Part shown: piece after piece, positions 1-64,000 of the stretch
Layout: each line of letters starts with the position of its first letter
Numbering within the stretch: the first letter of the stretch is position 1
Origin: Candidatus Cloacimonadota bacterium
Lineage (GTDB): Bacteria > Cloacimonadota > Cloacimonadia > Cloacimonadales > JAIOQZ01
Length of the DNA stretch: 64,000 bases
Assembly: GCA_021108395.1 (NCBI GenBank)
Contig: JAIOQZ010000024.1
Location: 1 to 64,000 of the forward strand
Direction: 5' to 3'
The notes under the pieces: generated by a model
Seen by the model: only the letters and a program-made list of their open reading frames with translations
Told to the model about the DNA's origin: nothing
Databases searched by the model: none
Position numbers and translations under genes: made by a program

Positions 1-52
1 CATTTTTCAGTCTTTGCTCAATAATGTTCTGCGAAAACCAGTTGTTTGCCAT
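1..52 (-). CDS. N-terminal fragment of an unidentified gene
   Basis: Only the first 17 codons lie in the window; they read MANNWFSQNIIEQRLKN from an ATG at 52. The start is supported by AAGGAG at 59-64, six bases upstream. The gene runs off the left edge and is transcribed away from the cassette array. A weak possible promoter (TGGACA with a TACAAG-like -10) lies upstream. The fragment is too short to assign a family. Confidence 0.5.
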   Translation of the reverse strand, partial: MANNWFSQNIIEQRLKN

Positions 53-155
53 AGTAAGCTCCTTATGTTTAAGGGACTTGTATCGCAATTCAGTATTTCT
101 GTCCAGTGCTAATTAGGATTTCTTGCAACTTTATTGCTCTTTATGCAAAGGTCTT

Positions 156-220
156 ATATATTGATCACAAAAGAGAGTATCCAGTTCATCAAATGGGAAA
201 GAATAAGGGTTGAACAATGA
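156..220 (+). pseudogene. 3' remnant of a B-type (propeller-like) gene
   Basis: About 65 bases match the last ~21 codons of the B genes (ITKESIQFIKWERIRVEQ then TGA) and nothing upstream of them does. The TGA overlaps the ATG of the next A gene exactly as in intact B-A pairs. It is a truncated B copy at the left end of the array, cut off by the sequence upstream of about 155. Confidence 0.8.
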
Positions 221-828
221 GAAGGGAAATGTGCATCCTGGCGATAACAGCAATTTGCTGCAGCAGTCTCTCCTCTGTCTCATTTGATATAGCCAACGAT
301 TATCTCAATCTGGAATGGACAGTTTATGAACCTAATGTCATGAACAATTACACAACGTCTGGAGACCCACATCAAGGATACACCCAATCGCACCCATGCG
401 ACTGGGTCGATAGTATTGGCGTTACAATAACGGGTATGCCCTATCATTATGGAGGAAAAGACGCAATCGAGCAATGGAACGATGATTACGAAAACGGGGG
501 CAAAGGTCCCGGAGCTCATAGTATTCATTATGCGCCGGATCCACCCAGTTCATTATCCTGGGCCGCCGGTATCGACTGTTCCGGGTTTGTGGGACGATGC
601 TGGGAACTGCCTGAAACAGCTATGCCGAATTGCGGATGCAGTTATCTGACCTCGATATCGAGCGAAGTAACCGGTCAACAAGTGCAACCGGGAGACGTTT
701 TCATTGCGAGCGTTCATGCACGACTGTGCTATGCGAGAATAGAGGATGACAGGTATAACCAGTATGTTGAAGCAGCAGAGGCAGTTGCTGTTGTTAACCT
801 TGAAGTAATTAGTATAAAAAACTCTTGA
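217..828 (+). CDS. Secreted NlpC/P60-type cysteine peptidase, short copy A1
   Basis: 203 residues. A hydrophobic signal segment (about 5-22) precedes an NlpC/P60-like domain. Visible motifs are GIDCSGFVGRCW with the likely nucleophile Cys121, then VQPGD, then the likely catalytic His167 in SVHARLCYARI, then YVEAAEA. In the family these enzymes cut peptidoglycan stem peptides; the substrate here is inferred. The protein ends at ...VISIKNS, where the full-length copy (5966-7807) continues into a beta-helix, so this copy is C-terminally truncated but keeps its catalytic residues. The ATG overlaps the stop of a B remnant. Its own stop lies inside the -35 box of the next promoter. Confidence 0.8.
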   Translation: MRREMCILAITAICCSSLSSVSFDIANDYLNLEWTVYEPNVMNNYTTSGDPHQGYTQSHPCDWVDSIGVTITGMPYHYGGKDAIEQWNDDYENGGKGPGAHSIHYAPDPPSSLSWAAGIDCSGFVGRCWELPETAMPNCGCSYLTSISSEVTGQQVQPGDVFIASVHARLCYARIEDDRYNQYVEAAEAVAVVNLEVISIKNS

Positions 829-853
829 CATACAGGGATGCATACTCTATAAT
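825..853 (+). promoter_or_regulatory. Consensus sigma-70 promoter for B1
   Basis: TTGACA at 825-830, a 17-base spacer and TATAAT at 848-853, matching the consensus at all 12 positions. The TGA stop of A1 (826-828) lies inside the -35 hexamer. About 60 bases of leader precede the B1 start. Confidence 0.85.
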
Positions 854-913
854 CCAAGTGAAAAAGTGTTCCTGAGTTATAGGACATTGTTACTAAATTC
901 TAATGGAGGAACC

Positions 914-1795
914 ATGAAGTCCGTATTTGCCTTTGCTCTCTTGCTGATATGCAGCCTCATTGCGGCGGAAACCTGGATATACGAAAAGACCGTGGTCGAG
1001 CTTCCGATGGGTGAAGCGGAGAACCAACTCGGTCTGATACTGGCGCCGGATGGATACGAAGCGCTTGATTCAGGGCCAACAAGCTTCACGATCGACGAGG
1101 ACGAGAACGTATATGTACGGACGCGAAGGAAGAACATCATAAAGAAATTCGATAGAGATGGAAACTATCTCTGTTCATCGAAGTACGAAGGCGGCGTGGG
1201 AGACGTCATCCGCTTTCTCGGATACCACGATGGCATGATCTACACTATGAGCGGGGATTTACGTGTGCCATGCATAAGAAGATACACGAGGGAACTCGAG
1301 CTCGTTGATTATCACCGAATCAGGACAAGAAATTCAAGATATTACGGGTTGAGCTTCATTGAAAATACAAATGGCGACTATGGATTTTTAAGCAACAATA
1401 ACCCGCAACGCGTAAACTTCTGTAGGTTTCAACTGTTCGACAATGAGTATAGCATCGCTGGAGCCGACTTATTCGATTTCGATTTCAAGAAAGTAGATCT
1501 AAGCAAAATATGGCCCACTGGAATTGGTTATCGTTTTCTGGATTATGATAATGATTTCCACTTCTATATTGAAAACCTGAAAGGCCCTTTAATGATTTCT
1601 GAACTTGGAATTAGTACCAGAGAAGGCGCTTTTTTCCACACAAATGTAGAGTTTGATTTCAGCTTCAACCATGGAGTAAATCTGATTGATAGAATCAATC
1701 CGGTAATATCGAGAGATGGCTGTATTTATCATATATTGATCACAGAAGAGAGTATCCAGTTCATCAAATGGGAAAGAATGAGGGTAGAGCAATGA
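914..1795 (+). CDS. Secreted beta-propeller-like (NHL-like) protein B1
   Basis: 293 residues, taking ATG at 914, which has GGAGG at 905-909. The longer reading from 866 would start inside the leader. A signal peptide (MKSVFAFALLLICSLIAAE) is followed by blades typical of NHL or six-bladed propellers: SFTIDEDENVYV...KKFDRDGNYL, then FLGYHDGMIYTM and IRRYTRELELV. Propellers of this kind usually bind ligands or proteins outside the cytoplasm; the partner is unknown. The last four bases (ATGA) overlap the start of A2, implying translational coupling. B1 is closest to B4 and shares its middle region almost unchanged. Confidence 0.7.
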   Translation: MKSVFAFALLLICSLIAAETWIYEKTVVELPMGEAENQLGLILAPDGYEALDSGPTSFTIDEDENVYVRTRRKNIIKKFDRDGNYLCSSKYEGGVGDVIRFLGYHDGMIYTMSGDLRVPCIRRYTRELELVDYHRIRTRNSRYYGLSFIENTNGDYGFLSNNNPQRVNFCRFQLFDNEYSIAGADLFDFDFKKVDLSKIWPTGIGYRFLDYDNDFHFYIENLKGPLMISELGISTREGAFFHTNVEFDFSFNHGVNLIDRINPVISRDGCIYHILITEESIQFIKWERMRVEQ

Positions 1796-2403
1796 GAAGG
1801 GGAATGTGCATCCTGGCGATAACAGCGATTTGTTGCAGCAGCCTCGCCTCTGTCTCATTTGATATTGCCAACGATTATCTCAATCTGGAATGGACAGTTT
1901 ATGAACCTAATGTCATGAACAATTACACAACGTCTGGAGACCCACATCAAGGATACACCCAATCGCACCCATGCGACTGGGTCGATAGTATTGGCGTTAC
2001 AATAACGGGTATGCCCTATCATTATGGAGGAAAAGACGCAATCGAGCAATGGAACGATGATTACGAAAACGGGGGCAAAGGTCCCGGAGCTCATAGTATT
2101 CATTATGCGCCGGATCCACCCAGTTCATTATCCTGGGCCGCCGGTATCGACTGTTCCGGGTTTGTGGGACGATGCTGGGAACTGCCTGAAACAGCTATGC
2201 CGAATTGCGGATGCAGTTATCTGACCTCGATATCGAGCGAAGTAACCGGTCAACAAGTGCAACCGGGAGACGTTTTCATTGCGAGCGTTCATGCACGACT
2301 GTGCTATGCGAGAATAGAGGATGACAGGTATAACCAGTATGTTGAAGCAGCAGAGGCAGTTGCTGTTGTTAACCTTGAAGTAATTAGTATAAAAAACTCT
2401 TGA
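1792..2403 (+). CDS. Secreted NlpC/P60-type cysteine peptidase, short copy A2
   Basis: 203 residues from the ATG at 1792, which overlaps the B1 stop. An upstream in-frame ATG at 1768 lies within B1 and is unlikely to be used. From about residue 24 to the end it is identical in protein to A1, including Cys121 (DCSGF) and His167 (HARL). Differences are confined to the signal peptide (for example MRRGM for MRREM, and SSLAS for SSLSS). It has the same C-terminal truncation and the same stop codon embedded in a -35 box. Confidence 0.8.
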   Translation: MRRGMCILAITAICCSSLASVSFDIANDYLNLEWTVYEPNVMNNYTTSGDPHQGYTQSHPCDWVDSIGVTITGMPYHYGGKDAIEQWNDDYENGGKGPGAHSIHYAPDPPSSLSWAAGIDCSGFVGRCWELPETAMPNCGCSYLTSISSEVTGQQVQPGDVFIASVHARLCYARIEDDRYNQYVEAAEAVAVVNLEVISIKNS

Positions 2404-2428
2404 CATACAGGGATGCATACTCTATAAT
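2400..2428 (+). promoter_or_regulatory. Consensus sigma-70 promoter for B2
   Basis: TTGACA 2400-2405, 17-base spacer, TATAAT 2423-2428; identical to the promoter at 825. The A2 stop (2401-2403) lies within the -35 box. Confidence 0.85.
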
Positions 2429-2488
2429 CCAAGTGAAAAAGTGTTCCTGAGTTATAGGACATTGTTACTAAATTCTAATGGAGGAACC

Positions 2489-3382
2489 ATGAAGTCCGTA
2501 TTTGCCTTTGCTCTCTTGCTGATATGCAGCCTCATTGCGGCGGAAACCTGGATATACGAAAAGACCGTGGTCGAGCTTCCGATGGGTGAGGCGGATAACC
2601 AATTGAGTCTGCGGCTTGCTCCGGAATGCTGCGAAGGAATGGACGAAGGAATGGACGAAGGTCCGACAAGTTTCACGATCGATGAGGACGAGAACATTTA
2701 TGTAATAACTCGAAGGAAAGATATCATCAAAAAATTCGATAGATACGGGAATTACATCTGTTCATCGGAATACGAAAGAAACGCAGGGGGGCCCATCCGT
2801 TTTCTCGGATACCATGACGGTATGATCTACACGATGAGTGGTGATTCACGTGCGCCATATATAAGACGATACACCAGGGAGCTTGAGCTCGTTGATTGTC
2901 ATAAGGTGAGAAAACAGGAAGGAAGCTTTACTGGACTGAGTTTCATTGAAAACAATTCAGGGAACTTCGGGTTACTCAGAAATAGTGACCCGAGAGCAAT
3001 AGGAGCCACCGAATTGGTATTGAACAATAATCAATACAGCTTACAACGAATGGATTTATTCGATTTTCAATATCGGCCAGTTGATCTGAAAGAAAAGTGG
3101 GCTACAAATATAGGTTATCGATTCATCAATCATGATAGAGACAATAATCTGTACATCGAGAACTTAATTGCCCCACTGACCGCGACCGCGCTCGGTATAA
3201 TAACTGAAAACGGTGACTTCATATACACGGATGTAGTGTTCGACTCACATATTGTGCATGGCATTCATTTCTATGACAGGATTTATCCTGTTGTTTCAAA
3301 GAGCGGAATTGTTTACAACCTGTTAGTTACCGAAGATAATATTGAACTCATTCGATGGCAGAAGACGGGAGTTGAACAATGA
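2489..3382 (+). CDS. Secreted beta-propeller-like protein B2 (diverged C-terminal two thirds)
   Basis: 297 residues from the ATG at 2489 with the same GGAGG as B1. The signal peptide and first ~35 residues are nearly identical to the other B proteins. From about residue 115 onward the sequence differs strongly (CHKVRKQEGSF, LFDFQYRPVDLKEKW) and the C-terminus (NIELIRWQKTGVEQ) is the most deviant of the four. Four extra residues come from a duplicated 12-base unit encoding GMDE. Its stop overlaps A3 by ATGA. The divergent block continues into the A3 signal peptide, so both were probably exchanged together. Confidence 0.7.
   Translation: MKSVFAFALLLICSLIAAETWIYEKTVVELPMGEADNQLSLRLAPECCEGMDEGMDEGPTSFTIDEDENIYVITRRKDIIKKFDRYGNYICSSEYERNAGGPIRFLGYHDGMIYTMSGDSRAPYIRRYTRELELVDCHKVRKQEGSFTGLSFIENNSGNFGLLRNSDPRAIGATELVLNNNQYSLQRMDLFDFQYRPVDLKEKWATNIGYRFINHDRDNNLYIENLIAPLTATALGIITENGDFIYTDVVFDSHIVHGIHFYDRIYPVVSKSGIVYNLLVTEDNIELIRWQKTGVEQ
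2633..2656 (+). repeat. 12-base tandem duplication inside B2
   Basis: GAAGGAATGGAC occurs twice in a row (2633-2644, 2645-2656), adding GMDE to the protein. The same duplication is in B3 at 4217-4240. It is absent from B1 and B4 and accounts for 297 against 293 residues. It shows that B2 and B3 share a recent 5' ancestor. Confidence 0.9.
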
Positions 3383-3987
3383 GAAGAACAACATATACAA
3401 TCCTTTTTGTAATGGGATTTGCAGTGGTTTCTGCTCTGTCGCTGGAACTGGCGGAAGACTATCTCAATTTTGAATGGACGGTTTATGAAGCTAATGTCAT
3501 GAACAATTACACATCGTCTGGAGACCCACATCAAGGATACACCCAATCGCACCCATGCGACTGGGTCGATAGTATTGGCGTTACAATAACGGGTATGCCC
3601 TATCATTATGGAGGAAAAGACGCAATCGAGCAATGGAACGATGATTACGAAAACGGGGGCAAAGGTCCCGGAGCTCATAGTATTCATTATGCGCCGGATC
3701 CACCCAGTTCATTATCCTGGGCCGCCGGTATCGACTGTTCCGGGTTTGTGGGACGATGCTGGGAACTGCCTGAAACAGCTATGCCGAATTGCGGATGCAG
3801 TTATCTGACCTCGATATCGAGCGAAGTAACCGGTCAACAAGTGCAACCGGGAGACGTTTTCATTGCGAGCGTTCATGCACGACTGTGCTATGCGAGAATA
3901 GAGGATGACAGGTATAACCAGTATGTTGAAGCAGCAGAGGCAGTTGCTGTTGTTAACCTTGAAGTAATTAGTATAAAAAACTCTTGA
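3379..3987 (+). CDS. Secreted NlpC/P60-type cysteine peptidase, short copy A3 with different signal peptide
   Basis: 202 residues from the ATG overlapping the B2 stop. The leader (MRRTTYTILFVMGFAVVSAL) and the next ~20 residues differ from the other A copies. From about residue 42 (NVMNNYT) the protein is essentially identical to A1 and A2, with DCSGF, VQPGD and HARL motifs intact. The switch from diverged to identical marks a recombination or gene-conversion edge near base 3500. It has the same truncated end as A1 and A2. Confidence 0.8.
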   Translation: MRRTTYTILFVMGFAVVSALSLELAEDYLNFEWTVYEANVMNNYTSSGDPHQGYTQSHPCDWVDSIGVTITGMPYHYGGKDAIEQWNDDYENGGKGPGAHSIHYAPDPPSSLSWAAGIDCSGFVGRCWELPETAMPNCGCSYLTSISSEVTGQQVQPGDVFIASVHARLCYARIEDDRYNQYVEAAEAVAVVNLEVISIKNS

Positions 3988-4012
3988 CATACAGGGATGC
4001 ATACTCTATAAT
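3984..4012 (+). promoter_or_regulatory. Consensus sigma-70 promoter for B3
   Basis: TTGACA 3984-3989, 17-base spacer, TATAAT 4007-4012; a third copy of the same promoter, with the A3 stop (3985-3987) inside the -35 box. Confidence 0.85.
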
Positions 4013-4072
4013 CCAAGTGAAAAAGTGTTCCTGAGTTATAGGACATTGTTACTAAATTCTAATGGAGGAACC

Positions 4073-4966
4073 ATGAAGTCCGTATTTGCCTTTGCTCTCT
4101 TGCTGATATGCAGCCTCATTGCGGCGGAAACCTGGATATACGAAAAGACCGTGGTCGAGCTTCCGATGGGTGAGGCGGATAACCAATTGAGTCTGCGGCT
4201 TGCTCCGGAATGCTGCGAAGGAATGGACGAAGGAATGGACGAAGGTCCGACAAGTTTCACGATCGATGAGGACGAGAACATTTATGTAATAACTCGAAGG
4301 AAAGATATCATCAAAAAATTCGATAGATACGGGAATTACATCTGTTCATCGGAATACGAAAGAAACGCAGGGGGGGCCATCCGTTTTCTCGGATACCATG
4401 ACGGTATGATCTACACTATGAGTTGGGGATCGAGTAATCCTTATATTCGGAGATACACGAGGGATCTTGAATTCATCGATTGTCATAAAGTCAAGCCAGG
4501 AGACGAAAACCTTAGTGGATTGGCTTTTTTGGTAAATCCGAAAGGAGAATTAGGCTTAATTACAAACAATAATCCTCAAAATGTTAGACTTAGCTTGATG
4601 GAGCTTGTAAATGGCCAATACGCTCTTAGGAACACAAACCTGTTCGATTTCGAATATGCGAAAATTGACTTGGAAAATGCATGGCCCACTGGACTTGGAT
4701 ATAGATTTCTGAATTTCGATGATAACTGTGTTTTTTATATAGAGAACCTGAAAGGTCGTTTGATGACTTCTGAACTTGGTATCGCAACCAAAGAAGGCGC
4801 TTTTATCCATACAAATGTCGAGTTTGATTTCAGCTTCAACCATGGAGTAAATTTCTATGACAGAATCCATCCATTAATTTCAAGAGATGGCTGTATTTAT
4901 CACATATTGATCACAGAAAAGAGTATCCAGTTCATCAAATGGGAAAGAATAAGGGTTGAACAATGA
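4073..4966 (+). CDS. Secreted beta-propeller-like protein B3 (mosaic)
   Basis: 297 residues from the ATG at 4073, preceded by GGAGG. The N-terminal ~125 residues match B2, including the GMDE duplication. The middle (WGSSNPYIRRYTRDLEFIDCHKVKPG onward) is unique to this copy. The last ~70 residues (ENLKGRLMTSELGI, HTNVEFDFSFNHGVN) return to the B1 type. It is therefore a mosaic of at least three segments. Its stop overlaps the start of a broken A gene at 4963. Confidence 0.7.
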   Translation: MKSVFAFALLLICSLIAAETWIYEKTVVELPMGEADNQLSLRLAPECCEGMDEGMDEGPTSFTIDEDENIYVITRRKDIIKKFDRYGNYICSSEYERNAGGAIRFLGYHDGMIYTMSWGSSNPYIRRYTRDLEFIDCHKVKPGDENLSGLAFLVNPKGELGLITNNNPQNVRLSLMELVNGQYALRNTNLFDFEYAKIDLENAWPTGLGYRFLNFDDNCVFYIENLKGRLMTSELGIATKEGAFIHTNVEFDFSFNHGVNFYDRIHPLISRDGCIYHILITEKSIQFIKWERIRVEQ

Positions 4967-5025
4967 GAAGGGAAATGTGCATCCTGGCGATAATTTTCTT
5001 GACATTTATGAAACAGAATTTATAA
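4963..5025 (+). pseudogene. A-gene stub: signal-peptide remnant only
   Basis: The ATG overlaps the B3 stop as in intact pairs. The first ten codons (MRREMCILAI) match the A genes. The frame then runs into the next promoter region and stops after 20 codons. The peptidase domain is deleted, so the next promoter sits immediately after the signal-peptide start. It is a decayed cassette member; the 20-residue peptide might still be translated. Confidence 0.8.
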
Positions 5026-5026
5026 T
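4999..5026 (+). promoter_or_regulatory. Sigma-70 promoter for B4
   Basis: TTGACA 4999-5004, a 16-base spacer and TATAAT 5021-5026. The hexamers equal those of the other three promoters but the spacer and leader sequences differ, so this is a diverged relative. It overlaps the A stub. Confidence 0.75.
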
Positions 5027-5087
5027 CTATGTGAAAAAGAATTCATGAAATACTGAATGATATAACCTCAAATTCTCTGGAGGAACC

Positions 5088-5969
5088 ATGAAGTCCGTAT
5101 TTGCCTTTGCTCTCTTGCTGATATGCAGCCTCATTGCGGCGGAAACCTGGATATACGAAAAGACCGTGGTTGAGCTTCCGATGGGCGAAGCGGAGAACCA
5201 ACTCGGTCTGATACTGGCGCCGGATGGATACGAAGAACTTGATTCAGGGCCAACAAGCTTCACGATCGACGAGGACGAGAACGTATACGTACTGACGCGA
5301 AGAAAGAACATCATCAAAAAATTCGATAAAGATGGAAACTATCTCTGTTCATCGAAGTACGAAGGCGGCGTAGGAGACGCCATCCGCTTTCTCGGATACC
5401 ACGATGGCATGATCTACACTATGAGCGGGGATTTACGTGTGCCATGCATAAGAAGATACACGAGGGAACTCGAGCTCGTTGATTATCACCGAATCAGGAC
5501 AAGAAATTCAAGATATTACGGGTTGAGCTTCATTGAAAATACAAATGGCGACTATGGATTTTTAAGCAACAATAACCCGCAACGCGTAAACTTCTGTAGG
5601 TTTCAACTGTTCGACAATGAGTATAGCATCGCTGGAGCCGACTTATTCGATTTCGATTTCAAGAAAGTAGATCTAAGCAAAATATGGCCCACTGGAATTG
5701 GTTATCGTTTTCTGGGTTATGATAATAATTTCCACTTCTATATTGAAAACCTGAAAGGTCCTTTAATGGCTACAGAACTTGGGATTACAACCAGAGAAGG
5801 CGCTTTTATCCACACAAACGTAGAGTTTGATTACCACTTCACCCATGGAATACATCTGATTGATATAATCAATCTGGTAATTTCAAGAGATGGCTGTATT
5901 TATCATATATTGATCACAGAAGAAAGTATCCAGTTCATCAAATGGGAAAGAATAAGGGTTGAACAATGA
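5088..5969 (+). CDS. Secreted beta-propeller-like protein B4
   Basis: 293 residues with ATG at 5088 and GGAGG just upstream. It has the same signal peptide and propeller-like motifs as B1 (SFTIDEDENVYV, FLGYHDGMIYTM). Most of the protein is B1-like; differences cluster in the last quarter (MATELGITTREGAF, EFDYHFTHGIHLIDIIN). It is translationally coupled to the only full-length A gene, so this pair (5088-7807) may represent the ancestral arrangement. Confidence 0.7.
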   Translation: MKSVFAFALLLICSLIAAETWIYEKTVVELPMGEAENQLGLILAPDGYEELDSGPTSFTIDEDENVYVLTRRKNIIKKFDKDGNYLCSSKYEGGVGDAIRFLGYHDGMIYTMSGDLRVPCIRRYTRELELVDYHRIRTRNSRYYGLSFIENTNGDYGFLSNNNPQRVNFCRFQLFDNEYSIAGADLFDFDFKKVDLSKIWPTGIGYRFLGYDNNFHFYIENLKGPLMATELGITTREGAFIHTNVEFDYHFTHGIHLIDIINLVISRDGCIYHILITEESIQFIKWERIRVEQ

Positions 5970-7807
5970 GAAGGGGAATGTGCATCCTGGCGATAACAGC
6001 GATTTGCTGCAGCAGTCTTTCCTCTGTCTCATTTGATATAGCCAACGATTATCTCAATCTGGAATGGACGGTTTATGAAGCTAATGTCATGAACAATTAC
6101 ACAACGTCTGGAGACCCACATCAAGGATACACCCAATCGCACCCATGCGACTGGGTCGATAGTATTGGCGTTACAATAACGGGTATGCCCTATCATTATG
6201 GAGGAAAAGACGCAATCGAGCAATGGAACGATGATTACGAAAACGGGGGCAAAGGTCCCGGAGCTCATAGTATTCATTATGCGCCGGATCCACCCAGTTC
6301 ATTATCCTGGGCCGCCGGTATCGACTGTTCCGGGTTTGTGGGACGATGCTGGGAACTGCCTGAAACAGCTATGCCGAATTGCGGATGCGGTTATCTGACC
6401 TCGATATCGAACGAAATAACCGGTCAACAAGTGCAACCGGGAGACGCTTTCATTGCGAGCGCTCATGCACGACTGTGCTATGCGAGAATAGAAGACGATC
6501 CGGATAATCAGTATGTTGAAGTAGCAGAGGCAGTTGCTGTTACTGACGGTGTAGTAATTAATAAAACTGTCGTGAGGATGTACGAAATTTACCAATTGCA
6601 ACTGGATGGCTACTCCTGCCGTTCTTACTCTGATTCCACAAATATCGCAGCGGGTTCCGTCTCGGGAACCTGGACATTGGACAACGGCCCCTACATGATC
6701 CATGGAGACATCGAGGTGGATTCCACCTCGACCCTCACCATCGAAGCGGGGGTCAACGTGATTTTCACCGGGCATTACAGCTTCACCGTATATGGCAAAC
6801 TGCTCGCTTCGGGCACGGAAAACATGAATGTATTCTTTACTGCGGAAGACAGTACAACCGGCTGGGGTGGTTTGCGGTTCATCAACAACAATGCCAGCGG
6901 ACTGGGACGTTCATGCCTGGTCAACTGCAAAATAGAACGAGGAAGGGCGAATGGCGCCTGGCCGGATTGCGTGGGCGGAGGTATCTTCTGTCAGTATTCC
7001 AATGTTCTGGTCGATACCTGTGTTATCACCAACAACCACGCTGGTGGAGGGGGAGGTATTTACCTCAACAATTCCCACGCTGAGATCAATTACTCGTTGA
7101 TTTCCCATAACACAGCACAGGACTTCGGTGGCGGGGTCATGATGTATCAGAGCTGTTATCCCTCGTTGTGCAACAACACCATTGTCGATAATATTGTCGA
7201 AGACACGAGCTATGGCGGCGGCGGTGGCATCTTCGGCGATATAACCTGCAACCCCACCATCGGAAACACGATCGTATGGGGCAATACGTCAACTCAGGTC
7301 TTTCTGGAATATAGTAGATACACGATCATGTACTGCGATGTTGAAGACTTCCTTTTTCCCGGAGACGGCAATATATCGAGCAATCCGATGTTCGCCGGCG
7401 CTGATCCCGAATACTATCAATTAACGGAAAACTCCCCCTGTATCGACACTGGTTATCCGGGAGCGACCGACCCGGACGGAACAAGACTCGATATGGGTGC
7501 CTATCCATTCTACCAAGCGCCAGAGCCGCCTGAAGTGAGCATATCCATCGAAGATGACCATGTGAACGTTGAATGCGGTGGATCGGAGCGCAATACGTAT
7601 GTGGTCTATTCGTCAGACAGTCCTGAAGGCCCCTTCACCATTGATGAGACGGGCTCGTTCACTGACAATGTGTGGACAGCGCCGGTTACATCGGATTCCA
7701 GATATTACTATGTCACAACCGTTTCAGGGGATCGTAGTAATAATCAAGAAATAATCCTAATGAGTGAACTGATAGGAAACTACAAGCGCCTTTCTATAAA
7801 ACGCTGA
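5966..7807 (+). CDS. Secreted NlpC/P60 peptidase with beta-helix and C-terminal Ig/FN3-like region, full-length copy A4
   Basis: 613 residues. After the signal peptide, residues ~45-190 are the same NlpC/P60-like domain as in the short copies (DCSGF, VQPGD, HARL, YVEVAEA). Residues ~220-515 form a right-handed parallel beta-helix: a start like GPYMIHGDIEVDSTSTLTIE, then Gly-rich coils (GGGGGIYLNN, GGGVMMY, GGGGGIFGD), closing with SPCIDTG and LDMGAYPF, an ending common to secreted polysaccharide-binding or lyase-like helices. Residues ~525-600 resemble a fibronectin/Ig module. No recognisable sorting tail follows. It likely binds a surface glycan or wall and cleaves peptide links; that is inference. 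Confidence 0.8.
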   Translation: MRRGMCILAITAICCSSLSSVSFDIANDYLNLEWTVYEANVMNNYTTSGDPHQGYTQSHPCDWVDSIGVTITGMPYHYGGKDAIEQWNDDYENGGKGPGAHSIHYAPDPPSSLSWAAGIDCSGFVGRCWELPETAMPNCGCGYLTSISNEITGQQVQPGDAFIASAHARLCYARIEDDPDNQYVEVAEAVAVTDGVVINKTVVRMYEIYQLQLDGYSCRSYSDSTNIAAGSVSGTWTLDNGPYMIHGDIEVDSTSTLTIEAGVNVIFTGHYSFTVYGKLLASGTENMNVFFTAEDSTTGWGGLRFINNNASGLGRSCLVNCKIERGRANGAWPDCVGGGIFCQYSNVLVDTCVITNNHAGGGGGIYLNNSHAEINYSLISHNTAQDFGGGVMMYQSCYPSLCNNTIVDNIVEDTSYGGGGGIFGDITCNPTIGNTIVWGNTSTQVFLEYSRYTIMYCDVEDFLFPGDGNISSNPMFAGADPEYYQLTENSPCIDTGYPGATDPDGTRLDMGAYPFYQAPEPPEVSISIEDDHVNVECGGSERNTYVVYSSDSPEGPFTIDETGSFTDNVWTAPVTSDSRYYYVTTVSGDRSNNQEIILMSELIGNYKRLSIKR

Positions 7808-8105
7808 TTCGCACCCTCCCTATAACAGCTCGCATGGCAGGCCGTCGCGCCGGAAGACGCCGACGACACCGATGCCTGAGGTAACAAGCTGCACAGAAGC
7901 GCTATAACTGCCTTTATCCTTTCATCTGCTTTTTTTTGCGCAATAAAACACTTTCACGATGCACTGAGACTCTTTCTGTAACTTCGTGCTGAATAATCTG
8001 CTTGACACCGTTCAATCTGTAATCAATAATTGATTATCCAGTGTAGATGTTTTTATCATTCGAGACTATATTGACAAACCAACGCTAATCGTAAACAGGA
8101 GGATC
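7808..8105 (+). other. Intergenic region between the array and the formate-dehydrogenase-type gene
   Basis: About 300 bases with no supported gene. It contains T-rich stretches near 7929-7937 without a convincing terminator stem, and the promoter noted at 8002. It marks the change from the AT-rich array to GC-rich sequence. Confidence 0.6.
8002..8030 (+). promoter_or_regulatory. Sigma-70 promoter upstream of the formate-dehydrogenase-type gene
   Basis: TTGACA at 8002-8007, a 17-base spacer and AATAAT at 8025-8030 (5 of 6 matches). It lies about 80 bases before the gene start. A second TTGACA at 8071 lacks a good -10. Confidence 0.65.
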
Positions 8106-8108
8106 GTG

Positions 8109-10799
8109 ATGCGGGTAACGATCGACGGGGCAGTCTTAGATGTCCCAAAAGGTCAAACAATCCTGCAAGCGGCTCGAACCGCAGGGATTTATATCCCCAC
8201 ACTCTGTTATCACGAGAAAGTAGGCGCCGCAGGCAACTGCCGCATCTGCATCGTGGAAGTAGAGGGGCAGCAGGTTCTGAAGACCGCGTGCAACACCGAA
8301 GTCGCCGAGAACATGACAGTCCGCACCGACACACCGATCGTGCGGGAGACCCAACGGATAATTGCCAACCTGATTCTCGCCTCAGGCCGTCACGACTGCC
8401 TCGCCTGCGAGCAGAACGGCATGTGCGAGCTCCAGGATGTGTGCTACTTCCTGGGCATCGAACGCCCATCCGTACAATTTGACATCCCCGACGAGGAAGT
8501 CGATGTCAGTAGCGAGTTCATTTGCGTGGACCGCTCGAAGTGCATCAGTTGCGGCCGTTGCGTGGCCGGCTGCAACGAAACCGTTGTCAACGAAGTGATC
8601 TCGACGTCGGCGCGTGGATTCGATACCCGTATCGCGTTCGACTTCGACCTTCCAATGGGCGAATCGACATGCGTGCAATGCGGCGAATGTCTTCAGCTTT
8701 GCCCGGTAGGCGCTATCATCGACAAACGCGCTGTTGGCCAGGGTCGCCCGTGGGAACTGGACACCGTAGAGACCATATGCCCCTACTGTGGCGTCGGTTG
8801 TCGTCTGAACCTGCACATCAACCGCAAGACAAACCGTATCGTTCGCGTCACGGGTGTCGAGGATGCCGAGACAAACCGCGGCATGACCTGCCTCAAGGGC
8901 CGGTTCGGATTCGACTTCGTGCACGATCCCAAACGCCTGACGACCCCTCTCATCCGCAAGGATGGAAAGCTCGAACCTGCCACTTGGGACGAAGCCATCG
9001 CGCTGGTGGCCAGTGAGTTCAAGAAGGTGAAAACCGAGCATGGCCCCGGCGCTTTTGTAGCCATGGCCTCGGCAAAGGTGACCAACGAAGAGAACTATAT
9101 GTTCCAGAAGTTTGTGCGCAGGGAGGTTGGGACGAATAACGTCGATCACTGTGCGAGGCTTTGTCACAGCTCAACGGTGGCCGGTCTGGCTGCCTCGTTT
9201 GGAAGTGGTGCAATGACCAACAACATTGCTGGCATCAAGGAAGCGAACGTCATACTCGTTATCGGTTCCGACACCACTGCCGCGCACCCCGTTCTCGCCG
9301 CTTACATGAAGCAGGGGATACGGGAAGGGCGCACAAAGCTCATTGTCATCGATCCCAAAAAGATCGATCTCGCCGACCTCGCCGAAATCTATGTGGCGCA
9401 ACGCCCGGGTAGTGACGTGGCCGTTCTCAACGGCATCATGCAGGTCATTATCAAGAACGGCTGGGAAGACAAGGAATTCATCGCCGAGCGCTGCGAGAAC
9501 TTCGAGGAGTTCAAGGCCGAAGTGATGAAGGACGACTACTCGCCCGAAAACGTCGAACGCATATCCGGCGTTCCGGCGGACACGCTGGTGCAAATCGCCG
9601 AACTGTATGGCAAAGCTGAGACGGCTGGGCTTTACTACGCGATGGGCATCACCCAGCACACCACAGGCCGCGACAACGTAATGTCAACGGCTAACATACA
9701 GATGCTCTGCGGCAACATGGGCAAACCCGGTGGCGGCGTGAATCCGCTGCGTGGCCAGTCCAACGTGCAGGGCGCCTGCGATATGGGCGGACTGCCCAAC
9801 GTGTATCCCGCCTACCAAAAGGTGGCGGACCCGGCCGCCAAGGCCAAGTTTGAAGCAGCCTGGGGCGTCGAGTTGTCGGACAAAGTCGGCATCACCATCA
9901 CGGAGATGATCGACGGCGCCTATGACGGCTCGGTCAAAGCGATGTACATCATGGGCGAAAACCCGATGCTGTCCGATCCTGACCAGACGCATGTCATCAA
10001 GGCCTTCGAGAACTGCCCGTTCGTGGTGGTGCAGGATATGTTCCTCACCGAAACGGCGCAATACGCCACTGTCGTGCTTCCTGCCGCCTCCTTCGCAGAG
10101 AAGACTGGGCACTTCACCAATACCGAGCGTCGCATTCAACGGGTCAACCAGGCAATCGAGCCGCTCCCCGGCATCCGACAGGACTGGGAGATCATCCGCG
10201 ACATCGCCTGCGCTATGGGTTCCGAGTGGAACTACACCTGTGTGCAGGACATCACGAAGGAGATCAACGAGCTGGCGCCGTCATACGGCGGCATCACCTG
10301 GGAGCGCGTGGGACGCCAGGGGCTTCAGTGGCCCTGCCCCACCACCGAACATCCGGGCACACCCATACTGCACGTTGGCAAGTTCGCACGCGGCAAGGGC
10401 TTCATGCGTCCGATACCGTTCATCGAGCCGAATGAGCTGCCCGATGACGAATATCCGCTCATCCTGACCACAGGCCGCGTGTTGCAGCATTTCCACACCG
10501 GCACGATGTCGCGCTGCACCGAAGGCCTGAACAACCTCGCCGGGCCGATGGTGATGATCTCGGTGCATGACGCCGAGGCGCTTGGCATCGGCAACAGCGA
10601 AAAGGTGATCGTGAAGTCTCGGCGTGGCGAGATCGAGGTACCGGCGTTTGTCACCAAGCGTATCAGCAAAGGCGTAGTCTATGTGCCTTTCCATTACGCA
10701 GAGGCTCCGGCAAACCGCCTGACGAACCCCGCCATCGACCCCATGGCCAAGATACCGGAATACAAAGTCTGCGCAGCAAAGGTGATGAAAATCACATAG
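8109..10799 (+). CDS. fdhA: Formate dehydrogenase alpha-type molybdopterin oxidoreductase (Cys form)
   Basis: About 896 residues from ATG at 8109 (AGGAGG at 8097-8102; the GTG three bases earlier is too close). The order of motifs is that of cytoplasmic FdhA/FdsA and NuoG-like proteins. First comes an N-terminal [2Fe-2S] plant-type domain (GNCRIC), then a His-Cys cluster (HDCLACEQNGMC). Two [4Fe-4S] motifs follow (CISCGRCVAGC, CVQCGECLQLC), then the MopB [4Fe-4S] motif (CPYCGVGC) and the molybdopterin and dinucleotide-binding domains. VDHCARLCH places Cys348 where selenocysteine or cysteine ligates Mo/W, so this is a cysteine enzyme. Family role: formate oxidation or CO2 reduction. No NuoE/NuoF-like partner, FdhD or maturation gene is adjacent. 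Confidence 0.85.
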   Translation: MRVTIDGAVLDVPKGQTILQAARTAGIYIPTLCYHEKVGAAGNCRICIVEVEGQQVLKTACNTEVAENMTVRTDTPIVRETQRIIANLILASGRHDCLACEQNGMCELQDVCYFLGIERPSVQFDIPDEEVDVSSEFICVDRSKCISCGRCVAGCNETVVNEVISTSARGFDTRIAFDFDLPMGESTCVQCGECLQLCPVGAIIDKRAVGQGRPWELDTVETICPYCGVGCRLNLHINRKTNRIVRVTGVEDAETNRGMTCLKGRFGFDFVHDPKRLTTPLIRKDGKLEPATWDEAIALVASEFKKVKTEHGPGAFVAMASAKVTNEENYMFQKFVRREVGTNNVDHCARLCHSSTVAGLAASFGSGAMTNNIAGIKEANVILVIGSDTTAAHPVLAAYMKQGIREGRTKLIVIDPKKIDLADLAEIYVAQRPGSDVAVLNGIMQVIIKNGWEDKEFIAERCENFEEFKAEVMKDDYSPENVERISGVPADTLVQIAELYGKAETAGLYYAMGITQHTTGRDNVMSTANIQMLCGNMGKPGGGVNPLRGQSNVQGACDMGGLPNVYPAYQKVADPAAKAKFEAAWGVELSDKVGITITEMIDGAYDGSVKAMYIMGENPMLSDPDQTHVIKAFENCPFVVVQDMFLTETAQYATVVLPAASFAEKTGHFTNTERRIQRVNQAIEPLPGIRQDWEIIRDIACAMGSEWNYTCVQDITKEINELAPSYGGITWERVGRQGLQWPCPTTEHPGTPILHVGKFARGKGFMRPIPFIEPNELPDDEYPLILTTGRVLQHFHTGTMSRCTEGLNNLAGPMVMISVHDAEALGIGNSEKVIVKSRRGEIEVPAFVTKRISKGVVYVPFHYAEAPANRLTNPAIDPMAKIPEYKVCAAKVMKIT

Positions 10800-10826
10800 T
10801 AAACGCAGGCATAACTGACGAATATG

Positions 10827-10858
10827 ACAGCGGGAGGCAAAAGCCTCCCGCTGTTTTC
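10827..10858 (+). terminator. Intrinsic terminator after the formate-dehydrogenase-type gene
   Basis: A perfect 12-base stem (ACAGCGGGAGGC / GCCTCCCGCTGT, 10827-10838 and 10843-10854) with an AAAA loop, followed by a T-rich tail. It starts 27 bases after the stop codon. Confidence 0.85.
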
Positions 10859-10916
10859 TGTGAACAAGGGATGAAAGCCCAAGAACCCCGGTCTGCCGCC
10901 CCTGTCTTATGTCAGG

Positions 10917-13900
10917 CTACTTCAGCAGCAGCATCTTACGCACGTCGGAGACGCCACCGGCGCGCAGACGCGAGAAATACACCCCCGAGGCCACCGGACG
11001 GCCATTGTCGTCGTCGCCTTGCCAAACCACCGAATGGCTGCCCTCTGCGCGGTATCCGTTCACGAGCGTACGCACAAGCTGGCCGCGAATGTTATACACG
11101 CACAGTGTGCTGTGAGAGGGCTTGGCCAGGCTGAACGCGATAGTTGTCGTCGGATTGAACGGGTTGGGGTGGTTGCCGGTCAGTTCGGTGCGCAGTGGCG
11201 CCAGCTCATCGTCACCGGCGGGATTGGTGTTCATGTCGGTGTAGCAGGCTGTGCGACGCAGGTTGCCGCGAAAGGTCGTCCAGGGCATATCTTCGCCCAG
11301 AGGCAGCTTGCAGTCGATGATGAGCGCCCCGCTGGAAACGCCGCAAACGATCTCGGCATCGCCATCGCCGTCCATGTCGGCTATGCTGGCGGGCGTGTTG
11401 CCCACGAGGTTCACCGGTACTGGCGAGAAAGCCACCTCGCTGGCGTCGGCGTTGAAAACGTAGAGGTTCGACAGGCCGGTAAACTGGATTAACTCCACCT
11501 CGCCGTCACCGTCGATGTCGGCGGCCAGCGGCGGATAGAGGATAGTGCCACCGATGTTGACCGGCCATCCGGGTAGCGGGCTGCCGTATTGGTTACAGAT
11601 GTAGAGTCGGCCATTCTGGGTGGCGAAAGCGATCTCGGCGCCGTGGCCGGGAACGAAGTCGGCGGCGATGGCGCTGCCGGCGATGCGGCCTTCGAGAGCA
11701 AGGGCGCTCAGCAGTTCTCCCTCGTAGCTCACAATCTGTAGGGAGTTATCCTGCGTGCCCAGCACGATGCGGCCATTGCCCAGCGAAATGGGGCCTGCAC
11801 CCACCCCGGCGTCGAATGAAAGCGGGAAGTTGTCGAAGCTCGAGCCGTCGCCGCGAATGGCGTGGAGGTTGCCGTCAAGGTCGCCCAGAAGAATCTCGGC
11901 AGCGCCATCGTCATCGAGATCTGAGGCGCAGATGTCGCTGGCCACCGTGCCAATCTGCACGGGGAAACCAGCCTGCAGGTCGCCTTCGTGAGAAAGGACA
12001 TAGAGCTGGCCGTCGAGCCCGATGCTTATCACTTCAAAAAAGCCGTCACCGTCAACGTCCGCCACAACCGGCGTGATGAGCAGGTCGGTGCAGTCGTCAT
12101 AGCGGAACAGCTCGGTGCCGTCGAGAGACCAGGCGCCCATCGCACCCATGCGGCTCGCCCAGACGACCTCGGGCACATCGTCGCCGTTCAGGTCGGCAAA
12201 GGCGGCGCTGCGCCAGAGGTTTTCCTCGTGGTTTATCGGATAGCCGGAGAACGGCTGTGCTGCAATGTCGAGGCCGGTGAGAGTGCCGTTGATGCTCACC
12301 GCGAGCACATCGAGGTTGCTGTCGCCGTCAAGATCGTGCAGGATGGGAGCGGCTCGGAACTGCTGGCCGCTCGCCCAGGGCCAACCCGATTGAAACAGTC
12401 CGACATCGAATGAGAGGTCGTAGGTTTTGATGAAAGTGGCGGTGCTTGACTGCGCTGTAATCGTTGCCTGATAGGCGTAGCTGTCATAGTTGCAATCCTC
12501 TGGCACGATGATGACGAACGGCGTAGCGTTGGTGGCCGTGCCGCCCTCTGGAATAGCGCCGTAATTGGCGGTGGCGGTGACAATCTGAATCGTCGAATCG
12601 TCGCAGGAGATTGTCGCCTCGACCAGCGGGGCGTTTGCCCAACCATCGAGATTGTGGAGTTGCAGGTAAATGTCAACGGTCTCGCCCGGGTTCAGAATGC
12701 CGTCGCCGTCACCCTGGGTGTCATCGTAGGTCACGCCGGCGGTAACGATGTAGGGATAATCGCCAGTGGCGTCTTTCACCGTCGCTGTCGGGTCGCCCAT
12801 AACCATCAGTTCATAATACACCCAGCGCATAACGCCGCTACTGAGCGCCTGATTGACAAGCATCTCTTTGGAGAAGTTGTTGGCGTCACCCAGGCGGCGG
12901 ATATCGTAGTCGAACAATGCCTCGAAGAACGTATGATCGTAATACTGTGAGGCGCCGTTGGTGCTTCCTGGCGCATACCATCCGTAGCGGGTGTTGCCTA
13001 CGAAGGCATAGAGTCCGTGCGCCGAGTTGGTGAGGTTCTCCGCCACGCATTCGCCAACCTGGCTGGTGCGCTCGTCGAAGGCTGCCGGAAGGCAACCCTG
13101 TGAGTAGGCGAATCCGTACTCTGTGTTGATGAGAGCAGAGACGCTGGAGTTGGTGAGCCCGAAAACAATGCCGGAGTTGGAGTGGCCCATGTGGTTGATG
13201 ATGGCCATGCCGCCGTTGATGGCGTCCTTCACCGCCTGCCCGCTGAAGGTATCCTCGCGTTCATAGCGCGTGTAAACATGAAAATCATCGGGAATGTAAG
13301 GAATAATCTCGTCTTTGTAGTCGCCACCCCAGGTGAGAGGGTTGTTATTGAGATTCTCGCCCAGCATAAAGGCAATATCGTTGGCATATGATGGCTCGTC
13401 GGCGTAATGATAATTCTTGTCGAACACATTCTGAAATTCGCTTTGTGTTTCGGCGCTGATGCGGCCAATGGCGACCTCGGGCAGCATGTCGGGGTTGTCG
13501 GACGGCTCGCCGTAGATTCCGTTGCCGTTGCCGTTCCAGTCGCCGTCGAGGTTACTGTAATACATATCGCAGGGGATTCGGTTGTCGATGTTGTTGCCGA
13601 CCTGGCCAAAACAGCCGCGCTCCGGCACGATTTCGTCATCGCCGCCCAGCAGCACGTATTCCAGCGGGGTACCGGTGCCTGCGTAGCATGTGTAGGCATC
13701 GATGATGAAGTTTCGCACGGCGTCGGCGTTGTCGTCGCCGGCATATTCGCCATAGATCCACTCGGTGGTGAACACGCCGGCGCTGATGCCCCTGGCCAGC
13801 TTCCAGTCCACGAACTCGTCGAACCAGGAAACGCGGGCGGCATCGGTGATGATGATCATCGTGTAGGGACCGTCGGGGTCTCTGCCACCCGACATCGAGG

Positions 13901-14504
13901 TGAGGTTGCGATAGGTGTCCAGCATGGACGGATTGTCAATCAATTGGCGTACGCCACGCAGGGCTTTTTCGTCCGTACGAATCATGCGGCGCTGCTCATC
14001 CAGCAAAGCGCGGCTTGAAGTGGTGCGAACCTCGATGGTGAAGCTCGATGACCACACGAGTTCCTCGCGAACCGGATTCCAGCGGTAGGGGAACACATTC
14101 AGCAGCACCATGTCGTAGCCCTGCTTGCGCTGGGCGCCAAGCTCACGGAACAACGGCGAGGGCCAGAAGGCGTCCACGCCGTAGATGGCAGGGTCGGGCT
14201 GCGTGTTGTCGGGGCGGGGCATCGAGATGGGCTGCGGGGCGCGGCTGTAGTCGATGCGAACGCCGGTAATCGTCTCGGCGTCGCTCAGGCTGACCGAGAC
14301 GCCGGTGAGTTGTTCGCCGGCGGGCAGCAGCAGTCTCACAGGCACAAACGGCAATGCAGGCTGGCCTGCTTCGAGCACGACGGGCAGGTTCACCTCGAGC
14401 CGCCGGCCGCGCACATCAGGCGACTGCACATCGTAAGTTTGAGCGAAGTCGGCCACCAGCAGCAGCGGCAACAACAAGGCAATAATGGTGATAACGCGTT
14501 TCAT
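10917..14504 (-). CDS. Gingipain-type (C25) cysteine peptidase with sorting tail
   Basis: 1195 residues, RBS GGAGGAG before ATG. Order: signal peptide (MKRVITIIALLLPLLLVA); an N-terminal beta-rich prodomain; a C25-like catalytic domain with likely His in INHMGHSN (about residue 439) and likely Cys in AYSQGCLPAAF (about 471). Next come a CARDB/Ig-like module near GDGDGILNPGETVDIYLQL, a long run of FG-GAP/VCBS-like propeller repeats (DLDGDSNLDVLAV, DVDGDGFFEVISI, DIDGDGEVELIQF), and a C-terminal FlgD-like/T9SS-like tail (NHPNPFNPTTTIAFSL ... GVYFSRL). In FCB bacteria this tail directs outer-membrane secretion. It is probably an exported nutritional or processing protease. Nothing looks broken. 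Confidence 0.85.
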   Translation of the reverse strand: MKRVITIIALLLPLLLVADFAQTYDVQSPDVRGRRLEVNLPVVLEAGQPALPFVPVRLLLPAGEQLTGVSVSLSDAETITGVRIDYSRAPQPISMPRPDNTQPDPAIYGVDAFWPSPLFRELGAQRKQGYDMVLLNVFPYRWNPVREELVWSSSFTIEVRTTSSRALLDEQRRMIRTDEKALRGVRQLIDNPSMLDTYRNLTSMSGGRDPDGPYTMIIITDAARVSWFDEFVDWKLARGISAGVFTTEWIYGEYAGDDNADAVRNFIIDAYTCYAGTGTPLEYVLLGGDDEIVPERGCFGQVGNNIDNRIPCDMYYSNLDGDWNGNGNGIYGEPSDNPDMLPEVAIGRISAETQSEFQNVFDKNYHYADEPSYANDIAFMLGENLNNNPLTWGGDYKDEIIPYIPDDFHVYTRYEREDTFSGQAVKDAINGGMAIINHMGHSNSGIVFGLTNSSVSALINTEYGFAYSQGCLPAAFDERTSQVGECVAENLTNSAHGLYAFVGNTRYGWYAPGSTNGASQYYDHTFFEALFDYDIRRLGDANNFSKEMLVNQALSSGVMRWVYYELMVMGDPTATVKDATGDYPYIVTAGVTYDDTQGDGDGILNPGETVDIYLQLHNLDGWANAPLVEATISCDDSTIQIVTATANYGAIPEGGTATNATPFVIIVPEDCNYDSYAYQATITAQSSTATFIKTYDLSFDVGLFQSGWPWASGQQFRAAPILHDLDGDSNLDVLAVSINGTLTGLDIAAQPFSGYPINHEENLWRSAAFADLNGDDVPEVVWASRMGAMGAWSLDGTELFRYDDCTDLLITPVVADVDGDGFFEVISIGLDGQLYVLSHEGDLQAGFPVQIGTVASDICASDLDDDGAAEILLGDLDGNLHAIRGDGSSFDNFPLSFDAGVGAGPISLGNGRIVLGTQDNSLQIVSYEGELLSALALEGRIAGSAIAADFVPGHGAEIAFATQNGRLYICNQYGSPLPGWPVNIGGTILYPPLAADIDGDGEVELIQFTGLSNLYVFNADASEVAFSPVPVNLVGNTPASIADMDGDGDAEIVCGVSSGALIIDCKLPLGEDMPWTTFRGNLRRTACYTDMNTNPAGDDELAPLRTELTGNHPNPFNPTTTIAFSLAKPSHSTLCVYNIRGQLVRTLVNGYRAEGSHSVVWQGDDDNGRPVASGVYFSRLRAGGVSDVRKMLLLK

Positions 14505-14778
14505 TTCTCCTCCGTTCGTTCGTCTATGTTTTCTTGAGTTTTTTTAGTGTTCAAAAACACGACGTCGCATCGTGCCAGACTATGAGCGCCAATTCATTTA
14601 TCTCATGCAATAAACATTCCGTTTTCACAATATATCAACATGACGCCAGGTTCGCAAGCTGTCAATCGCTTTCTTCCCGGCAACTGTGTCTTGCAACATA
14701 CCACGCCGCGGCCATGTTGCCCGTGAAGAAGCTTGACAATCAAGCATTCATCTCGGCAAGCTGGAGCGGGGGTATTGT

Positions 14779-15522
14779 ATGAAACTAACGCTCATTGCAC
14801 TGATACTGCTGGCTTGCGCCATTCTGGGCGCGCAGGCCGCCGACAAAACCGGCGCCGGCACGACCCACAGCCCAGCAGACAGTACCGCCGTCAGCGTTGC
14901 AGACAGCGTCGGCTACCGCCCCGGCGACCGCGAGCTGTTACTCTGGCCCACCGCCACTACACTGCCAAAGGGTCATTTCAGTTATACAAACTACTATATC
15001 TTCATGCATGACTTGACACTGTCTCCGATGAACAAGCTTGAGGTGGGCGTTGTGTTTATTCCCTCAGGAATGAATATTTGGACAGGACAAATTTATTACC
15101 ATCCACCTTCAGTCCATGTGAAATGGCATTTCTACTCACGAAAGAAAATTGACATAGCCGCTTACACAATGTGGTCGTCTGGCTTAAAATCACTGTTGAT
15201 TAGCTCCATTTTCAGCTACGACGCTGAATCGCTCAGGCTATATTTTTCCCCCGCTCTCGCATACACCGGATTTGATGGAAAGGCCTTGAATATACTATAT
15301 CATGGAGGCGTGTCCTATCGTCCCTGGAAGCACTTCTCCTTTATGGTTGAGTATTTGTCTGCAAATGCTTGGGATGAAGTAGATCTCGCTGGAGGCTTAA
15401 TGTACGGATGGCGATGGAATGGGAAATACGCTCAAATTGATCTCGGCGCAATTCAACGAAACGCTACTGACTTCGGGGATTTGTCCCCCATTCTCAAGTT
15501 TTCATGGACGTTAAAACCTTAG
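14779..15522 (+). CDS. Probable outer-membrane beta-barrel-like protein, family unknown
   Basis: 247 residues. An N-terminal signal peptide ends near GAQA|AD; LLAC could alternatively be a lipobox. The mature part is rich in alternating aromatic/hydrophobic strands (GHFSYTNYYIFMHD, VHVKWHFYSRKKIDIAAY, KHFSFMVEYLSA, AQIDLGAIQ) and ends in LKFSWTLKP, near a typical barrel C-terminus. The first ~70 codons are GC-rich while the rest is distinctly AT-richer, suggesting a composite origin. It is divergent from the C25 peptidase and ends against the next minus-strand gene. No specific function is recognisable. Confidence 0.6.
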   Translation: MKLTLIALILLACAILGAQAADKTGAGTTHSPADSTAVSVADSVGYRPGDRELLLWPTATTLPKGHFSYTNYYIFMHDLTLSPMNKLEVGVVFIPSGMNIWTGQIYYHPPSVHVKWHFYSRKKIDIAAYTMWSSGLKSLLISSIFSYDAESLRLYFSPALAYTGFDGKALNILYHGGVSYRPWKHFSFMVEYLSANAWDEVDLAGGLMYGWRWNGKYAQIDLGAIQRNATDFGDLSPILKFSWTLKP

Positions 15523-15875
15523 CGCGTCAGCATCATCTCACGCTTGCGCTCGGCCACCACCATCACGCGCTGGGGCACGCACACCACCGGCGCAACGCTC
15601 TGCCAGCCCTGCTTCACGCATATCTGGCGCTCACACGGCGAAGCCGCCATGCGATAGCGCCCAGCGGCAATCTCAATCACCACGCCCGGCCTGGGTTCCA
15701 GCGTAACGGTCTGCGTCAGCGGCCAGCGACCATACAGCGTGTCGTCCACATACACGGCCACCTGAGTGTCGCCGTCGCCGCCACGCGCCAGCAATGCCCA
15801 GCTCGTCCCCGCCAGCAGCAGCAGCACAACGATGAGCGCCACATCACTGCGAGTCAGCAAACGCCTCACGCCCAT
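15519..15875 (-). CDS. NusG domain II-like membrane-anchored protein
   Basis: 118 residues from the ATG at 15875, overlapping the end of the radical SAM gene by ten bases; a longer reading to 15908 is less likely. One N-terminal membrane helix (DVALIVVLLLLAGTSWALLA) is followed by a small beta domain with YVDDTLYGRWPL and a Cys-bearing core (SPCERQICVKQGW ... VVCVPQRVMV), as in the NusG_II family. These proteins often sit beside redox or FMN-transfer genes; their role is not well established. Coupling to the radical SAM gene suggests a joint role. Confidence 0.7.
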   Translation of the reverse strand: MGVRRLLTRSDVALIVVLLLLAGTSWALLARGGDGDTQVAVYVDDTLYGRWPLTQTVTLEPRPGVVIEIAAGRYRMAASPCERQICVKQGWQSVAPVVCVPQRVMVVAERKREMMLTR

Positions 15876-16864
15876 ACGCCTTCCACCAGACGACCACAAG
15901 CACCGCACATACCGCCCATGATGCCCACCACCGCCGTTTCATAGCCATCGCGCCGCACCAGCAAACTGCCGCATTGCGGGCAGTGCGTGTCGCTCTCGTC
16001 GGCGGTGCGCATGTTGCCCAGATAGACGAAGTTCAGTTTCCGCTTCGCCCTCGTGTAGATGTCCCGCAGGGCGCTCTCCGGCGTGGCAGGGGCGGTTAGC
16101 TTGTACTGCGGAAAGTAGCGGCTGAAATGCACGGGGACGCTGGCGTCGAGGCTGGCGATGAAGTCGATGAGACGTTCGGTTTGCTCGGCGCTGTCGTTCT
16201 CGCCGGTAATGACCAGGTTGGTCAGCTCGAGGTGACAGCGGCCATGCACGCGGCGGATGGTTTCGAGCACGGGATCGAGGCGCGCCCCGCACAGCTTGCC
16301 GTAGAAGCCGTCGCTCATCGCTTTCAGGTCAATGTTCCAGGCGTCGATGTGCGGGATGATCTGATCGAGCGGCTCCGGCGAGATGAAGCCGTTACTGACC
16401 ATGATGGTGCGGACGCCGTGCTCGTGCAGCAGCTTGCTTGCGTCCAGCACGTATTCATACCAGGTAATTGGCTCGGTGTAGGTGAAGGCCAGCGCAGGAC
16501 TGTGCTTCTGACGGCAGATGCCCGGCAGGCTCTCCAGCGGCAGCTCGTGATGAGGGCTGTCTAACTGGCTGATGGAATAGTTCTGGCAGAAACTGCAACG
16601 CAGGTTACAGCCGTTGTGCCCGATGGACACCACCGGCTTCCCGGGCAGAAAGTGATAGAGCGGCTTCTTCTCGACTGGGTCCACCGACAGCGACACGGTT
16701 TGGCCATAGGAGGTGGCCAGCAAGGTACCGCCTTCGTTGCGGCGCACGCGACAGATGCCTGCCTCGCCCGGCGCGATGACGCAGCGATGCGGGCAAAGCT
16801 CACATTGCACCGCGCCGTCGTCAAGCCTGCGATACCACAGGGCTTCTCTGCGTTGTGCGCTCAC
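15866..16864 (-). CDS. amrS: AmmeMemoRadiSam-system radical SAM enzyme
   Basis: 332 residues from a GTG at 16864 with AGAGGAG seven bases upstream. The extended reading to 17056 would overlap the neighbouring protease and is rejected. Features: an N-terminal Cys pair (CELCPHRC), the radical SAM cluster GCNLRCSFCQNYSISQ, TYTEPITWYEY, and a C-terminal zinc-ribbon-like CPQCGSLLVRR...MCGACG. It matches AmrS of the AmmeMemoRadiSam group, whose reaction is unresolved. The usual AmmeMemo partner genes are not visible here. It forms an overlapping pair with the NusG-II-like gene. Confidence 0.85.
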   Translation of the reverse strand: MSAQRREALWYRRLDDGAVQCELCPHRCVIAPGEAGICRVRRNEGGTLLATSYGQTVSLSVDPVEKKPLYHFLPGKPVVSIGHNGCNLRCSFCQNYSISQLDSPHHELPLESLPGICRQKHSPALAFTYTEPITWYEYVLDASKLLHEHGVRTIMVSNGFISPEPLDQIIPHIDAWNIDLKAMSDGFYGKLCGARLDPVLETIRRVHGRCHLELTNLVITGENDSAEQTERLIDFIASLDASVPVHFSRYFPQYKLTAPATPESALRDIYTRAKRKLNFVYLGNMRTADESDTHCPQCGSLLVRRDGYETAVVGIMGGMCGACGRLVEGVWA

Positions 16865-16877
16865 GCTGCATCTCCTC

Positions 16878-18350
16878 TCAGGGTTGCAGTATGTCGATGC
16901 GGCGACAGCAGCGGGTGCATGTAAGGTGGTCGCCGCGAAAATATGGGGAAAGCTGTAACTGGTTGCCGCAGGAACACTTGAACGCTTCCCAGCCGCCTTC
17001 GGGTGAACGGCGGTGTTGCAGCGGCGGCATGTCACGGCCTGCTTCGCTGGGTTCATCGGCGGTTGTGGCGGCAGCTTGCCCGGCAGCGGCTTTCTTTTTG
17101 GCCGAGTCCAGCGCGGTGAGCACGCCGGCGGCGGTGGCCAGCGCGGCGACGGGCACAGTGTGCTCGCGGTGACATCGCGGGCAGTTCAGCGTCTTCTCTT
17201 TGTACTCCGGCGGCACCTTGATGCGCAATCCGCAGGCGCAGGCGATGAAGGCGTATTGTCCCACAGCGTAGGCAAGGTCTCCGGCGGCGCGTGCCGCCCC
17301 GATGCCGACCGGGGTCTTGTCACTGGATGCCTGCCGCACCGATACGGCCTCGATCGACTTGAGCGCGCTGGCAGGCAACAGTCTTCCTTTGCCCTTCACA
17401 GCGTTAAAGGCTTGTTGGTATGCTTTGTAGTGGCAACCTGTTCCCAGGCTGCGAAGGATTTTGATGCGCTCGGCGGTGGCCGGGTGCGTGGACGACATCG
17501 CATGCAGGTTCATCGTCCCGCGCCTGGCGGGGTTGACGATGTACAACGGCGCCAGCACCTTGTTATCCTTGGCCATAGGCGCGGCGTCACCACCGATTTT
17601 CTCCAGCGCCGAGGCCAGGCCTTCGGGGTAGCGCGTGAGCCGTGCGGCTGTGGCGTCGGCGAGGTATTCCCTGCGGCGGGAGACGGCGAAGTACATCAGT
17701 CGCACCATGATGGGCGCGAGGATGGCTGCCAGTAAAGCGATGATGAGAAACGCAGGATGCCCGCCCCCACCGCGACGCGAACCCCTGCCTCGCACCGAGC
17801 CAACGCCCAGGAACGTGCCGCGCAGAAACACCTGGCTGATGATGACCACGCTGCCCACGAACACGCTGGCCAGCGTCATAAAGAGGAGGTCGCGGTTGAG
17901 GATGTGCGACAACTCGTGGGCGATGACGCCCTGTAGTTCATCGCGGTTGAGGCGCTCGACAAGCCCCGCGGTGACCACCACGGCGCAACGTTCGGGACGG
18001 ATGCCGGTGGCATAGGCGTTCATGGCGCGGGTGGGGATGATATAGACTTCGGGCATGGCAGGCAAACCGGCGGAGATTTTCATTTCCTCGACCACGTTCC
18101 ACAGCCTGGGATTAACCGAGCGATCGACCTTTTGCGCCCCGCTCATGGTGATGAGGATGCGGTCGCCGCCATAAAAGCTCACCACCGCCATGATCGCCCA
18201 TATCATCATGGCCATGGCAATGCCGGCCATTCCGGCCTCGCTGCCCATCCAGGCTACCGCAATGACGTAACCCAGGCCCACCAGCACAATGCCCATGATG
18301 AGCACCAGAAACACCGATTTGCGCTTGTTGGCGCGGATCAGTTCCCACAT
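16878..18350 (-). CDS. M48 (HtpX-like) membrane metallopeptidase with C-terminal zinc ribbons
   Basis: 490 residues. Two N-terminal helices (SVFLVLIMGIVLVGLGYVIA and the next) precede the M48 domain with HELSH (HExxH zinc site) and the downstream glutamate in REYLADATAARL. Two further helices flank it. The C-terminal ~170 residues hold two Cys-pair motifs (CACGLRIKVPP...CPRCHREH; CSCGNQLQ...CTRCCRR), longer than ordinary HtpX (about 290 residues). Family role: membrane-protein quality control. LemA lies directly upstream in the same direction, a frequent pairing. Confidence 0.85.
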   Translation of the reverse strand: MWELIRANKRKSVFLVLIMGIVLVGLGYVIAVAWMGSEAGMAGIAMAMMIWAIMAVVSFYGGDRILITMSGAQKVDRSVNPRLWNVVEEMKISAGLPAMPEVYIIPTRAMNAYATGIRPERCAVVVTAGLVERLNRDELQGVIAHELSHILNRDLLFMTLASVFVGSVVIISQVFLRGTFLGVGSVRGRGSRRGGGGHPAFLIIALLAAILAPIMVRLMYFAVSRRREYLADATAARLTRYPEGLASALEKIGGDAAPMAKDNKVLAPLYIVNPARRGTMNLHAMSSTHPATAERIKILRSLGTGCHYKAYQQAFNAVKGKGRLLPASALKSIEAVSVRQASSDKTPVGIGAARAAGDLAYAVGQYAFIACACGLRIKVPPEYKEKTLNCPRCHREHTVPVAALATAAGVLTALDSAKKKAAAGQAAATTADEPSEAGRDMPPLQHRRSPEGGWEAFKCSCGNQLQLSPYFRGDHLTCTRCCRRIDILQP

Positions 18351-18365
18351 TCACTCATCTCCACG

Positions 18366-18926
18366 TTAGCTGAAACTGACGCGGGGCACCTCGCGCTCGC
18401 TGTTGTCCTCGATCTCGAAGAAGTCAGACTTCTTGAAGCTGAACATGCCGGCAATGATGTTCGAGGGGAACATCTCGATCTTGTTGTTGAAGAACAACAC
18501 CTGATCGTTGTACCCCTGGCGGGCAAAGGCAATCTTGTTCTCGGTCGAGGTGAGCTCCTCCTGCAAGGCCAGGAAGTTCTGGTTGGCTTTGAGGTCGGGG
18601 TAGTTCTCGACCACGAGATAGAACTGGCTCATGGCGTTGTTCAGCCCGGCTTCGGCCTGGCTTTTTTCGCGCACGGTACCAGCCCCCAGCGCTTTGCTGC
18701 GCGCCTCGACCACGCCTTGCAGCGTTTCTTTCTCGTGCTTCATATAGCCCTTGGCCGTCTCCATGAGGTTGGGAATGAGGTCGTGCCGCCGCTTGAGCTG
18801 CACATCGATCTGCGACCAGGCGTTCTTCACCTGGTTGCGCAGCCGCACCAGGCCGTTGTACATAGCGATGACGCCAACCACAAACGCCACCACGATCACC
18901 AGAAAAAAGATCAGTACGATGTCCAT
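18366..18926 (-). CDS. lemA: LemA family protein
   Basis: 186 residues, the usual size. One N-terminal membrane helix (IVLIFFLVIVVAFVVGVIAM) is followed by the LemA helical domain: YNGLVRLRNQVKNAWSQIDV, LKRRHDLIPNLMETAKGYM, ENYPDLKANQNFLALQEEL. RBS GGAGGG precedes ATG. It lies between the HtpX-like gene and a zinc-ribbon gene with short gaps, so an operon is likely. Molecular function of LemA is not established. Confidence 0.9.
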   Translation of the reverse strand: MDIVLIFFLVIVVAFVVGVIAMYNGLVRLRNQVKNAWSQIDVQLKRRHDLIPNLMETAKGYMKHEKETLQGVVEARSKALGAGTVREKSQAEAGLNNAMSQFYLVVENYPDLKANQNFLALQEELTSTENKIAFARQGYNDQVLFFNNKIEMFPSNIIAGMFSFKKSDFFEIEDNSEREVPRVSFS

Positions 18927-18929
18927 TTG

Positions 18930-19304
18930 TTATCCCTCCTGGAACATATTTTCGAGAAAAGTTGCGACGCGGTGTTGCGGGTCGAGGCTGCCGTGTCGGA
19001 TGATGTCGGCCAGCTCGCCGCGGTCAAACCAGATACCGTGACCGTGCGGACAGCGGTCGATGGTGATTCCACCCGCGCTGACGGGCTTCATGCGCTTGCC
19101 GCATACCGGGCAACGCAGCTTGCGCGAGGCCTTGTGCGCTGGTTGCAGCGAGTCCAGCAGGTCACGACCTGCTTCTTCGTTACCCAGCAGCAGGGCCAGC
19201 TCGCCCGCGTCCAGCCAGATACCGCCGCAGCTTGTGCAGTAGTCAATCTCCACGCCCTCCAGCTCGAGCACGAGCATGGGCGTTTTCTTCACGGGGCATT
19301 GCAT
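18930..19304 (-). CDS. Double zinc-ribbon (zf-TFIIB type) protein
   Basis: 124 residues with two zf-TFIIB-like units. The first pairs an N-terminal Cys with YCTSCGGIWLDAGEL. The second is CPVCGKRM...RCPHGHGIWFDRGEL. Such short proteins are common beside LemA/M48 genes and have no firm function. The start codon lies next to a 12-base palindrome TGCATATATGCA (19300-19311), also found at 26238. Confidence 0.85.
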   Translation of the reverse strand: MQCPVKKTPMLVLELEGVEIDYCTSCGGIWLDAGELALLLGNEEAGRDLLDSLQPAHKASRKLRCPVCGKRMKPVSAGGITIDRCPHGHGIWFDRGELADIIRHGSLDPQHRVATFLENMFQEG

Positions 19305-19325
19305 ATATGCACTCCTGCGTCCTGC

Positions 19326-20561
19326 TTACCACACTGGGGAAGCGCTGTCCAATACATTTTGCAGCATGGCCAGGTTTTTCTCGACGCTCTGTGCGTTTGA
19401 GCGTACTATCTCGCGTCCGGCGGCGCCCAGCTCGGCGCGTTCGTCGGGCGAGGAAGCCAAACGCGCAAGGGCATCGGCGAGGCCTTCTGCGGCCACGACG
19501 AGCAGTCCGCCACCTTCGCGCAGGATGCGAACGCTGTCGCGGCAGGACTCGTGATGCGGCCCCATAATTGTGGGAATGCCAAAGTATGTCGGCTCAATGG
19601 GATTGTGCCCGCCAAAGCCCGGATAGAAGCTGCCGCCCACCAGCGCCAGGTCGCACAGGGCGTATGCCTGCGCCAGTGCGCCCATCTCATCGACCACGAG
19701 CGCCTCGGCGGCGCGGCCTTCGCTACGAAGCGAGAAATCGGCGCCCTCGAGCGCGGCGGTGACATCATCCAATCGGCGCAGATGGCGCGGCACAAGAATC
19801 ACGCGCAGCCTGCCGGGGGCAGCCTCCCGCAGTCGGGGCAGCGCCTGCCGTAGCAGGGCCTCCTCGCCCGGGCGGCTGCTGCCGAACACCACGACGAAAT
19901 CGCCGTCGGCCAGACCCCACTCGCGACGCAGGGCGGTGCGGTCATAGTCGGGAAAACGCATGCAGAACTTGAGGTTGCCGGTGTCTTCGGCGCGAGGCTG
20001 CCACAGCAGGCGGTAACGCCGTCCGTCCCGCTTTGATTGCGCGCCCACCGACGCCAGCGAGCGCAGCAGCGGCCGCCACAGCAGTCCGTACCGCCGGTAT
20101 CGCCGCACAGAGCGCGCCGACAACCGACCGTTCACCACCGTCACCGGCACCCGGAAGCGCCGAGCCTGCCGCAGCATCTCCGGCCATAGCTCAGTTTCCA
20201 CCAGCACCAGCATGTCGGGGCGCACGCGACGGAACGCCTTTGCCACCACCAGCGGCATGTCCAGCGGCACGAGGTGAGCCTGCACGCCTTCGAGGCGAGC
20301 GGCCTGCACCAGGCCGGTGGTCGTCATGGTGGTGAGCAGCAGGGGGCGCTGGGGCCATTGCCGGCGCATCGCCTCGATCAGCGGACGCACGGCGTTCACC
20401 TCGCCCACCGAGGCGGCGTGTATCCACACACAGCCCAGCAACGACGGCAGACCGCGCCCCAGACGGGCGCGCGTCTCACGCCAGCCGCGCCGCAGCAGCA
20501 TTGCCGGCAGCAATGCAGGCATGAGCACAAGCAGTAACAGGCGAACCAATTGGTGCAACAT
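19326..20561 (-). CDS. waaA: 3-deoxy-D-manno-octulosonic acid (Kdo) transferase
   Basis: 411 residues from ATG at 20561 (TGGAG upstream); the reading to 20609 adds residues with no RBS. N-terminal membrane anchor, then the GT30 signature (VWIHAASVGEVNAVRPLIEA), VETELWPEMLRQA, NGRLS and a C-terminal GT-B half (GGSFYPGFGGHNPIEP). It adds Kdo to lipid A precursor at the inner membrane, so the organism makes an LPS-type outer membrane. It heads the minus-strand run that continues into the zinc-ribbon, LemA and HtpX genes. Confidence 0.9.
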   Translation of the reverse strand: MLHQLVRLLLLVLMPALLPAMLLRRGWRETRARLGRGLPSLLGCVWIHAASVGEVNAVRPLIEAMRRQWPQRPLLLTTMTTTGLVQAARLEGVQAHLVPLDMPLVVAKAFRRVRPDMLVLVETELWPEMLRQARRFRVPVTVVNGRLSARSVRRYRRYGLLWRPLLRSLASVGAQSKRDGRRYRLLWQPRAEDTGNLKFCMRFPDYDRTALRREWGLADGDFVVVFGSSRPGEEALLRQALPRLREAAPGRLRVILVPRHLRRLDDVTAALEGADFSLRSEGRAAEALVVDEMGALAQAYALCDLALVGGSFYPGFGGHNPIEPTYFGIPTIMGPHHESCRDSVRILREGGGLLVVAAEGLADALARLASSPDERAELGAAGREIVRSNAQSVEKNLAMLQNVLDSASPVW

Positions 20562-20568
20562 AGCGTCT

Positions 20569-20648
20569 CCAGTGGCGAAAGACAGGGGCGCTACCCCTGA
20601 ACCCTGCAAACTTTTTGTAAAAAGTTTGGATCAAAACTTTTGTGGATA
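20569..20648. repeat. Dispersed hairpin repeat, copy 1
   Basis: Two palindromes in a row: CAGGGG-N5-CCCCTG-type (20583-20599), then CAAACTTTTT / AAAAAGTTTG (20607-20616, 20619-20628). They are followed by GGATCAAAACTTTT. The same order, with substitutions and an insertion, recurs at 25171-25270. The left part (GTGGCGAAAGACAGGGGC) recurs at 21917. It may act as a terminator for rhuM. Confidence 0.75.
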
Positions 20649-20823
20649 CTATGTATCCTGAGTACAAAACATGTTTGGGCAATACGAGGATGCGCAGCAT
20701 CTGCTGGCAAGCGTTTTCTGCGGAAAAAGGCATCACAGATTGAATATCAAGCATGGTGGCAGAAACGACAAAACCGGTGCGGGAAGGTGAAAAGCGGAAA
20801 GTGGTTACTATGTGCAAACTCGA

Positions 20824-21858
20824 TCAATCATCTGTTCGCTGCAAAGACAACTTCTCCGCTGACTGGCGCAGGTCATCCAGATAGCGTTTTTCCGCGTTAT
20901 CCTCAGACTGTTGCCTGCGACTCATTACATAGGCATCATAGTGTTTATTCGCATGTTCAAGCGCTTGCCTGCGCGACACTGTTCCGGGGGAATCCAAAAC
21001 AGGCAAATCGTTATCCCGCAGGAACCTATCCAAAGAGCGCTCCCAATCGGATGTTTTGATGTCCTGCCGCCGCATGACACGAAACTCGGCCTGATCGAGA
21101 AACATCGCGACAATGCGATTCAGGATGTCAATTTCCTGCACCCCGAGATAGTTTTTGGCTGTTCTCACATCGGTCTTCAGCACTCGGTCGCCTCTCCAGG
21201 AGGTCAAGCCCATGTTGGGCATATCGGCATCTGCGCGGCGCATGATCAATTCAGCAGCGGTTAACCCGGTTGCGGCATAATGCATCTTGTTTTGCATGGT
21301 TGCAAAGAATATCTGGGTTTCCTTCATGTTCTCGATGTAGTCGAAAGCAAGAGAGAATATTTCGCGAATCCGCTGATATGCCCGCGCTTCACTGGCACGA
21401 ATATCACGGATGCGAGCAAGTAATTCGTCGAAATGATCTGTCAGGCGATCATGCCCTTTCAGGCGTTCATCATCCAACACAAAGCCCTTGATGAGATACT
21501 CACGCAGACGCTGTGTCGCCCAGATGCGGAATTGAGTTCCACGTACGCTATTGACCCGATAACCGACAGCAATGATGGCGTCCAGACTATAGTAGTCCAG
21601 TTCTCGGCTCACCTTTCTTCCTGACTCAGTTTGAACTGTTGCATTTTTTGCAACAGTTGCTTCCCGTTGCAATTCACCGGATTCGTATATGTTTTTCAAG
21701 TGGCGACTTATGCCTGATTTGTCAACATCGAACAGAATGGCCATCTGGTTCAGAGTTAACCAGACAGAATCTCTTTGAAAGCGTACTTCGACACTGACCT
21801 CACCGTCTGTAGAGCGATACATGTTGAACTCACTATGGATTTGGTCTATCGCTTTCAT
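20824..21858 (-). CDS. rhuM: RhuM family protein
   Basis: 344 residues from ATG at 21858 with GGAGG upstream; 21888 is a weaker alternative. It has the RhuM hallmarks: an N-terminal wHTH-like ATFDVDKSGISRHLKNIYES-type segment (here starting LFDVDKSGISRHL), TVQTESGRKVSRELDYYSLD, and GYRVNSVRGTQFRIWATQRL. A C-terminal Fic/Doc-like region has AELIMRRADADMPNMGL. RhuM proteins are scattered accessory genes, often near mobile or restriction loci; biochemical function is unknown. It is AT-richer than its neighbours and flanked on both sides by dispersed hairpin repeats, consistent with transfer. Confidence 0.8.
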   Translation of the reverse strand: MKAIDQIHSEFNMYRSTDGEVSVEVRFQRDSVWLTLNQMAILFDVDKSGISRHLKNIYESGELQREATVAKNATVQTESGRKVSRELDYYSLDAIIAVGYRVNSVRGTQFRIWATQRLREYLIKGFVLDDERLKGHDRLTDHFDELLARIRDIRASEARAYQRIREIFSLAFDYIENMKETQIFFATMQNKMHYAATGLTAAELIMRRADADMPNMGLTSWRGDRVLKTDVRTAKNYLGVQEIDILNRIVAMFLDQAEFRVMRRQDIKTSDWERSLDRFLRDNDLPVLDSPGTVSRRQALEHANKHYDAYVMSRRQQSEDNAEKRYLDDLRQSAEKLSLQRTDD

Positions 21859-21916
21859 GTACTCTGTCCTCCAATCGATTCGCAGCATCTTATTATAACA
21901 AGAAACCGTTGCGTTG

Positions 21917-21955
21917 TCTCCTGTGGCGAAAGACAGGGGCAGCGCCCCTGTCTTC
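21917..21955 (-). repeat. Dispersed hairpin repeat, copy 2; likely ileS terminator
   Basis: A ten-base stem AGACAGGGGC / GCCCCTGTCT (21931-21940, 21944-21953) with a three-base loop, 11 bases beyond the ileS stop. It is preceded by GTGGCGAAAG as in copy 1 at 20569. It lacks a strong T run, so it could be a factor-aided terminator or a REP-like element. Confidence 0.7.
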
Positions 21956-21963
21956 CCCTGTCT

Positions 21964-24900
21964 TCACATCCTGACGATGGAGAGCAGCACCTCTTTGCCG
22001 TTGATGTCCCACGCCTTCATGTCGGGGCGGCTCACCGTCTCGCGGTGTACGCTTTCGGCCAGCGTTTCGCTCATGATGTAGTTGCCGTGACGCTCGAACA
22101 CCTCGGCAATCTCGTCGTCGGCGTAGTAGTTGATGCCGATGCGGTCCATGATGTCGAAGTCGAGTTCCTTGCGGGTGAACTGGATCTTGTTGACCAACTC
22201 CCGCGCCAGGCCCTCTTCGATGAGTTCGGGCGTGAGGCGCAGATCGAGGGCGACGAACAGGCCGCGGTCGCTCTCGAACGACCAGCCCTCGCGCTCGACG
22301 ATGTTGAAGGTCAAGTCTTCCTCGGTTATCTTGTGCGACTTGCCGGCTGTTTCGAGATAGAATGGCTCGCCCTTCTGGAATGCCTCGCGAATGTGTCCAG
22401 CGTCTGTTTCTCGTAGCGCTGCGGCCACCACCTTCATGTTCTTGCCCACCTTGGGACCCAGCGTCTTGAAATTCGGTTTCACCTCGTAGCGCACGATGCT
22501 GTCGCGGTGATGCAGATAATCGACGCGCTGCACGTTGATCTCCTCCTTCACCAGTTCCTCCATGCGCCCGATGCTCGGCTGGAGCGCTTCTGGTACGCAG
22601 ATGCAGGACAGCGGCTGGCGCACCTTTATCTGGGCGTTGTTGCGGGCGGCGCGTCCCAGGCTCACCACCTCGATGACGCTACGCATCTCGCGCTCGAGCT
22701 TCTCGTCGATGAGGCTCTCGTCGGCTGTGGGATAGTCGGCCATGTGAACGCTGCGTCCGTCGGTGAGACTGCGCCAGATGTCCTCTGACAGGAACGGCGC
22801 GAAGGGGGCGATTAGCCTAGCAACGTCGCGCAGCACGAGCGCCAACGTAAGATAGGCGTCCCGCTTGTCGCCGGTGACGCTCATGCTCCAGTAGCGGCGG
22901 CGACTGCGCCGAACGTACCAGTTGGATACGTCGTCCACCACGAACGCCTGTAACGTGCGCACAGCGCGGGTGAGGTCGTAGCCCTCCATGTGGCGGGTTA
23001 CATCGCGGATGACCGTGTTGAGGCGCGAAATGACCCAGCGGTCGAGTTCATGCCCGTGCGGCTCGTTCAGTTCTGCGGGCGAGAAGCTGAAGTCGTCGAT
23101 ATTGGCGTAGGTGGCGAAGAACGAATAGACGTTGCGCAGGGTACCGAAGAACTTGTTCACCACCTCCTCGACGCCTCTTGTGTCGAACTTGGTGGGTACC
23201 CAGGGCGGACTCACCGCCAGCAGATACCAGCGCACCGCGTCGGCGCCGTATTTGTCCATCAACTCGATTGGATCAACCGCATTGCCCTTGCTCTTGGACA
23301 TCTTTTTGCCCTTGGCGTCAAGTATCATATCGTTCACCAGCACGTTCTTGAACGGCGCTTTGTCCTTGATGAAACTGCTGATGGCCAGCATGGTGTAGAA
23401 CCAGCCGCGCGTCTGGTCGATGCCCTCGCTGATGAAATCGGCGGGGAAACGCTCGCTGTCGAACAACTCCTCGTTCTCGAAGGGGTAGTGCCACTGCGCG
23501 AACGGCATCGCGCCGCTGTCGAACCAGCAGTCGATAACCTCCGGCGTGCGGTGCATCGCCTTACCGCACTTGGGGCAGTCGAACACCACGTCGTCGATGT
23601 AGGGACGGTGCAGCTCGATGTCTGCGGGCACGTCGGCGCCGTTTTCGAGGCGGCCTTTCTCGCGCAGCTCGGCGATGGAGCCGGCGCTGTCCTGCGCGCC
23701 GCAGCTGTCGCACACCCAGACGTTGAGCGGCGTACCCCAGAAGCGGTCACGCGAGAGCGCCCAGTCAACGTTGTTCACCAGCCACTCGCCAAAGCGTTTC
23801 TCGCCCACGAACGGCGGATACCAGTTGACCTGCGCGTTGTGGTGCATCATGCGGTCGGAGTAGTCGGTGGTGCGGATGTACCAGCTTGTACGCGCCATAT
23901 AGATGAGCGGGCTGTCGCAGCGCCAGCAGAAGGGATATGTGTGCAATATCTGCTGACGGCGATAGAGCAGGCCGCGCTCCTTGAGGTTGCGGATGATGTC
24001 CTTGTCGGCGTCCTTCACGAACACTCCGGCCCAGTCAGTCACCGCGTCGGTGAAGCGGCCCGCGCCGTCAACCGGCTGGATGACCGGCAGGCCGTACTTC
24101 GTGCCGAGTGCGAAGTCGTCCTGGCCGAATGCGGGCGCCGTGTGCACGATACCGGTGCCGTCGTCCATTGTGACGTAGTCGGCGCAGGCGACGTACCAGG
24201 CGCGCTTCTCCGGCTCGACGAACCGATACAGCGGCTCGTAGTTGGTGAACTCGAGGTCTTTGCCCGAGTTTTCTTCCAGAATCGTGTAGTCCTCTTCCAG
24301 TATGTCGAGGCGCTTTTTGGCCAGGATGAGTTTCTCGTCGCCATACTGCACCTTGACGTAGCGTTCGTCGGGGTGCACGGCCAGGGCAGCGTTGCTGATG
24401 AGCGTCCAGGGGGTGGTCGTCCAGGCGAGGAAGAAGGTGTCGTCCTCATCACTCAGCTTGAACCGCACAAACACCGAGGGGTCTTCGGCGTCGCGGTAGC
24501 CCTGCGCCACTTCGTGGCTCGAAAGCGGCGTGCCGCACACCGGGCAATAGGGCACGATGCGGTAACCCTTGTAGATGAGTCCGGCGCTCCAGAACTGGTT
24601 GAGCAGCCACCACAGGCTCTCGATGTAGTCGTTCTGCAACGTGATGTATGGGTCGTCCAGATCGAGCCAATAGCCCATCTGACGGGTCATCTTTTCCCAG
24701 AGGTCGAGGTAGGTGAACACCGACTGCTTGCAGCGCTCGTTGAACTCCTGAATGCCATAGGCCTCGATGCCCTTTTTGTCGTGGATGCCGAGCTGCTTCT
24801 GCACCTCGATCTCCACGGGCAGGCCGTGGGTGTCCCAACCGGCCTTGCGGCTCACCTGATAGCCTTTCATGGTCTTGTAGCGACAAATAGTGTCCTTCAA

Positions 24901-25089
24901 CGCACGCGAGATGACGTGGTGAATACCGGGCTTGCCGTTCGCGGTGGGCGGCCCCTCGAAGAATATATACTTCGGGGCGCCCTCACGGAACGACACGCTC
25001 TCCCTGTCGATGGCGTTAGTTTCCCAGTACTCGCGGACGGCCTTCTCGAATTCCGCCGCTTTCTGCTTCAGATTCATTGGCTTGAACAT
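21964..25089 (-). CDS. ileS: Isoleucyl-tRNA synthetase, type 2 (IleS2-like)
   Basis: 1041 residues from ATG at 25089, preceded by AAGGAGAG; the in-frame extension to 25206 is not needed. The HIGH-equivalent is GPPTANGKPGIHHV (about 48-59), the class I KMSKS motif is GKKMSKSKGN (about 596), and CP1 editing-domain segments follow the pattern of eukaryote-like IleRS (TPLSSHEVAQGY, AWTTTPWTL). These mark the type 2 form typical of Bacteroidetes-like bacteria; in characterised cases this form is poorly inhibited by mupirocin. It charges tRNA-Ile. It seems to be monocistronic. Confidence 0.95.
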   Translation of the reverse strand: MFKPMNLKQKAAEFEKAVREYWETNAIDRESVSFREGAPKYIFFEGPPTANGKPGIHHVISRALKDTICRYKTMKGYQVSRKAGWDTHGLPVEIEVQKQLGIHDKKGIEAYGIQEFNERCKQSVFTYLDLWEKMTRQMGYWLDLDDPYITLQNDYIESLWWLLNQFWSAGLIYKGYRIVPYCPVCGTPLSSHEVAQGYRDAEDPSVFVRFKLSDEDDTFFLAWTTTPWTLISNAALAVHPDERYVKVQYGDEKLILAKKRLDILEEDYTILEENSGKDLEFTNYEPLYRFVEPEKRAWYVACADYVTMDDGTGIVHTAPAFGQDDFALGTKYGLPVIQPVDGAGRFTDAVTDWAGVFVKDADKDIIRNLKERGLLYRRQQILHTYPFCWRCDSPLIYMARTSWYIRTTDYSDRMMHHNAQVNWYPPFVGEKRFGEWLVNNVDWALSRDRFWGTPLNVWVCDSCGAQDSAGSIAELREKGRLENGADVPADIELHRPYIDDVVFDCPKCGKAMHRTPEVIDCWFDSGAMPFAQWHYPFENEELFDSERFPADFISEGIDQTRGWFYTMLAISSFIKDKAPFKNVLVNDMILDAKGKKMSKSKGNAVDPIELMDKYGADAVRWYLLAVSPPWVPTKFDTRGVEEVVNKFFGTLRNVYSFFATYANIDDFSFSPAELNEPHGHELDRWVISRLNTVIRDVTRHMEGYDLTRAVRTLQAFVVDDVSNWYVRRSRRRYWSMSVTGDKRDAYLTLALVLRDVARLIAPFAPFLSEDIWRSLTDGRSVHMADYPTADESLIDEKLEREMRSVIEVVSLGRAARNNAQIKVRQPLSCICVPEALQPSIGRMEELVKEEINVQRVDYLHHRDSIVRYEVKPNFKTLGPKVGKNMKVVAAALRETDAGHIREAFQKGEPFYLETAGKSHKITEEDLTFNIVEREGWSFESDRGLFVALDLRLTPELIEEGLARELVNKIQFTRKELDFDIMDRIGINYYADDEIAEVFERHGNYIMSETLAESVHRETVSRPDMKAWDINGKEVLLSIVRM

Positions 25090-25170
25090 AGCTCTCTCCT
25101 TATCACGAAATCTCGCTGAGTCAACCATATTTGAAGGGGAGAGAAAACGGGCAAGGAATTTTTGGGAAGA

Positions 25171-25270
25171 GCAGGGGCAGCGCGCCTGAACCTTTACAAG
25201 GCTCACTCCGCTTCGCTACATGACAAGCTCGCCTTTTGTAAAAGGTGAGACCGAAAACTTTCAGCGGATG
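25171..25270. repeat. Dispersed hairpin repeat, copy 3
   Basis: Starts CAGGGGCAGCGCGCCTGAACC, like copy 1. It then carries an extra ~45 bases and the imperfect palindrome CTCGCCTTTTG / TAAAAGGTGAG (25228-25249), and ends GACCGAAAACTTTCAGCGGAT. The same landmarks lie in the same order in 20583-20648. Confidence 0.7.
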
Positions 25271-25285
25271 CTAACGCATCCTTGG

Positions 25286-25402
25286 ACACCCCATCCCCGG
25301 CCCTTCCCCTGCATAGGGGAAGGGAGAAGAGCTTGTAAGACAGTATCTTATCTTACCCTCTCCTATGCAGGAGAGGGTCGACGGTACTCCGTCGGGGTGA
25401 GG
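25286..25402. repeat. REP-like double hairpin
   Basis: Two nine-base stems: CCCTTCCCC / GGGGAAGGG (25301-25309, 25316-25324) and ACCCTCTCC / GGAGAGGGT (25355-25363, 25370-25378). Their loops are mirror images (TGCATA and TATGCA). A third stem CGACGG / CCGTCG (25379-25394) and GGGGTGAGG follow. The CCCTCTCC...GGAGAGGG...GGGGTGAGG layout resembles intergenic REP-like elements seen widely in environmental genomes. Confidence 0.75.
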
Positions 25403-25499
25403 TGATTTAAAAGGTGGAAATCGGGAAAGGAAATTCTAAGGAAAAAGAACGATCAGCCTAATGGATGCTTTGTGTCTATGAAATCTTCGACTGAAATAC

Positions 25500-26186
25500 T
25501 TATCTTTCTTCAGACTTATCAAGACCAGCCATTTTTATGAACTCCTCATAATACTGACTTGATTCACTGCTATCGGGATTTAATGCTATCTCAGCCATCA
25601 AGTTCAGTATTAGAATTGTCATAGAAAAAGAGCCTTCTATATCAGCATTATCGAAATTAATATCATCTGCTAATAGAGGTAATTCCGAATCAAAGAACCA
25701 CTTATCTATTTTATGGAGCAAATCGACAAGTTTTCGATATACCTTCAAAACCTCGGGAGCCCTCATTGGGTCTGAAATATAATCTAGCATGAAGTGAGCG
25801 ATGTTGTTCCGCAGTTTGTGCGCTTCTTCACAAGTTGCATAATCATCCCCAGATATCACATCATTTTCTTGAAGCCATTTAAGACTTGCATCGATTTTGC
25901 CTTTTTTGCTTTTTGAAAGTACTTCTGTTTTGTATTTATTGCTAATAATCCAATCACCTTTCATGTAACTATCACGCATAGAAGCTGAGAACATATCAAA
26001 ACTGGAGTCTTCAGTGTGTCTTTTTGCTCTTTTATCAAACCCAGTTATATAAAATTCCAGTATTCTATCAATCACGCTTGCTTTGAACACTTCATATCCA
26101 TTCACAAATATTGATAATGCAATAAGATTCTTTCTCAGAATCTCTGGATTCAAAAAGTTGGCCCATGACTCTATAGCCCTTTTCAT
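25500..26186 (-). CDS. AT-rich orphan protein with possible HEPN motif
   Basis: 228 residues from ATG at 26186 with AGGAG six bases upstream; the longer reading to 26249 runs through a palindrome. The protein is mostly helical. In the middle, EEAHKLRNNIAHFMLDYI contains R-N-x3-H, the RNxxxH catalytic signature of HEPN ribonucleases, but other helical families also have RN.AH motifs. The gene is markedly AT-rich beside GC-rich neighbours and flanked by repeats, suggesting horizontal acquisition. No nucleotidyltransferase (MNT) partner is adjacent. Not confidently assigned to a family. Confidence 0.65.
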   Translation of the reverse strand: MKRAIESWANFLNPEILRKNLIALSIFVNGYEVFKASVIDRILEFYITGFDKRAKRHTEDSSFDMFSASMRDSYMKGDWIISNKYKTEVLSKSKKGKIDASLKWLQENDVISGDDYATCEEAHKLRNNIAHFMLDYISDPMRAPEVLKVYRKLVDLLHKIDKWFFDSELPLLADDINFDNADIEGSFSMTILILNLMAEIALNPDSSESSQYYEEFIKMAGLDKSEER

Positions 26187-26235
26187 ATTTTCTCCTATGT
26201 ACTGTTGGTTTAGGGGAGGGTGGCAGTCAGCTAAG

Positions 26236-26249
26236 GTGCATATATGCAC
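26236..26249. promoter_or_regulatory. 14-base palindrome, possible operator
   Basis: GTGCATATATGCAC, a perfect palindrome 50 bases upstream of the AT-rich orphan's start. Its inner 12 bases (TGCATATATGCA) recur at 19300-19311 at the start of the zinc-ribbon gene. It could be a repressor site; binding is unproven. Confidence 0.35.
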
Positions 26250-26377
26250 ATAGTAATATACAAATTAAGCACTTAGACCAAGGTCTCGTCGTCAATCAAT
26301 TTCACCCCTCACCCTCACAAAGCACCACCCCTGCTCTTACAGGCGGGAAGCCCGGCCTCCCGCCCAATGTGTGTGTC

Positions 26378-26719
26378 TTACCTATCCCCGGCCTTATGGC
26401 CCTTCATCACTGGCGCGTGGTCGGGTTGGTTGTGGATGTGCTGTTTGCCCTGTGGGCGGCGCGTCTTGTGCTCTTCGCCCTCGGCAGGCTTCTCGAGCTT
26501 GCCGAAATGTTCCTTGAGGTCGGGCTGTGTCTCGACATACTCGTTCCAGGCCTCCACCGCGGCGTCCATATCGACGCACTTGTGGCAAATCATGAGCATG
26601 TTCTCGGTGGTCGTGCCAATGTAGGCGCGGTCATAGCAGTGGTCGCAGTTTTTCTTCCTGCGATGCTTGAGCGCAATCTCCTTAGCTACTTCGAGATGTT
26701 TGTCGTCCATGCGATACAT
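26378..26719 (-). CDS. Small zinc-ribbon-like hypothetical protein
   Basis: 113 residues, strong RBS GGAGGAG. Two CxxC knuckles (NCDHCYDRA and ICHKCVD, about residues 25-48) likely bind one zinc. The C-terminal third is charged and rich in His, Lys and Gln (GKQHIHNQPDH), probably disordered. No family is recognised. It sits 28 bases downstream of the next gene and may be co-transcribed with it. Confidence 0.7.
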   Translation of the reverse strand: MYRMDDKHLEVAKEIALKHRRKKNCDHCYDRAYIGTTTENMLMICHKCVDMDAAVEAWNEYVETQPDLKEHFGKLEKPAEGEEHKTRRPQGKQHIHNQPDHAPVMKGHKAGDR

Positions 26720-26747
26720 GGGCTCCTCCTTAGGTTTATTATTGTCT

Positions 26748-27179
26748 TCAAAACCATGTGTCGTGCTGGTGAATCTCTACGGTGGCGAAGGGGCGTTCGC
26801 CCTCGGCCAGCATTCGCGTGAACCTCTCGAGCCGCCGCCCCATGCGCTCGGAGCTGTGCGGCGCAACGTCGATGGCGACAAGCATCGAGGCGACCTCGAA
26901 GCTGCCGTCGGGACCTTCGGCATAGAGGCGAATCATCACCGGCAGGTCTTCGTAGGGCAAACTCGAGGTGTTCTCGACCAGAAAATATACATCGGCGTAA
27001 ACGCTGGTGAAGTCTGTCACCTCATCGGCCACGAGCCGCACGTCGCTACGCTCTTTCTTGCGCAGCCAGCCGGAGAACATCAGCCCGAACACCACCAGCA
27101 GCAGCAACGCGAGCTTGACCCACGCCGGCGCAGACAAACGGGCACGGCGTTTGGAGCAAATCGCTGGAATGACGGGCAT
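26748..27179 (-). CDS. Membrane-anchored hypothetical protein
   Basis: 143 residues, AAGGAGAC five bases before ATG. A basic N-terminus (SKRRARL) and one helix (WVKLALLLLVVFGLMFSGWL) would anchor it in the inner membrane. The rest looks like a small beta-sandwich (VRLVADEVTDFTSVYADVYF ... VMIRLYAEGPDGSFEVASM), perhaps FxLYD/DUF-like. No function is assigned. Confidence 0.65.
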   Translation of the reverse strand: MPVIPAICSKRRARLSAPAWVKLALLLLVVFGLMFSGWLRKKERSDVRLVADEVTDFTSVYADVYFLVENTSSLPYEDLPVMIRLYAEGPDGSFEVASMLVAIDVAPHSSERMGRRLERFTRMLAEGERPFATVEIHQHDTWF

Positions 27180-27227
27180 CTTGTCTCCTTGGGCGAAGTT
27201 TACATGAAGGCAGCACGGATTGTCAAG

Positions 27228-28517
27228 CTAACTGTCAACGAGTTCTTCCCAGCCCTCTGCCGCCAGCCGCCCTTTGCGCTCGTTGACGGTCTGTAGCAGC
27301 AACCCGCCAACGATGATAAAAACCAGCACGCTGAGCAACGGCAGCCTGTCGGAAACGGTGAGCCGGTCGATCTCGCCGTATATGAGAGGCCCCACCACTG
27401 CGGCCATCTTGCCGCTGAAGGCGTAGAAGCCGAAGAACTCGCTCATCTTGCAACTTGGCGTAAGCAGCGCCAGCATCGTGCGCGAACTCGACTGGCTGGC
27501 CCCGATGGCAATGCCCGCCAGCACGCCGACGAAGTAGTACTCTGTAATGCTGCGGCAGAAAAACGCCCACAACACTACAACCGTCCAGATGAACAGCGTG
27601 ATGGTGATGGTGCGCCGAGCGCCAATGCGGTCGAGCACATGCCCGAACACGAAAGCGCCGACGATGCTGCTGAGGTTGGCGATGATGAAGTATATGATGA
27701 GGTCGTCCAGCTTCATGCCGAAGCGCTTGCCGCCGTATATGGCTGCAAAGGCGATGACGGTGGTGATACCGTCGTTGTAGATGAGATAACTGAGCAGAAA
27801 CCTGACCAGCTCGCGCAGACGACGGATGTGACGGAGCGAGTCGCGCATGCGGGTGAACCCGATACGCAGATAGTTGACCCCGCCGGAGCGCTCGCCCTTT
27901 TTCTCGCGCAGCAGCACAAACGTTATCGTGGCGAACACGCCAAAAAACGCGCCCACCGCCGGAAACACCAGCCGCACATCCTCGCGCACGAGTCCCAGAG
28001 CCATCACCAGCGCCAGCAATCCGCCCACATAGCCCAACGACCAGCCGAACCCCGACACGCGCCCCATCTGGCGACGTGTGGTGATGTCCGGCAGAAAGGC
28101 GTTGTAGAAGACGTTGCCGGCGTTGAATCCGAAGTTGGCCACCACGAACAGCCCGAAGCCCAGCCAGATGTCGCCAGGGCGCACGAACCACAGCAACAGC
28201 GTAAATAGCACGCTGAGATAGCAGAAGAACACCATCGCTCGCTTCTTCGAGTGCGTATAGTCGGCGATGGCGCCCAGCACCGGCGCGGCCAGGCCCACCA
28301 GCAGCATCGAAAGGCTGACGGCGCGGCCCCACAGGGCGCTGCCCAGTTGAGCGTCACCCACCACCTCCGACTGGTAGTAGCGGCTATAGACCACCGTGAC
28401 GATGACGGTGACGAACGCCGAGTTGGCAAAGTCGTAGAGCGCCCAGCCGAGGATGTCGCGGCTCATGGGCACCCCCAGAAAACGGCGCTGGGTGGCGGAA
28501 GCGTTGGCTTGTTTCAC
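27228..28517 (-). CDS. MFS transporter, UMF1/Atg22-like
   Basis: 429 residues from a GTG at 28517 that overlaps the recF stop (GTGA) and has GGGGAGG upstream; a longer reading lies inside recF. About 12 membrane helices. The opening DILGWALYDFANSAFVTVIVT is the UMF1 signature (WxLYDxANSAF), followed by PVLGAIADYTHSKKRAMV between helices 2 and 3. Family members are thought to export small solutes or amino acids; the substrate is unknown. Coupling to recF is probably only positional. Confidence 0.85.
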   Translation of the reverse strand: MKQANASATQRRFLGVPMSRDILGWALYDFANSAFVTVIVTVVYSRYYQSEVVGDAQLGSALWGRAVSLSMLLVGLAAPVLGAIADYTHSKKRAMVFFCYLSVLFTLLLWFVRPGDIWLGFGLFVVANFGFNAGNVFYNAFLPDITTRRQMGRVSGFGWSLGYVGGLLALVMALGLVREDVRLVFPAVGAFFGVFATITFVLLREKKGERSGGVNYLRIGFTRMRDSLRHIRRLRELVRFLLSYLIYNDGITTVIAFAAIYGGKRFGMKLDDLIIYFIIANLSSIVGAFVFGHVLDRIGARRTITITLFIWTVVVLWAFFCRSITEYYFVGVLAGIAIGASQSSSRTMLALLTPSCKMSEFFGFYAFSGKMAAVVGPLIYGEIDRLTVSDRLPLLSVLVFIIVGGLLLQTVNERKGRLAAEGWEELVDS

Positions 28518-29596
28518 GCGGTATCCTCCCCTGCTGTCACATTGATGACCGGCAAATCGCAGCCGTCGTCGCGGGTGCAATCGGGCCGCGCCACGAAAAC
28601 CTGACAGCGGTGGTCGAGCAGCTCGAGTACACGGGCGGCGCGGGCGGCGTCCAGCTCGGCCAGTACGTCGTCGAACACCAGCACGGGCGGCTCGCCGGCC
28701 TGCGACTCGATAAGCCGGGCCTGGGCCAGGCGCAGGGCAATGGACAGCGAACGCTGCTGCCCCTGCGACGCGAACTGCCGCGCCGGTTTACCGTCCAACA
28801 GCAACAGCATGTCGTCCAGATGCGGGCCCAGCAGTGTGCGCTGATAGCGTGTCTCACGCTCTGCCATGCGGTCGGCCTGGCGGATGTACTGCTCGGCGAG
28901 GCCACCCTCGTCATCGCGGGGGAGGCTGTGCAGATAGCGCACGTCCAGTTGCTCACTCGCTCCGCTGATGGCGCGATAGAACACGCCCGCCTGCTCGATG
29001 AACGTGTCGAAATAGAGCAGCCTGCGACGCACGAGATCGGCGGCGGCCTCGCAGAAACGGCCATCCCAAACCTGCTTCTCGCGGGGAGCGAACTGCCTTT
29101 TGAGCAACGCGTTGCGCTGGCGAAGCACATGCAGATAGCGACGGTAGCTCTCTACATAGGCAAAGGAATACTGGCTCACCGCCTGGTCGATGAAGCGGCG
29201 GCGCACCCCGGCAGCGCCGTTGACGATGTCGATGTCGGCTGGCGAGAAATAGATGAGCCGCAGCCAGCGATAGAGGTCGCCGATGCGCTCGACGCGGGCG
29301 CCATCCAGGCGGATGCGCTTGCTCTCGCCCTGCGTCCACCCAGCCTCGAACGTATGCTCGATGCCGTCCCAGCCAGCCTCGCAAACCACGCGGAAACCAT
29401 CCTGACCAAAGCTCACAAGCTCGGTGTCGCTGCGGGTGCGAAACGAACGGCCAAAGGCGCAATAGGCCATCGCCTCGAACAGATTGGTCTTGCCGCTGCC
29501 GTTGGGGCCGCACAAAACCGCCCCCTCACTCGAAAAAGCGAAGCGGCGGTCGGCATAGTTGCGAAAATGACGCAGGTGGACGGTCGAGATGTGCAA
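28514..29596 (-). CDS. recF: DNA replication and repair protein RecF
   Basis: 360 residues, close to family length. Walker A GPNGSGKTNLFEAMAY at about 30, the RecF/SMC signature in QFASQGQQRSLSIALRLAQ, and Walker B VLVFDDVLAELD. It loads RecA at gaps with RecO and RecR. It follows dnaN with a 6-base gap, the classical dnaN-recF order, and overlaps the MFS gene downstream. Confidence 0.95.
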   Translation of the reverse strand: MHISTVHLRHFRNYADRRFAFSSEGAVLCGPNGSGKTNLFEAMAYCAFGRSFRTRSDTELVSFGQDGFRVVCEAGWDGIEHTFEAGWTQGESKRIRLDGARVERIGDLYRWLRLIYFSPADIDIVNGAAGVRRRFIDQAVSQYSFAYVESYRRYLHVLRQRNALLKRQFAPREKQVWDGRFCEAAADLVRRRLLYFDTFIEQAGVFYRAISGASEQLDVRYLHSLPRDDEGGLAEQYIRQADRMAERETRYQRTLLGPHLDDMLLLLDGKPARQFASQGQQRSLSIALRLAQARLIESQAGEPPVLVFDDVLAELDAARAARVLELLDHRCQVFVARPDCTRDDGCDLPVINVTAGEDTA

Positions 29597-29602
29597 GGCC
29601 GG

Positions 29603-30721
29603 TTACACGATGCGCAGCGGCATGAGCAGGAAGCGAGCCTCGTAGTCGGCCTCGAGGCCATCATTGAACAGCAGCGCAGGCCCCTGCGAATTACCCATTG
29701 TGAGCAGTGCCCTGTCGGTCTCGATGACGCTCAGGATGGTGGACAGGAAGCGATAGTTGAAGGCGATGCGGGTCGGTTCGCCCTCGAACGCAAAGTCCTC
29801 GATTTCGATTAAGGCGTCGCCGGCTTCGCGGTTGGCCGCCGAGACAGCAAGCTTCTTGTCGTCAACCTCGAGCTTGACCTTGAAGGTTTCGTCCGAAGCC
29901 ATGAGCGAGGCTTTCTTTACCGCCTGCAACAAAATCTGGCGGGAGACCTTGAGGTGGTTCGTGTTGTTCTCGGGCATGGCTTTGCGGTAGTCGGGAAAGC
30001 GCCCCTCGAGCACATGCGAGAAGATGGTGTATTGGCCATAGTTGAACATCACGCGGTTGGTGTCGAGCATCACCTTGAGCGTGGGGTTGCCCTCGGTGAT
30101 GACCTTGCGCAGAAACTGTAGGCCCTTGGTAGGCACGATGCGTTCGATGGGCTCGGCGATTTCGCAGGGTTTGTTCAGCTTGAACTCGGCAATCTTTTTG
30201 CCGTCGGTGGCCACCATCAGCTGGCCTTCGGGCGAGAGCTTCCAGAAAACACCGGTGAAGATGGGGCGGTTGGTCTCGGAGCTGACGGCGAAGTGGGTGT
30301 TCTCGATCATGTGCGCGAAGTTGGCGGCGTCGATGGTGATGGCGTCTGCCATATCGACCTGGGGGATGAGAGGATATTGCTCGGGGTCGGCGCACAGCAG
30401 GTCGAAGTGGTCGCTTTTGGTGCTCACCTTGAACATCTCATCCACCTTCTCAAAGCGAATGATGCCCTCGGGCAGCGAGTTGACGATATCGGTGAAGTGC
30501 TTGGCGTTCACCGCGGCCTTGCCGCCCTCGCTCACGCCCACCTCCGCCTCGACCACGATGGTGATTTCGAGGTCGGTGGCGGTGAAGCGAATACGGTTGG
30601 TGTCTTCGTCCGCCTCGATGAGAAAGTTCATCAGCATGGGCATGGTGTTTTTGGCCGGAACCATGTTGCTCAGGTGTAGAACCTTGGATACCAGGTCATG
30701 CTTCTCCGCGGTAAATTTCAT
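29603..30721 (-). CDS. dnaN: DNA polymerase III sliding clamp (beta subunit)
   Basis: 372 residues, three clamp domains. It starts MKFTAEKHDLVSKVLHLSNM, with the domain 1 motif TMPMLMNFLIEA and the conserved end FLLMPLRIV (the PMRL-type C-terminus). It forms the ring that tethers the polymerase. dnaA is not within the window; a propeller lipoprotein lies upstream instead. Confidence 0.95.
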   Translation of the reverse strand: MKFTAEKHDLVSKVLHLSNMVPAKNTMPMLMNFLIEADEDTNRIRFTATDLEITIVVEAEVGVSEGGKAAVNAKHFTDIVNSLPEGIIRFEKVDEMFKVSTKSDHFDLLCADPEQYPLIPQVDMADAITIDAANFAHMIENTHFAVSSETNRPIFTGVFWKLSPEGQLMVATDGKKIAEFKLNKPCEIAEPIERIVPTKGLQFLRKVITEGNPTLKVMLDTNRVMFNYGQYTIFSHVLEGRFPDYRKAMPENNTNHLKVSRQILLQAVKKASLMASDETFKVKLEVDDKKLAVSAANREAGDALIEIEDFAFEGEPTRIAFNYRFLSTILSVIETDRALLTMGNSQGPALLFNDGLEADYEARFLLMPLRIV

Positions 30722-30795
30722 AATGTCCTCTCGTTGCTTACTTTGGTGTTTGTGTCACAATATTGCTGAGACAACTCTGCCCCGAACGAACTATT

Positions 30796-30804
30796 TTGTC
30801 CACA
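30796..30804 (+). promoter_or_regulatory. Single DnaA-box-like site upstream of dnaN
   Basis: TTGTCCACA, one mismatch from the TTATCCACA consensus, about 75 bases upstream of dnaN in a 168-base gap. An imperfect palindrome (TGTCACAATATTGCTGAGACA, 30752-30772) lies nearby. One box is too little to call an origin; autoregulation of dnaN by DnaA is an alternative. Confidence 0.3.
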
Positions 30805-30889
30805 CTTTTTTGCGCGTGTCGCGGGTGACTGGGTGGCGATGCACTCCGCTGATCGCGACGAGGGACACGGGAAGCAGCGGGCAAGTATT

Positions 30890-31885
30890 TCATTGCGTGA
30901 CTCCTTTGTTACTTGAATAGACTTCATACCAGAAAACGACTTTGTTAGAGGGTTTTGACACATAGGGGAATTGTCCACCCATACCTAGTGAATCCTGTAA
31001 TCCTGTTTCAGCATCTCCATTTACAATAGTGTCATAAGATGATTCGTGAAAAATGAAGTGTGTTGAATTGAACAGAAACTGTGGGTACGACATGTTGGCG
31101 AAGTGATATGGGCTTCCTCCCAAAAAAACATCATACAGTTTACTACCAAAAATGATGTATCTGACTGAGTTATCTATTGAATAACTGCTCGTGTAAACCT
31201 GATTGAACAACTTCGTTGTTTCAAGTGTTGCAAGGTCAAGACGGTAAAATCCATCAGTACTGTCCTGGTCTGAGTAATGGAAATAGAAAATACTGCTAAG
31301 GTCAGGCGAGATTTGCGGCCAGCGGTAAGAAAGCAAACTGTCACTGATAACACTGGTCTGTTCGAGTGTGCTCAGGTTCATTTGCATGATATGATGCATC
31401 GTATCCTGTTTAACTGGATAAATGAGCCATTCACCACTAGGTGAAACGAAGTATTCGACTTTATCTGTCGCAGCAATCTGAGTTAGGTTAGTTGATGCTC
31501 CTCCATCCATCGGCACACGGTATACATCGTAGTTGTCATTTGCTTTTCCCTGCAAATATACCCAGTCGTTCGTGACATCGAATTCAAAATCAGTTTCAAA
31601 CGGCAGGTCATACTCGTAAGTGGTCTCATCCGCTATCGAGTAGCGTTCGAGATTCATGGTATAACCATATATATAAATCAGATTTTGTTCATCAGGAGTC
31701 AGTTTGACAAATGATAATGGCCATGATCTAATATTGTGAAGTAGTTCCTGGTTAGATCCGTCCGCATCCATAATTCTAACATGAATCGTCAAGTGATAAG
31801 GCCCTCCGCTGTCGTCGATCTCACATCCCCACGTGAACAGAATCGCGATAAACATTGCGGCCACAGTTGTAAGCTTGCGTATCAT
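30890..31885 (-). CDS. Exported propeller-like (TolB/WD40-like) protein, possible lipoprotein
   Basis: 331 residues from ATG at 31885 with GGAG upstream; the reading to 31936 runs into the HU terminator. The signal segment ends LFTWGC, with Cys21 as a possible lipid site though the lipobox is imperfect. Repeated blades: SFVKLTPDEQNLIYIYG, FDVTNDWVYLQGKAND, VEYFVSPSGEWLIYPV, YRWPQISPDLSSIFYFHYS, as in TolB-type propellers. It is AT-richer than neighbours and inserted between HU and dnaN. Likely a surface or periplasmic binding protein. Confidence 0.7.
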   Translation of the reverse strand: MIRKLTTVAAMFIAILFTWGCEIDDSGGPYHLTIHVRIMDADGSNQELLHNIRSWPLSFVKLTPDEQNLIYIYGYTMNLERYSIADETTYEYDLPFETDFEFDVTNDWVYLQGKANDNYDVYRVPMDGGASTNLTQIAATDKVEYFVSPSGEWLIYPVKQDTMHHIMQMNLSTLEQTSVISDSLLSYRWPQISPDLSSIFYFHYSDQDSTDGFYRLDLATLETTKLFNQVYTSSYSIDNSVRYIIFGSKLYDVFLGGSPYHFANMSYPQFLFNSTHFIFHESSYDTIVNGDAETGLQDSLGMGGQFPYVSKPSNKVVFWYEVYSSNKGVTQ

Positions 31886-31918
31886 GGTGGTCTCCTCAGT
31901 ATGTGGCTGCCATAGCAT

Positions 31919-31949
31919 AAAAAAGGCGGAAACCATGTGGGTTTCCGCC
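31919..31949 (-). terminator. Intrinsic terminator of the HU gene
   Basis: On the minus strand, GGCGGAAACC / GGTTTCCGCC (31940-31949 and 31925-31934, five-base loop) is followed by six T residues. It lies 14 bases past the HU stop. Confidence 0.9.
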
Positions 31950-31963
31950 GAGATAGTGGGCGC

Positions 31964-32236
31964 CTACTTGACAGCTTCCTTGAGCTTCTTGCCGGCGCGG
32001 AACACGGGAACCTTGCGGGCTGGGATGGTGATGGGCTTCTTGGTCTGCGGGTTGATGCCCTTGCGCTTGGCGCGCTTGACGACATCGAATGTGCCGAAAC
32101 CTACGAGTGAAACCTTGTCGCCCTTCTCGAGAGCGCCCATGACGCCATCGATGAAGCCGTTGAGGGCTGCGGCGGCGGCCTTTTTGGTGATGTCTGCGTC
32201 TTTCGCAATCCTGGTAATCAGATCTTCACGGCTCAT
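31964..32236 (-). CDS. hup: HU family DNA-binding protein
   Basis: 90 residues, typical size. MSREDLITRIAKDADITKKA, VSLVGFGTFDVVKRA and the DNA-binding arm INPQTKKPITIPARKVPVF give a complete HU fold. It is a nucleoid-associated protein. GGAGG lies upstream of the ATG and a strong terminator downstream, so it is monocistronic. Confidence 0.95.
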   Translation of the reverse strand: MSREDLITRIAKDADITKKAAAAALNGFIDGVMGALEKGDKVSLVGFGTFDVVKRAKRKGINPQTKKPITIPARKVPVFRAGKKLKEAVK

Positions 32237-32277
32237 AGAGTACCTCCAAGTGGTGTAGTGTGTTTCCCTGTCGTCCT

Positions 32278-32307
32278 AATAAGCTTCTGACGAAAAAATC
32301 CTGTCAA
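32278..32307 (-). promoter_or_regulatory. Possible HU promoter
   Basis: On the minus strand TTGACA (32302-32307) is followed after 18 bases by CTTATT, a poor -10. It sits ~45 bases before the HU start in an A/T-rich stretch. The rest of the 302-base gap (32237-32538) shows no supported gene. Confidence 0.4.
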
Positions 32308-32538
32308 CAAAAAAATCCGTCTAATGCCGATTTGATAGGCATTTACCCGATTATACGCCGCTCTGCATGAAGCAAATTGCCACCTATGTGCCAACAACAC
32401 AGCGCCAGAACCGTGTGCCCTATATCGCGCTGTGGCAACCGATTAGCCACAACAGCGACTAACAGCCAAACTGGAACAACAGCGGCGGAAAGCCCTGCTG
32501 AACAGGCACTTGAAAAAAAATGCCGTTTGCGCGATAAT

Positions 32539-33354
32539 TCAGTCGAACAGAGCGCGTGTCTTGCCGCACAGATTGTGAATCTGCTGCACAGAATCGCGGC
32601 TGAGAACCTGCTCCTCGCCGCTGACAAGGATAGCGAGAATCTGGTTGAGGTTGTCAAGTGACTCGGCGTAGAACTCCTTTTCCTTCACGCGCTCGCTGGA
32701 AATCGTTTCGTAGTTGACGATGAGCTGGTTGAGCGTACCGATCTCGAAGAGAATCGAAGTGACCGCCGGGTCGAACTCGCCATCGAGCAGCAGAAACGTG
32801 AGGTTGTGCAGAGCTTCTGTCCAGCCACCGACCTGCAACAGCATGAAGATGTCATACTCGCCGGCGCGGTGAAGCTCCGTCACCACATTCTGGCGCTCTT
32901 CTTCGAGCACCACTTCGAGCTCATCCCACTCGTTGTTTTCGAGCAACCTGGTAAGCTTGTCTGTCAGGGGATTTATCTGGTCCTCGATACCGAGCATATC
33001 GGCATAGAACATCATCCCCTCGGCAATGTCTTTGAGACGCTGCTGGTCTCTGGCCTGAGTACTGAAGATGGCGTCTGCGGTGAGAGCGCCAAGCTGATAG
33101 GCCTGCTTGAACGAACTGCCCTCGACTTTCTCGAATGACTGCGGCACAGCCTTCGCATAGTCGGCTGTCTCGACATTCTCGAGCTTGGCGAACACTTGAT
33201 GGAAAGTGGGCAGCGGGAAGAAAATGAACTGTGGCTCATTTGGGTATTCCAGCGCCTCGACGGCGGGCTGTTCTTCCTGTTGTTTGCCGCAGGCTGCAAT
33301 TCCGGCCAGCAGGGCAATCGCCACCAATGTGATAATCCAGACACGAATGCGCAT
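32539..33354 (-). CDS. Hypothetical lipoprotein
   Basis: 271 residues with GGAGG before the ATG. The signal peptide ends in a good lipobox, AGIAACGKQ, so lipidation at Cys22 is expected. The mature part is acidic and helical (VFAKLENVETADYAKAVPQS, LLENNEWDELEVVLEEERQNVV, LHNLTFLLLDGEFDPAV). No family is recognised. It lies 55 bases downstream of the big ABC fusion gene and in the same direction, so co-expression is possible. Confidence 0.75.
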   Translation of the reverse strand: MRIRVWIITLVAIALLAGIAACGKQQEEQPAVEALEYPNEPQFIFFPLPTFHQVFAKLENVETADYAKAVPQSFEKVEGSSFKQAYQLGALTADAIFSTQARDQQRLKDIAEGMMFYADMLGIEDQINPLTDKLTRLLENNEWDELEVVLEEERQNVVTELHRAGEYDIFMLLQVGGWTEALHNLTFLLLDGEFDPAVTSILFEIGTLNQLIVNYETISSERVKEKEFYAESLDNLNQILAILVSGEEQVLSRDSVQQIHNLCGKTRALFD

Positions 33355-33409
33355 ATATCCTCCTCGTGATATGTTTCGCGTTGTCGCCGGAACCGGGCCC
33401 GGCTGTGTT

Positions 33410-36400
33410 TCACTCGCGATAAAAGAACTTGAGCTTGATGTATGTGGCGGTAATCATGAGCATCAGGTAGAATGCGATTACCGTCAGGTTGAACTCCCAG
33501 GTGACCCATTCGCCGCCCCACAGGCGTTTGCCGCTGGAGAGAAACACGTTCCCGCCACGATTGAGAGACCGCCCGTCCATGATGCCCACCACGGTATAGA
33601 TCGTCTCGTTGACGAAATCATCGCGGGGGTAGCTGGCCAGCATTCTGTCCTGCTGCTCTCGCAGGTCGTTGCGCATGGCGTTGCGCTCCTGCGTGCCAAT
33701 CAGTCCCTGAACATGCAAACGCTGAAGTTCATCGCGCTTTTTGTCAAGCACAATACGCACCCGCGCCGGCTTGGTATATTGTCCATAGGCGGTGTACATA
33801 CCCTCGAACAGCCAGCGGGCGGGAATCACCTGCACGATTTCAGGGATGGGATTGCCCTTGATGAACGTCAGGTCGCGGTTCATGCGCTCGTATTGAATGA
33901 CGGCGCCACCAAAAATTATCTGCGGGATGAGCATCAGCGGCAATATATTGATAATCGCCTTGGTGTTGTGAATGAAGCAACTGATGAGCAGTCCCAGCGT
34001 GAAACCGATGGCAGCCGAAGCGAACAGATAGGCCACGGTGATGACGAACATGCCGCGTATTTCGAGAATGAGGGAACTGGCCAGAACGTACAGCAGCACC
34101 TGCACCGCCGCGAACACGCCAAGCGACAACAGCTTCGACAACAGATAGTAGGTCATCTTCAGGTTGAGCATCTTTTCGCGCAATATCGTGCGCCGCTCCG
34201 CGAGTATCTCCTCGATGCTGTTGGACAGCCCCAGAAAAATGAACACGATTACGGAAATGAAGAGATAAACGCCCAGGTTCACGTTCTCGTTGAACGTGTA
34301 GGGGCCATCGGTGGGCGCCAGCCGCAGGATGAACGCCACCAGAAACGCCAGCAGGGGCGCCTCGGCAAAGGTGATGAACATGTTGGTGCGATTGCGCAGC
34401 TTCATCAGCAGGTTACGCCGTATGAAAGTGAGCAGCTGCATCGCATGAGCCGCCAGGCTCATCTTGCGGCGACGCACCCGCGTGGCGCTGAGGTTCGGCT
34501 CGCTGCGCTGGGGAACCTGCATGAGGTCGAACAGCATCTTGCGTTTGAATTTATCGCGCCAGTAAACGGGCGGAAACCGCCGTTTGGCCACCACGTTCTC
34601 TTCCATCTGGATATACACGGGGTCACCCTGAGCGTCATACTCGGGGTATTCAACCACCTCGTACATGAATTCCGGCATGCGCAGGTCGCGCTTGCGAATG
34701 ATGGCCTCGGCGCGCACGCTCATCTCGGCGGCCTCGCTGCTGAAATAGTCGAACGTTTTGCTCGTCTCGCCGAAGAACACCTGCTTGCCGCCCCTGTCCA
34801 TCAGCAGTACGCGGTCAAACTGCTCGAAGATGTCGGGGCTGGGCTGATGGATGGTGGTGATGACGATCTTGCCCTGCCGCGAAAGTGTTTTGAGCATGCG
34901 CACGATTTGCTCGGAGTCGGTGGATGACAGGCCAGAGGTGGGTTCGTCGCAGATGATGATGGTGGGCTCGAACAGCAGCTCGAGGGCGATGTTGAGCCGC
35001 TTGCGCTCACCGCCGGACAGACGGCTGCCTTTCTCGTCGCCCACCACGAGGTCGCGGCGCTGGCTGAGATTGATTTGCGTCAGGATGTTGTCGATCTTCT
35101 GGCGCAGGTGCCCCAGACTGATGGAGGAAAGCTGCAACCGTCCACGGTACAGCAGGTTTTCATACACTGTGAGCGAGCCGAACAGGAGGTCTTCCTGCGG
35201 CACATGACCGATGTATTGAGTGAAATGGCTGAGGTTGCTATAGAAACTCTTGTTGTCGATCATCACTGTGCCGTAGGTGGGGATGAGTTCGCCGGCAATC
35301 GACTTGAGCAGTGTGCTCTTGCCGCAGCCGCTCTGCCCCATGATGGCCAGCATCTCTCCCTTGCCCACCTCGAACGAGATGCCGTCAAGCGCCAGAACGC
35401 CGTCACGGAAGTAGTGTTTGATATCGACAACCTGGAGCTGATCGACCTCGAACGGCGCCTCGATGAGATCGAGGAAGCTGTTGAGGCGATAATTACGCCC
35501 TGCGAGGGTGATGATGTCTGTGTTGAGCGCCAGCGGCGTCGGCGCGGTGACGGGCTGGCCGTTGAGCTGTATCTCCCACCCCTGGCGCGGTGGCTGCAGC
35601 TCATAGGCGTCGTCACGGAACTCAATCGAGGCGACGGTCTGGGCGCTCTCCTGGGGAGCGAGGCGGAAGTAGTCGTTGCCGGCGGTGATGTAGAGATTGC
35701 GCGGACGGAGATTGCTAACGCCAATCTCGGCGCGGCGGCGGATGACATCCAGCAGCGAGAACGGTTCGTAACCCTTTATCTGGAGCATGTCGTCGTAATA
35801 GACAAACTGTTCCTTGCCATGTGGCAGCAGGCGTCCGTTGCGATAGACGGAACTCTGCTGCACCAGAATCGAGTAGCGGTTGGCGTTGTTGACAATATGG
35901 AACTTATAGTCGAGGCTCTTGAACCCGATTGTATCGTGCACCTGGCGGGCGTGATGAATCTTGCGCAGGTGGTCGATCTCGAAGGTAAGCGCGCCCACCG
36001 TGAGCGAGCCATTCTCTGGAAAGGTGTAGAGACGGTTGGGCAACAGCTCGAACTCGCCGATCTTCGCGCCGGTTTCGCGTCCGGCGCCAATGAACACAAA
36101 GCGGTCAACGACCATGAGCAGCAGCTCGTGCTCCTGAATGCGGCGATCGCGGAAGCGCAGGTCACAGTCGGCGGCGCGGCCGGCGACAACGTAGTCGCGG
36201 AAGATGCTGCGCTCGGCGTGGCAGAAGTAGCGAAAGCCCTTGATCGAGACCGGCTCGGACTTGGCATACTCGATGGCGTCGATGACCGCCATGAAACCCT
36301 CGGTTTCGAGGTTCATCTTTTTGCTCAGCTCGAGAATCTTGGTCACTTCGGAGGCGGAGAACTCGTCGTCGCTGTTGGCCAGCACGATGAGCGAGAGCAG

Positions 36401-36670
36401 GATGCGTATCTTGTCCAGCGTGATGAGATTCTTGTTGAGAAAACTTAGCACCTCGTCCAGTGACTGGTCGAGCTCGTTGATGTGGCGAATCTTGGCTTCC
36501 CACGAGATGTCGTCGCTCTTGAAGAGGTTCTCGAGCAGCGTGTAGAGGATATTCACTTCGTAGGGGTCAATCTGCGGCCCCGAGCGCAGCACCAGCACAT
36601 ACAGACTGGTGATCATCTCGATGATCTTCTCGCGATCACGCGTGTCGGGGCGCAGCGGAGCGTGTTTCAT
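33410..36670 (-). CDS. ABCG-type transporter fused to TerB-like and FHA-like N-terminal domains
   Basis: 1086 residues. About 1-150: helical TerB-like segment (LVLRSGPQIDPYEVNILYTL, VLANSDDEFSASEVTKILEL). About 150-420: beta-rich region with FHA-like repeats (VYRNGRLLPHGKEQFVYYDD; IQLNGQPVTAPTPLALNTDI). About 430-650: ATPase with Walker A GQSGCGKST, signature LSGGERKRLNI, Walker B IIICDEPTSGL and the switch His in TTIHQPSPDIFEQFD, which is ABCG/White-like. About 750-1086: membrane domain with about six helices (MFITFAEAPLLAFLVAFIL onward). Nucleotide-binding and membrane halves are on one chain, so a dimer would transport; substrate unknown. FHA suggests control by phosphopeptides from a Ser/Thr kinase (inference). 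Confidence 0.85.
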   Translation of the reverse strand: MKHAPLRPDTRDREKIIEMITSLYVLVLRSGPQIDPYEVNILYTLLENLFKSDDISWEAKIRHINELDQSLDEVLSFLNKNLITLDKIRILLSLIVLANSDDEFSASEVTKILELSKKMNLETEGFMAVIDAIEYAKSEPVSIKGFRYFCHAERSIFRDYVVAGRAADCDLRFRDRRIQEHELLLMVVDRFVFIGAGRETGAKIGEFELLPNRLYTFPENGSLTVGALTFEIDHLRKIHHARQVHDTIGFKSLDYKFHIVNNANRYSILVQQSSVYRNGRLLPHGKEQFVYYDDMLQIKGYEPFSLLDVIRRRAEIGVSNLRPRNLYITAGNDYFRLAPQESAQTVASIEFRDDAYELQPPRQGWEIQLNGQPVTAPTPLALNTDIITLAGRNYRLNSFLDLIEAPFEVDQLQVVDIKHYFRDGVLALDGISFEVGKGEMLAIMGQSGCGKSTLLKSIAGELIPTYGTVMIDNKSFYSNLSHFTQYIGHVPQEDLLFGSLTVYENLLYRGRLQLSSISLGHLRQKIDNILTQINLSQRRDLVVGDEKGSRLSGGERKRLNIALELLFEPTIIICDEPTSGLSSTDSEQIVRMLKTLSRQGKIVITTIHQPSPDIFEQFDRVLLMDRGGKQVFFGETSKTFDYFSSEAAEMSVRAEAIIRKRDLRMPEFMYEVVEYPEYDAQGDPVYIQMEENVVAKRRFPPVYWRDKFKRKMLFDLMQVPQRSEPNLSATRVRRRKMSLAAHAMQLLTFIRRNLLMKLRNRTNMFITFAEAPLLAFLVAFILRLAPTDGPYTFNENVNLGVYLFISVIVFIFLGLSNSIEEILAERRTILREKMLNLKMTYYLLSKLLSLGVFAAVQVLLYVLASSLILEIRGMFVITVAYLFASAAIGFTLGLLISCFIHNTKAIINILPLMLIPQIIFGGAVIQYERMNRDLTFIKGNPIPEIVQVIPARWLFEGMYTAYGQYTKPARVRIVLDKKRDELQRLHVQGLIGTQERNAMRNDLREQQDRMLASYPRDDFVNETIYTVVGIMDGRSLNRGGNVFLSSGKRLWGGEWVTWEFNLTVIAFYLMLMITATYIKLKFFYRE

Positions 36671-36721
36671 CTGTGCAGCCTACCGAAAAGCAGGTGTCAG
36701 CGGCTCTCTGTCAACACAACT

Positions 36722-37210
36722 CTACTCACTGCCCGAAGCGACAAAGATGATTACGATAATGGCTGTTCCCAAAAGGCCGCCGCCTATTGCTGCGCCTCGG
36801 TTTTTGCTTTTACTCCTGTCGATATATCCAGTCCTGTATCCCATTGCATCCACTTCATCGGGAATGTAGGCCGGTACTGTCCCGGATGCGGCAACCGCAA
36901 TGATTGCGGTGCCGATCAAACCAAGCAGAAAACCACTTGCTACGCCACCAATGAACCAACCTGAAGAAGAATGCTGCTCACCTGCGGCTCTTCCAAGTTG
37001 ATAGGATGTGTTGAAATCCTTTCTCGCAACGGTCACGGTCTGTGGTTCGACCGGCTGCACTTCCGGCTCGATACGCTGGGCTTGCTTGTTGCAGTCAATC
37101 AGCCTGCTGATGCGCTCCCGCAGGTTCATCTCGATGGAGACAGGGACGGCTGCAATCTCAACGATCATCACCAAGAATAAAGCAATACATACAAGCTTCA
37201 TGGGTTTCAT
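36722..37210 (-). CDS. Hypothetical exported membrane protein with glycine-rich helices
   Basis: 162 residues from ATG at 37210 (AAGGAG seven bases upstream); the longer reading to 37258 overlaps rlpA. A signal segment (LVCIALFLVMIVEIAAVPV) precedes a polar stretch rich in Glu, Pro and Val (IEPEVQPVEPQTVTV). Two Gly/Ala-rich hydrophobic helices follow (WFIGGVASGFLLGLIGTAII; AAIGGGLLGTAIIVIIFVAS). No function is recognised. It may be transcribed with rlpA. Confidence 0.7.
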   Translation of the reverse strand: MKPMKLVCIALFLVMIVEIAAVPVSIEMNLRERISRLIDCNKQAQRIEPEVQPVEPQTVTVARKDFNTSYQLGRAAGEQHSSSGWFIGGVASGFLLGLIGTAIIAVAASGTVPAYIPDEVDAMGYRTGYIDRSKSKNRGAAIGGGLLGTAIIVIIFVASGSE

Positions 37211-37254
37211 TTTCGCTCCTTTTTTTATTGGGTAGTAATCTCTGTCATTTATCC

Positions 37255-37809
37255 TCACTGCTCGATCACCTGCACGCGCACCTCCATCACGCCCTTTGCC
37301 ACCAGGCCGATGGCGCGGGCAGCGGCCAGCGAGAGGTCGATGTCGCGGCCAGGGATGAACGGCCCGCGGTCGTTCACGCGCACTACCACCGAGTTGCCGT
37401 TATCGGGGTTGGTCACCCGCAGCAGGGTGCCGAAGGCCAGGCTCTTGTGAGCGCAGGTCATCTTGTACATATCGAAGGTCTCGCCATTGCTGGTGGTGCG
37501 GCCGTGGAACTTGTGGGCATAGTAACTGGCAACCCAAATCTCGCCTTCGGCGCCGCCGTCTGCGAAGTCGCCGCTGTGGGGCGGCGCCCAGATTTCGTTG
37601 AGCGTCGTATCTGGCGGGGTTGTCTCGTGGGTAGATGGTGTAAGCTCTGCCGCCGGTTCGGGCGTTGCGACCGGCTCCGGCTGCTGTGTGCCATAGTAGC
37701 GGGAGCGCGGGCTCACCTCGTCATCGGGCGTGTAATATCTCTGCGCCGGAGCGCAGGCCATCAGCAGCAGCAGAACCACGAGCAGCGACAGCAGCGGGTG
37801 GCGCTTCAT
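37255..37809 (-). CDS. rlpA: RlpA-like lipoprotein (double-psi beta-barrel lytic transglycosylase type)
   Basis: 184 residues. Lipobox LLLMACAP gives a lipoprotein with Cys19. A Pro/Thr/Glu-rich linker (~30-85) leads to the double-psi barrel: [47 protein letters not shown] and [15 protein letters not shown]. The conserved RVNDRGPF and DLS motifs are complete. No SPOR domain follows. Family members bind or cut stem-less peptidoglycan. The ATG overlaps the stop of the receiver gene (ATGA), so they are translationally coupled. Confidence 0.9.
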
Positions 37810-38537
37810 GGCTGGACGTCGTCCCCGCCGTCGCCCCCAACTTCGTCCCCGTTGTCGTCCTCGTTGAAGACAATCATCCTGGACTGGCTGGTGTAGTTCT
37901 CGAAGCTCATGGTTGTGGCCTGTTTGAACTTGTCCAGAATATCGGACATGCGCTTCATGGCGTTGTCGATCTTGGACAGATAGCCCCTCTGGTGATCATC
38001 GATGGATTTGTTTTTCTCGACCGAGATAAGAAACATATCGAGATTGCCCTTCATAATCATCATCGGCTGGTTCATCTCATGGTTGGCGGTAACCGCCATG
38101 GCCAGCGCCATGTTTTTCTTTTCCACCTCGATCATGCGGTCATAGTATTCCTTGAGGCTCAGGTAGGAACGCACCCGCATCTTGACGATGTAATCCTGCA
38201 CCGGCTTGGTGAGTATATCGTCCACGCCGGTGGCCAGCATACGCTCACGCGCCTCTTCGTTGTTGCGATCGATGGCGGTGATGAAAATAACAGGCGTGTA
38301 ACGATCATTCTTCTTGATGCGGCGGCAGGTTTCATAGCCATCCATCACCGGCATCATGATGTCCAGCAGCACCAGGTCGGGCATGAACTCCTCGAATATT
38401 TCGAGGCCCTCGACACCGTCGTTGGCCGTGCGAGTCTCATACATGCCGTTCTCGAGCAACAGGGCTTCGAGAAAGTGCCGGTTGATGCGGTCGTTTTCTA
38501 TGATGAGAATCTTCTTCTTGCGAGTTTCTTCCTTCAT
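37806..38537 (-). CDS. Response-regulator receiver joined to an isolated histidine-kinase H-box domain
   Basis: 243 residues from ATG at 38537 (GGGGGAG upstream). A receiver domain at 1-125 has [17 protein letters not shown], the phospho-acceptor Asp in [14 protein letters not shown], Thr in VIFITA and Lys in ILTKPV. A HisKA-like dimerisation helix follows with [18 protein letters not shown], where His is the expected phosphosite. No HATPase domain follows; the chain ends in an acidic Asp/Gly-rich tail. It may be a phospho-relay scaffold fed by another kinase. It is coupled to rlpA, pointing to envelope control (inference). Confidence 0.85.
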
Positions 38538-38749
38538 TACTCCCCCACAACCGAGTTTGGGAAGAAGATAACGAAACGTTCCCATTGTCGTCAACGTGTT
38601 TTTCATTCGACGCTCATCGTTACATGTCCAGACTGCATCGCACAGTGAAATATGGATGAAGCCGAAGTCGCCTTCTCGGTTGATAAAATGCTTTACAAAC
38701 TACCGGCTTGAGCATTTCGTGACGGTAAATCGAAGTAAAGGAGCCAGGC

Positions 38750-40090
38750 ATGAACTCTGTTGGCATTCCCTTCCCCGCCACCCCGCGCAAGACAGCGCTG
38801 TTCGAGGTCGAAGACTGGTATCAGCGCCTGCTTGCCCAGCGGCTGGACAGACCTTACGCCCCCATCAAGCGCAGCAACTTCGGCCAGTACGACATGGCGG
38901 TGAACTACATCACCAGCGTGCTCGAAGAAGCCCGCGCCATAAACAAGCTGGCCATCTTCAACATCGACCATATGGCACAGATACGCTTCACCGGCCCCGA
39001 CGCCGCAGCCCTGCTCGACCGCGTTCTGCCCGCTCGCGTGGCCGAGATGAAAACCAGGCAGTGCAAATATACCCTGTTGCTCAACGAAGATGGCAGCGTG
39101 CGCGACGACCTCATCGTCATGCGCCGCGCCGAGCACGAATATATTCTGGTCATCAACGCCGGACACGACATCACCAACAGTGGCGAAGAGCACAAGCTAC
39201 TCAGCGACGCCGACTTTATCCTGAGCCACATGCGCTCAGGCGAGAGCGTCACCGTCGAGGACATCAGCGAACGGCTGGTGAAGATCGACCCGCAAGGCCC
39301 GCTGTCGTTCCGGCTCATCAAAGAGCTTTATGGCGAAGCAGTGTTGAAAAACCCCCGCAAGCCGGAGAAAAACATGGGCTTCTTCAGCTTCAATGAGTTC
39401 ACCCACGAAGGCCACGACTACATCCTGTCGCGCACCGGCTACACCAACCGCTGGGGCTGGGAACTCTATGTGCCCATCGAAGTAGCCGCGGAGCAGTTCA
39501 AGCGCATCATGCTCAAGACGCTCGAACTGGGCGGGCTGCTCGTCGGCCTCGGTGGCCGCGACGAAAACCGCCTCAGCGCGGGCGTGGCAGGCCTGCCGCT
39601 CATGGGCCATGAATATGACGGGCGACATCTGCCCACCGGCGCCCCTCTGTTCGCCGCCGCCATCGACATGACAAAGGACCATTTCGTCGGCAAGATCGCC
39701 CTCGATGCCGACAGCGGCAACCCCAAGGGCATGGCTGTTATCATCAGCGAGGGTATCGCGGTTGGACGCGGGGTTTATTGTGACGGCAAGCGACTGGGCA
39801 CGGTCACATCGAGCATCAACTCGCCCAACGTGCCGATCGAGAAGCGACTGGCGCTGGGCAGCAAGCGCCGAGGCGTGAACGAGCCTGACGGTACCGCCGC
39901 CATCGGCCTGGCCTGGCTGCACCAGCATCCCTGGCGGGACACAGACGACCCGCAGCCCATCCATGTCGAATGCTACCGCGAAGACGACGACCGGCAACCC
40001 AAAGGCAAGCCCGTGCTCGCCTTCCTCTCTCCCGACGGCGTGAACCCCGGCACGGCGCACAAGCCGCTGCGTCACATCGAGAAGCTGTAG
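38750..40090 (+). CDS. gcvT: GcvT-family (aminomethyltransferase-like) folate-binding protein
   Basis: 446 residues, longer than usual GcvT (about 370). AAAGGAG precedes ATG. Folate-binding features include KCKYTLLLNEDGSVRDDLI-type segment, with the acidic pair in SVRDDL, and TGYTNRWGWELYVP and GGRDENRLSAGV in the central domain. The C-terminal barrel ends with LGSKRRGVNEPDG. GcvT transfers the aminomethyl group to tetrahydrofolate. No gcvH or gcvP is nearby, and the extra ~70 residues leave open another folate-dependent methyl or aminomethyl transfer. It has its own terminator. Confidence 0.8.
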   Translation: MNSVGIPFPATPRKTALFEVEDWYQRLLAQRLDRPYAPIKRSNFGQYDMAVNYITSVLEEARAINKLAIFNIDHMAQIRFTGPDAAALLDRVLPARVAEMKTRQCKYTLLLNEDGSVRDDLIVMRRAEHEYILVINAGHDITNSGEEHKLLSDADFILSHMRSGESVTVEDISERLVKIDPQGPLSFRLIKELYGEAVLKNPRKPEKNMGFFSFNEFTHEGHDYILSRTGYTNRWGWELYVPIEVAAEQFKRIMLKTLELGGLLVGLGGRDENRLSAGVAGLPLMGHEYDGRHLPTGAPLFAAAIDMTKDHFVGKIALDADSGNPKGMAVIISEGIAVGRGVYCDGKRLGTVTSSINSPNVPIEKRLALGSKRRGVNEPDGTAAIGLAWLHQHPWRDTDDPQPIHVECYREDDDRQPKGKPVLAFLSPDGVNPGTAHKPLRHIEKL

Positions 40091-40125
40091 GAGCAGGGAC
40101 AGCCGCTAACTATATCGCACAACGA

Positions 40126-40155
40126 GGCGACCCTGAGGCCGCCTCTTTTCTTTGG
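40126..40155 (+). terminator. Intrinsic terminator after gcvT
   Basis: Stem GAGGCG / CGCCTC (40126-40131, 40142-40147) with additional inner CC/GG pairs, followed by TTTTCTTT. It lies 36 bases past the stop. Confidence 0.75.
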
Positions 40156-40236
40156 GGTATGAATATGCTGAGAAAAAGCATCACAATACTGATTTTCGGT
40201 TTGCTCAAAGTGTAGTTTAGCGAAGTGGTTCTCAAG

Positions 40237-41028
40237 CTATTCGAGCACATAGCGGAACTTGATAACGGCGTTGTGCCAGGTACCTTCGGGGGCGGCGTCG
40301 AACAGCCAGCCACGGGCAGCGTCGAGTGAGGCGGCATCAAAGGCCGGCCCCAGCTTGCGCACCACCATTGCATCCACCGCACGGCCATCGGGGGTGATGT
40401 CTATGCGCACATATACCGTACCCACAACCTGCTCGGCGGCTGGGTATTCAGGGATAACACGCTTGCGCACGCCACGTGCCACTTCTCTCTGGCTTGAATC
40501 GTACACCAGCACCTCGCCCTGCACAGCCTGGCTGCCGGCGTCGTCCTGAGCGCCCTGCTGCGCCAGGCGCTGTTCAAGACGGCTGAAATAGTCATCGCCG
40601 GCGGGAGCGCTGATGCCGGCGGTTGCAGAACGGGCGCCGGAGCTGTCCTGCTGCGCGGTGACCGGCACGATGGCGTCATCGTCGTCGCGCATATAGGGTG
40701 TCTGTTCGTCACTGCGGACGAACGGCCTGGCCTCGTAGTCAGACGCGCCGCTTTCGCCGGCCAGTTCATGGCGGACAGTCTGTGGTGGGCGCAGAGCGCT
40801 TTCCGGCGAGCCGTCGCCACGAAAAACATCACCGGACACCGCGTTGGGAAACCCGGTGCGCACCTGCATGAGCCGTACCCTTCGCGGGTCTTGCTCCGGC
40901 TTCTCATAGGCCGGCAGGCTTAACAGCATGGCCAGCGCCAGCAACAGAGCGTGCACGCCCAGCGAAGCCAATACGGCGCTGCGGGTTTCAGGGCGCAAAG
41001 GATGCTTCCGTATCGGGTTCACCGGCAA
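40237..41028 (-). CDS. tonB: TonB-type energy-transducing protein
   Basis: 263 residues with an N-terminal anchor (AVLASLGVHALLLALAMLLSL), a Pro/Asp-rich periplasmic linker and a C-terminal TonB domain (RVIPEYPAAEQVVGTVYVRI, ITPDGRAVDAMVVRKLG, ALDAARGWLFDAAP-like). The first codon of the long frame is TTG and overlaps exbD by 41 bases. A TTG at 40998 with GGAAG upstream and an 11-base overlap is a plausible true start. It is last in the exbB-exbD-tonB operon and energises outer-membrane uptake. Confidence 0.85.
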   Translation of the reverse strand: MPVNPIRKHPLRPETRSAVLASLGVHALLLALAMLLSLPAYEKPEQDPRRVRLMQVRTGFPNAVSGDVFRGDGSPESALRPPQTVRHELAGESGASDYEARPFVRSDEQTPYMRDDDDAIVPVTAQQDSSGARSATAGISAPAGDDYFSRLEQRLAQQGAQDDAGSQAVQGEVLVYDSSQREVARGVRKRVIPEYPAAEQVVGTVYVRIDITPDGRAVDAMVVRKLGPAFDAASLDAARGWLFDAAPEGTWHNAVIKFRYVLE

Positions 41029-41428
41029 TCACGTCGGTGGCGATGAAGAATTCGGGAGCGCCGGTGGCTCGCACAAGCTCGATGAGCCGCACCACCTGTT
41101 TCAATGATGTCTCCTCGTCGGCGTTGATAACCACCACCTGCTCGGGATTCTCGATGAGCATGTCGCGCAATCGCGCCGAGAGTTCGTCGGGCGCCAGCGG
41201 CTGCTCCACACCACCCAGAAACAGCTCGCCCTGCCGCGTCAGTGTCACCTTGATGTTCTCGGTGAACTCCTTTTGCGCCGTGGTGGCTGTGGGCAGGTCA
41301 ACCTTGATGCCGGACTGGGTGATGAAACTCGAGCTGATAAGCAGAAAAATGAGCAGGAGAAAGATAATATCGGTGAAGGATATGAGCGCCACCGAGCTTA
41401 TCCGTTTCTTCTGCAAGGCAATCTTCAC
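40988..41428 (-). CDS. exbD: ExbD/TolR family biopolymer transport protein
   Basis: 146 residues starting at a GTG that overlaps the exbB stop (GTGA). A single membrane helix carries the essential Asp (LISFTDIIFLLLIFLLISSS), then a periplasmic domain (IKVDLPTATTAQKEFTENIK, VVINADEETSLKQVVRLIEL). It forms the proton channel with ExbB and drives TonB. Complete. Confidence 0.9.
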   Translation of the reverse strand: MKIALQKKRISSVALISFTDIIFLLLIFLLISSSFITQSGIKVDLPTATTAQKEFTENIKVTLTRQGELFLGGVEQPLAPDELSARLRDMLIENPEQVVVINADEETSLKQVVRLIELVRATGAPEFFIATDVIAGEPDTEASFAP

Positions 41429-42039
41429 TTAAACTTCCTCAGCGTGGCCAGAAAAACGTCCAGCGATTCGCCAAGCTCCTGCCCCACCGCTTCCAGTCGA
41501 TCCACAAAGTAGTTGTAGAACAGAATCGCAAAGATGCCCACGGTCAACCCGCCGATGGTGGTGATGAGCGCCACCCAGATGCCACCGGCCAGAAACTGGA
41601 TGTCGGCGGTGCCAATCTGTTCGAGCTTCATGAACACATCGACCATGCCGATGACCGTGCCCAGAAACCCGACAAGCGGGGCGATGGCGGCAAAGGTGGA
41701 CAACAGGCCCAGCCCTCGTTCGAGACGGTGAACCTCTTTGGCGGCGGCTGTCTCCATAGCTCGGCGGCTTTCCTCCTGCCCCAGTTCGAGCGCAGCCAGC
41801 GTCTTGGCAATGATGGCGGCGATGGGAAACTGCGGGTGAGTCTCGCAGAACTGGATGCTCGTCTCGATGCTGCCTGACTGTAGGTGGCCGTAAACCTCAG
41901 CGAGAAAGTTGTCCTTGTTGCGCAGGGCACGGTTGAACTTGATGAAGCGTTCGACGACGATAAAAACTACTGCCACCGATACGGCCAGTAGTACAAGCAT
42001 CAGGGGGCCGCCTTTAGCGGCGATGGTGAAAAGACTCAT
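41425..42039 (-). CDS. exbB: ExbB/TolQ/MotA-type proton channel protein
   Basis: 204 residues from ATG at 42039 with GGAGG upstream; the frame to 42111 is longer than needed. Three membrane helices: one N-terminal (LMLVLLAVSVAVVFIVVERF) and two C-terminal (GLLSTFAAIAPLVGFLGTVIGM, GIWVALITTIGGLTVGIFAI), with the family motif APLVGFLGTVIGMVDVFMKL. Its stop overlaps exbD. No tonB-dependent receptor gene is seen nearby. Confidence 0.9.
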   Translation of the reverse strand: MSLFTIAAKGGPLMLVLLAVSVAVVFIVVERFIKFNRALRNKDNFLAEVYGHLQSGSIETSIQFCETHPQFPIAAIIAKTLAALELGQEESRRAMETAAAKEVHRLERGLGLLSTFAAIAPLVGFLGTVIGMVDVFMKLEQIGTADIQFLAGGIWVALITTIGGLTVGIFAILFYNYFVDRLEAVGQELGESLDVFLATLRKFK

Positions 42040-42220
42040 GGCGCCTCCGGGTACATAAGGTGATTCCTCTATAGATTGATTGGGGTTGCCTGTCAAACAA
42101 ATCTTGGGCAATAATGCCTCGGCTCCGGAAAATGTTTTGACAACACCTCTTGCGAGGCCCGTTTATGTAAACGGTCAATGCTATAGAACATTACAAATGG
42201 CAGATGAGCGGCAAACGCAG

Positions 42221-42245
42221 AAGACAGGGGTTCCGCTCCTGTCTC
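42221..42245 (-). repeat. Dispersed hairpin repeat, copy 4
   Basis: AGACAGG / CCTGTCT (42222-42228, 42238-42244), nine-base loop, immediately downstream of the GTPase stop. It resembles copy 2 after ileS. A partial match (CGCCCCTGTCTTA) also lies at 10898-10910 after the C25 peptidase gene. Likely terminator-like. Confidence 0.65.
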
Positions 42246-43481
42246 TTATCGTTGGAAGAGACGTTCTATGTGACGGACGGCTTCGCTGATTCGCAACTTG
42301 AGTTCGCGGCGGGATGGCCTGCGCCCACCCTGTTGTTTCAGCTTGTAAACAATCAACTCGCTCACCTCGCGCACACGGTCGTTGATCCACTGCTGCGTGG
42401 GCTTCTCGCCATGAGCGAACCAGTTCACGGCCCCCACGCCCATCACCAGGGTGGTGGCAGCGGCAACCGACGCGCTGAGAACGTAGCCAGGGATGCCTCC
42501 CAGCTTGGAAAGCTGCTGAAAGGCCAGGCGCGAAGCCAGCCCCACCCCGAAGGTGGTGATAATCTCTTTCGCGTTGCGAACACTGAGCTTGCGACCATAG
42601 ATACGCGCAATGGTGAGCACCATCCCCGCCTGAATGCCCAGCAGGGGAATCAGGTCGGCGATGGGGATGGGCGTGAGGCCGACAACCCCGGCGCTGGCAG
42701 TGGCCGGCAAAATGCGCTGCCAGGCCAGTTTGCGGCGATAGTGCGGCAGCGCTTCACCCAGCGCCGCCAGCAGCGCAGGCTCCTGCTTGGCAATGGCCAG
42801 TACAACGCGGCCCACGTTGCGTCCGCGTGTGGCCACAGTGCCCAGCACCTGTGCCGGTTCGAGGTCGAGGGCGCGAGCCGCCTGCTCGATAGACTCCGGT
42901 GCCTGCCTGCCCACAGTGTCGATCTTGTTCAGCAGCACGATGAAGGGCTTGCCCAGCGCTTTCAGGTCGGCGTACAGCTCCTGCTCGTGGCGGGTGACGC
43001 CATGACTGGCGTCAAACATGATGACGAGGAAATCGGCGGCGGCGGCAGTGTCGAAGGCGATTGCCTTTTCGCGCTCGCCCAAATCGCCAACGGCGTCGGC
43101 GCCGGGGGTGTCGGCCAGCACAAACACGCTGGCGTCCGACTCGCTCATCTCGCGGGTCACGCCGGGCAGCGGGCCGGTTTGCGCCCGGTCGGCCTTGCGC
43201 AGAATAATGCGGTTGAACATGGTTGACTTGCCGCTGTTGGCCGGGCCCACGATGGCCACGCGGTGTTTGGTTTTCACCACCGGCGCGTATTGGTCGGCCA
43301 CGATGCGCAGCACGTCCTGTAACGGACGGATGGTGCGTGGAATGAGCGAGAACAAGTCGCCCATCTCGTGTCGCTGTTCCTCGTTCATGCCGCCCCAGAC
43401 CTGCTGCAGGTGGTCACGAACGCTGTCGGGGAATTCCTTGAACAGGCTCACATGGCTGCTACTGTCATCCTGTTGGCTCAT
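42246..43481 (-). CDS. Era-like GTPase with C-terminal membrane-associated (DUF697-like) domain
   Basis: 411 residues taking the second ATG (43481), because AGGAGG sits one base from the first. G1 GPANSGKSTMFNR, G3 LADTPGADAVGD and G4 LNKIDTVGR are all present in the first 210 residues. The C-terminal half has hydrophobic amphipathic stretches (VVGLTPIPIADLIPLLGIQAG, GYVLSASVAAATTLVMGVGA) as in DUF697-type GTPases. Likely a membrane-bound switch. It follows the M48 and cyclase genes closely, so the three probably form an operon. Confidence 0.85.
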   Translation of the reverse strand: MSQQDDSSSHVSLFKEFPDSVRDHLQQVWGGMNEEQRHEMGDLFSLIPRTIRPLQDVLRIVADQYAPVVKTKHRVAIVGPANSGKSTMFNRIILRKADRAQTGPLPGVTREMSESDASVFVLADTPGADAVGDLGEREKAIAFDTAAAADFLVIMFDASHGVTRHEQELYADLKALGKPFIVLLNKIDTVGRQAPESIEQAARALDLEPAQVLGTVATRGRNVGRVVLAIAKQEPALLAALGEALPHYRRKLAWQRILPATASAGVVGLTPIPIADLIPLLGIQAGMVLTIARIYGRKLSVRNAKEIITTFGVGLASRLAFQQLSKLGGIPGYVLSASVAAATTLVMGVGAVNWFAHGEKPTQQWINDRVREVSELIVYKLKQQGGRRPSRRELKLRISEAVRHIERLFQR

Positions 43482-43493
43482 CATTCCTCCTGG

Positions 43494-44705
43494 TCAAATG
43501 TGGCCTGTGTCCCGCCAGCGTTGCGGGTTGCGCACTCCGCGCTCTGGAAGCTGCCGCAGAGTCTGGCGCAGCCAGGTAATGCGCATGCGGGTGAGTTCGG
43601 GGCGATAGTGATCGTTGTTGCTCTGGCGCTCCTGCAAGCGGATGAGCAGATCGAGAAAGACGCTGGGGTCGTAACCGGTGCGTAAAACGTAGATGCAGGC
43701 CAGTTGATCGGCTTCCTTTTCGTAGTCATCCAGACGACCTTGCACAAGGTATTCGTACATCTTGAATATCTCGTCCTCGAGGTCCTGCTCGATGATGCTG
43801 GTGGACTCGTCAAACCCGCCGAATTCGTCGTCCAGCTCGGCAAACGCGCCCTCTGCCCCGATGTGATGCGCCCGCTCCTGTAGTTCGAGCATACCGTGCT
43901 TGCGAGCCACATGCGCCATCTCGTGAGCCAGCACACAGGCCAGCTCGGCCTCGTTGTGGATGCTCTGTAGCATACCCCTGGTGACGAGAATCAGCCCGCC
44001 GGGGAAGGCGTAGGCGTTGGCCTGCGGGATGTCGAGAATGAAAACGCGAAACGGCACGTCGAACACGTCGGTGTTCTCGGCGACGAGGTGGCAGACATTG
44101 TTGACGTAGCGCGTCCAGGTGGCGTTGGGCCACAGGCCATATTCGGCAACGACACCGCTGGCCAGCGCAACGCCGGTTATCTCTTCGCGGTCACTGAACC
44201 AGTCGGAACCCTCGAATTCGGGGAGGCGTGGCTTGCGGCTCGAATCGATATCGTATCTGCGTCTGGAGGCTTTGCGGAAGGCTTTGAAATCCGTGGGTTC
44301 AACTATCGGTCGCAGCAAGAATTCGGCAACGCCGATGTCACCCTCGAACCTGCGGGCGATGCCGGCGGCGAAGCCTTTGGCTCCGGCAGACATGCCGTGC
44401 CGCGTGATGCGTACGCTCAGTGAGTCGTTGCGCGGAGTGCGCAGCCCAGCGCTGCCCACCAGCGGCTGAGTTGCCCGAAGCGGCAGCCAGCCTATGGTAT
44501 CGCGCCAACTAACGCGGTACCAGCCAACCGTTGTTTCGAGCACCTGGCACTCGGCGCCCTCGTCAACGCGGGTGAGGATGGGGTAATAGCTGCCCGGGCC
44601 TTCACGCAGCATGCTGCGTGGACGCAGCACAGACACGGAAGCGGCGGCCAACAGCGCTGCAAGCAGCAGCAGAATGGCGGTGACTATCAAAGCGTTGCGT
44701 TTCAT
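43494..44705 (-). CDS. M48 metallopeptidase with N-terminal SH3-like domain
   Basis: 403 residues. An N-terminal anchor or signal (LIVTAILLLLAALLAAASVSV) leads to an SH3b-like module (SMLREGPGSYYPILTRVDEG, TVGWYRVSWRDTIGWL). The M48 domain has AHEMAHVARKHG (HExxH) and the third-ligand region EKEADQLACIYVLRTGYDP. SH3b modules usually bind the cell wall, so a periplasmic or surface protease is likely. The ATG overlaps the cyclase stop (ATGA). Confidence 0.85.
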   Translation of the reverse strand: MKRNALIVTAILLLLAALLAAASVSVLRPRSMLREGPGSYYPILTRVDEGAECQVLETTVGWYRVSWRDTIGWLPLRATQPLVGSAGLRTPRNDSLSVRITRHGMSAGAKGFAAGIARRFEGDIGVAEFLLRPIVEPTDFKAFRKASRRRYDIDSSRKPRLPEFEGSDWFSDREEITGVALASGVVAEYGLWPNATWTRYVNNVCHLVAENTDVFDVPFRVFILDIPQANAYAFPGGLILVTRGMLQSIHNEAELACVLAHEMAHVARKHGMLELQERAHHIGAEGAFAELDDEFGGFDESTSIIEQDLEDEIFKMYEYLVQGRLDDYEKEADQLACIYVLRTGYDPSVFLDLLIRLQERQSNNDHYRPELTRMRITWLRQTLRQLPERGVRNPQRWRDTGHI

Positions 44706-46834
44706 TTTCTCTCCAGTGTAAGAATTCCATCCCAGTCCTGTGGCGGATTATGCCGGAAACGATGACAGCGGTCAAGCATTTCCTCGGCTGCGGGGTCACT
44801 CCAGGGCGGCGCGGCAAGCTCGGCGAAGCGCGCCATAGCGCCTGCCCAGTCCCCCGCACGGTACAACGCCAGCCCCTCGTGATATGTTTCCAGCCAGGCG
44901 GGCTTGTCGTCCACGCCGTGTTCGCCGATAATCTCGAAGATGCGCGTGGGCGTGTCCTTGCCCTTCACCCGTAATGTGTCGAGCTCGCGGCAGATGATAA
45001 CCTCGTTCACCTGCGCCCAGGTGGACTCGCTGATGACCGTGCCGATACCATAGATTTTGCCCACTCCTTCGAGTCGCGCCGCCAGGTTCACGGGGTCGCC
45101 GATGGCTGTGTAGTCCATACGCTTCACCGAGCCAATATTACCCACGATGATGACTCCGGTGTTGATGCCGACGCGAGTGTGGGTGTGAAAGTAGGCGGCG
45201 CCGGTTTCATCGGTGAGGGCGCGGTGAAAACGCTGATGCTCCAGGGCGGCGCGGCAGGCCAGCAGGGCGTGGTCTGGCGTTGCCAGCGGTACGCCGAACA
45301 GCGCCATGACGCCATCGCCGGTGAACTTGTCTAACATCCCCTGATGGGCGAAGAGAATCTCGGTGAACTCGGTGAAATACTGATTGAGCAGATGGACGAG
45401 TTCGCGAGGCCTCTTGGTCTCAGCAAAAGGGGTGAAGTCGGCAATGTCGGTGAACAGCACCGTCGCCTCGGCCTCTTCGCCACCCATCTCCACCGACTCA
45501 GGGTCTTCCATCAGCTGCGCTACGACATCGGGATGATTGTAGCGCGTAAAGATGTGGCGAATCTGATTCTTGGCGCGGCCTTCCATCATATAGTTCAGGG
45601 TGGCGCTGAACAGCCAGGTGATAACGAACCCGGTACCCAGCGTCATGATGGGCAACAACAGACGCCAGCGCAGCCATGCAGTGACGGCGGCGGCCACCAG
45701 CAGAACGAGAACCAGCGCGGCGCCCGGCAACGACCAATTGAGCGGCAACCGCACCGAGCCGTAGTAAACCACGAAGCAAACGCCCAGCAGCAGCAGCAGC
45801 GACACCCACGAAGGCGCCTCGCGCACGAAGTCCTGCCGCAGGTAGTTCGACAATACAGTCGCCCAGATTTCCATGCCGGGGAAAATGCGGTCGGTGGGCG
45901 TGGTCTTGAGGTCGAGCAAGCCGCCGGCGATGGCTCCGACGATGATGTACTTGCCGTCAAACAGCGACGGCGGCAGAGCAGGCTCGCGCCCGGTGGCCAT
46001 CTGATGCACCGAGAGAATGATGTCGCGCATCGGGTAATACGAAAAGGGGCCATCCAGAGCGCCGGCGCCGTACCAGTTGACGCGAAAACGCCCGTCGGCG
46101 CCCACGGGAATGAACAGACTGTCCAAACGCACGCCCTCGCGGTCGGCCGCATCGACGCCCAGGTTCTCGCCGGTCATCAGTCCGGCCAGTCCCATCTGCG
46201 GCAGCATTCGCCCCTGCACATCATAGAACAGGGGGATGCGCCGGATCACGCCGTCGGCGTCGGGACGCACATTGATGACACCCACTTGCGCCGCGGCGTC
46301 GAGATAGTGTGGAATCGGAGACAGAACGCCGGCAAAGCCAGCTTCGACAAATCTGGGGGCGCATGCCGCCGTCAGCGTATGGCGTTCGAGCCTGTCGGGC
46401 ACGTTTGTCGAGTCTGGTACGAGCTGCATAGCCTGCACCACATGGCCATTGGCCCGCATGGCGCCAGCCAGGATGTCGTCCTCCATGAAGAAATCCTCGC
46501 CGGTAAATTGCAAATCGAACAGCACTGCGCGGGGAGCGCCGCCGGCAGCGAAATAGGAAAGCATACCCTCATAGAAGCCACGCGGCCAGGGCCAGCTTGC
46601 GCCCAGTCGGCTCACATAGGCGAGACTGCCGTCATCGATGGCCACCAGCACCACGTTTGTGTCGGCGCGAGCCGAAGCGGGAAATAGCTGGAATCGCAGG
46701 TCTTCGGCCCGTCGTTCGAGGTCGCGCAGGATGGGCAATCCCTGCACCCACCACGAAACGAGCGCCAGCAACACCGCCACCAACGCGGCGACGGGCAGGG
46801 TCTTGTACAGCTTGGCAAGGCGCAGTCGCTTCAT
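44702..46834 (-). CDS. CHASE2-domain class III adenylate cyclase
   Basis: 710 residues. An N-terminal helix, then an extracytoplasmic CHASE2 sensor (~40-370: LEVRRAEDLR-like start, VVLVAIDDGSLAYVSRLGAS, YIIVGAIAGGLLDLKTTP), three helices (~375-440), and a class III cyclase domain (~480-660). Both metal Asp residues are visible (VLFTDIADFTPFAE; DKFTGDGVMALFG), plus the Lys of DKFTGDG and the Asp of YTAIGDPVN that favour ATP over GTP, and NLAARLE. A short helical tail follows. It would turn an envelope signal into cAMP. It heads a run with the SH3-M48 peptidase and GTPase. Confidence 0.9.
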   Translation of the reverse strand: MKRLRLAKLYKTLPVAALVAVLLALVSWWVQGLPILRDLERRAEDLRFQLFPASARADTNVVLVAIDDGSLAYVSRLGASWPWPRGFYEGMLSYFAAGGAPRAVLFDLQFTGEDFFMEDDILAGAMRANGHVVQAMQLVPDSTNVPDRLERHTLTAACAPRFVEAGFAGVLSPIPHYLDAAAQVGVINVRPDADGVIRRIPLFYDVQGRMLPQMGLAGLMTGENLGVDAADREGVRLDSLFIPVGADGRFRVNWYGAGALDGPFSYYPMRDIILSVHQMATGREPALPPSLFDGKYIIVGAIAGGLLDLKTTPTDRIFPGMEIWATVLSNYLRQDFVREAPSWVSLLLLLGVCFVVYYGSVRLPLNWSLPGAALVLVLLVAAAVTAWLRWRLLLPIMTLGTGFVITWLFSATLNYMMEGRAKNQIRHIFTRYNHPDVVAQLMEDPESVEMGGEEAEATVLFTDIADFTPFAETKRPRELVHLLNQYFTEFTEILFAHQGMLDKFTGDGVMALFGVPLATPDHALLACRAALEHQRFHRALTDETGAAYFHTHTRVGINTGVIIVGNIGSVKRMDYTAIGDPVNLAARLEGVGKIYGIGTVISESTWAQVNEVIICRELDTLRVKGKDTPTRIFEIIGEHGVDDKPAWLETYHEGLALYRAGDWAGAMARFAELAAPPWSDPAAEEMLDRCHRFRHNPPQDWDGILTLERK

Positions 46835-46896
46835 GAAGCCTCTTCGAGGCGGCAGGTGGCATCGAGCTTCTGTTGCTGCATTGAACCTCCAGGAAA

Positions 46897-48165
46897 TTAC
46901 TCAGGCTGGCATGGGTCGAGGCGAATCAAGGCCTCGGGGAGGGAAGCGTCGAGCCAGAAGGTTTGGTTGTCAACAAGAATCACCCAGCGTTCGGGGGGCA
47001 GGTAGCGGAAAACGCGGCCATCTTCGTTGGTGCGAACCGGCAGGAACTGCGGACTGTCGTCCCAATCGGGGAAGCTCACCCGTACGCCAGGCAGCGGCTC
47101 ACCCGCAGGGTTCACTACCTGAATGGCCACCAGGTTCTGGTGCAACATGCGCAGCGCCTCACGACACGCGCCCCAGTGCTTTGCCTCGATGCGCCGGAGC
47201 TGCTCCACCGGCGGGTGAATGACACCAGCGCCCTCGCCAGTGGGCAGTTGCACGTTGCCACCCACTTCGATGGTGAACGCATAGGTTCGATGAGCTGCGT
47301 AAATGTAGTTTCGGGCATAGCCGCGAGGGAAATTTCGGCCAGTGAACACCTCGTAGAAGCCGGGGGTGTAGTCCCGCGGGAGCCAGGCGGCCAGGCGATT
47401 AGCACGTTCGCACATGGTCGGCCAGTCTGGTGAATCTTCCTGCTCGAGCCGCCACGGGAAAAAGATGCGCTCCGAGAATGCTCCGGTGGCCGAACTGTGA
47501 TAGAACAAGGCCATAGCAGGGCGCTCCCGCTCGAAGAAGGCCATCATCGCCTCGGTTTCGGGTTCGGAGGCGGGCCAGGGGCCTTTGTAATAGTCGCTGT
47601 GAGGAGCTGTGTGGTAGTCCTGTTCCCAGAACACTGGATAATTCTTGTTGAGGTCAACGCCGTCCAGAACGAGATCGAATACCCCGTCCCAGTCGCTGTC
47701 GGTGTCGTTCTTGCGCTTGAGAAAGTAGCGCCCGCCGGCCACCCAGCGCCAGCCTTCCACACACACAACCGGCACAAACCACACCTCGCTGGCGTTCACC
47801 AGCCGTGTCAGCTCGGCGTCCACCCCATAGGCCTCGACCAGGCGCCGGGCATTGTGCAGCACAATCTCCAGCCCCAACACCTCCTCCCCCTGATGGGAGC
47901 CGCAGAAGAGAATGGCCGGTTCGGCTGGTTCATCGCGGTCGGCGTTGTCGGAAACGCGCAGCGCCACAATGGGCAGTCCGCGTGTGCCCGAAAAGCCCAG
48001 CGTGTCGATGTGAACGATGTCGGGACGCAACGCCGCGATGTCCGCCAGGCGGTCATGCAGCTCCCAGGGCTGCGTGTAGGCGGCCGCGAGAGGGTAGTGA
48101 TTGACCTGCCCCACAGCGGTGGCAACCAGACTGAGCAGGCAGACGAAACTGGCGATGCGCATCAT
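46897..48165 (-). CDS. M14 family zinc carboxypeptidase, secreted
   Basis: 422 residues with a signal peptide (MMRIASFVCLLSLVATAVGQ). Zinc ligands in CGSHQGEEVLG (HxxE) and FYHSSATG, substrate region GVDLNKNYPVFWE, and catalytic Glu in TIEVGGNVQ. A C-terminal carboxypeptidase-regulatory-like beta domain follows (VVNPAGEPLPGVRVSFPD, DGRVFRYLPPERWVI). All expected M14 catalytic elements appear. Likely digests peptides outside the cytoplasm. No clear RBS; it is separated from the cyclase gene by about 60 bases. Confidence 0.85.
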   Translation of the reverse strand: MMRIASFVCLLSLVATAVGQVNHYPLAAAYTQPWELHDRLADIAALRPDIVHIDTLGFSGTRGLPIVALRVSDNADRDEPAEPAILFCGSHQGEEVLGLEIVLHNARRLVEAYGVDAELTRLVNASEVWFVPVVCVEGWRWVAGGRYFLKRKNDTDSDWDGVFDLVLDGVDLNKNYPVFWEQDYHTAPHSDYYKGPWPASEPETEAMMAFFERERPAMALFYHSSATGAFSERIFFPWRLEQEDSPDWPTMCERANRLAAWLPRDYTPGFYEVFTGRNFPRGYARNYIYAAHRTYAFTIEVGGNVQLPTGEGAGVIHPPVEQLRRIEAKHWGACREALRMLHQNLVAIQVVNPAGEPLPGVRVSFPDWDDSPQFLPVRTNEDGRVFRYLPPERWVILVDNQTFWLDASLPEALIRLDPCQPE

Positions 48166-48254
48166 GTATGCAGATTATCCGCAAGCCTGGTGTCGTCAAG
48201 AAATAGATTGACGCCACGCCGCCGTGATGCAGAGTTTCTTTTAAGGGGGAGCTG

Positions 48255-48815
48255 ATGAGCAACCGTGAACGCCTGGCGCAGGTGGCCGAAACCGAGTCCG
48301 GCGCCCGCCACACAGCCGACATGCCCGGCAATGCAGGTTCGCTGGTAGAGAAATACCTCGCGCCCTTCCGCCGCATACTCGACCAGCGTGCCGGTACGCA
48401 ACAGTTCGAGGACAACGCGGTCGGCTTTGCCTGGTGCGGCGCATTCGCTCACTGGTGCTGCCGAGCGGCCGGCTTCGACCTGCCGCTGCAACCTCAGGAG
48501 CAGTCGCCCACATTTGCTCTGGTGAGCGCCTGGCGCCAGTGGGCTGTTCTGGGTGACGGGGCGAGTTGGTTCGCGCCGGAGGATTTCTCTCCGCAACGCG
48601 GTGATCTCGTCGTCTATCGCCATCTCAGCCATCCCCTGCGCGACGACTGCCACCTCGGCGTGGTGGTGGGCATCAGCCCCAGCGGCAAGACGCTGTACAG
48701 CGCCGAGGGCAATGTCGTCTTTGGCCGGTACGGCGAAGGGCGACGCACACAAATCAAACGCCGCCGCCGACACGGACAGCGGGTCATGGGTTTCATTCGC
48801 CTACACGAAAACTAA
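48255..48815 (+). CDS. CHAP-like cysteine amidohydrolase/peptidase
   Basis: 186 residues, GGGGGAG before ATG, no signal peptide. The CHAP layout is clear: Cys in FAWCGAFAHWCCRAAG (about residue 61), FSPQRGDLVVYR, His in DDCHLGVVVGISPSGKTLYS, then SAEGNVVFG. Such domains cut peptidoglycan amide bonds. Lack of an export signal suggests use by a holin-like or other route, or a cytoplasmic role. Alone on the plus strand with the next small gene 12 bases downstream. Confidence 0.8.
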   Translation: MSNRERLAQVAETESGARHTADMPGNAGSLVEKYLAPFRRILDQRAGTQQFEDNAVGFAWCGAFAHWCCRAAGFDLPLQPQEQSPTFALVSAWRQWAVLGDGASWFAPEDFSPQRGDLVVYRHLSHPLRDDCHLGVVVGISPSGKTLYSAEGNVVFGRYGEGRRTQIKRRRRHGQRVMGFIRLHEN

Positions 48816-48826
48816 AAGGGGGAACA

Positions 48827-49162
48827 ATGAATCCTGGAGTTATCGGAGGAATACTGGGAGCGGTGTTAGGGTTGGTCGGCGGCATCATCGGTAGCTGGAT
48901 GTCCATCCGCAACACAAACTCGCCCCGTGAGAAACGCTTCATGATACAGGTCGGCATCGTCTGGTGGATTGGCATCATCATCTTTCTGGGGCTGCTCTTC
49001 CTGCTGCCCCAGAACTGGCGCTGGTTCATGTGGATTCCCTACTCGATCCTGCTGCCTGTGGCCATCATCACCGGCAACCGCAAGCAGAACCGCATCCGCC
49101 GCGAGGAACAGGAAAAGCAGGAAACATCGCCCCAACCGGAAGAACCAGCCGCCCAGCCATGA
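48827..49162 (+). CDS. Small membrane protein, hypothetical
   Basis: 111 residues with three likely helices: VIGGILGAVLGLVGGIIGSW, VGIVWWIGIIIFLGLLFLL and WFMWIPYSILLPVAIITG. A charged tail rich in Arg, Glu, Gln and Pro ends at QPEEPAAQP. RBS GGGGG. It may be co-transcribed with the CHAP gene. No family is recognised. Confidence 0.7.
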   Translation: MNPGVIGGILGAVLGLVGGIIGSWMSIRNTNSPREKRFMIQVGIVWWIGIIIFLGLLFLLPQNWRWFMWIPYSILLPVAIITGNRKQNRIRREEQEKQETSPQPEEPAAQP

Positions 49163-49189
49163 GGAATTGGCGTGATCGAGGCTAGTTCG

Positions 49190-52100
49190 CTATTCTTCCG
49201 GAAGCGTCAACTCGTCGGTTGATTCCTCGTCCGAAACTGCTTTCTCAGTAAACACAGGGATAGCCACGAAGGCGGTTGTGCCCTCGTTTACTTTGCTTTG
49301 CAGCCAGATACGCCCGCCATGCAACTCCACGATACGCTGGCATGTGGCCAGACCGATGCCCAATCCGCTCGAACGATACTCGACGAATCCAGACTTGTGC
49401 GACCATAAGTCGTTCAGTTCATAGAACTTCTTGAATACGTTTTCCTGCTCGTGTTCCGGGATGCCGATACCGTTGTCCTGAACATAGACTACCAGGCTCT
49501 TGTTTCCATCGATTTCTTCGGTGGGAAACGAAGACAGGCGCACCCCGATGACGATGGTGCCAAAGTCTTTGGTGAAACGGATAGCGTTGTGAACCAGGTT
49601 ATACAGCAGCAGGTCGAACGCCTCCCAGTTGGCCTGAATCCGCGGCAGAGTCTCCGGCATTTCCAGGCTGATTCGCATCTTGCGCTCGGCTGAGATGATC
49701 TCGGCGCGATTGAATATTTCTTCGAGGATAGGGCGCACATCGGTGGGCTCACGGTTCAGCGTGGTTATCATCGAGTACTTGTTCAGCGTAACGATGTCCC
49801 TGGTGGTCGAGAGCAGTTTCTTCACGCTCTCTTCCAGTTTACCGAGGTTCTTGCCCACCTCGGTCTGATCGCCCTCGGTCTTCTTCCGCAGGCGGTTCAC
49901 ATAGCCCTGAAGGGTAACCAGCGGCGTGTTCAGCTCGTGACTGACGATGGCGATGAAGTTATCCTTCACCAGGTCGAGCGTTTGCAGCTCGAGGTTCTTT
50001 CGCACCAGCATCTCGTACTGCCGCGCATTCTTCAGAGCCACCGAGAACTCGAGGAGCAGCATGTCCATGAAATCGGTGTTGAGGTGTGTTTCCTCCTGGC
50101 TCGAGTTGAAGTTGTCGAGATAGAGAAAACCGTGCAGGCCGTCGTCAACGAAGATGGGCGCGCAGTAGATGGAGTGAAGCTGGTAATCCTGAACGCTGAT
50201 GGAGTTCTTGAATGTGTTGTCGAGCATGGCGTTCAGCGTATAGATTGATTCCCCGGTAGTCTGCACTTCGCTCAACAGCGTCTTGCTGACGTTGATAAAC
50301 TCTCGCATCAGTTGCTTCTGCTCGTCCATCGCCACCTGATAGACATAGTTGCCAAATGTGTCTTTCTTGATGAGAAACCCGCGTGAAAACCCGGTGAAGT
50401 CTATGGCGAAGCTGACGATCTCGTGTTCGAGCTTGCCCACGTCATGAATACTGAAGAACTCCTGCGAAGCTGTCATGATCTTCTGGAGTAACTGCATTCG
50501 GCGGCTGAGATCACCAAACTCTTTGATGCGCATAAGAATGGAGGTAAGATGCAATCGCAGTACGCGGGCAATCCGCAGCTCGGGGCCGCGAAACGGCATT
50601 TCGCCCAGGTCAGAGAGCAACAGACAGCCAACTTTGGTGGAACGTATCTTGAGCGGAACAAACAGGAAATGCTTGCCTTGCATTTCCTTTGAACGTATTT
50701 TGTTCATTTCTACGCACTTCTCGATTTCGGAAAACACTTCGGGAACATAGAGGTCGTCTTCGCTCATGTTGTGCAGCAGGAAAGATTTACCGTGTCTCTT
50801 GAACTCGTCGTAGAGCAGAACGGAGTAGGCATCGGGCGCCAGCAGGTTGTGAACGATTTTATCGATGAAAAATTTCATCCGTCCAATCTCGTTGAGCTTG
50901 AAAAGATCGTAAAGCTGATTCTGCCATTCATCTTTCTGGTATCTTGTTCTTGGCGTGACGGTTACACTGACCATTTCTTTCACGTCGCCGTCAAGCTGAT
51001 GCCTGTGCCGCAGCAATTTGCGGTCGTGCTCGGGAATCTTGCGGCAAGCCGCCTCGACACGTTCCCGCAGCTTCGCATGATACTCACTGGTCATTTTCTC
51101 CTGCCGCAGGCTCATATAAATCTGTGTCAGCCGCACATAAATATCGATTTCGAGTATGAAAAACTTCTGTTTCTTCACCGAGTCGATCATGGCCAGCAGG
51201 CTTCGCAGCACACGCCGCAGAGGCACGCTCCGATCGAGCAGTTCGAGGTCGCAGCGGGCAAGTTGGGCGACAATGTCCCAGTACTTGAAATTATAGGTCT
51301 TGATGAGTTGCTCGGCGCGTTCGAGATGGGCCATGCCAGTTTCCAGATTGCCCAGGGCAACGTAGCAACGCACAATATCGATGTGCAGAATGGCCTGTGC
51401 ATATGCGCTTCGATTCCGTTGGGCGTATTCCATCGCCTGCTCGAAGTGCTGGATAGCCGTTTCGGGGTCTTCGGTGTGCAGCGACATCAGACCCAGAATC
51501 TGGTAATAGAACTCCTCCTCGCGCTGCTCGACAAAATTGATCTGAGTGTTCCGCTGCATCAGAGCGACAACCTCCTCCACATTGCCGATGTGAAACAGGT
51601 AATAGAACCATGTTTTCACCAGCGGCGTAAGCGCCTTAACGCGGCCTTCGATTAGTTCGGGAGCGTGTTTCTTGATAAAAGCGTAGTAGCGGTCGAAGCC
51701 GCGAATCTTGATGAGCGTGAGCGCCAGGTTGTTGCGCACAGATTGCAGGAAGTCGGTGCCGCCCATCTCGACGATGATGGTCTCGGCTTTGTTCAGATAC
51801 GACTCGGCTTTGCTGAACCGCCCCTGCTTGATGTACGCCTCACCGAAATTGATGAATGCCAGTACCTGTCCGCGTTTCTGATCAACGCGGTCGCAGAGAT
51901 CGAAGGCCTTCTGGAAGTAGATGAAGGCGGTCTTTGTATCACCCTGGCGCAGGGCGATGTCGCCAATATTGTTATACACCAGGCCAAGTGAGCGCACATT
52001 GTTGACCTTCTCCCAGATTCGTTTGGCTTTCTGAAAATTCTTCTGCGCCTCCTCGATGGATTTCTCTGATATGTAGAGAAAGGCCAGATTGTTGTATAGA

Positions 52101-54694
52101 GAACCCAGACGGACAAGAAACGGGGTGTCGTCGTGCATGTCGAGCTGGCTCAGGGTGTCTTCGAGCAAGTTGATGGCGTCCTGCTGTCGGCCTTGCGCCG
52201 CCATAACCAGCGCCTTGCGATCGACATAGTTGACCAAGAGATCCGGCGACATCTTCAGCCCATCGAGCTTGCTCAGATAATTTTCTGCGGCCGGCAAGTC
52301 CTCCAGGCGATAGGCGTTCCAGACAAGATAGATGAGCGCCTCGATGCGCTGACGCCCCGTGATAGCTCTTTGCAGGGCCTTATCGAGCAATCGCTTGGCA
52401 CGGTGGTATTTGTCCAGCCCCATGTAGAGCGAGCCGCTCACAAAAAAGCGCTCGAAAATGTTTGGCAGGTTGCGAATCGAAGTGAGCAGCTTCAACGCCG
52501 TCTGGATGCTGCCGGTCAATTCTGCCTTCTCGCGGAACATCGTGAGATCGACCATTAACTCGGCGCCACTCACCTCCACCTTTTTTGAAAAATCAAGTTC
52601 GATGACCTTGCATATCTCTACGAAGGCTTCCTCCTGCCGGTACTGCTCGCTGTAGATATGGGCCAGCACGAGGGTATATTGACGCATCGAGGTGTTGTCA
52701 TCGGCCTGGCGGGCATTGCGCACCAGCCCAATTGCGATTTCCGGCAGAGTTATCTGCTTGTCTGCAAAGTAACTCAGCACGCGAAGCGATATTTCTTTCT
52801 GGGTTTCCGAGCCACTCTCCTTGAACAGACGCTTCTGCGCCTCGATGAAGGCGAAATGATAGAACTCTCCGGCTTTGCGCCAAATCTCCGTATTGAAAGC
52901 TTCATTGATGAGAAAAAACACCTCCTTCTCGTCAATGTCGAGAATGCTTTGCACCAGATGCTTCGAAAACGGCGTGAAGCAGCAGGCCAGCTGTTGTAAG
53001 GCACGATACCCCTTCTCAGAAAGATGACTCAGACGGTTGTAGATGGCGTTTTTGAGCTGGTCTGGCAACTCGTAATCGCTCCAGTCATAGTCAAAGTGAA
53101 ACTCGCGTCTGTGCCAGATGCGGTGCTTTTCGGTAAGGTCCACCAGAATCTCCTGGATGAACAACGGGATGCCGTTCGAGCGTCGCCACAGTTCCCTTGC
53201 GAACGCTTCCGACGCCTCCTGTCCCACCAGCTTGCCGATGTATTCTCGGGTCTGGTTCTCGCTGTAGGGCTCGATCTTGAACTGCACCGAGTGGATGAGG
53301 CCGCGCACTCTGCTGGGGTCGTCAACACTGATGATGATCAATACGCGCTTCTCGATCATCTCCTTCGAGATGAAGTTGACGAAATCGATGGTCTCACTGG
53401 TAAGGTTCTGTCCGGCGCGGATGATGAACACCAGCGGCTTGATTTCGGACAGGTGAAAGATGAATGAGCGCGCCGAGTTGAAGTCGAGGCCCAGCTCGCT
53501 GGCCGATTCCGACAAATCCTTCGCCTTTTCCTCCGACTCGAACAGGTATTTCTGGAATTTTTCTGAGATGTTGTCCAGGTCTTCCTGTAGTTGCCGGTTC
53601 TTCTTCACGTTGCTGTGAAATTCCTTTGCGAGGGCAAAGAAAGGGTCACGCTGAGTGGACGAGCAGGTGTAGTCGAAGACAAAGTTTTCGTCTGACAGCA
53701 GATGATAGCGAAACAGTGACAGCAGGTTGTCCTTGCCGATGCCCGATCCGCCGATGATGACGACCAGCTTGCCGTTGCCCTCATGAATGATGGGGACGAA
53801 ATCGAGAAGCTGATGCGAGTAGTCTTCGCGCACGAAGTAGCTGTGGAAACGAAGCGTGGTCACCGCAGAGCGTTTCTGGGAGAATGAGTATTTCTTGAGC
53901 TGTATGCGATTGATGTAGCCAATGATGCTCTCCACGTCGGGATAGCGGTCGGCCGGGTTCTTTTCCAGCAGCTTCAGGATGAGCTTTTCGAGCTGTGGCG
54001 GAATGTCCGGGTTGATTTCGTGGGGAAACTTGGGAAAGAAGTGCTGCTGGTTGCCGGCGATGAGCTTGTGAATCTGCTCGATGCTGAACGGGTGGGTGCC
54101 TGTGGTCAGCTTGTAGAGGGTAACGCCAAGCGAATAGTAATCGCTCTGGGGCACGGCGCCGACGCCGAGATAGATTTCCGGGGCGACGTATGGCAGGCTG
54201 CCGGAGATGGTCTGCTGGTTCTTTTGCACGTCTATCTTGGCAAACCCGAAGTCGAGCACCTTCACCTGCGGTTTGCCGCGAACAATGCGATACATGATGT
54301 TCTCAGGCTTGATGTCTTTATGAACCATGTCCTGAAGATGCAGTGCGTTGAGCGCGTAGCAGGTCTGCACGATAATATCGTAGAGCATCTCGATGTTGTA
54401 GGGCTTGAAGCGGTAGCTCGACAGCGTTTTGCCCTCATAGTAATCGCTGATGTAATAGATATGTTTGCCCATATTGCCAAAGTTCTGCACACTGAGCAGA
54501 TTGGGATGCTTGATCTGTGTGATGTGCAGCATATCTTCGGCGGAGAACTTCTCGTAAAACCGCTCGCTTTCGATTTTATGAAACAGTTTGAGCGCGTATA
54601 TCTTGCCCGTACGTGAGTCGCGCACTTTATACACCGTGGCCCACAGTCCGGTGCCCAGTCGCTCCAATACGTCGTACCGTGAATCGATAATCAT
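49190..54694 (-). CDS. Giant Ser/Thr-kinase - ATPase - TPR - GAF - histidine-kinase fusion
   Basis: 1834 residues from the ATG at 54694, with GGAGG upstream; the frame to 54772 adds leader. Order: Hanks-type kinase (~1-280) with GTGLWATVY, Lys36 in YALKLFH, HKDIKPEN, DFGFAK and YVAPE; an NTPase with Walker-A-like GGSGIGKDN (the usual Ser/Thr is Asp); TPR repeats (~650-1200); a GAF-like region (~1290-1560); HisKA with VSHELNTPLVTL (phospho-His about 1586); and HATPase with NLVHNAIRF, VQDNGIGIPEH and GLGIGLA. It combines phospho-Ser/Thr and phospho-His signalling, as in cyanobacterial and myxobacterial analogues. No receiver is fused. The nearest candidate partner is the receiver/H-box protein at 37806. 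Confidence 0.9.
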   Translation of the reverse strand: MIIDSRYDVLERLGTGLWATVYKVRDSRTGKIYALKLFHKIESERFYEKFSAEDMLHITQIKHPNLLSVQNFGNMGKHIYYISDYYEGKTLSSYRFKPYNIEMLYDIIVQTCYALNALHLQDMVHKDIKPENIMYRIVRGKPQVKVLDFGFAKIDVQKNQQTISGSLPYVAPEIYLGVGAVPQSDYYSLGVTLYKLTTGTHPFSIEQIHKLIAGNQQHFFPKFPHEINPDIPPQLEKLILKLLEKNPADRYPDVESIIGYINRIQLKKYSFSQKRSAVTTLRFHSYFVREDYSHQLLDFVPIIHEGNGKLVVIIGGSGIGKDNLLSLFRYHLLSDENFVFDYTCSSTQRDPFFALAKEFHSNVKKNRQLQEDLDNISEKFQKYLFESEEKAKDLSESASELGLDFNSARSFIFHLSEIKPLVFIIRAGQNLTSETIDFVNFISKEMIEKRVLIIISVDDPSRVRGLIHSVQFKIEPYSENQTREYIGKLVGQEASEAFARELWRRSNGIPLFIQEILVDLTEKHRIWHRREFHFDYDWSDYELPDQLKNAIYNRLSHLSEKGYRALQQLACCFTPFSKHLVQSILDIDEKEVFFLINEAFNTEIWRKAGEFYHFAFIEAQKRLFKESGSETQKEISLRVLSYFADKQITLPEIAIGLVRNARQADDNTSMRQYTLVLAHIYSEQYRQEEAFVEICKVIELDFSKKVEVSGAELMVDLTMFREKAELTGSIQTALKLLTSIRNLPNIFERFFVSGSLYMGLDKYHRAKRLLDKALQRAITGRQRIEALIYLVWNAYRLEDLPAAENYLSKLDGLKMSPDLLVNYVDRKALVMAAQGRQQDAINLLEDTLSQLDMHDDTPFLVRLGSLYNNLAFLYISEKSIEEAQKNFQKAKRIWEKVNNVRSLGLVYNNIGDIALRQGDTKTAFIYFQKAFDLCDRVDQKRGQVLAFINFGEAYIKQGRFSKAESYLNKAETIIVEMGGTDFLQSVRNNLALTLIKIRGFDRYYAFIKKHAPELIEGRVKALTPLVKTWFYYLFHIGNVEEVVALMQRNTQINFVEQREEEFYYQILGLMSLHTEDPETAIQHFEQAMEYAQRNRSAYAQAILHIDIVRCYVALGNLETGMAHLERAEQLIKTYNFKYWDIVAQLARCDLELLDRSVPLRRVLRSLLAMIDSVKKQKFFILEIDIYVRLTQIYMSLRQEKMTSEYHAKLRERVEAACRKIPEHDRKLLRHRHQLDGDVKEMVSVTVTPRTRYQKDEWQNQLYDLFKLNEIGRMKFFIDKIVHNLLAPDAYSVLLYDEFKRHGKSFLLHNMSEDDLYVPEVFSEIEKCVEMNKIRSKEMQGKHFLFVPLKIRSTKVGCLLLSDLGEMPFRGPELRIARVLRLHLTSILMRIKEFGDLSRRMQLLQKIMTASQEFFSIHDVGKLEHEIVSFAIDFTGFSRGFLIKKDTFGNYVYQVAMDEQKQLMREFINVSKTLLSEVQTTGESIYTLNAMLDNTFKNSISVQDYQLHSIYCAPIFVDDGLHGFLYLDNFNSSQEETHLNTDFMDMLLLEFSVALKNARQYEMLVRKNLELQTLDLVKDNFIAIVSHELNTPLVTLQGYVNRLRKKTEGDQTEVGKNLGKLEESVKKLLSTTRDIVTLNKYSMITTLNREPTDVRPILEEIFNRAEIISAERKMRISLEMPETLPRIQANWEAFDLLLYNLVHNAIRFTKDFGTIVIGVRLSSFPTEEIDGNKSLVVYVQDNGIGIPEHEQENVFKKFYELNDLWSHKSGFVEYRSSGLGIGLATCQRIVELHGGRIWLQSKVNEGTTAFVAIPVFTEKAVSDEESTDELTLPEE

Positions 54695-55009
54695 AGTTTC
54701 CTCCATAATACCAGTGACTATGTATGCAGGTGGGCTGAGGAATGTCAAGAACACTTCGCCCAACACAGACATACCCTCGGAAATTTTGCAAAAAAGGCGA
54801 CCCAGTTATTTTATTCAAAAGTCGATGCAAATTTGTCCTAACTTCGGAATTGATGTGTTAAAACACACCTGTATCGCTCAGTTTGAACAAATTTGCTATC
54901 GATTTGCTTTTGAAAAAGCAAACACAAAACGACAGACAGAGACGATGAGCAGGTTTCGCTTGCCAGGTTCTGCGCTCCGCATAGACTTTGCCAGAGCAGG
55001 AGGCGCGGT
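54695..55009. other. Divergent intergenic region between giant kinase and adenine deaminase
   Basis: 315 bases, AT-rich toward the deaminase side. It contains an eight-base AT-rich hairpin TTTGCTTT / AAAGCAAA (54903-54910, 54915-54922) and the AGGAGG of the deaminase (near 54998). I saw no purine-riboswitch-like core, tRNA or strong promoter match. Confidence 0.5.
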
Positions 55010-56668
55010 ATGAGCACAGACGGCTCTTTTGTCATCGCAGGCCAGGTTGTTGACGTTATTGCGGGGACGACCCAGCCAAGCGAGGTAAGCGTGCGCGAGG
55101 GGCGCGTGGTCGCTGTGCGTCCGGTGCGCCACGCTCCGAATCGCTGGATTATGCCAGGGTTCATCGATGCTCACGTTCACATCGAAAGCTCGATGCTGAC
55201 GCCGGTCGAGTTCGCGCGGATGGCGGCTCCATTCGGCACTGTGGCCACAGTCTCCGACCCCCACGAAATCGCCAACGTGCTCGGACTGCCGGGCATCGAT
55301 TTCATGCTGGCCAACGCGGCGATGTCACCGCTCAAGTTTCACTTCGGCGCATCATCGTGCGTGCCTGCCTCGCCATTCGAGACAAGCGGGGCCACACTCG
55401 ACGTGGCCGCTGTGCGCAACCTGCTGCGGCGACCCGACATCCATTTTCTCAGCGAGGTGATGAACTGGCCGGGGGTCATCGCCGGAGACGCGGCGGTCAT
55501 CGGCAAGATCGAGGCTGCCCGCGCCCTGGGCAAGCCAGTGGACGGTCACGCCCCAGGGCTGCGCGGCAGCGAACTGGCCGTCTATGTCCGTGCCGGAATC
55601 GCCACCGACCACGAGACGTTCGAGCTGGACGAGGGCCGTGAGAAAATCGCGCTGGGCATGAAGCTCATCCTGCGGCAGGGATCGGGTGCGCGCAATCTCG
55701 ACGCTCTGCTGCCGCTGCTGGATGAGTTCCCCAACCGCTGCATGTTGTGTACAGACGACATCCACCCCGACCTGCTCGAATCTGGGCATATCGACCGGCT
55801 TGTGCGCCGCGCAATCAGGGGCGGCGTCTCACACATGAAGGTCTTGCGGGCGGCCACCCTGAATCCGGCGCTCCATTACGGACTCGATGTCGGCTTGCTG
55901 CAACCCGGCGACTCCGCAGATTTCATCGTCACCACCAACCCGAACGACCTGCGTGTGCTCGAAACATGGATTGCCGGAGTGAAGGTTGCAAACGCCTCCG
56001 GTGCGCTGTTCCCCTCTGTGCAGATGAAGCCGCTCAACGCATTCCGCACCCAGGCGGTGAGCCTTGCCGACATCGCCCTCGCCGGTCATCACGGGCGGGT
56101 TCATGTCATCGACGTCGTCGATGGCCAGGTGTTCACGGGGCGCTCCACCCACACGCTGCCGCTCACATCCGGTGGCGCTCTTGCGCCCGATCCCGACGAC
56201 GACGTGATCAAGCTGGTGGTGGTCAACCGCTACAGGCCGCAGCGTCCGGCCATCGCCTTCGTGCGCGGCTTTGGTCTGCGGGAAGGCGCGCTGGCGTCGT
56301 CAGTGGCGCACGACTCGCACAACATCATCGCCTGCGGCTGCAACGACAGCGACCTCGTCGAGGCCATCAACGCGGTGATACGCCACAAGGGCGGGCTTGC
56401 GTTTGCGCAGGGCAGCCGCCGCGCCGTCCTCAAGCTTCCTGTTGCCGGACTGATGAGCGACCGGCCCGGCCAAGCCGTTGCAAAGGATTACCGCGAACTC
56501 ACACGGCTTGCCGTCGGCACCGGCAGCTCGCTTTCGGCACCGTACATGGCGCTGTCGTTTCTGGCGCTCACCGTCATCCCCCGTCTCAAACTCAGCGATC
56601 TCGGCCTCGTTGACACCGAGGCGCAAGCCTTCATCTCAGTGGCAATCGACGACCCTGCCGCCCAGTGA
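55010..56668 (+). CDS. ade: Adenine deaminase
   Basis: 552 residues, in the normal range. Amidohydrolase metal motif GFIDAHVHIESSML, the second-shell DPHEIANVLG, DGHAPGLRGSEL, CTDDIHPDLL and the C-terminal ALSFLALTVIPRLKLSD. These fit bacterial Ade (AdeC). It converts adenine to hypoxanthine and ammonia. It starts a compact plus-strand run; the genes that follow handle sugars rather than purines, so linkage may be coincidental. Confidence 0.9.
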   Translation: MSTDGSFVIAGQVVDVIAGTTQPSEVSVREGRVVAVRPVRHAPNRWIMPGFIDAHVHIESSMLTPVEFARMAAPFGTVATVSDPHEIANVLGLPGIDFMLANAAMSPLKFHFGASSCVPASPFETSGATLDVAAVRNLLRRPDIHFLSEVMNWPGVIAGDAAVIGKIEAARALGKPVDGHAPGLRGSELAVYVRAGIATDHETFELDEGREKIALGMKLILRQGSGARNLDALLPLLDEFPNRCMLCTDDIHPDLLESGHIDRLVRRAIRGGVSHMKVLRAATLNPALHYGLDVGLLQPGDSADFIVTTNPNDLRVLETWIAGVKVANASGALFPSVQMKPLNAFRTQAVSLADIALAGHHGRVHVIDVVDGQVFTGRSTHTLPLTSGGALAPDPDDDVIKLVVVNRYRPQRPAIAFVRGFGLREGALASSVAHDSHNIIACGCNDSDLVEAINAVIRHKGGLAFAQGSRRAVLKLPVAGLMSDRPGQAVAKDYRELTRLAVGTGSSLSAPYMALSFLALTVIPRLKLSDLGLVDTEAQAFISVAIDDPAAQ

Positions 56669-56726
56669 CGCGAAAAAACTTTACACTTTTTCCCCAGCGG
56701 ACAGTTTTAACCGACAGGGGGAAACA

Positions 56727-57521
56727 GTGTCCAATATCGCAAGTTCCGCAATCCTCGGCCCCGATACCACCGTGGGCTTCAATACCGTTATTCTCGCCAA
56801 TGTTCGCATTGGAGAAGGCTGCCGCATCGGGCACAACGTGGTCATCCACGAGGGCACGGTCATCGGCGACTTCGTGCGCATCGACGACAACACAGTCATT
56901 GGCAAGCAGCCGATGCGCTCGCCACGCAGCATTTTCAAGGACGACAAAAAGCTCGGCCCGGCGCACATCGCAAGCGAATGCCTCATCGGCGCCGGTGTCG
57001 TCATCTACGCCCAGTGCGCCATCGGCCAACGCAATCTCGTGGCCGACCTCGCCACCATCCGCGAGAACGTCACCCTGGGCGAGTTCAACATTGTCGGGCG
57101 CGGCGTGGCTATCGAGAACTTCGTCACCATAGGCAGCCGCAACAAGTTCGAGACCAACTGCTACATCACCGCCTATTCCGAAATCGGCGACTATTGCTTC
57201 ATTGCGCCGTGTGTGGCCACCAGCAACGACAACTTCATGGGGCGTGACAAGGAACGCTTCAATCACTTCAAAGGCATCACCGTCAAAACCGGCGGGCGCA
57301 TCGGCGTCAACGCCACCATCCTGCCAGGGCGCACCGTGCATGAGGACGGCGTTGTAGCCGGTGGGGCGGTTGTATCGCGGGACGTCGATGCCGGCAGCAT
57401 CGTAGCCGGCGTGCCTGCCAGGCCGTTGCGCTCGGTGCCGGAAACTCAACTCCTGAAAAACAATTTGGACACGCCCGCCCGCACAGCGGGATTAAATAGC
57501 ACAGCGAAAGCAGGTAAATAA
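56727..57521 (+). CDS. Left-handed beta-helix (hexapeptide) acyl/acetyltransferase
   Basis: 264 residues from a GTG at 56727 with GGGGG upstream; an open frame to 56478 overlaps the deaminase. Hexapeptide turns are regular: ANVRIGEGCRIGHNVVIHEG, VIGDFVRIDDNTVIG, IGVNATILPGRTVHEDGVVA and the GVPARPLR ending. The family includes LpxA/LpxD and sugar N-acetyltransferases; neither is certain. It sits seven bases from a GT2 gene, suggesting envelope glycan synthesis. Confidence 0.8.
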   Translation: MSNIASSAILGPDTTVGFNTVILANVRIGEGCRIGHNVVIHEGTVIGDFVRIDDNTVIGKQPMRSPRSIFKDDKKLGPAHIASECLIGAGVVIYAQCAIGQRNLVADLATIRENVTLGEFNIVGRGVAIENFVTIGSRNKFETNCYITAYSEIGDYCFIAPCVATSNDNFMGRDKERFNHFKGITVKTGGRIGVNATILPGRTVHEDGVVAGGAVVSRDVDAGSIVAGVPARPLRSVPETQLLKNNLDTPARTAGLNSTAKAGK

Positions 57522-57528
57522 CGCCATT

Positions 57529-58305
57529 ATGGAACAAGACATACTGCTTCACGACAACCCGCCGGAACATGACAGCATCCCGTCCAGTCTTGTCATTGTG
57601 CCCACATACAACGAGGCCGAGAACATCGAAGCGCTGCTGAAGGCGCTGCTGGCTCTGCATCCAAAGCTGCATACCCTCATCGTTGACGATAACTCGCCCG
57701 ACGGCACCGCCGCGCTGGTGAAACAGCAGCAGGAGCACAGCGAGCGCATTCACCTGCTGCAACGCCCCGGCAAGATGGGGCTTGGCTCGGCTTATGTGGA
57801 CGGCTTCAAGTATGCCCTCGAACGCGACTACGAGCTAATCTTCGAGATGGACGCCGACTTCTCTCACTGTCCGGCGGAAATATTGCAGATGATCGAAGTG
57901 ATACCCCGCTATGACCTGGTCATCGGTTCCCGCTACGTCAGCGGTATCAACGTGGTCAACTGGCCATTGCACCGGCTGTTTCTCAGCTACATGGCCTCGA
58001 AGTATGTGTGGCTCATCACCGGCCTGCCCGTGCGCGACCCCACCGGCGGCTTCAAGTGTTTCCGTCGCCGTGTGCTCGAAGCCATCGACCTGGACAACAT
58101 CCTCTCCGACGGCTATTCGTTCCAGGTCGAGATGAACTTCCGCGCCTGGCTGCACGGCTTCCGCATCAAAGAGATTCCCATCGTCTTCACCGACCGCCGC
58201 AGCGGAAAATCGAAGATGTCGAAAAAGATTATTTTTGAAGCTGTCTGGATGATGTGGAAGCTGAAGCTGCTGCAACTGACGGGCAGGATTCCTCGCAAGA
58301 GGTAG
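57529..58305 (+). CDS. Polyprenol-phosphate mannosyltransferase-like GT2 (DPM1-like)
   Basis: 258 residues. GT2 fold: VIVPTYNEAENIEALLKAL, DDNSPDGTAALV, EMDADFSHCP (the DxD metal site), VIGSRYVSGINVVNW and DPTGGFKCFRRRVLEAID. It has no C-terminal membrane helices beyond a hydrophobic tail (FEAVWMMWKLKLLQL). Family role: makes polyprenyl-phosphate-mannose as a sugar donor outside the cytoplasm; sugar identity is inferred. Confidence 0.85.
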   Translation: MEQDILLHDNPPEHDSIPSSLVIVPTYNEAENIEALLKALLALHPKLHTLIVDDNSPDGTAALVKQQQEHSERIHLLQRPGKMGLGSAYVDGFKYALERDYELIFEMDADFSHCPAEILQMIEVIPRYDLVIGSRYVSGINVVNWPLHRLFLSYMASKYVWLITGLPVRDPTGGFKCFRRRVLEAIDLDNILSDGYSFQVEMNFRAWLHGFRIKEIPIVFTDRRSGKSKMSKKIIFEAVWMMWKLKLLQLTGRIPRKR

Positions 58306-58306
58306 A

Positions 58307-59653
58307 GTGCGCATGAACAAGATTCTCAGCTCGCTCGCCATCGAGAAGGTGGTGTTTCGCGGCTACGGTTTGGCTCACGCCGACGGCGAAGCCGTGTTCG
58401 TGGCAAGCGCCGTACCTGGCGACGTGGTGAACGCGCAGGTACTGCACCGTCGCGGGCGGGTTCGCCTGGCGCGCATCGAAAGCTATGTGCAGCGCTCGCC
58501 TCACGCCATCGAGCCGCCCTGCGAAGTCTTCGGAACCTGCGGCGGCTGCGACTGGCTGCACCTCCCCTACGATATGCAGCTTGTGTTCAAGCAGCAGATG
58601 ATTGAGCAGCTCTTTGGCGAAGTAACCGGCGCCAGCGCCGCGCTGCAACCCATCATCGCCTCGCCACAGCAGACCCGCTATCGCAACAAGGCCTTCCTGC
58701 CGGTGCGCCTGGTGGACGGCAAGCCCCGCATCGGCATGTTCGAGCGCCGCTCGCACAAGGTGACACCCCACCGCGACTGCCAGTTGCAACCAACGCTGTT
58801 CGACCGCGCAGCCGCCACATTCCGGGGTTATCTCGAAGCGGCGAGCGTGCCCATCTATAACGAGCGCACCCATCGCGGCTCGGTGCGCTTCTTTGGCATC
58901 CGGCAAGCGCAGGCCACTGGCGAAGCGGTGGTGGTGGTGGTGTCTCGCAGCGCCAAGCTGCCCTTCACGCGGCAGCTCGTGCGAGCGCTCACCGAGGCGC
59001 ATCCCGAAATCGTGGGCGTGGTGCACAACATCAATACCAGGCGAGGCAACACCATCCTGGGCGAGCGGGAAAAGATGCTGTGGGGCAGGCCGTGGATCGA
59101 AGAACGCCTGGGCGAGCATGTCTTTCACATCGACTACGCCAGCTTTTTTCAGGTCAACACCGGCCTGGCGCAAGCGATGTACAGCTTCGTGCACGATAAG
59201 CTGGGCGAGGAGAGCAACGTCATCGATGCCTTCGCGGGTACCGGCGCCATCGGCATATACATCCACCAACGGGCGAAAAACGTCTGGTGCGTCGAGCGTC
59301 ATCCGGCCGCCTGCCGCGACGCAACAGAGAACGCTGCCCGCGCCAGCGCCGACAACCTCTGCGTTGTGAGGGGCGAGGTGGAGACCGAGGTTCCCCGCCT
59401 CTGCCGCGAGCACAGCATCGACACCATCATTTTTGACCCGCCACGACGGGGACTCGACGCCGCCACCATCGAGGCAGTGGCGACAACCGCCCTGCGCCGC
59501 GTCATCTACATCAGTTGCAACGCCGGCACGCAGGTGCGCGACGTGCAGCGACTGCAAGCGCACGGCTTTAGCCTCACGCTGGTTCAGCCCTTCGACATGT
59601 TCCCTCAGACCCACCACACCGAAAACCTCTGCATTCTGGAGCGTACGCCGTGA
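58307..59653 (+). CDS. rlmD: 23S rRNA (uracil-1939-C5)-methyltransferase
   Basis: 448 residues from the GTG at 58307; the ATG at 58313 is possible. N-terminal TRAM-like OB region (RGYGLAHADGEAVFVASAVP), [4Fe-4S] Cys motif CEVFGTCGGCDWLHL with a later HRDCQL, SAM motif DAFAGTGAIGI, IIFDPPRRGLD and the catalytic Cys in YISCNAGTQVRDV. The set fits RlmD. It overlaps the next gene by four bases. Confidence 0.85.
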   Translation: MRMNKILSSLAIEKVVFRGYGLAHADGEAVFVASAVPGDVVNAQVLHRRGRVRLARIESYVQRSPHAIEPPCEVFGTCGGCDWLHLPYDMQLVFKQQMIEQLFGEVTGASAALQPIIASPQQTRYRNKAFLPVRLVDGKPRIGMFERRSHKVTPHRDCQLQPTLFDRAAATFRGYLEAASVPIYNERTHRGSVRFFGIRQAQATGEAVVVVVSRSAKLPFTRQLVRALTEAHPEIVGVVHNINTRRGNTILGEREKMLWGRPWIEERLGEHVFHIDYASFFQVNTGLAQAMYSFVHDKLGEESNVIDAFAGTGAIGIYIHQRAKNVWCVERHPAACRDATENAARASADNLCVVRGEVETEVPRLCREHSIDTIIFDPPRRGLDAATIEAVATTALRRVIYISCNAGTQVRDVQRLQAHGFSLTLVQPFDMFPQTHHTENLCILERTP

Positions 59654-60582
59654 AATACCTGCCACTTCTCGTTCTGCTGCTGCCGCTGCTGACCGCCTGC
59701 GACGGCACAACCGACACCCAGACCGTCGCCACAGCGCAAATCACCCAGATTCTCGACGACATCGAGGAATCATTCAACCTGCTAGAAGGTGTCGAGCCCA
59801 TCATCGCGCATTACAGCGACGACTATCTGCACAACGGCGACGGGCTGCAGATGGCTCAGCTGGACTGGGAACTGCGCATTGGCCAGTATGCCATCATGGA
59901 CATCGTCAATCTCGATATCGAGCTGAACGGCTACGACGCCACAGCCACCTTCGAGCTGCACCTCGACGACACGAACGACATCGATATTTTCCTCGAACCG
60001 AATGCGCACGGCGACATGTCGTACTTTCGCAAGGAAAACGGCGTGTGGAAGATATATGGCAACCAGGATCCCGGCGGGGGCAACAGCCTGTATATTAGCA
60101 GCGAGCCGAGCAATGCGCGCATCTATTTCGACAACGTATTCATGCACAAACACACGCCAGACACACTGCTCTCGGTGCCCACCGGCAACCACACGCTACG
60201 TCTGTACAAGCCCGACTGGAACGAACTGGAGAGCGCCATCGACGTTGACCAGACGATGCAGCTCGACTACACGCTAAGCCTCCCCGACTGGCCACGCCCC
60301 ATCTTCGACATCGAAAGCCCCGTGAACGGCGAGACGGTCAACTCCGCCACGTTTCCGGTGGCCGCCATCGTGCAACTGAGCGACGAAGACGGTACGCTGT
60401 CCGATTTCGATGGCGTCTATGTTATCGTCAGCGTCAACGGCAACGAGACAATCGTGACGACCAGCGGCATCCTGAACACCCAGATAGAGCTTGCGGTGGG
60501 TGAAAACGAAGTGCAACTGCGAGCCACAGGCGCTGCCGGGCACACCGGCGTTAGCGACCCATATCTTGTGACGAGGCAATAA
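59650..60582 (+). CDS. PEGA-domain lipoprotein
   Basis: 310 residues, GTG start overlapping rlmD. Lipobox LPLLTACDG gives Cys17. Residues ~30-145 resemble a small NTF2-like domain (ILDDIEESFNLLEGVEPIIA, SYFRKENGVWKIYGNQ). A PEGA-like domain follows (SLYISSEPSNARIYFDNVFM, SVPTGNHTLRLYKP), then an Ig-like domain (FDIESPVNGETVNSATFPVA). PEGA domains often lie in surface lipoproteins; ligand unknown. Its gene is in tight linkage with rlmD, most likely by chance. Confidence 0.75.
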   Translation: MKYLPLLVLLLPLLTACDGTTDTQTVATAQITQILDDIEESFNLLEGVEPIIAHYSDDYLHNGDGLQMAQLDWELRIGQYAIMDIVNLDIELNGYDATATFELHLDDTNDIDIFLEPNAHGDMSYFRKENGVWKIYGNQDPGGGNSLYISSEPSNARIYFDNVFMHKHTPDTLLSVPTGNHTLRLYKPDWNELESAIDVDQTMQLDYTLSLPDWPRPIFDIESPVNGETVNSATFPVAAIVQLSDEDGTLSDFDGVYVIVSVNGNETIVTTSGILNTQIELAVGENEVQLRATGAAGHTGVSDPYLVTRQ

Positions 60583-60583
60583 C

Positions 60584-61219
60584 ATGAAGCTGGAACAAGC
60601 CCGCCAGAGCATTGCCCAGTGGTTTGCCCGCGTGTATGCTCGTGGACTCACCACCGCCGCCGGCGGCAACCTCAGTCTGCGCGTGGGCGGCCACGTCGTC
60701 ATCTCGCCCTCAGGCGGCGACAAAGGCGCTCTGCAAGCGAGTGACTGCGCTGTCGTATCGCTGGAGGCTGCCTCCCGCATCGATGGCCTTGCGCCCAGTT
60801 GCGAGCTGCCCATGCACCTGGCCATCTACCGCGCCCGCCCCGACGTGGCGGCCATCATGCACGCGCATCCCGTTCATGTGAGCGCGTTTGCCGTGTGCAG
60901 CGCCACCCTGCGCACCGATCTCTTTGCCGAAGACTACCTGCTGGTTCCGCGCCTCGGCGTGGCGGCCTATCATACGCCGTCCAGTCCCGCGCTGGCCGAG
61001 GCCGCAGCCGATGCCGCCCTGGGCTGCCAGGCCGTGCTGCTGCAAGGCCACGGCGTACTGACGTTGGGCGACGACCTGGCACAGTGCTTTGCGCGGTTGG
61101 AATGCCTCGAGCATACAGCGCAGGTGCAGTGGCTGTGCCTGGGACGCCGGGATGTGCGTTGGCTGTCCGCCGAGCAGAAAGCCGACATCGACCAGCGGCT
61201 CAGGCGCGGGGAGAAGTGA
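60584..61219 (+). CDS. Class II aldolase/epimerase family protein
   Basis: 211 residues. Metal-binding HAHPVH (about residues 88-93), N-terminal GGNLSLRVGGHVVISPSG, and QGHGVLTLG later, as in L-fuculose-1-phosphate aldolase and related dehydratase-type members. Specific substrate unclear: methylthioribulose-phosphate dehydratase and fuculose aldolase are both possible. Its TGA overlaps the rfbC ATG (TGATG), so coupled. Confidence 0.8.
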   Translation: MKLEQARQSIAQWFARVYARGLTTAAGGNLSLRVGGHVVISPSGGDKGALQASDCAVVSLEAASRIDGLAPSCELPMHLAIYRARPDVAAIMHAHPVHVSAFAVCSATLRTDLFAEDYLLVPRLGVAAYHTPSSPALAEAAADAALGCQAVLLQGHGVLTLGDDLAQCFARLECLEHTAQVQWLCLGRRDVRWLSAEQKADIDQRLRRGEK

Positions 61220-61803
61220 TGCCGTTTACCGTGCAAGACACCGCCCTGCGCGACGTGAAGCTGCTGAACATCACCCGCTTTGACGACGCCCGTGGCTGGT
61301 TCATCGAGGCGCACAAGCACAGCGACTTCACCGCCGCCGGCATCGAGGCGCAATTCGTTCAGGACAACTGCTCACGTTCGAGCAGGGGCGTCCTGCGCGG
61401 ATTGCATTTTCAGTTGCCTCCGCATGAACAGGGCAAGCTCATCCTGCCGCTCGAAGGCCGTCTCTACGACGTCGCGCTCGACCTGCGCACCGGCTCGCCG
61501 AGCTATAACCGCTGGCAGGCATTCACGCTCGACGCCGCCACCCCGCAGGCGTTGTGGATACCACCCGGCTTCGCGCACGGGTTCCTCGTGCTCAGCGAGA
61601 CGGCGCTGTTCCTGTACAAAGTCACCGCCGAATACGCCCCCGGCCACGAGGGTGGCATCCGCTGGGATGACCCCGACCTGGGCATCGAGTGGCCGCAACG
61701 CCAGCCGGTGTTGTCGCCCAAGGACACAGCGCTGCCGTTGTTGAAAGATTTTTGTTCGCCGTTTGTATATGGCTCAGCGGCGGGAAAAGAAAAAGGCGTC
61801 TGA
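61219..61803 (+). CDS. rfbC: dTDP-4-dehydrorhamnose 3,5-epimerase
   Basis: 194 residues from the ATG at 61219. RmlC motifs: DDARGWFIEAHKH, FVQDNCSRSSRGVLRGLHFQ, KLILPLEGRLYDVALDLR, WIPPGFAHGFLVLSE, KVTAEYAPGHEGGIRWDDPD. Acts in dTDP-L-rhamnose synthesis for surface glycans; rfbA, B and D are not in the window. Its 3' end overlaps the opposing patatin gene by 30 bases. Confidence 0.9.
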   Translation: MPFTVQDTALRDVKLLNITRFDDARGWFIEAHKHSDFTAAGIEAQFVQDNCSRSSRGVLRGLHFQLPPHEQGKLILPLEGRLYDVALDLRTGSPSYNRWQAFTLDAATPQALWIPPGFAHGFLVLSETALFLYKVTAEYAPGHEGGIRWDDPDLGIEWPQRQPVLSPKDTALPLLKDFCSPFVYGSAAGKEKGV

Positions 61804-63921
61804 AACGAAACCTACAAAAATGTAATACATCGGTCGCCCGTAGCGATGCCAGCCCACACCCACTCTGGCAGGCCCCAGCGGTGTTTTGTAACCCAATCGA
61901 AACCCTCCGCCACATTCGATGGCTTTGTCTGGTTCCCAATAGTCGGTGTCACCAAACTTGGCGGCGTTCCCCTGTATGTCCACAAAGACGTTGTTCCAGG
62001 GTTCCATGCGCAACGTCAGGTTGGAGATTTTGTAATGCGGCGCACTGTGCTCATGGTCGTAATAGCCGAGAAAGCTGTCCATCCCGCCGATGTAGAAGGG
62101 GTCGAAGTCAACCGCTTCCCGCTCGAAGTAGGTGCCCTGCTCGAAGGCGATACGCAAACTCAACCTGCGCCACAACGGGAGCAGCAACTGCGTGTTCATG
62201 TTGAATCGCTGGTAGTCCTCATCGCTCAACGTACCCTCGCGTGCTGTGACATACTTGGCCATCAGTTGCCAACCGCGCATGGGGAAAACCCAGTCATCCA
62301 ACGATTCGTAGTAGAGCTTGGCGCCGAGGCCGGAGGTTTGAAACGAGCTTTTGATCTCCGTCTCGGAGACATCCTCATAAATATGCGCGTCGCTGGTGAA
62401 GACGTAACCCTCGATGGTGACCCGATCGAAGGCGAACAGGCCAACGCCCACTGTCATGCCTTTCTCGAGCGTATTCACTTTTCGCACCTTGCGATGGTTG
62501 GCATTGTAGATGAAAAGCCCTTCTTCTTTCAAGTATGGAAAGACGTGCAGATAACCGCCCCACAGATTGCCGAAGTTTTTCACATAGTCGAGATTGATTT
62601 CCTTGCGTCCGCCAACGTCGGCGGAGACAATGAGCTTGCTGTTGCGCTGCACCACGTTAGTCAGCTCCACCCCGACGCCCAGAACAAGCTCGTCTCGGTC
62701 ACTGTAGCGAACGTTTATCCACAGCCACTTACGCTCCCTCTCGGCTACCTTGAGCGCCAGTATCAGGTGTCCATCTTCGCGGCGCACTACAGGATACAGC
62801 GTTCGGAACAGGTGAGAACGATAGGCGCGGCGCACACCATCGAGTATCTCTGCGCTGGTGTAGGGTTCTCCTTCCCGCAGTCCGGTGTAAACGCGAACCT
62901 TCTGCGAACTGAGCGTCTTTTGCCCCGACACATCGATCCGGTCGAACACCATTGCCTGAGGCAGCATGTCGGCGGAGGGGCGCTGTTCTTCATTCCGCAC
63001 AGAGCAAAGCTCACGAAGTCGCGCCAGATTGGCGCGGGCGGCAGCTTCTCCGGCCGCGATAATGGCGGTCGCCTGGTCGAAGTCGAGCAGTTCGAGGTTT
63101 GGCATATCGGGACAGAGCAGCAGGTCGCACAGCGGTGCGGTCTCCGCTACGTTTTTATTCATGACCACCCTCATGCTCTGCGAGAGAACATCGATAACGT
63201 CGTTGAGGTTATCGGGGGAATCGAGCGTTGTATTGGTCTTCACGCCAATGATGATGTCGGCGCCCATCTCCAGGGCTTCACGCGCCGGTAGATTGGACAG
63301 AAGGCCGCCGTCAACCAGCGTGCGACCATTCAGCTCGAAGGGCAGCAACAAGGGCGGAAAGCTCACCGATGCCCGTATCGCTTCGTGCAGGCTGGGACCG
63401 TTCAGTACAATCGACTGGCCGGTTCCAAGGTCTGTGGTTACAGCGCGAAACGGGACTGGCAAAAGGTCGAAGTCGGTGATGTGCGAAACCTGGCTGGTAA
63501 GTTTGAAGAGTGTTTCGATGAGGTTCTGTCCACTGTGAAACCCACGTGGCAACCGTAGCGAACATTCATCATCGAAATAGAACACCGCGTTGGCGTGTTC
63601 CCCCCAGCGCTTCTCGCCGATGTAAAACGCATGGCGGGGAAAGTTGTCCTGAAGCTCGCTACGCAGGTCCATTTCGGTGAATATCACTTCGAGTTCCGCG
63701 CCGCTATAGCCGGCAGCGTACAATCCGCCAATGACGGCGCCCATGCTCGTGCCGGAGATGCAATCGACCTGCAATCCTTCCTCGTCCAGCACCTTGAGCA
63801 CTCCAATGTGCGCCAGCGAACGAGCACCTCCACCGGAAAGAACCAACGCTGTTTTGGCCGACAAAGGCCGCAATATCAGCATGGCCAGCAACAGAAACAG
63901 CAGGCGATTACGCTTCTTCAT
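61774..63921 (-). CDS. Patatin-like phospholipase fused to a POTRA/surface-antigen beta-barrel
   Basis: 715 residues. Signal peptide, then patatin domain with oxyanion loop LSGGGARSLAHIGV, nucleophile SGTSMGAVIGG and the DGG of LVDGGLLSNLP. A POTRA-like region (~315-390: VYTGLREGEPYTSAEILDGV) and a barrel follow (FVDIQGNAAKFGD, YKTPLGPARVGVGWHRYGRP) ending ...FVSDAFFFSRR. The layout is that of type Vd autotransporters/PlpD. Likely an outer-membrane or surface lipase. It overlaps the preceding gene start by 14 bases. Confidence 0.9.
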   Translation of the reverse strand: MKKRNRLLFLLLAMLILRPLSAKTALVLSGGGARSLAHIGVLKVLDEEGLQVDCISGTSMGAVIGGLYAAGYSGAELEVIFTEMDLRSELQDNFPRHAFYIGEKRWGEHANAVFYFDDECSLRLPRGFHSGQNLIETLFKLTSQVSHITDFDLLPVPFRAVTTDLGTGQSIVLNGPSLHEAIRASVSFPPLLLPFELNGRTLVDGGLLSNLPAREALEMGADIIIGVKTNTTLDSPDNLNDVIDVLSQSMRVVMNKNVAETAPLCDLLLCPDMPNLELLDFDQATAIIAAGEAAARANLARLRELCSVRNEEQRPSADMLPQAMVFDRIDVSGQKTLSSQKVRVYTGLREGEPYTSAEILDGVRRAYRSHLFRTLYPVVRREDGHLILALKVAERERKWLWINVRYSDRDELVLGVGVELTNVVQRNSKLIVSADVGGRKEINLDYVKNFGNLWGGYLHVFPYLKEEGLFIYNANHRKVRKVNTLEKGMTVGVGLFAFDRVTIEGYVFTSDAHIYEDVSETEIKSSFQTSGLGAKLYYESLDDWVFPMRGWQLMAKYVTAREGTLSDEDYQRFNMNTQLLLPLWRRLSLRIAFEQGTYFEREAVDFDPFYIGGMDSFLGYYDHEHSAPHYKISNLTLRMEPWNNVFVDIQGNAAKFGDTDYWEPDKAIECGGGFRLGYKTPLGPARVGVGWHRYGRPMYYIFVGFVSDAFFFSRR

Positions 63922-64000
63922 CTGGCTCGAACTTGAGGCCGGTGCCTGTGTGCAGCACCAGAAAGCGATTGAAAATCTGGCGCACCTTGCGCAGGGTGTA
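63908..64000 (-). CDS. C-terminal fragment of an unidentified gene
   Basis: The final 30 codons, ending KVRQIFNRFLVLHTG...FEPDEEA then TAA at 63908-63910. The stop lies inside the start of the patatin gene, so the two are translationally coupled. It continues past the right edge; no family can be given. Confidence 0.6.
   Translation of the reverse strand, partial: YTLRKVRQIFNRFLVLHTGTGLKFEPDEEA

What the first reader, a model, noticed from the sequence alone, without database searches (positions are those of the whole stretch)
156..7807. A tandem cassette array of secreted propeller (B) and NlpC/P60 peptidase (A) genes
Four B genes, four A genes (three truncated, one full length), an A stub and a B remnant alternate with strict B-A translational coupling (ATGA). 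The catalytic Cys and His are kept in every intact A, while B varies strongly outside its N-terminus. A constant exported enzyme paired with a variable exported binding protein suggests a diversifying secreted pair. Possibilities include effector with inhibitor, toxin with immunity, or hydrolase with swappable targeting subunit. The pairing is what I see; the roles are inferred.
Basis: partly seen in the sequence, partly recalled or inferred. Interest (0 to 1): 0.85.

Follow-up and report, generated by a model that had tools for sequence, protein, structure and literature searches.

The report
Duplicated propeller and wall-hydrolase gene pairs
An uncultured Cloacimonadota bacterium carries four tandem copies of a two-gene unit encoding an exported propeller-shaped protein and a cell-wall-cutting enzyme, and the copies that degenerated lost the enzyme while keeping the propeller, as expected if the propeller protects the cell from, or restrains, its own exported enzyme.

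Summary
The array is real as sequence. It holds four intact B genes (six-bladed NHL-type propeller, signal peptide) and four A genes (divergent NlpC/P60 hydrolase, ATGA-coupled to B; three truncated inside the peptidase fold, one with a beta-helix tail). It also has an A stub and a B remnant. Each B has its own perfect TTGACA/TATAAT promoter; these are the only four in 64 kb. The genome is a Cloacimonadota MAG. The same B-A pair is single-copy in three other Cloacimonadales, where A ends in a type IX secretion tail and B does not. B evolves faster than A there too (28-49% versus 45-75% identity). One relative fuses a propeller-like unit, the NlpC/P60 domain and a beta-helix. Best reading: an ancestral exported hydrolase plus a cognate periplasmic propeller, probably inhibitor or immunity as in Tse1/Tsi1, amplified by unequal recombination so that Bs persist and As decay. 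A targeting role for B is the main rival. Interaction is untested. Copy order is not secure (exact repeats to 861 bp, apparent k=55 assembly).

The parts
155..220 (+). B remnant: last 21 codons of a B gene; homology to B starts at about 155
   Evidence: tblastn 90% identity to B4 residues 273-293; alignment shows homology beginning at about position 155
217..828 (+). A1: NlpC/P60-like gene, truncated (203 aa), ATGA overlap with the B remnant
825..853 (+). Consensus promoter TTGACA-N17-TATAAT of B1; the -35 overlaps the A1 stop codon
   Evidence: 4 exact matches in 64 kb, 0.01 expected
914..1795 (+). B1: exported NHL-type propeller, 293 aa
   Evidence: fold from B4 model
1792..2403 (+). A2: truncated NlpC/P60-like gene, 203 aa
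   Evidence: (PF00877 E=0.005, below cut-off)
2400..2428 (+). Consensus promoter of B2
2489..3382 (+). B2: propeller, 297 aa; codons 1-110 nearly identical to B3, rest diverged
3379..3987 (+). A3: truncated NlpC/P60-like gene, 202 aa, with diverged first 30 codons
3984..4012 (+). Consensus promoter of B3
4073..4966 (+). B3: propeller, 297 aa; mosaic (N-terminal part as B2, C-terminal 50 codons 88% identical to B1)
4963..5025 (+). A stub: first 10 codons of A, then unrelated sequence; leaves B3 without an A partner
   Evidence: (family D9)
4999..5026 (+). Promoter of B4, TTGACA-N16-TATAAT, a different variant
5088..5969 (+). B4: propeller, 293 aa
   Evidence: AlphaFold pLDDT 75.8; Foldseek probability 1.00 to NHL propellers
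5966..7807 (+). A4: full-length, 613 aa: signal peptide, NlpC/P60-like core (about 25-222), right-handed beta-helix (PMP/NosD-like), C-terminal tail without a detected T9SS domain

Best explanation
The locus is a genome-specific tandem amplification of an ancestral two-gene operon. Gene A encodes an exported peptidoglycan hydrolase of the NlpC/P60 type; in relatives its type IX tail marks it for passage across the outer membrane. Gene B, translated first and coupled to A, encodes a propeller that has a signal peptide but no type IX tail, so it should stay in the periplasm. I think B binds A in the producer's periplasm and holds it inactive, as an inhibitor or immunity protein, so that only exported enzyme cuts wall, of rivals or of dead cells. 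A tandem copy truncated A inside its peptidase domain. Recombination between the identical A-promoter-B blocks then multiplied and shuffled the units and brought in divergent B alleles. B genes remain intact under their own promoters while A copies decay. Shown: the anatomy, the conserved pair, the promoter sequences, the mosaicism and purifying selection on B. Inferred: that B and A bind, that B inhibits A, where each ends up, and what A targets.
For: The pair is conserved with B upstream of A in G015, G051 and G042; in G042 the overlap is ATGA and in G015 a 142-aa gene lies between them. A ends in a T9SS sorting domain in these genomes (seen in the translation), and B matches no such domain where scanned. 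SprA, the T9SS translocon, is present in the host and the relatives tested. B evolves faster than A in all six genome pairs. In the array all four Bs that have a start are intact, while three of four As lack the end of the peptidase fold and a fifth is a stub. Four exact consensus promoters occur, one per B. The precedent is Tse1/Tsi1: an NlpC/P60 hydrolase whose periplasmic immunity protein is a partial beta-propeller, tsi1 upstream of tse1, with an overlapping start and stop in Burkholderia phytofirmans (PMC3391265). Arrays in which effectors are displaced and immunity genes kept are known in other bacteria (PMC5361080).
Against: No interaction, inhibition or activity was tested, and A4 could not be modelled (pLDDT 32). 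In G092 a propeller-like unit, the NlpC/P60 domain and a beta-helix form one ORF; if that unit is a B homologue (weak), B travels with A, which suits a binding domain better than an immunity protein. A4 itself has no detected T9SS tail. The truncated A genes are open frames that keep Cys, His and Glu, so their inactivity is inferred. A full six-bladed NHL propeller is not the partial propeller of Tsi1, and no sequence link between A and Tse1 or B and Tsi1 was found.
Confidence: 0.42

Rival explanations
1. B is a binding or targeting subunit: a secreted propeller that recognises glycan or protein on the substrate and positions A; divergent Bs widen the range of targets.
For: The G092 ORF has a propeller-like unit of about B's length in front of the NlpC/P60 domain, which begins where mature A begins. 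A beta-helix (PMP/NosD-like) follows the hydrolase both in G092 and in A4. In two genomes of another family an exported protein of 410-446 aa is ATGA-coupled to an M23 peptidase, with a T9SS tail shown in G114, hinting at a general pairing.
Against: B matches no secretion or surface domain where scanned, while A does in relatives, so they would end up in different places. Only one A in the array is complete, so extra Bs would have little to steer. The homology of the G092 N-terminal unit to B is weak (score 24.6 against a shuffle maximum of 23.0), and the 410-446-aa proteins could not be shown to be propellers.
Confidence: 0.3
2. Neutral amplification: a tandem duplication expanding and decaying by recombination, with no benefit from extra Bs; the B-A pair has an ordinary envelope role such as wall recycling.
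For: The identical blocks are very recent (zero synonymous differences), truncations and stubs are present, and no other genome in the phylum sample shows an array.
Against: Four intact B frames, diverged yet with B-B dN/dS around 0.1-0.3, and a perfect promoter for every B are not what decay alone leaves; however, the constraint may predate the duplication.
Confidence: 0.18
3. Assembly artefact: reads of several strains or copies were threaded into a false array.
For: The contig starts inside the locus. Contigs C15 and C21 share exactly 55 bp at their ends and then diverge, the mark of a k=55 de Bruijn graph, which cannot by itself phase exact repeats of 659-861 bp.
Against: Four different B bodies, distinct A N-termini, two promoter variants and a stub are unique sequences that need several units. 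Unique sequence, not only the repeat, would have to be mis-joined.
Confidence: 0.1

Closest known systems
Tse1/Tsi1 (Tae1/Tai1) effector-immunity pair of Pseudomonas aeruginosa (PMC3391265)
   Same: NlpC/P60 hydrolase paired with an exported beta-propeller-type partner; bicistronic; partner gene upstream in P. aeruginosa; overlapping start and stop in Burkholderia phytofirmans; partner less conserved than the enzyme.
   Different: Tse1 is delivered by a type VI system. Here A has a Sec signal, T9SS tails in relatives, and no VipB was found. Tsi1 is a partial propeller and B a full NHL-type one. No detectable sequence similarity. A4 has an extra beta-helix, and the third active-site residue looks like Glu (inferred).
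Immunity-gene arrays left by displaced effectors (type VI arrays in Vibrio, PMC5361080)
   Same: Tandem copies of a partner gene interleaved with fragments of effector genes; mosaicism by homologous recombination.
   Different: No type VI cluster. Most units keep both genes as a pair and each has its own promoter. Immunity function is untested here.
NlpC/P60 peptidases such as Spr of E. coli (PDB 2k1g)
   Same: G-x-DCSG motif on the catalytic Cys, a later His, and the PYxxGG motif upstream.
   Different: Very divergent: below the Pfam cut-off; best PDB match Spr at E=1.1. An insertion lies between the GG motif and DCSG.
NHL-repeat six-bladed propellers (Brat, TRIM2/3/71, PknD sensor)
   Same: Fold: Foldseek probability 1.00; profile E=0.004 to Brat over the first blades.
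   Different: About 10% identity; TM-scores 0.35-0.55 with a moderate-quality model; an exported bacterial protein.
T9SS-linked polymorphic toxins of Bacteroidetes (TANFOR/BaCT, PMC7073777)
   Same: Idea of T9SS-exported antibacterial enzymes with linked immunity genes.
   Different: No TANFOR domain seen; partner upstream rather than downstream; hydrolase rather than DNase.

Membership tests
NlpC/P60 peptidase (PF00877) | Score above the Pfam gathering cut-off | tested here: not met
   Best 17.2 bits for window A2 against a cut-off of 23; 18.1 bits for G015 A
NlpC/P60 peptidase (PF00877) | Catalytic Cys in a DCSG motif and a downstream His in register | tested here: met
   C121 and H167 invariant in seven A proteins; the GIDCSG motif aligns with Spr; profile match 98.2% to the G092 domain, which itself matches PF00877 weakly
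NlpC/P60 peptidase (PF00877) | Complete papain-like core in the truncated copies | tested here: not met
   A1-A3 stop near column 197; relatives continue about 20 residues to a conserved Y-containing strand
NHL-type six-bladed beta-propeller | Predicted propeller fold and structural match | tested here: met
   moderate model quality
Tse1/Tsi1 type VI effector-immunity pair | Type VI secretion system in the genome | tested here: not met
   No VipB (PF05943) in the six genomes searched; E. coli control positive
Tse1/Tsi1 type VI effector-immunity pair | Sequence similarity to Tse1 or Tsi1 | tested here: not met
   No such chain among PDB matches of A3 to E=10 or A2 to E=1
Tse1/Tsi1 type VI effector-immunity pair | Partner binds and blocks the enzyme | not testable with these tools
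   No complex prediction or assay was available
T9SS cargo | C-terminal sorting domain (PF18962/TIGR04183) on A | tested here: inconclusive
   Met in A of G015 and G042 and visible in G051 and G088 translations; not detected on window A4
Known anti-phage defence system | Match to PADLOC models | tested here: not met

The most novel reading that the evidence does not exclude
A family of exported wall hydrolases (type IX in relatives) whose cognate immunity proteins are full NHL propellers, with loci that grow by recombination into arrays of divergent propellers that protect against related strains: a second, independent pairing of an NlpC/P60 enzyme with a propeller inhibitor outside type VI secretion, in an uncultured phylum.
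Probability: 0.3. Interest if true: 0.72.

Novelty: new variant of a known kind. Interest (0 to 1): 0.52.

Why it matters
If the reading is right, NlpC/P60 enzymes have been paired with propeller-type restraining partners more than once, and Cloacimonadota, which have few cultured members, carry secreted antagonism or wall-scavenging loci that evolve by array recombination. Even on the cautious reading, the locus defines a conserved, unnamed two-gene family (B-A) in Cloacimonadales and shows that the apparent constancy of one gene in an array can come from gene conversion rather than selection.

Tried and rejected
Positive diversifying selection on B: rejected; B-B dN/dS is about 0.1-0.3 where dS is not saturated. 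Anti-phage defence: no PADLOC match. Phage or plasmid origin: no relative of A in viral contigs, no B in plasmids, only weak PHROG matches. Type VI effector: no VipB. NHL lipoproteins in G109, G110, G111 and G124 as B relatives with a peptidase partner: no peptidase next to them. Structure of A4: the model failed (pLDDT 32), so the effect of the truncation on the fold rests on alignment only. Other M23 peptidases as a general test of a propeller-hydrolase theme: most hits look like housekeeping genes and few neighbourhoods were read. Papers joining NlpC, propeller, NHL and peptidoglycan: none in the library.

Full report
Observation. Counting from the left: a B tail (155-220), A1 (217-828), B1 (914-1795), A2 (1792-2403), B2 (2489-3382), A3 (3379-3987), B3 (4073-4966), an A stub (4963-5025), B4 (5088-5969) and A4 (5966-7807). 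All B-A junctions overlap as ATGA. Exact repeats of 861, 723 and 659 bp connect the units. The window is the start of contig C15 (70,581 bp) of a 2.89 Mb, 62-contig genome. Its relatives in the named collection are Cloacimonadota/Cloacimonadales MAGs (one record is labelled Armatimonadetes but matches a genome placed in the same order).

What the proteins are. A has a signal peptide (by eye) and a divergent NlpC/P60 core. Pfam matches are below the cut-off, but C121 in GIDCSG, H167 and E188 are invariant in all members that cover them, and the best PDB profile hit is the NlpC/P60 protein Spr, aligned on the catalytic motif (E=1.1). E188 as the third active-site residue is my inference. A1-A3 end near residue 200, about 20 residues before the point where the relatives' domain ends, so they probably lack the last core strand (that this strand is structural is knowledge of the NlpC/P60 fold, not a test here). 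A4 continues into a beta-helix (Chlam_PMP E=1e-4). B has a signal peptide (by eye) and no secretion tail where scanned. Its profile matches the NHL propeller Brat (E=0.004), and an AlphaFold model (pLDDT 75.8) matches NHL propellers with Foldseek probability 1.00, at modest TM-scores of 0.35-0.55.

The pair is ancestral. In the phylum sample of 125 genomes, A is found in six genomes (one of them the distant fused form) and B in four with a strong match plus one more distant. In G015, G051 and G042 one B precedes one A. The A genes of G015 and G042 end in a T9SS sorting domain by Pfam or NCBIfam, and those of G051 and G088 do so by their C-terminal sequence. The T9SS translocon SprA is present in the six genomes tested, and type VI VipB is absent from all six. 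B is less conserved than A in every pair of genomes (28-49% against 45-75%). In G092 one ORF of at least 1,159 aa runs signal peptide, a 320-residue unit, NlpC/P60, beta-helix; the NlpC part starts where mature A starts. Whether the first unit is a B-type propeller is not settled (score 24.6 against 23.0 for the best of 60 shuffles). In G114 a clear B homologue (99.7% profile probability) lies near, but not next to, an M23 peptidase with a T9SS tail. That peptidase is ATGA-coupled to another exported protein of 446 aa, and a similar couple exists in G124.

How the array formed. The invariant block starts inside A, passes the A stop codon and the promoter, and ends inside B. It contains no synonymous or non-coding change in up to 861 bp, whereas flanking B and A N-terminal sequence is saturated at synonymous sites. 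The constancy of A is therefore a property of the DNA block. The B bodies look like old alleles under purifying selection (dN/dS about 0.1-0.3 where it can be computed) reassorted by recombination: B3 has the N-terminal part of B2 and a C-terminal part close to B1. The truncated A ends at a join between A sequence and the region just upstream of a B promoter, so the stop codon lies in the -35 box. Each B has an exact TTGACA-N16/17-TATAAT promoter-like site; there are four in the window, 0.01 expected, and none elsewhere. Three of the four are copies of one another, so they count as two independent sites.

How it most likely works. Four facts point to B as a periplasmic restraint on A: B is made first and coupled; B has no outer-membrane export tail while A has one in relatives; B varies faster; and where the array decays it is A that is lost. 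The fold pair, gene order and coupling have a proven parallel in Tse1/Tsi1 (PMC3391265), and arrays of immunity genes with displaced effectors are documented in other bacteria (PMC5361080). This is resemblance in working, not membership: no type VI system and no sequence similarity were found. The fused G092 protein is the main reason to keep a targeting or binding role open.

Limits. The contig begins in the locus, and its first 55 bp recur at the end of contig C21, with divergence right after. That pattern implies a k=55 assembly, which could not by itself phase repeats of this length, so unit order and the perfect identity of A1-A3 could partly be assembly products; the distinct B bodies are not. 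No binding, activity or localisation was tested. Confidence in the inhibitor or immunity reading is about 0.4.

Noticed in passing
window 1-55 and L066 5547-5601 (contig C21 end): Identical 55 bp at two contig ends, encoding on the minus strand the start of an ORF (MANNWFSQNIIEQRLKN...); sequences diverge immediately after. Probably the edge of a repeated, perhaps mobile, element beside the array.
   Followed up: partly
L046 486-3962: Open-ended ORF of at least 1,159 aa in genome G092 joining a propeller-like unit, an NlpC/P60 domain and a PMP-type beta-helix.
   Followed up: partly
L045 6982-9527 and L101 3134-5202: Exported proteins of 446 and 410 aa, 30% identical, of unknown family, ATGA-coupled to M23 peptidases (T9SS tail confirmed in L045).
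   Followed up: partly
L020 2384-2812: A 142-aa gene for a protein with one N-terminal hydrophobic stretch lies between B and A in genome G015 only.
   Followed up: no
window 10917-14504 (minus): Large secreted protein of 1,195 aa that looks like a C25-type peptidase with a T9SS-type C-terminal domain (by eye).
   Followed up: no
window 49190-54772 (minus): 1,860-aa protein that appears to join a serine/threonine kinase, tetratricopeptide repeats and a histidine kinase (by eye).
   Followed up: no
window 61774-63921 (minus): 715-aa protein that appears to join a patatin-like domain and an outer-membrane barrel (by eye).
   Followed up: no
L028: The record is titled Armatimonadetes but coincides with a genome placed in the same order as the window's; probably mislabelled.
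   Followed up: no

Follow-up and report, generated by a model that had tools for sequence, protein, structure and literature searches.

The question raised by this locus is why an ABCG-type half transporter should carry a long extra N-terminus ahead of its ATPase, and whether this extension places the pump under the control of a protein kinase. The window, i.e. the whole stretch of DNA analysed, comprises 64000 nucleotides of contig JAIOQZ010000024.1 from a Candidatus Cloacimonadota bacterium. A preliminary description had proposed that TerB-like and FHA-like folds are fused there to an ABCG-type transporter, had called this fusion unusual and had suggested that transport may be phospho-controlled, as the window also encodes a Hanks kinase. 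The gene at 33410..36670 (-) is an open reading frame with an ATG start in the ORF list of the window and encodes a protein of 1086 amino acids, for which orthologs exist. Pfam places an ABC ATPase (ABC_tran, PF00005) at residues ~428–579 (34934..35389 (-)) with an E value of 1e-33. Its Walker A (GQSGCGKST), signature (LSGGERKRL) and Walker B (IIICDEPTSGL) motifs are intact, and the key residues of these motifs are invariant in an alignment of 27 relatives, as is the switch histidine H608, which lies just past the ABC_tran match. The ATPase is followed by an ABCG-type permease (residues 745–1086; 33413..34438 (-)), in which ABC2_membrane (PF01061) is matched at residues 745–933 with an E value of 3e-15. 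Hydropathy indicates five clear hydrophobic membrane segments, a probable sixth at ~846–870 (judged by eye) and a loop of ~135 residues (~925–1060) ahead of the last segment. An ATPase with Walker A, Walker B and signature motifs followed by ABC2_membrane in one chain is the arrangement of an ABCG-type ABC-2 half-transporter and, judged from its sequence, the product is such a half transporter with extra N-terminal domains.

The first of these extra domains is TerB-like. When residues 1–430 were searched alone against Pfam, TerB (PF05099) was matched at residues 20–126 (36293..36613 (-)) with an E value of 3.1e-4 and a score of 21.4 bits against a curated cut-off of 24.4. Protein scans of the window protein gave scores of 19.7–21.6 bits, under this cut-off, and a six-frame search of the genome gave 24.5 bits, barely above it, this being the sole TerB match in the genome. 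Orthologs exceed the cut-off with 25.9–26.5 bits (25.9 in ortholog L024 and 26.5 in ortholog L030) and a best E value of 5.5e-6. Single-sequence structure prediction returned an all-helical model of the TerB region at low confidence (mean pLDDT 49), with which Foldseek found noise only, and gave no confident model for residues 1–414 as a whole (mean pLDDT 32).

The TerB-like domain is followed by FHA domain 1 at residues ~160–226 (35993..36193 (-)), for which the Pfam match is weak in the window protein itself (E value 0.05), but strong in ortholog L024 (33.1 bits against a cut-off of 20.7; E value 7.8e-8). With matches taken at E values up to 1, the TerB model and the FHA model were each matched by 13 of 24 family members. 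In addition, the family region of FHA domain 1 aligned with authentic FHA domains with an hhalign score of 34.3, column-shuffled controls (n=20) reaching no more than 14.4. Module 3, at residues ~330–405 (35456..35683 (-)), also resembles FHA domains in this comparison (score 18.6; shuffled maximum 10.9), and partial Pfam FHA matches occur at this position in the relatives L017 and L034. Module 2, at residues ~250–320 (35711..35923 (-)), scored only 13.0 against FHA directly, which is noise level (shuffled maximum 14.1); profile comparison, however, shows it to be alike to module 3 (E value 1.3e-5). The two modules have in common a near-invariant pattern of Asn followed by Asp, N278/D294 in module 2, where both residues are near-invariant in the alignment, and N370/D385 in module 3, where N370 and N397 are invariant in 27/27 sequences. 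In our structural reading, this pattern would fit the C-terminal half of the FHA sandwich. We therefore restrict ourselves to the statement that the N-terminus has one FHA domain and two divergent modules that are probably FHA-like. Because it is conserved over its full length in orthologs of 44–55% identity, the N-terminus is neither a chance match nor a misread frame. No NCBIfam model covers it, and its alignment profiles found no significant match among PDB sequences. The domain reading of the preliminary description is thus upheld by Pfam, by TerB and FHA scores over the cut-offs in orthologs and by hhalign scores above those of shuffled controls.

These full-length orthologs occur across the order, and so does a second ortholog group with ~30–35% identity. 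When the N-terminus alone was used as the query, 51 of 125 phylum genomes gave a match, among them 32 of the 71 with good quality, and in most listed cases the match lay inside a frame of ~1050–1180 amino acids, i.e. of transporter length; at the thresholds used, the transporter was not found in genome G010. Such conservation indicates that the TerB–FHA–ABCG fusion is an old, phylum-wide family. Genome contigs scanned with the single transporter protein gave distant ATPases only, viral sequence scans gave ATPases only or nothing, and a plasmid search with the N-terminus gave no match; related fusions are, however, carried by plasmids, as described below. The literature collection that we searched contained no relevant report of TerB fused to ABC transporters. 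The fusion can consequently be called unusual with respect to the databases, in which no NCBIfam model describes it, but not within the phylum, and FHA–ABCG fusions were already known from Rv1747.

Only ~55 bp downstream of the transporter and on the same strand lies a gene for a lipoprotein of 271 amino acids (32539..33354 (-)), preceded by a GGAGGA-type ribosome site and encoding a signal peptide with a lipobox-type Cys22. This protein had no confident match in Pfam or NCBIfam. We followed it with a family profile built from an alignment of 17 proteins. The family is present in 72 of the 125 phylum genomes, namely in 49/51 genomes with the transporter compared with 23/74 without it (Fisher p 1.6e-14, without correction for kinship). 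In a comparison of 50 genomes, with gene ends estimated from match positions, 37 have the lipoprotein gene as a same-strand neighbour of the transporter gene, and as it lies downstream in 35 of these and upstream in 2, the association survives rearrangement. In the other 13, the two genes are on different contigs (11 genomes, some reflecting assembly fragmentation), are separated by a larger gap (one) or the lipoprotein is not matched (one). Against the PDB, the lipoprotein profile had one match, Listeria Lmo2184 (5joq; E value 3.6e-5), over positions 1–156 including the signal peptide.

Other genes also accompany the transporter. In several branches (L100–L106) its cluster includes small proteins with a cNMP-binding domain, one or two in number and ~140–170 amino acids long, one of which has a weak match to a bacteriocin-transport-associated family. 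Upstream of the transporter in the window, 36722–38606 (-) encodes a response regulator with a HisKA part, an RlpA-like DPBB protein and a 178-amino-acid protein of no known family, the gene ends overlapping, and these genes may possibly form one operon with the transporter. No other genome that was examined had relatives of the 178-amino-acid and DPBB genes in a cluster with the transporter.

Taken together, we consider it somewhat probable that the transporter is an envelope exporter working with a periplasmic lipoprotein, and that its N-terminus is a cytoplasmic docking or regulatory platform. Such a pump would sit in the inner membrane as a homodimer and would use ATP to carry its substrate from the cytoplasm to the periplasm; this substrate would be a component of the envelope, probably a lipid, a glycolipid or a small hydrophobic compound. 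The cytoplasmic N-terminus of ~410 residues, with its TerB-like and FHA-fold modules, may serve as a protein–protein docking platform which gates the pump or determines its location, presumably with no classical phosphothreonine reading in the majority of members. The lipoprotein from the adjacent gene would act with the pump in the periplasm, whether as an acceptor, an adaptor or a sensor, and may be in contact with the long external permease loop.

An alternative role for the N-terminus is the phospho-control put forward in the preliminary description, in which, as with Rv1747 and PknF, the Hanks kinase of the window would phosphorylate a partner or the pump itself and the FHA domain would read the phosphothreonine. 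The FHA fold is real and lies ahead of the ATPase as in Rv1747, which offers a precedent in that its operon contains the kinase gene pknF (PMC3908365). Phosphothreonine recognition by FHA1 of Rad53 involves five residues, G69, R70, S85, H88 and N107 (PMC5549992), and these positions were mapped via profile alignment onto FHA domain 1 of 27 sequences, the counts referring to this domain only since modules 2 and 3 were not mappable. Glycine is found in 24/27, serine in 8/27, arginine in merely 5/27, asparagine in 3/27 and histidine in 0/27, the histidine position being occupied by glutamate in 19/27 relatives. The window protein has kept the G–R pair, but has Q, E and T at the serine, histidine and asparagine positions, and thus lacks the full set. 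Across the 27 sequences, the residues of the FHA fold persist while those that read phosphothreonine degenerate. A Hanks kinase is indeed encoded in the window (49190..54772 (-)), one of two over the cut-off in this genome, as part of a 1860-amino-acid hybrid that also has AAA-like, TPR, GAF and histidine-kinase parts. Many phylum genomes likewise have kinases in frames of about this length (~1800–1870 amino acids). The kinase of the window lies 12.5 kb from the transporter, and no cognate Ser/Thr kinase gene is found in the operon of the latter. As Hanks kinases occur in 112/125 phylum genomes and in all 71 of good quality, with or without the transporter, which only 32 of these 71 possess, the presence of a kinase at 12.5 kb says nothing specific. 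Genome G039 has kinase and transporter on one contig ~130 kb apart, and among the positions listed, compared by eye, no closer pair was noted elsewhere. Linkage of the kinase to the transporter was rejected on these grounds, and with the phosphothreonine-reading residues mostly lost and the kinases universal in good-quality genomes and not seen linked to the transporter, phospho-controlled transport is not supported and appears improbable, though this particular protein might still bind phosphothreonine.

The TerB-like domain could instead be taken to place the pump in a tellurite or Ter-type stress response, with a role in metal sensing or export. The profile match, which exceeds the curated cut-off in relatives, speaks for this, whereas the domain gave the only TerB match in the genome and no other ter gene was recognized among the neighbours scanned. 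TerB-like folds also serve as helical modules in other contexts, and we regard a Ter-type role as very improbable. Unlikely, but to be taken more seriously, is the possibility that the lipoprotein belongs functionally to a cluster of DUF6754 and membrane proteins, its adjacency to the transporter reflecting shared regulation only. One family has DUF6754 and three more conserved genes behind the lipoprotein, which is kept there even by genomes without the transporter; in G010, for example, the cluster (L077, 7357–11600) consists of the lipoprotein, the DUF6754 protein and three proteins without a Pfam or NCBIfam match, and it is found in many genomes of that family. However, in the window genome and in the families f8, f12 and f13 the lipoprotein stays beside the transporter with DUF6754 not directly adjoining, and the DUF6754 genes of the window genome are on other contigs. 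Persistence of the lipoprotein without the transporter, together with the location of the two genes on different contigs in 11 genomes, means that the two are not obligate partners; we describe their association as strong but not exclusive.

Returning to the exporter with its docking platform and lipoprotein, we tentatively suggest that it represents an undescribed, phylum-wide envelope export module, in which a TerB–FHA-gated ABCG pump has a dedicated, unnamed lipoprotein partner, joined in some branches by soluble cNMP-binding proteins, and in which the FHA folds may be non-phospho docking modules; a version with TerB–ABCG and a lipoprotein may extend to Bacteroidota. FHA-fused ABCG exporters are relevant to mycobacterial envelope biology, where Rv1747 and the kinase PknF have been studied. 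The same kind of pump is found here in a little-studied anaerobic phylum with a TerB-like domain added, the phosphate-reading site largely lost and a lipoprotein paired with it, suggesting that pumps of this kind can use their FHA part for docking without phosphorylation and pointing to an uncharacterized lipoprotein family as a test object.

In comparison with known systems, the TerB family itself (PF05099) is matched over ~107 residues of the transporter, but here the TerB-like domain is joined to a transporter and no further Ter protein was recognized nearby. A similar TerB-containing arrangement is seen in the Parabacteroides plasmid transporter WP_005856192.1 (973 amino acids), which has 35% identity over the ATPase and permease, a TerB-like N-terminus (hhalign score of 31.7 for the first 140 residues compared with at most 19.1 in 60 shuffles) and a gene for a 276-amino-acid lipoprotein immediately downstream, although homology of this lipoprotein with our partner lipoprotein is not established, as 1/60 shuffles scored as high. 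In contrast with the Cloacimonadota protein, its N-terminus is shorter, no FHA domain was found by Pfam or hhalign, and the ~100 residues after the first 140 do not match the FHA region. Conversely, FHA–ABC fusions on Rhodococcus (P0005), Nostoc (P0004) and Nodularia plasmids had no TerB that we could find, and the Rhodococcus fusion differs further in having intact-looking FHA domains and a kinase gene next door. The closest known relative in kind is Rv1747 of Mycobacterium tuberculosis (FHA–FHA–ABCG), which, together with other FHA–ABCG fusions from Actinobacteria and Cyanobacteria, has one or more N-terminal FHA domains fused to an ABCG-type ATPase and permease and is a putative exporter of an envelope component. 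Unlike these, the Cloacimonadota transporter has a TerB-like domain before a degenerate FHA domain and two divergent modules, has mostly lost the phosphothreonine residues, and is partnered by the gene of a lipoprotein rather than that of a kinase.
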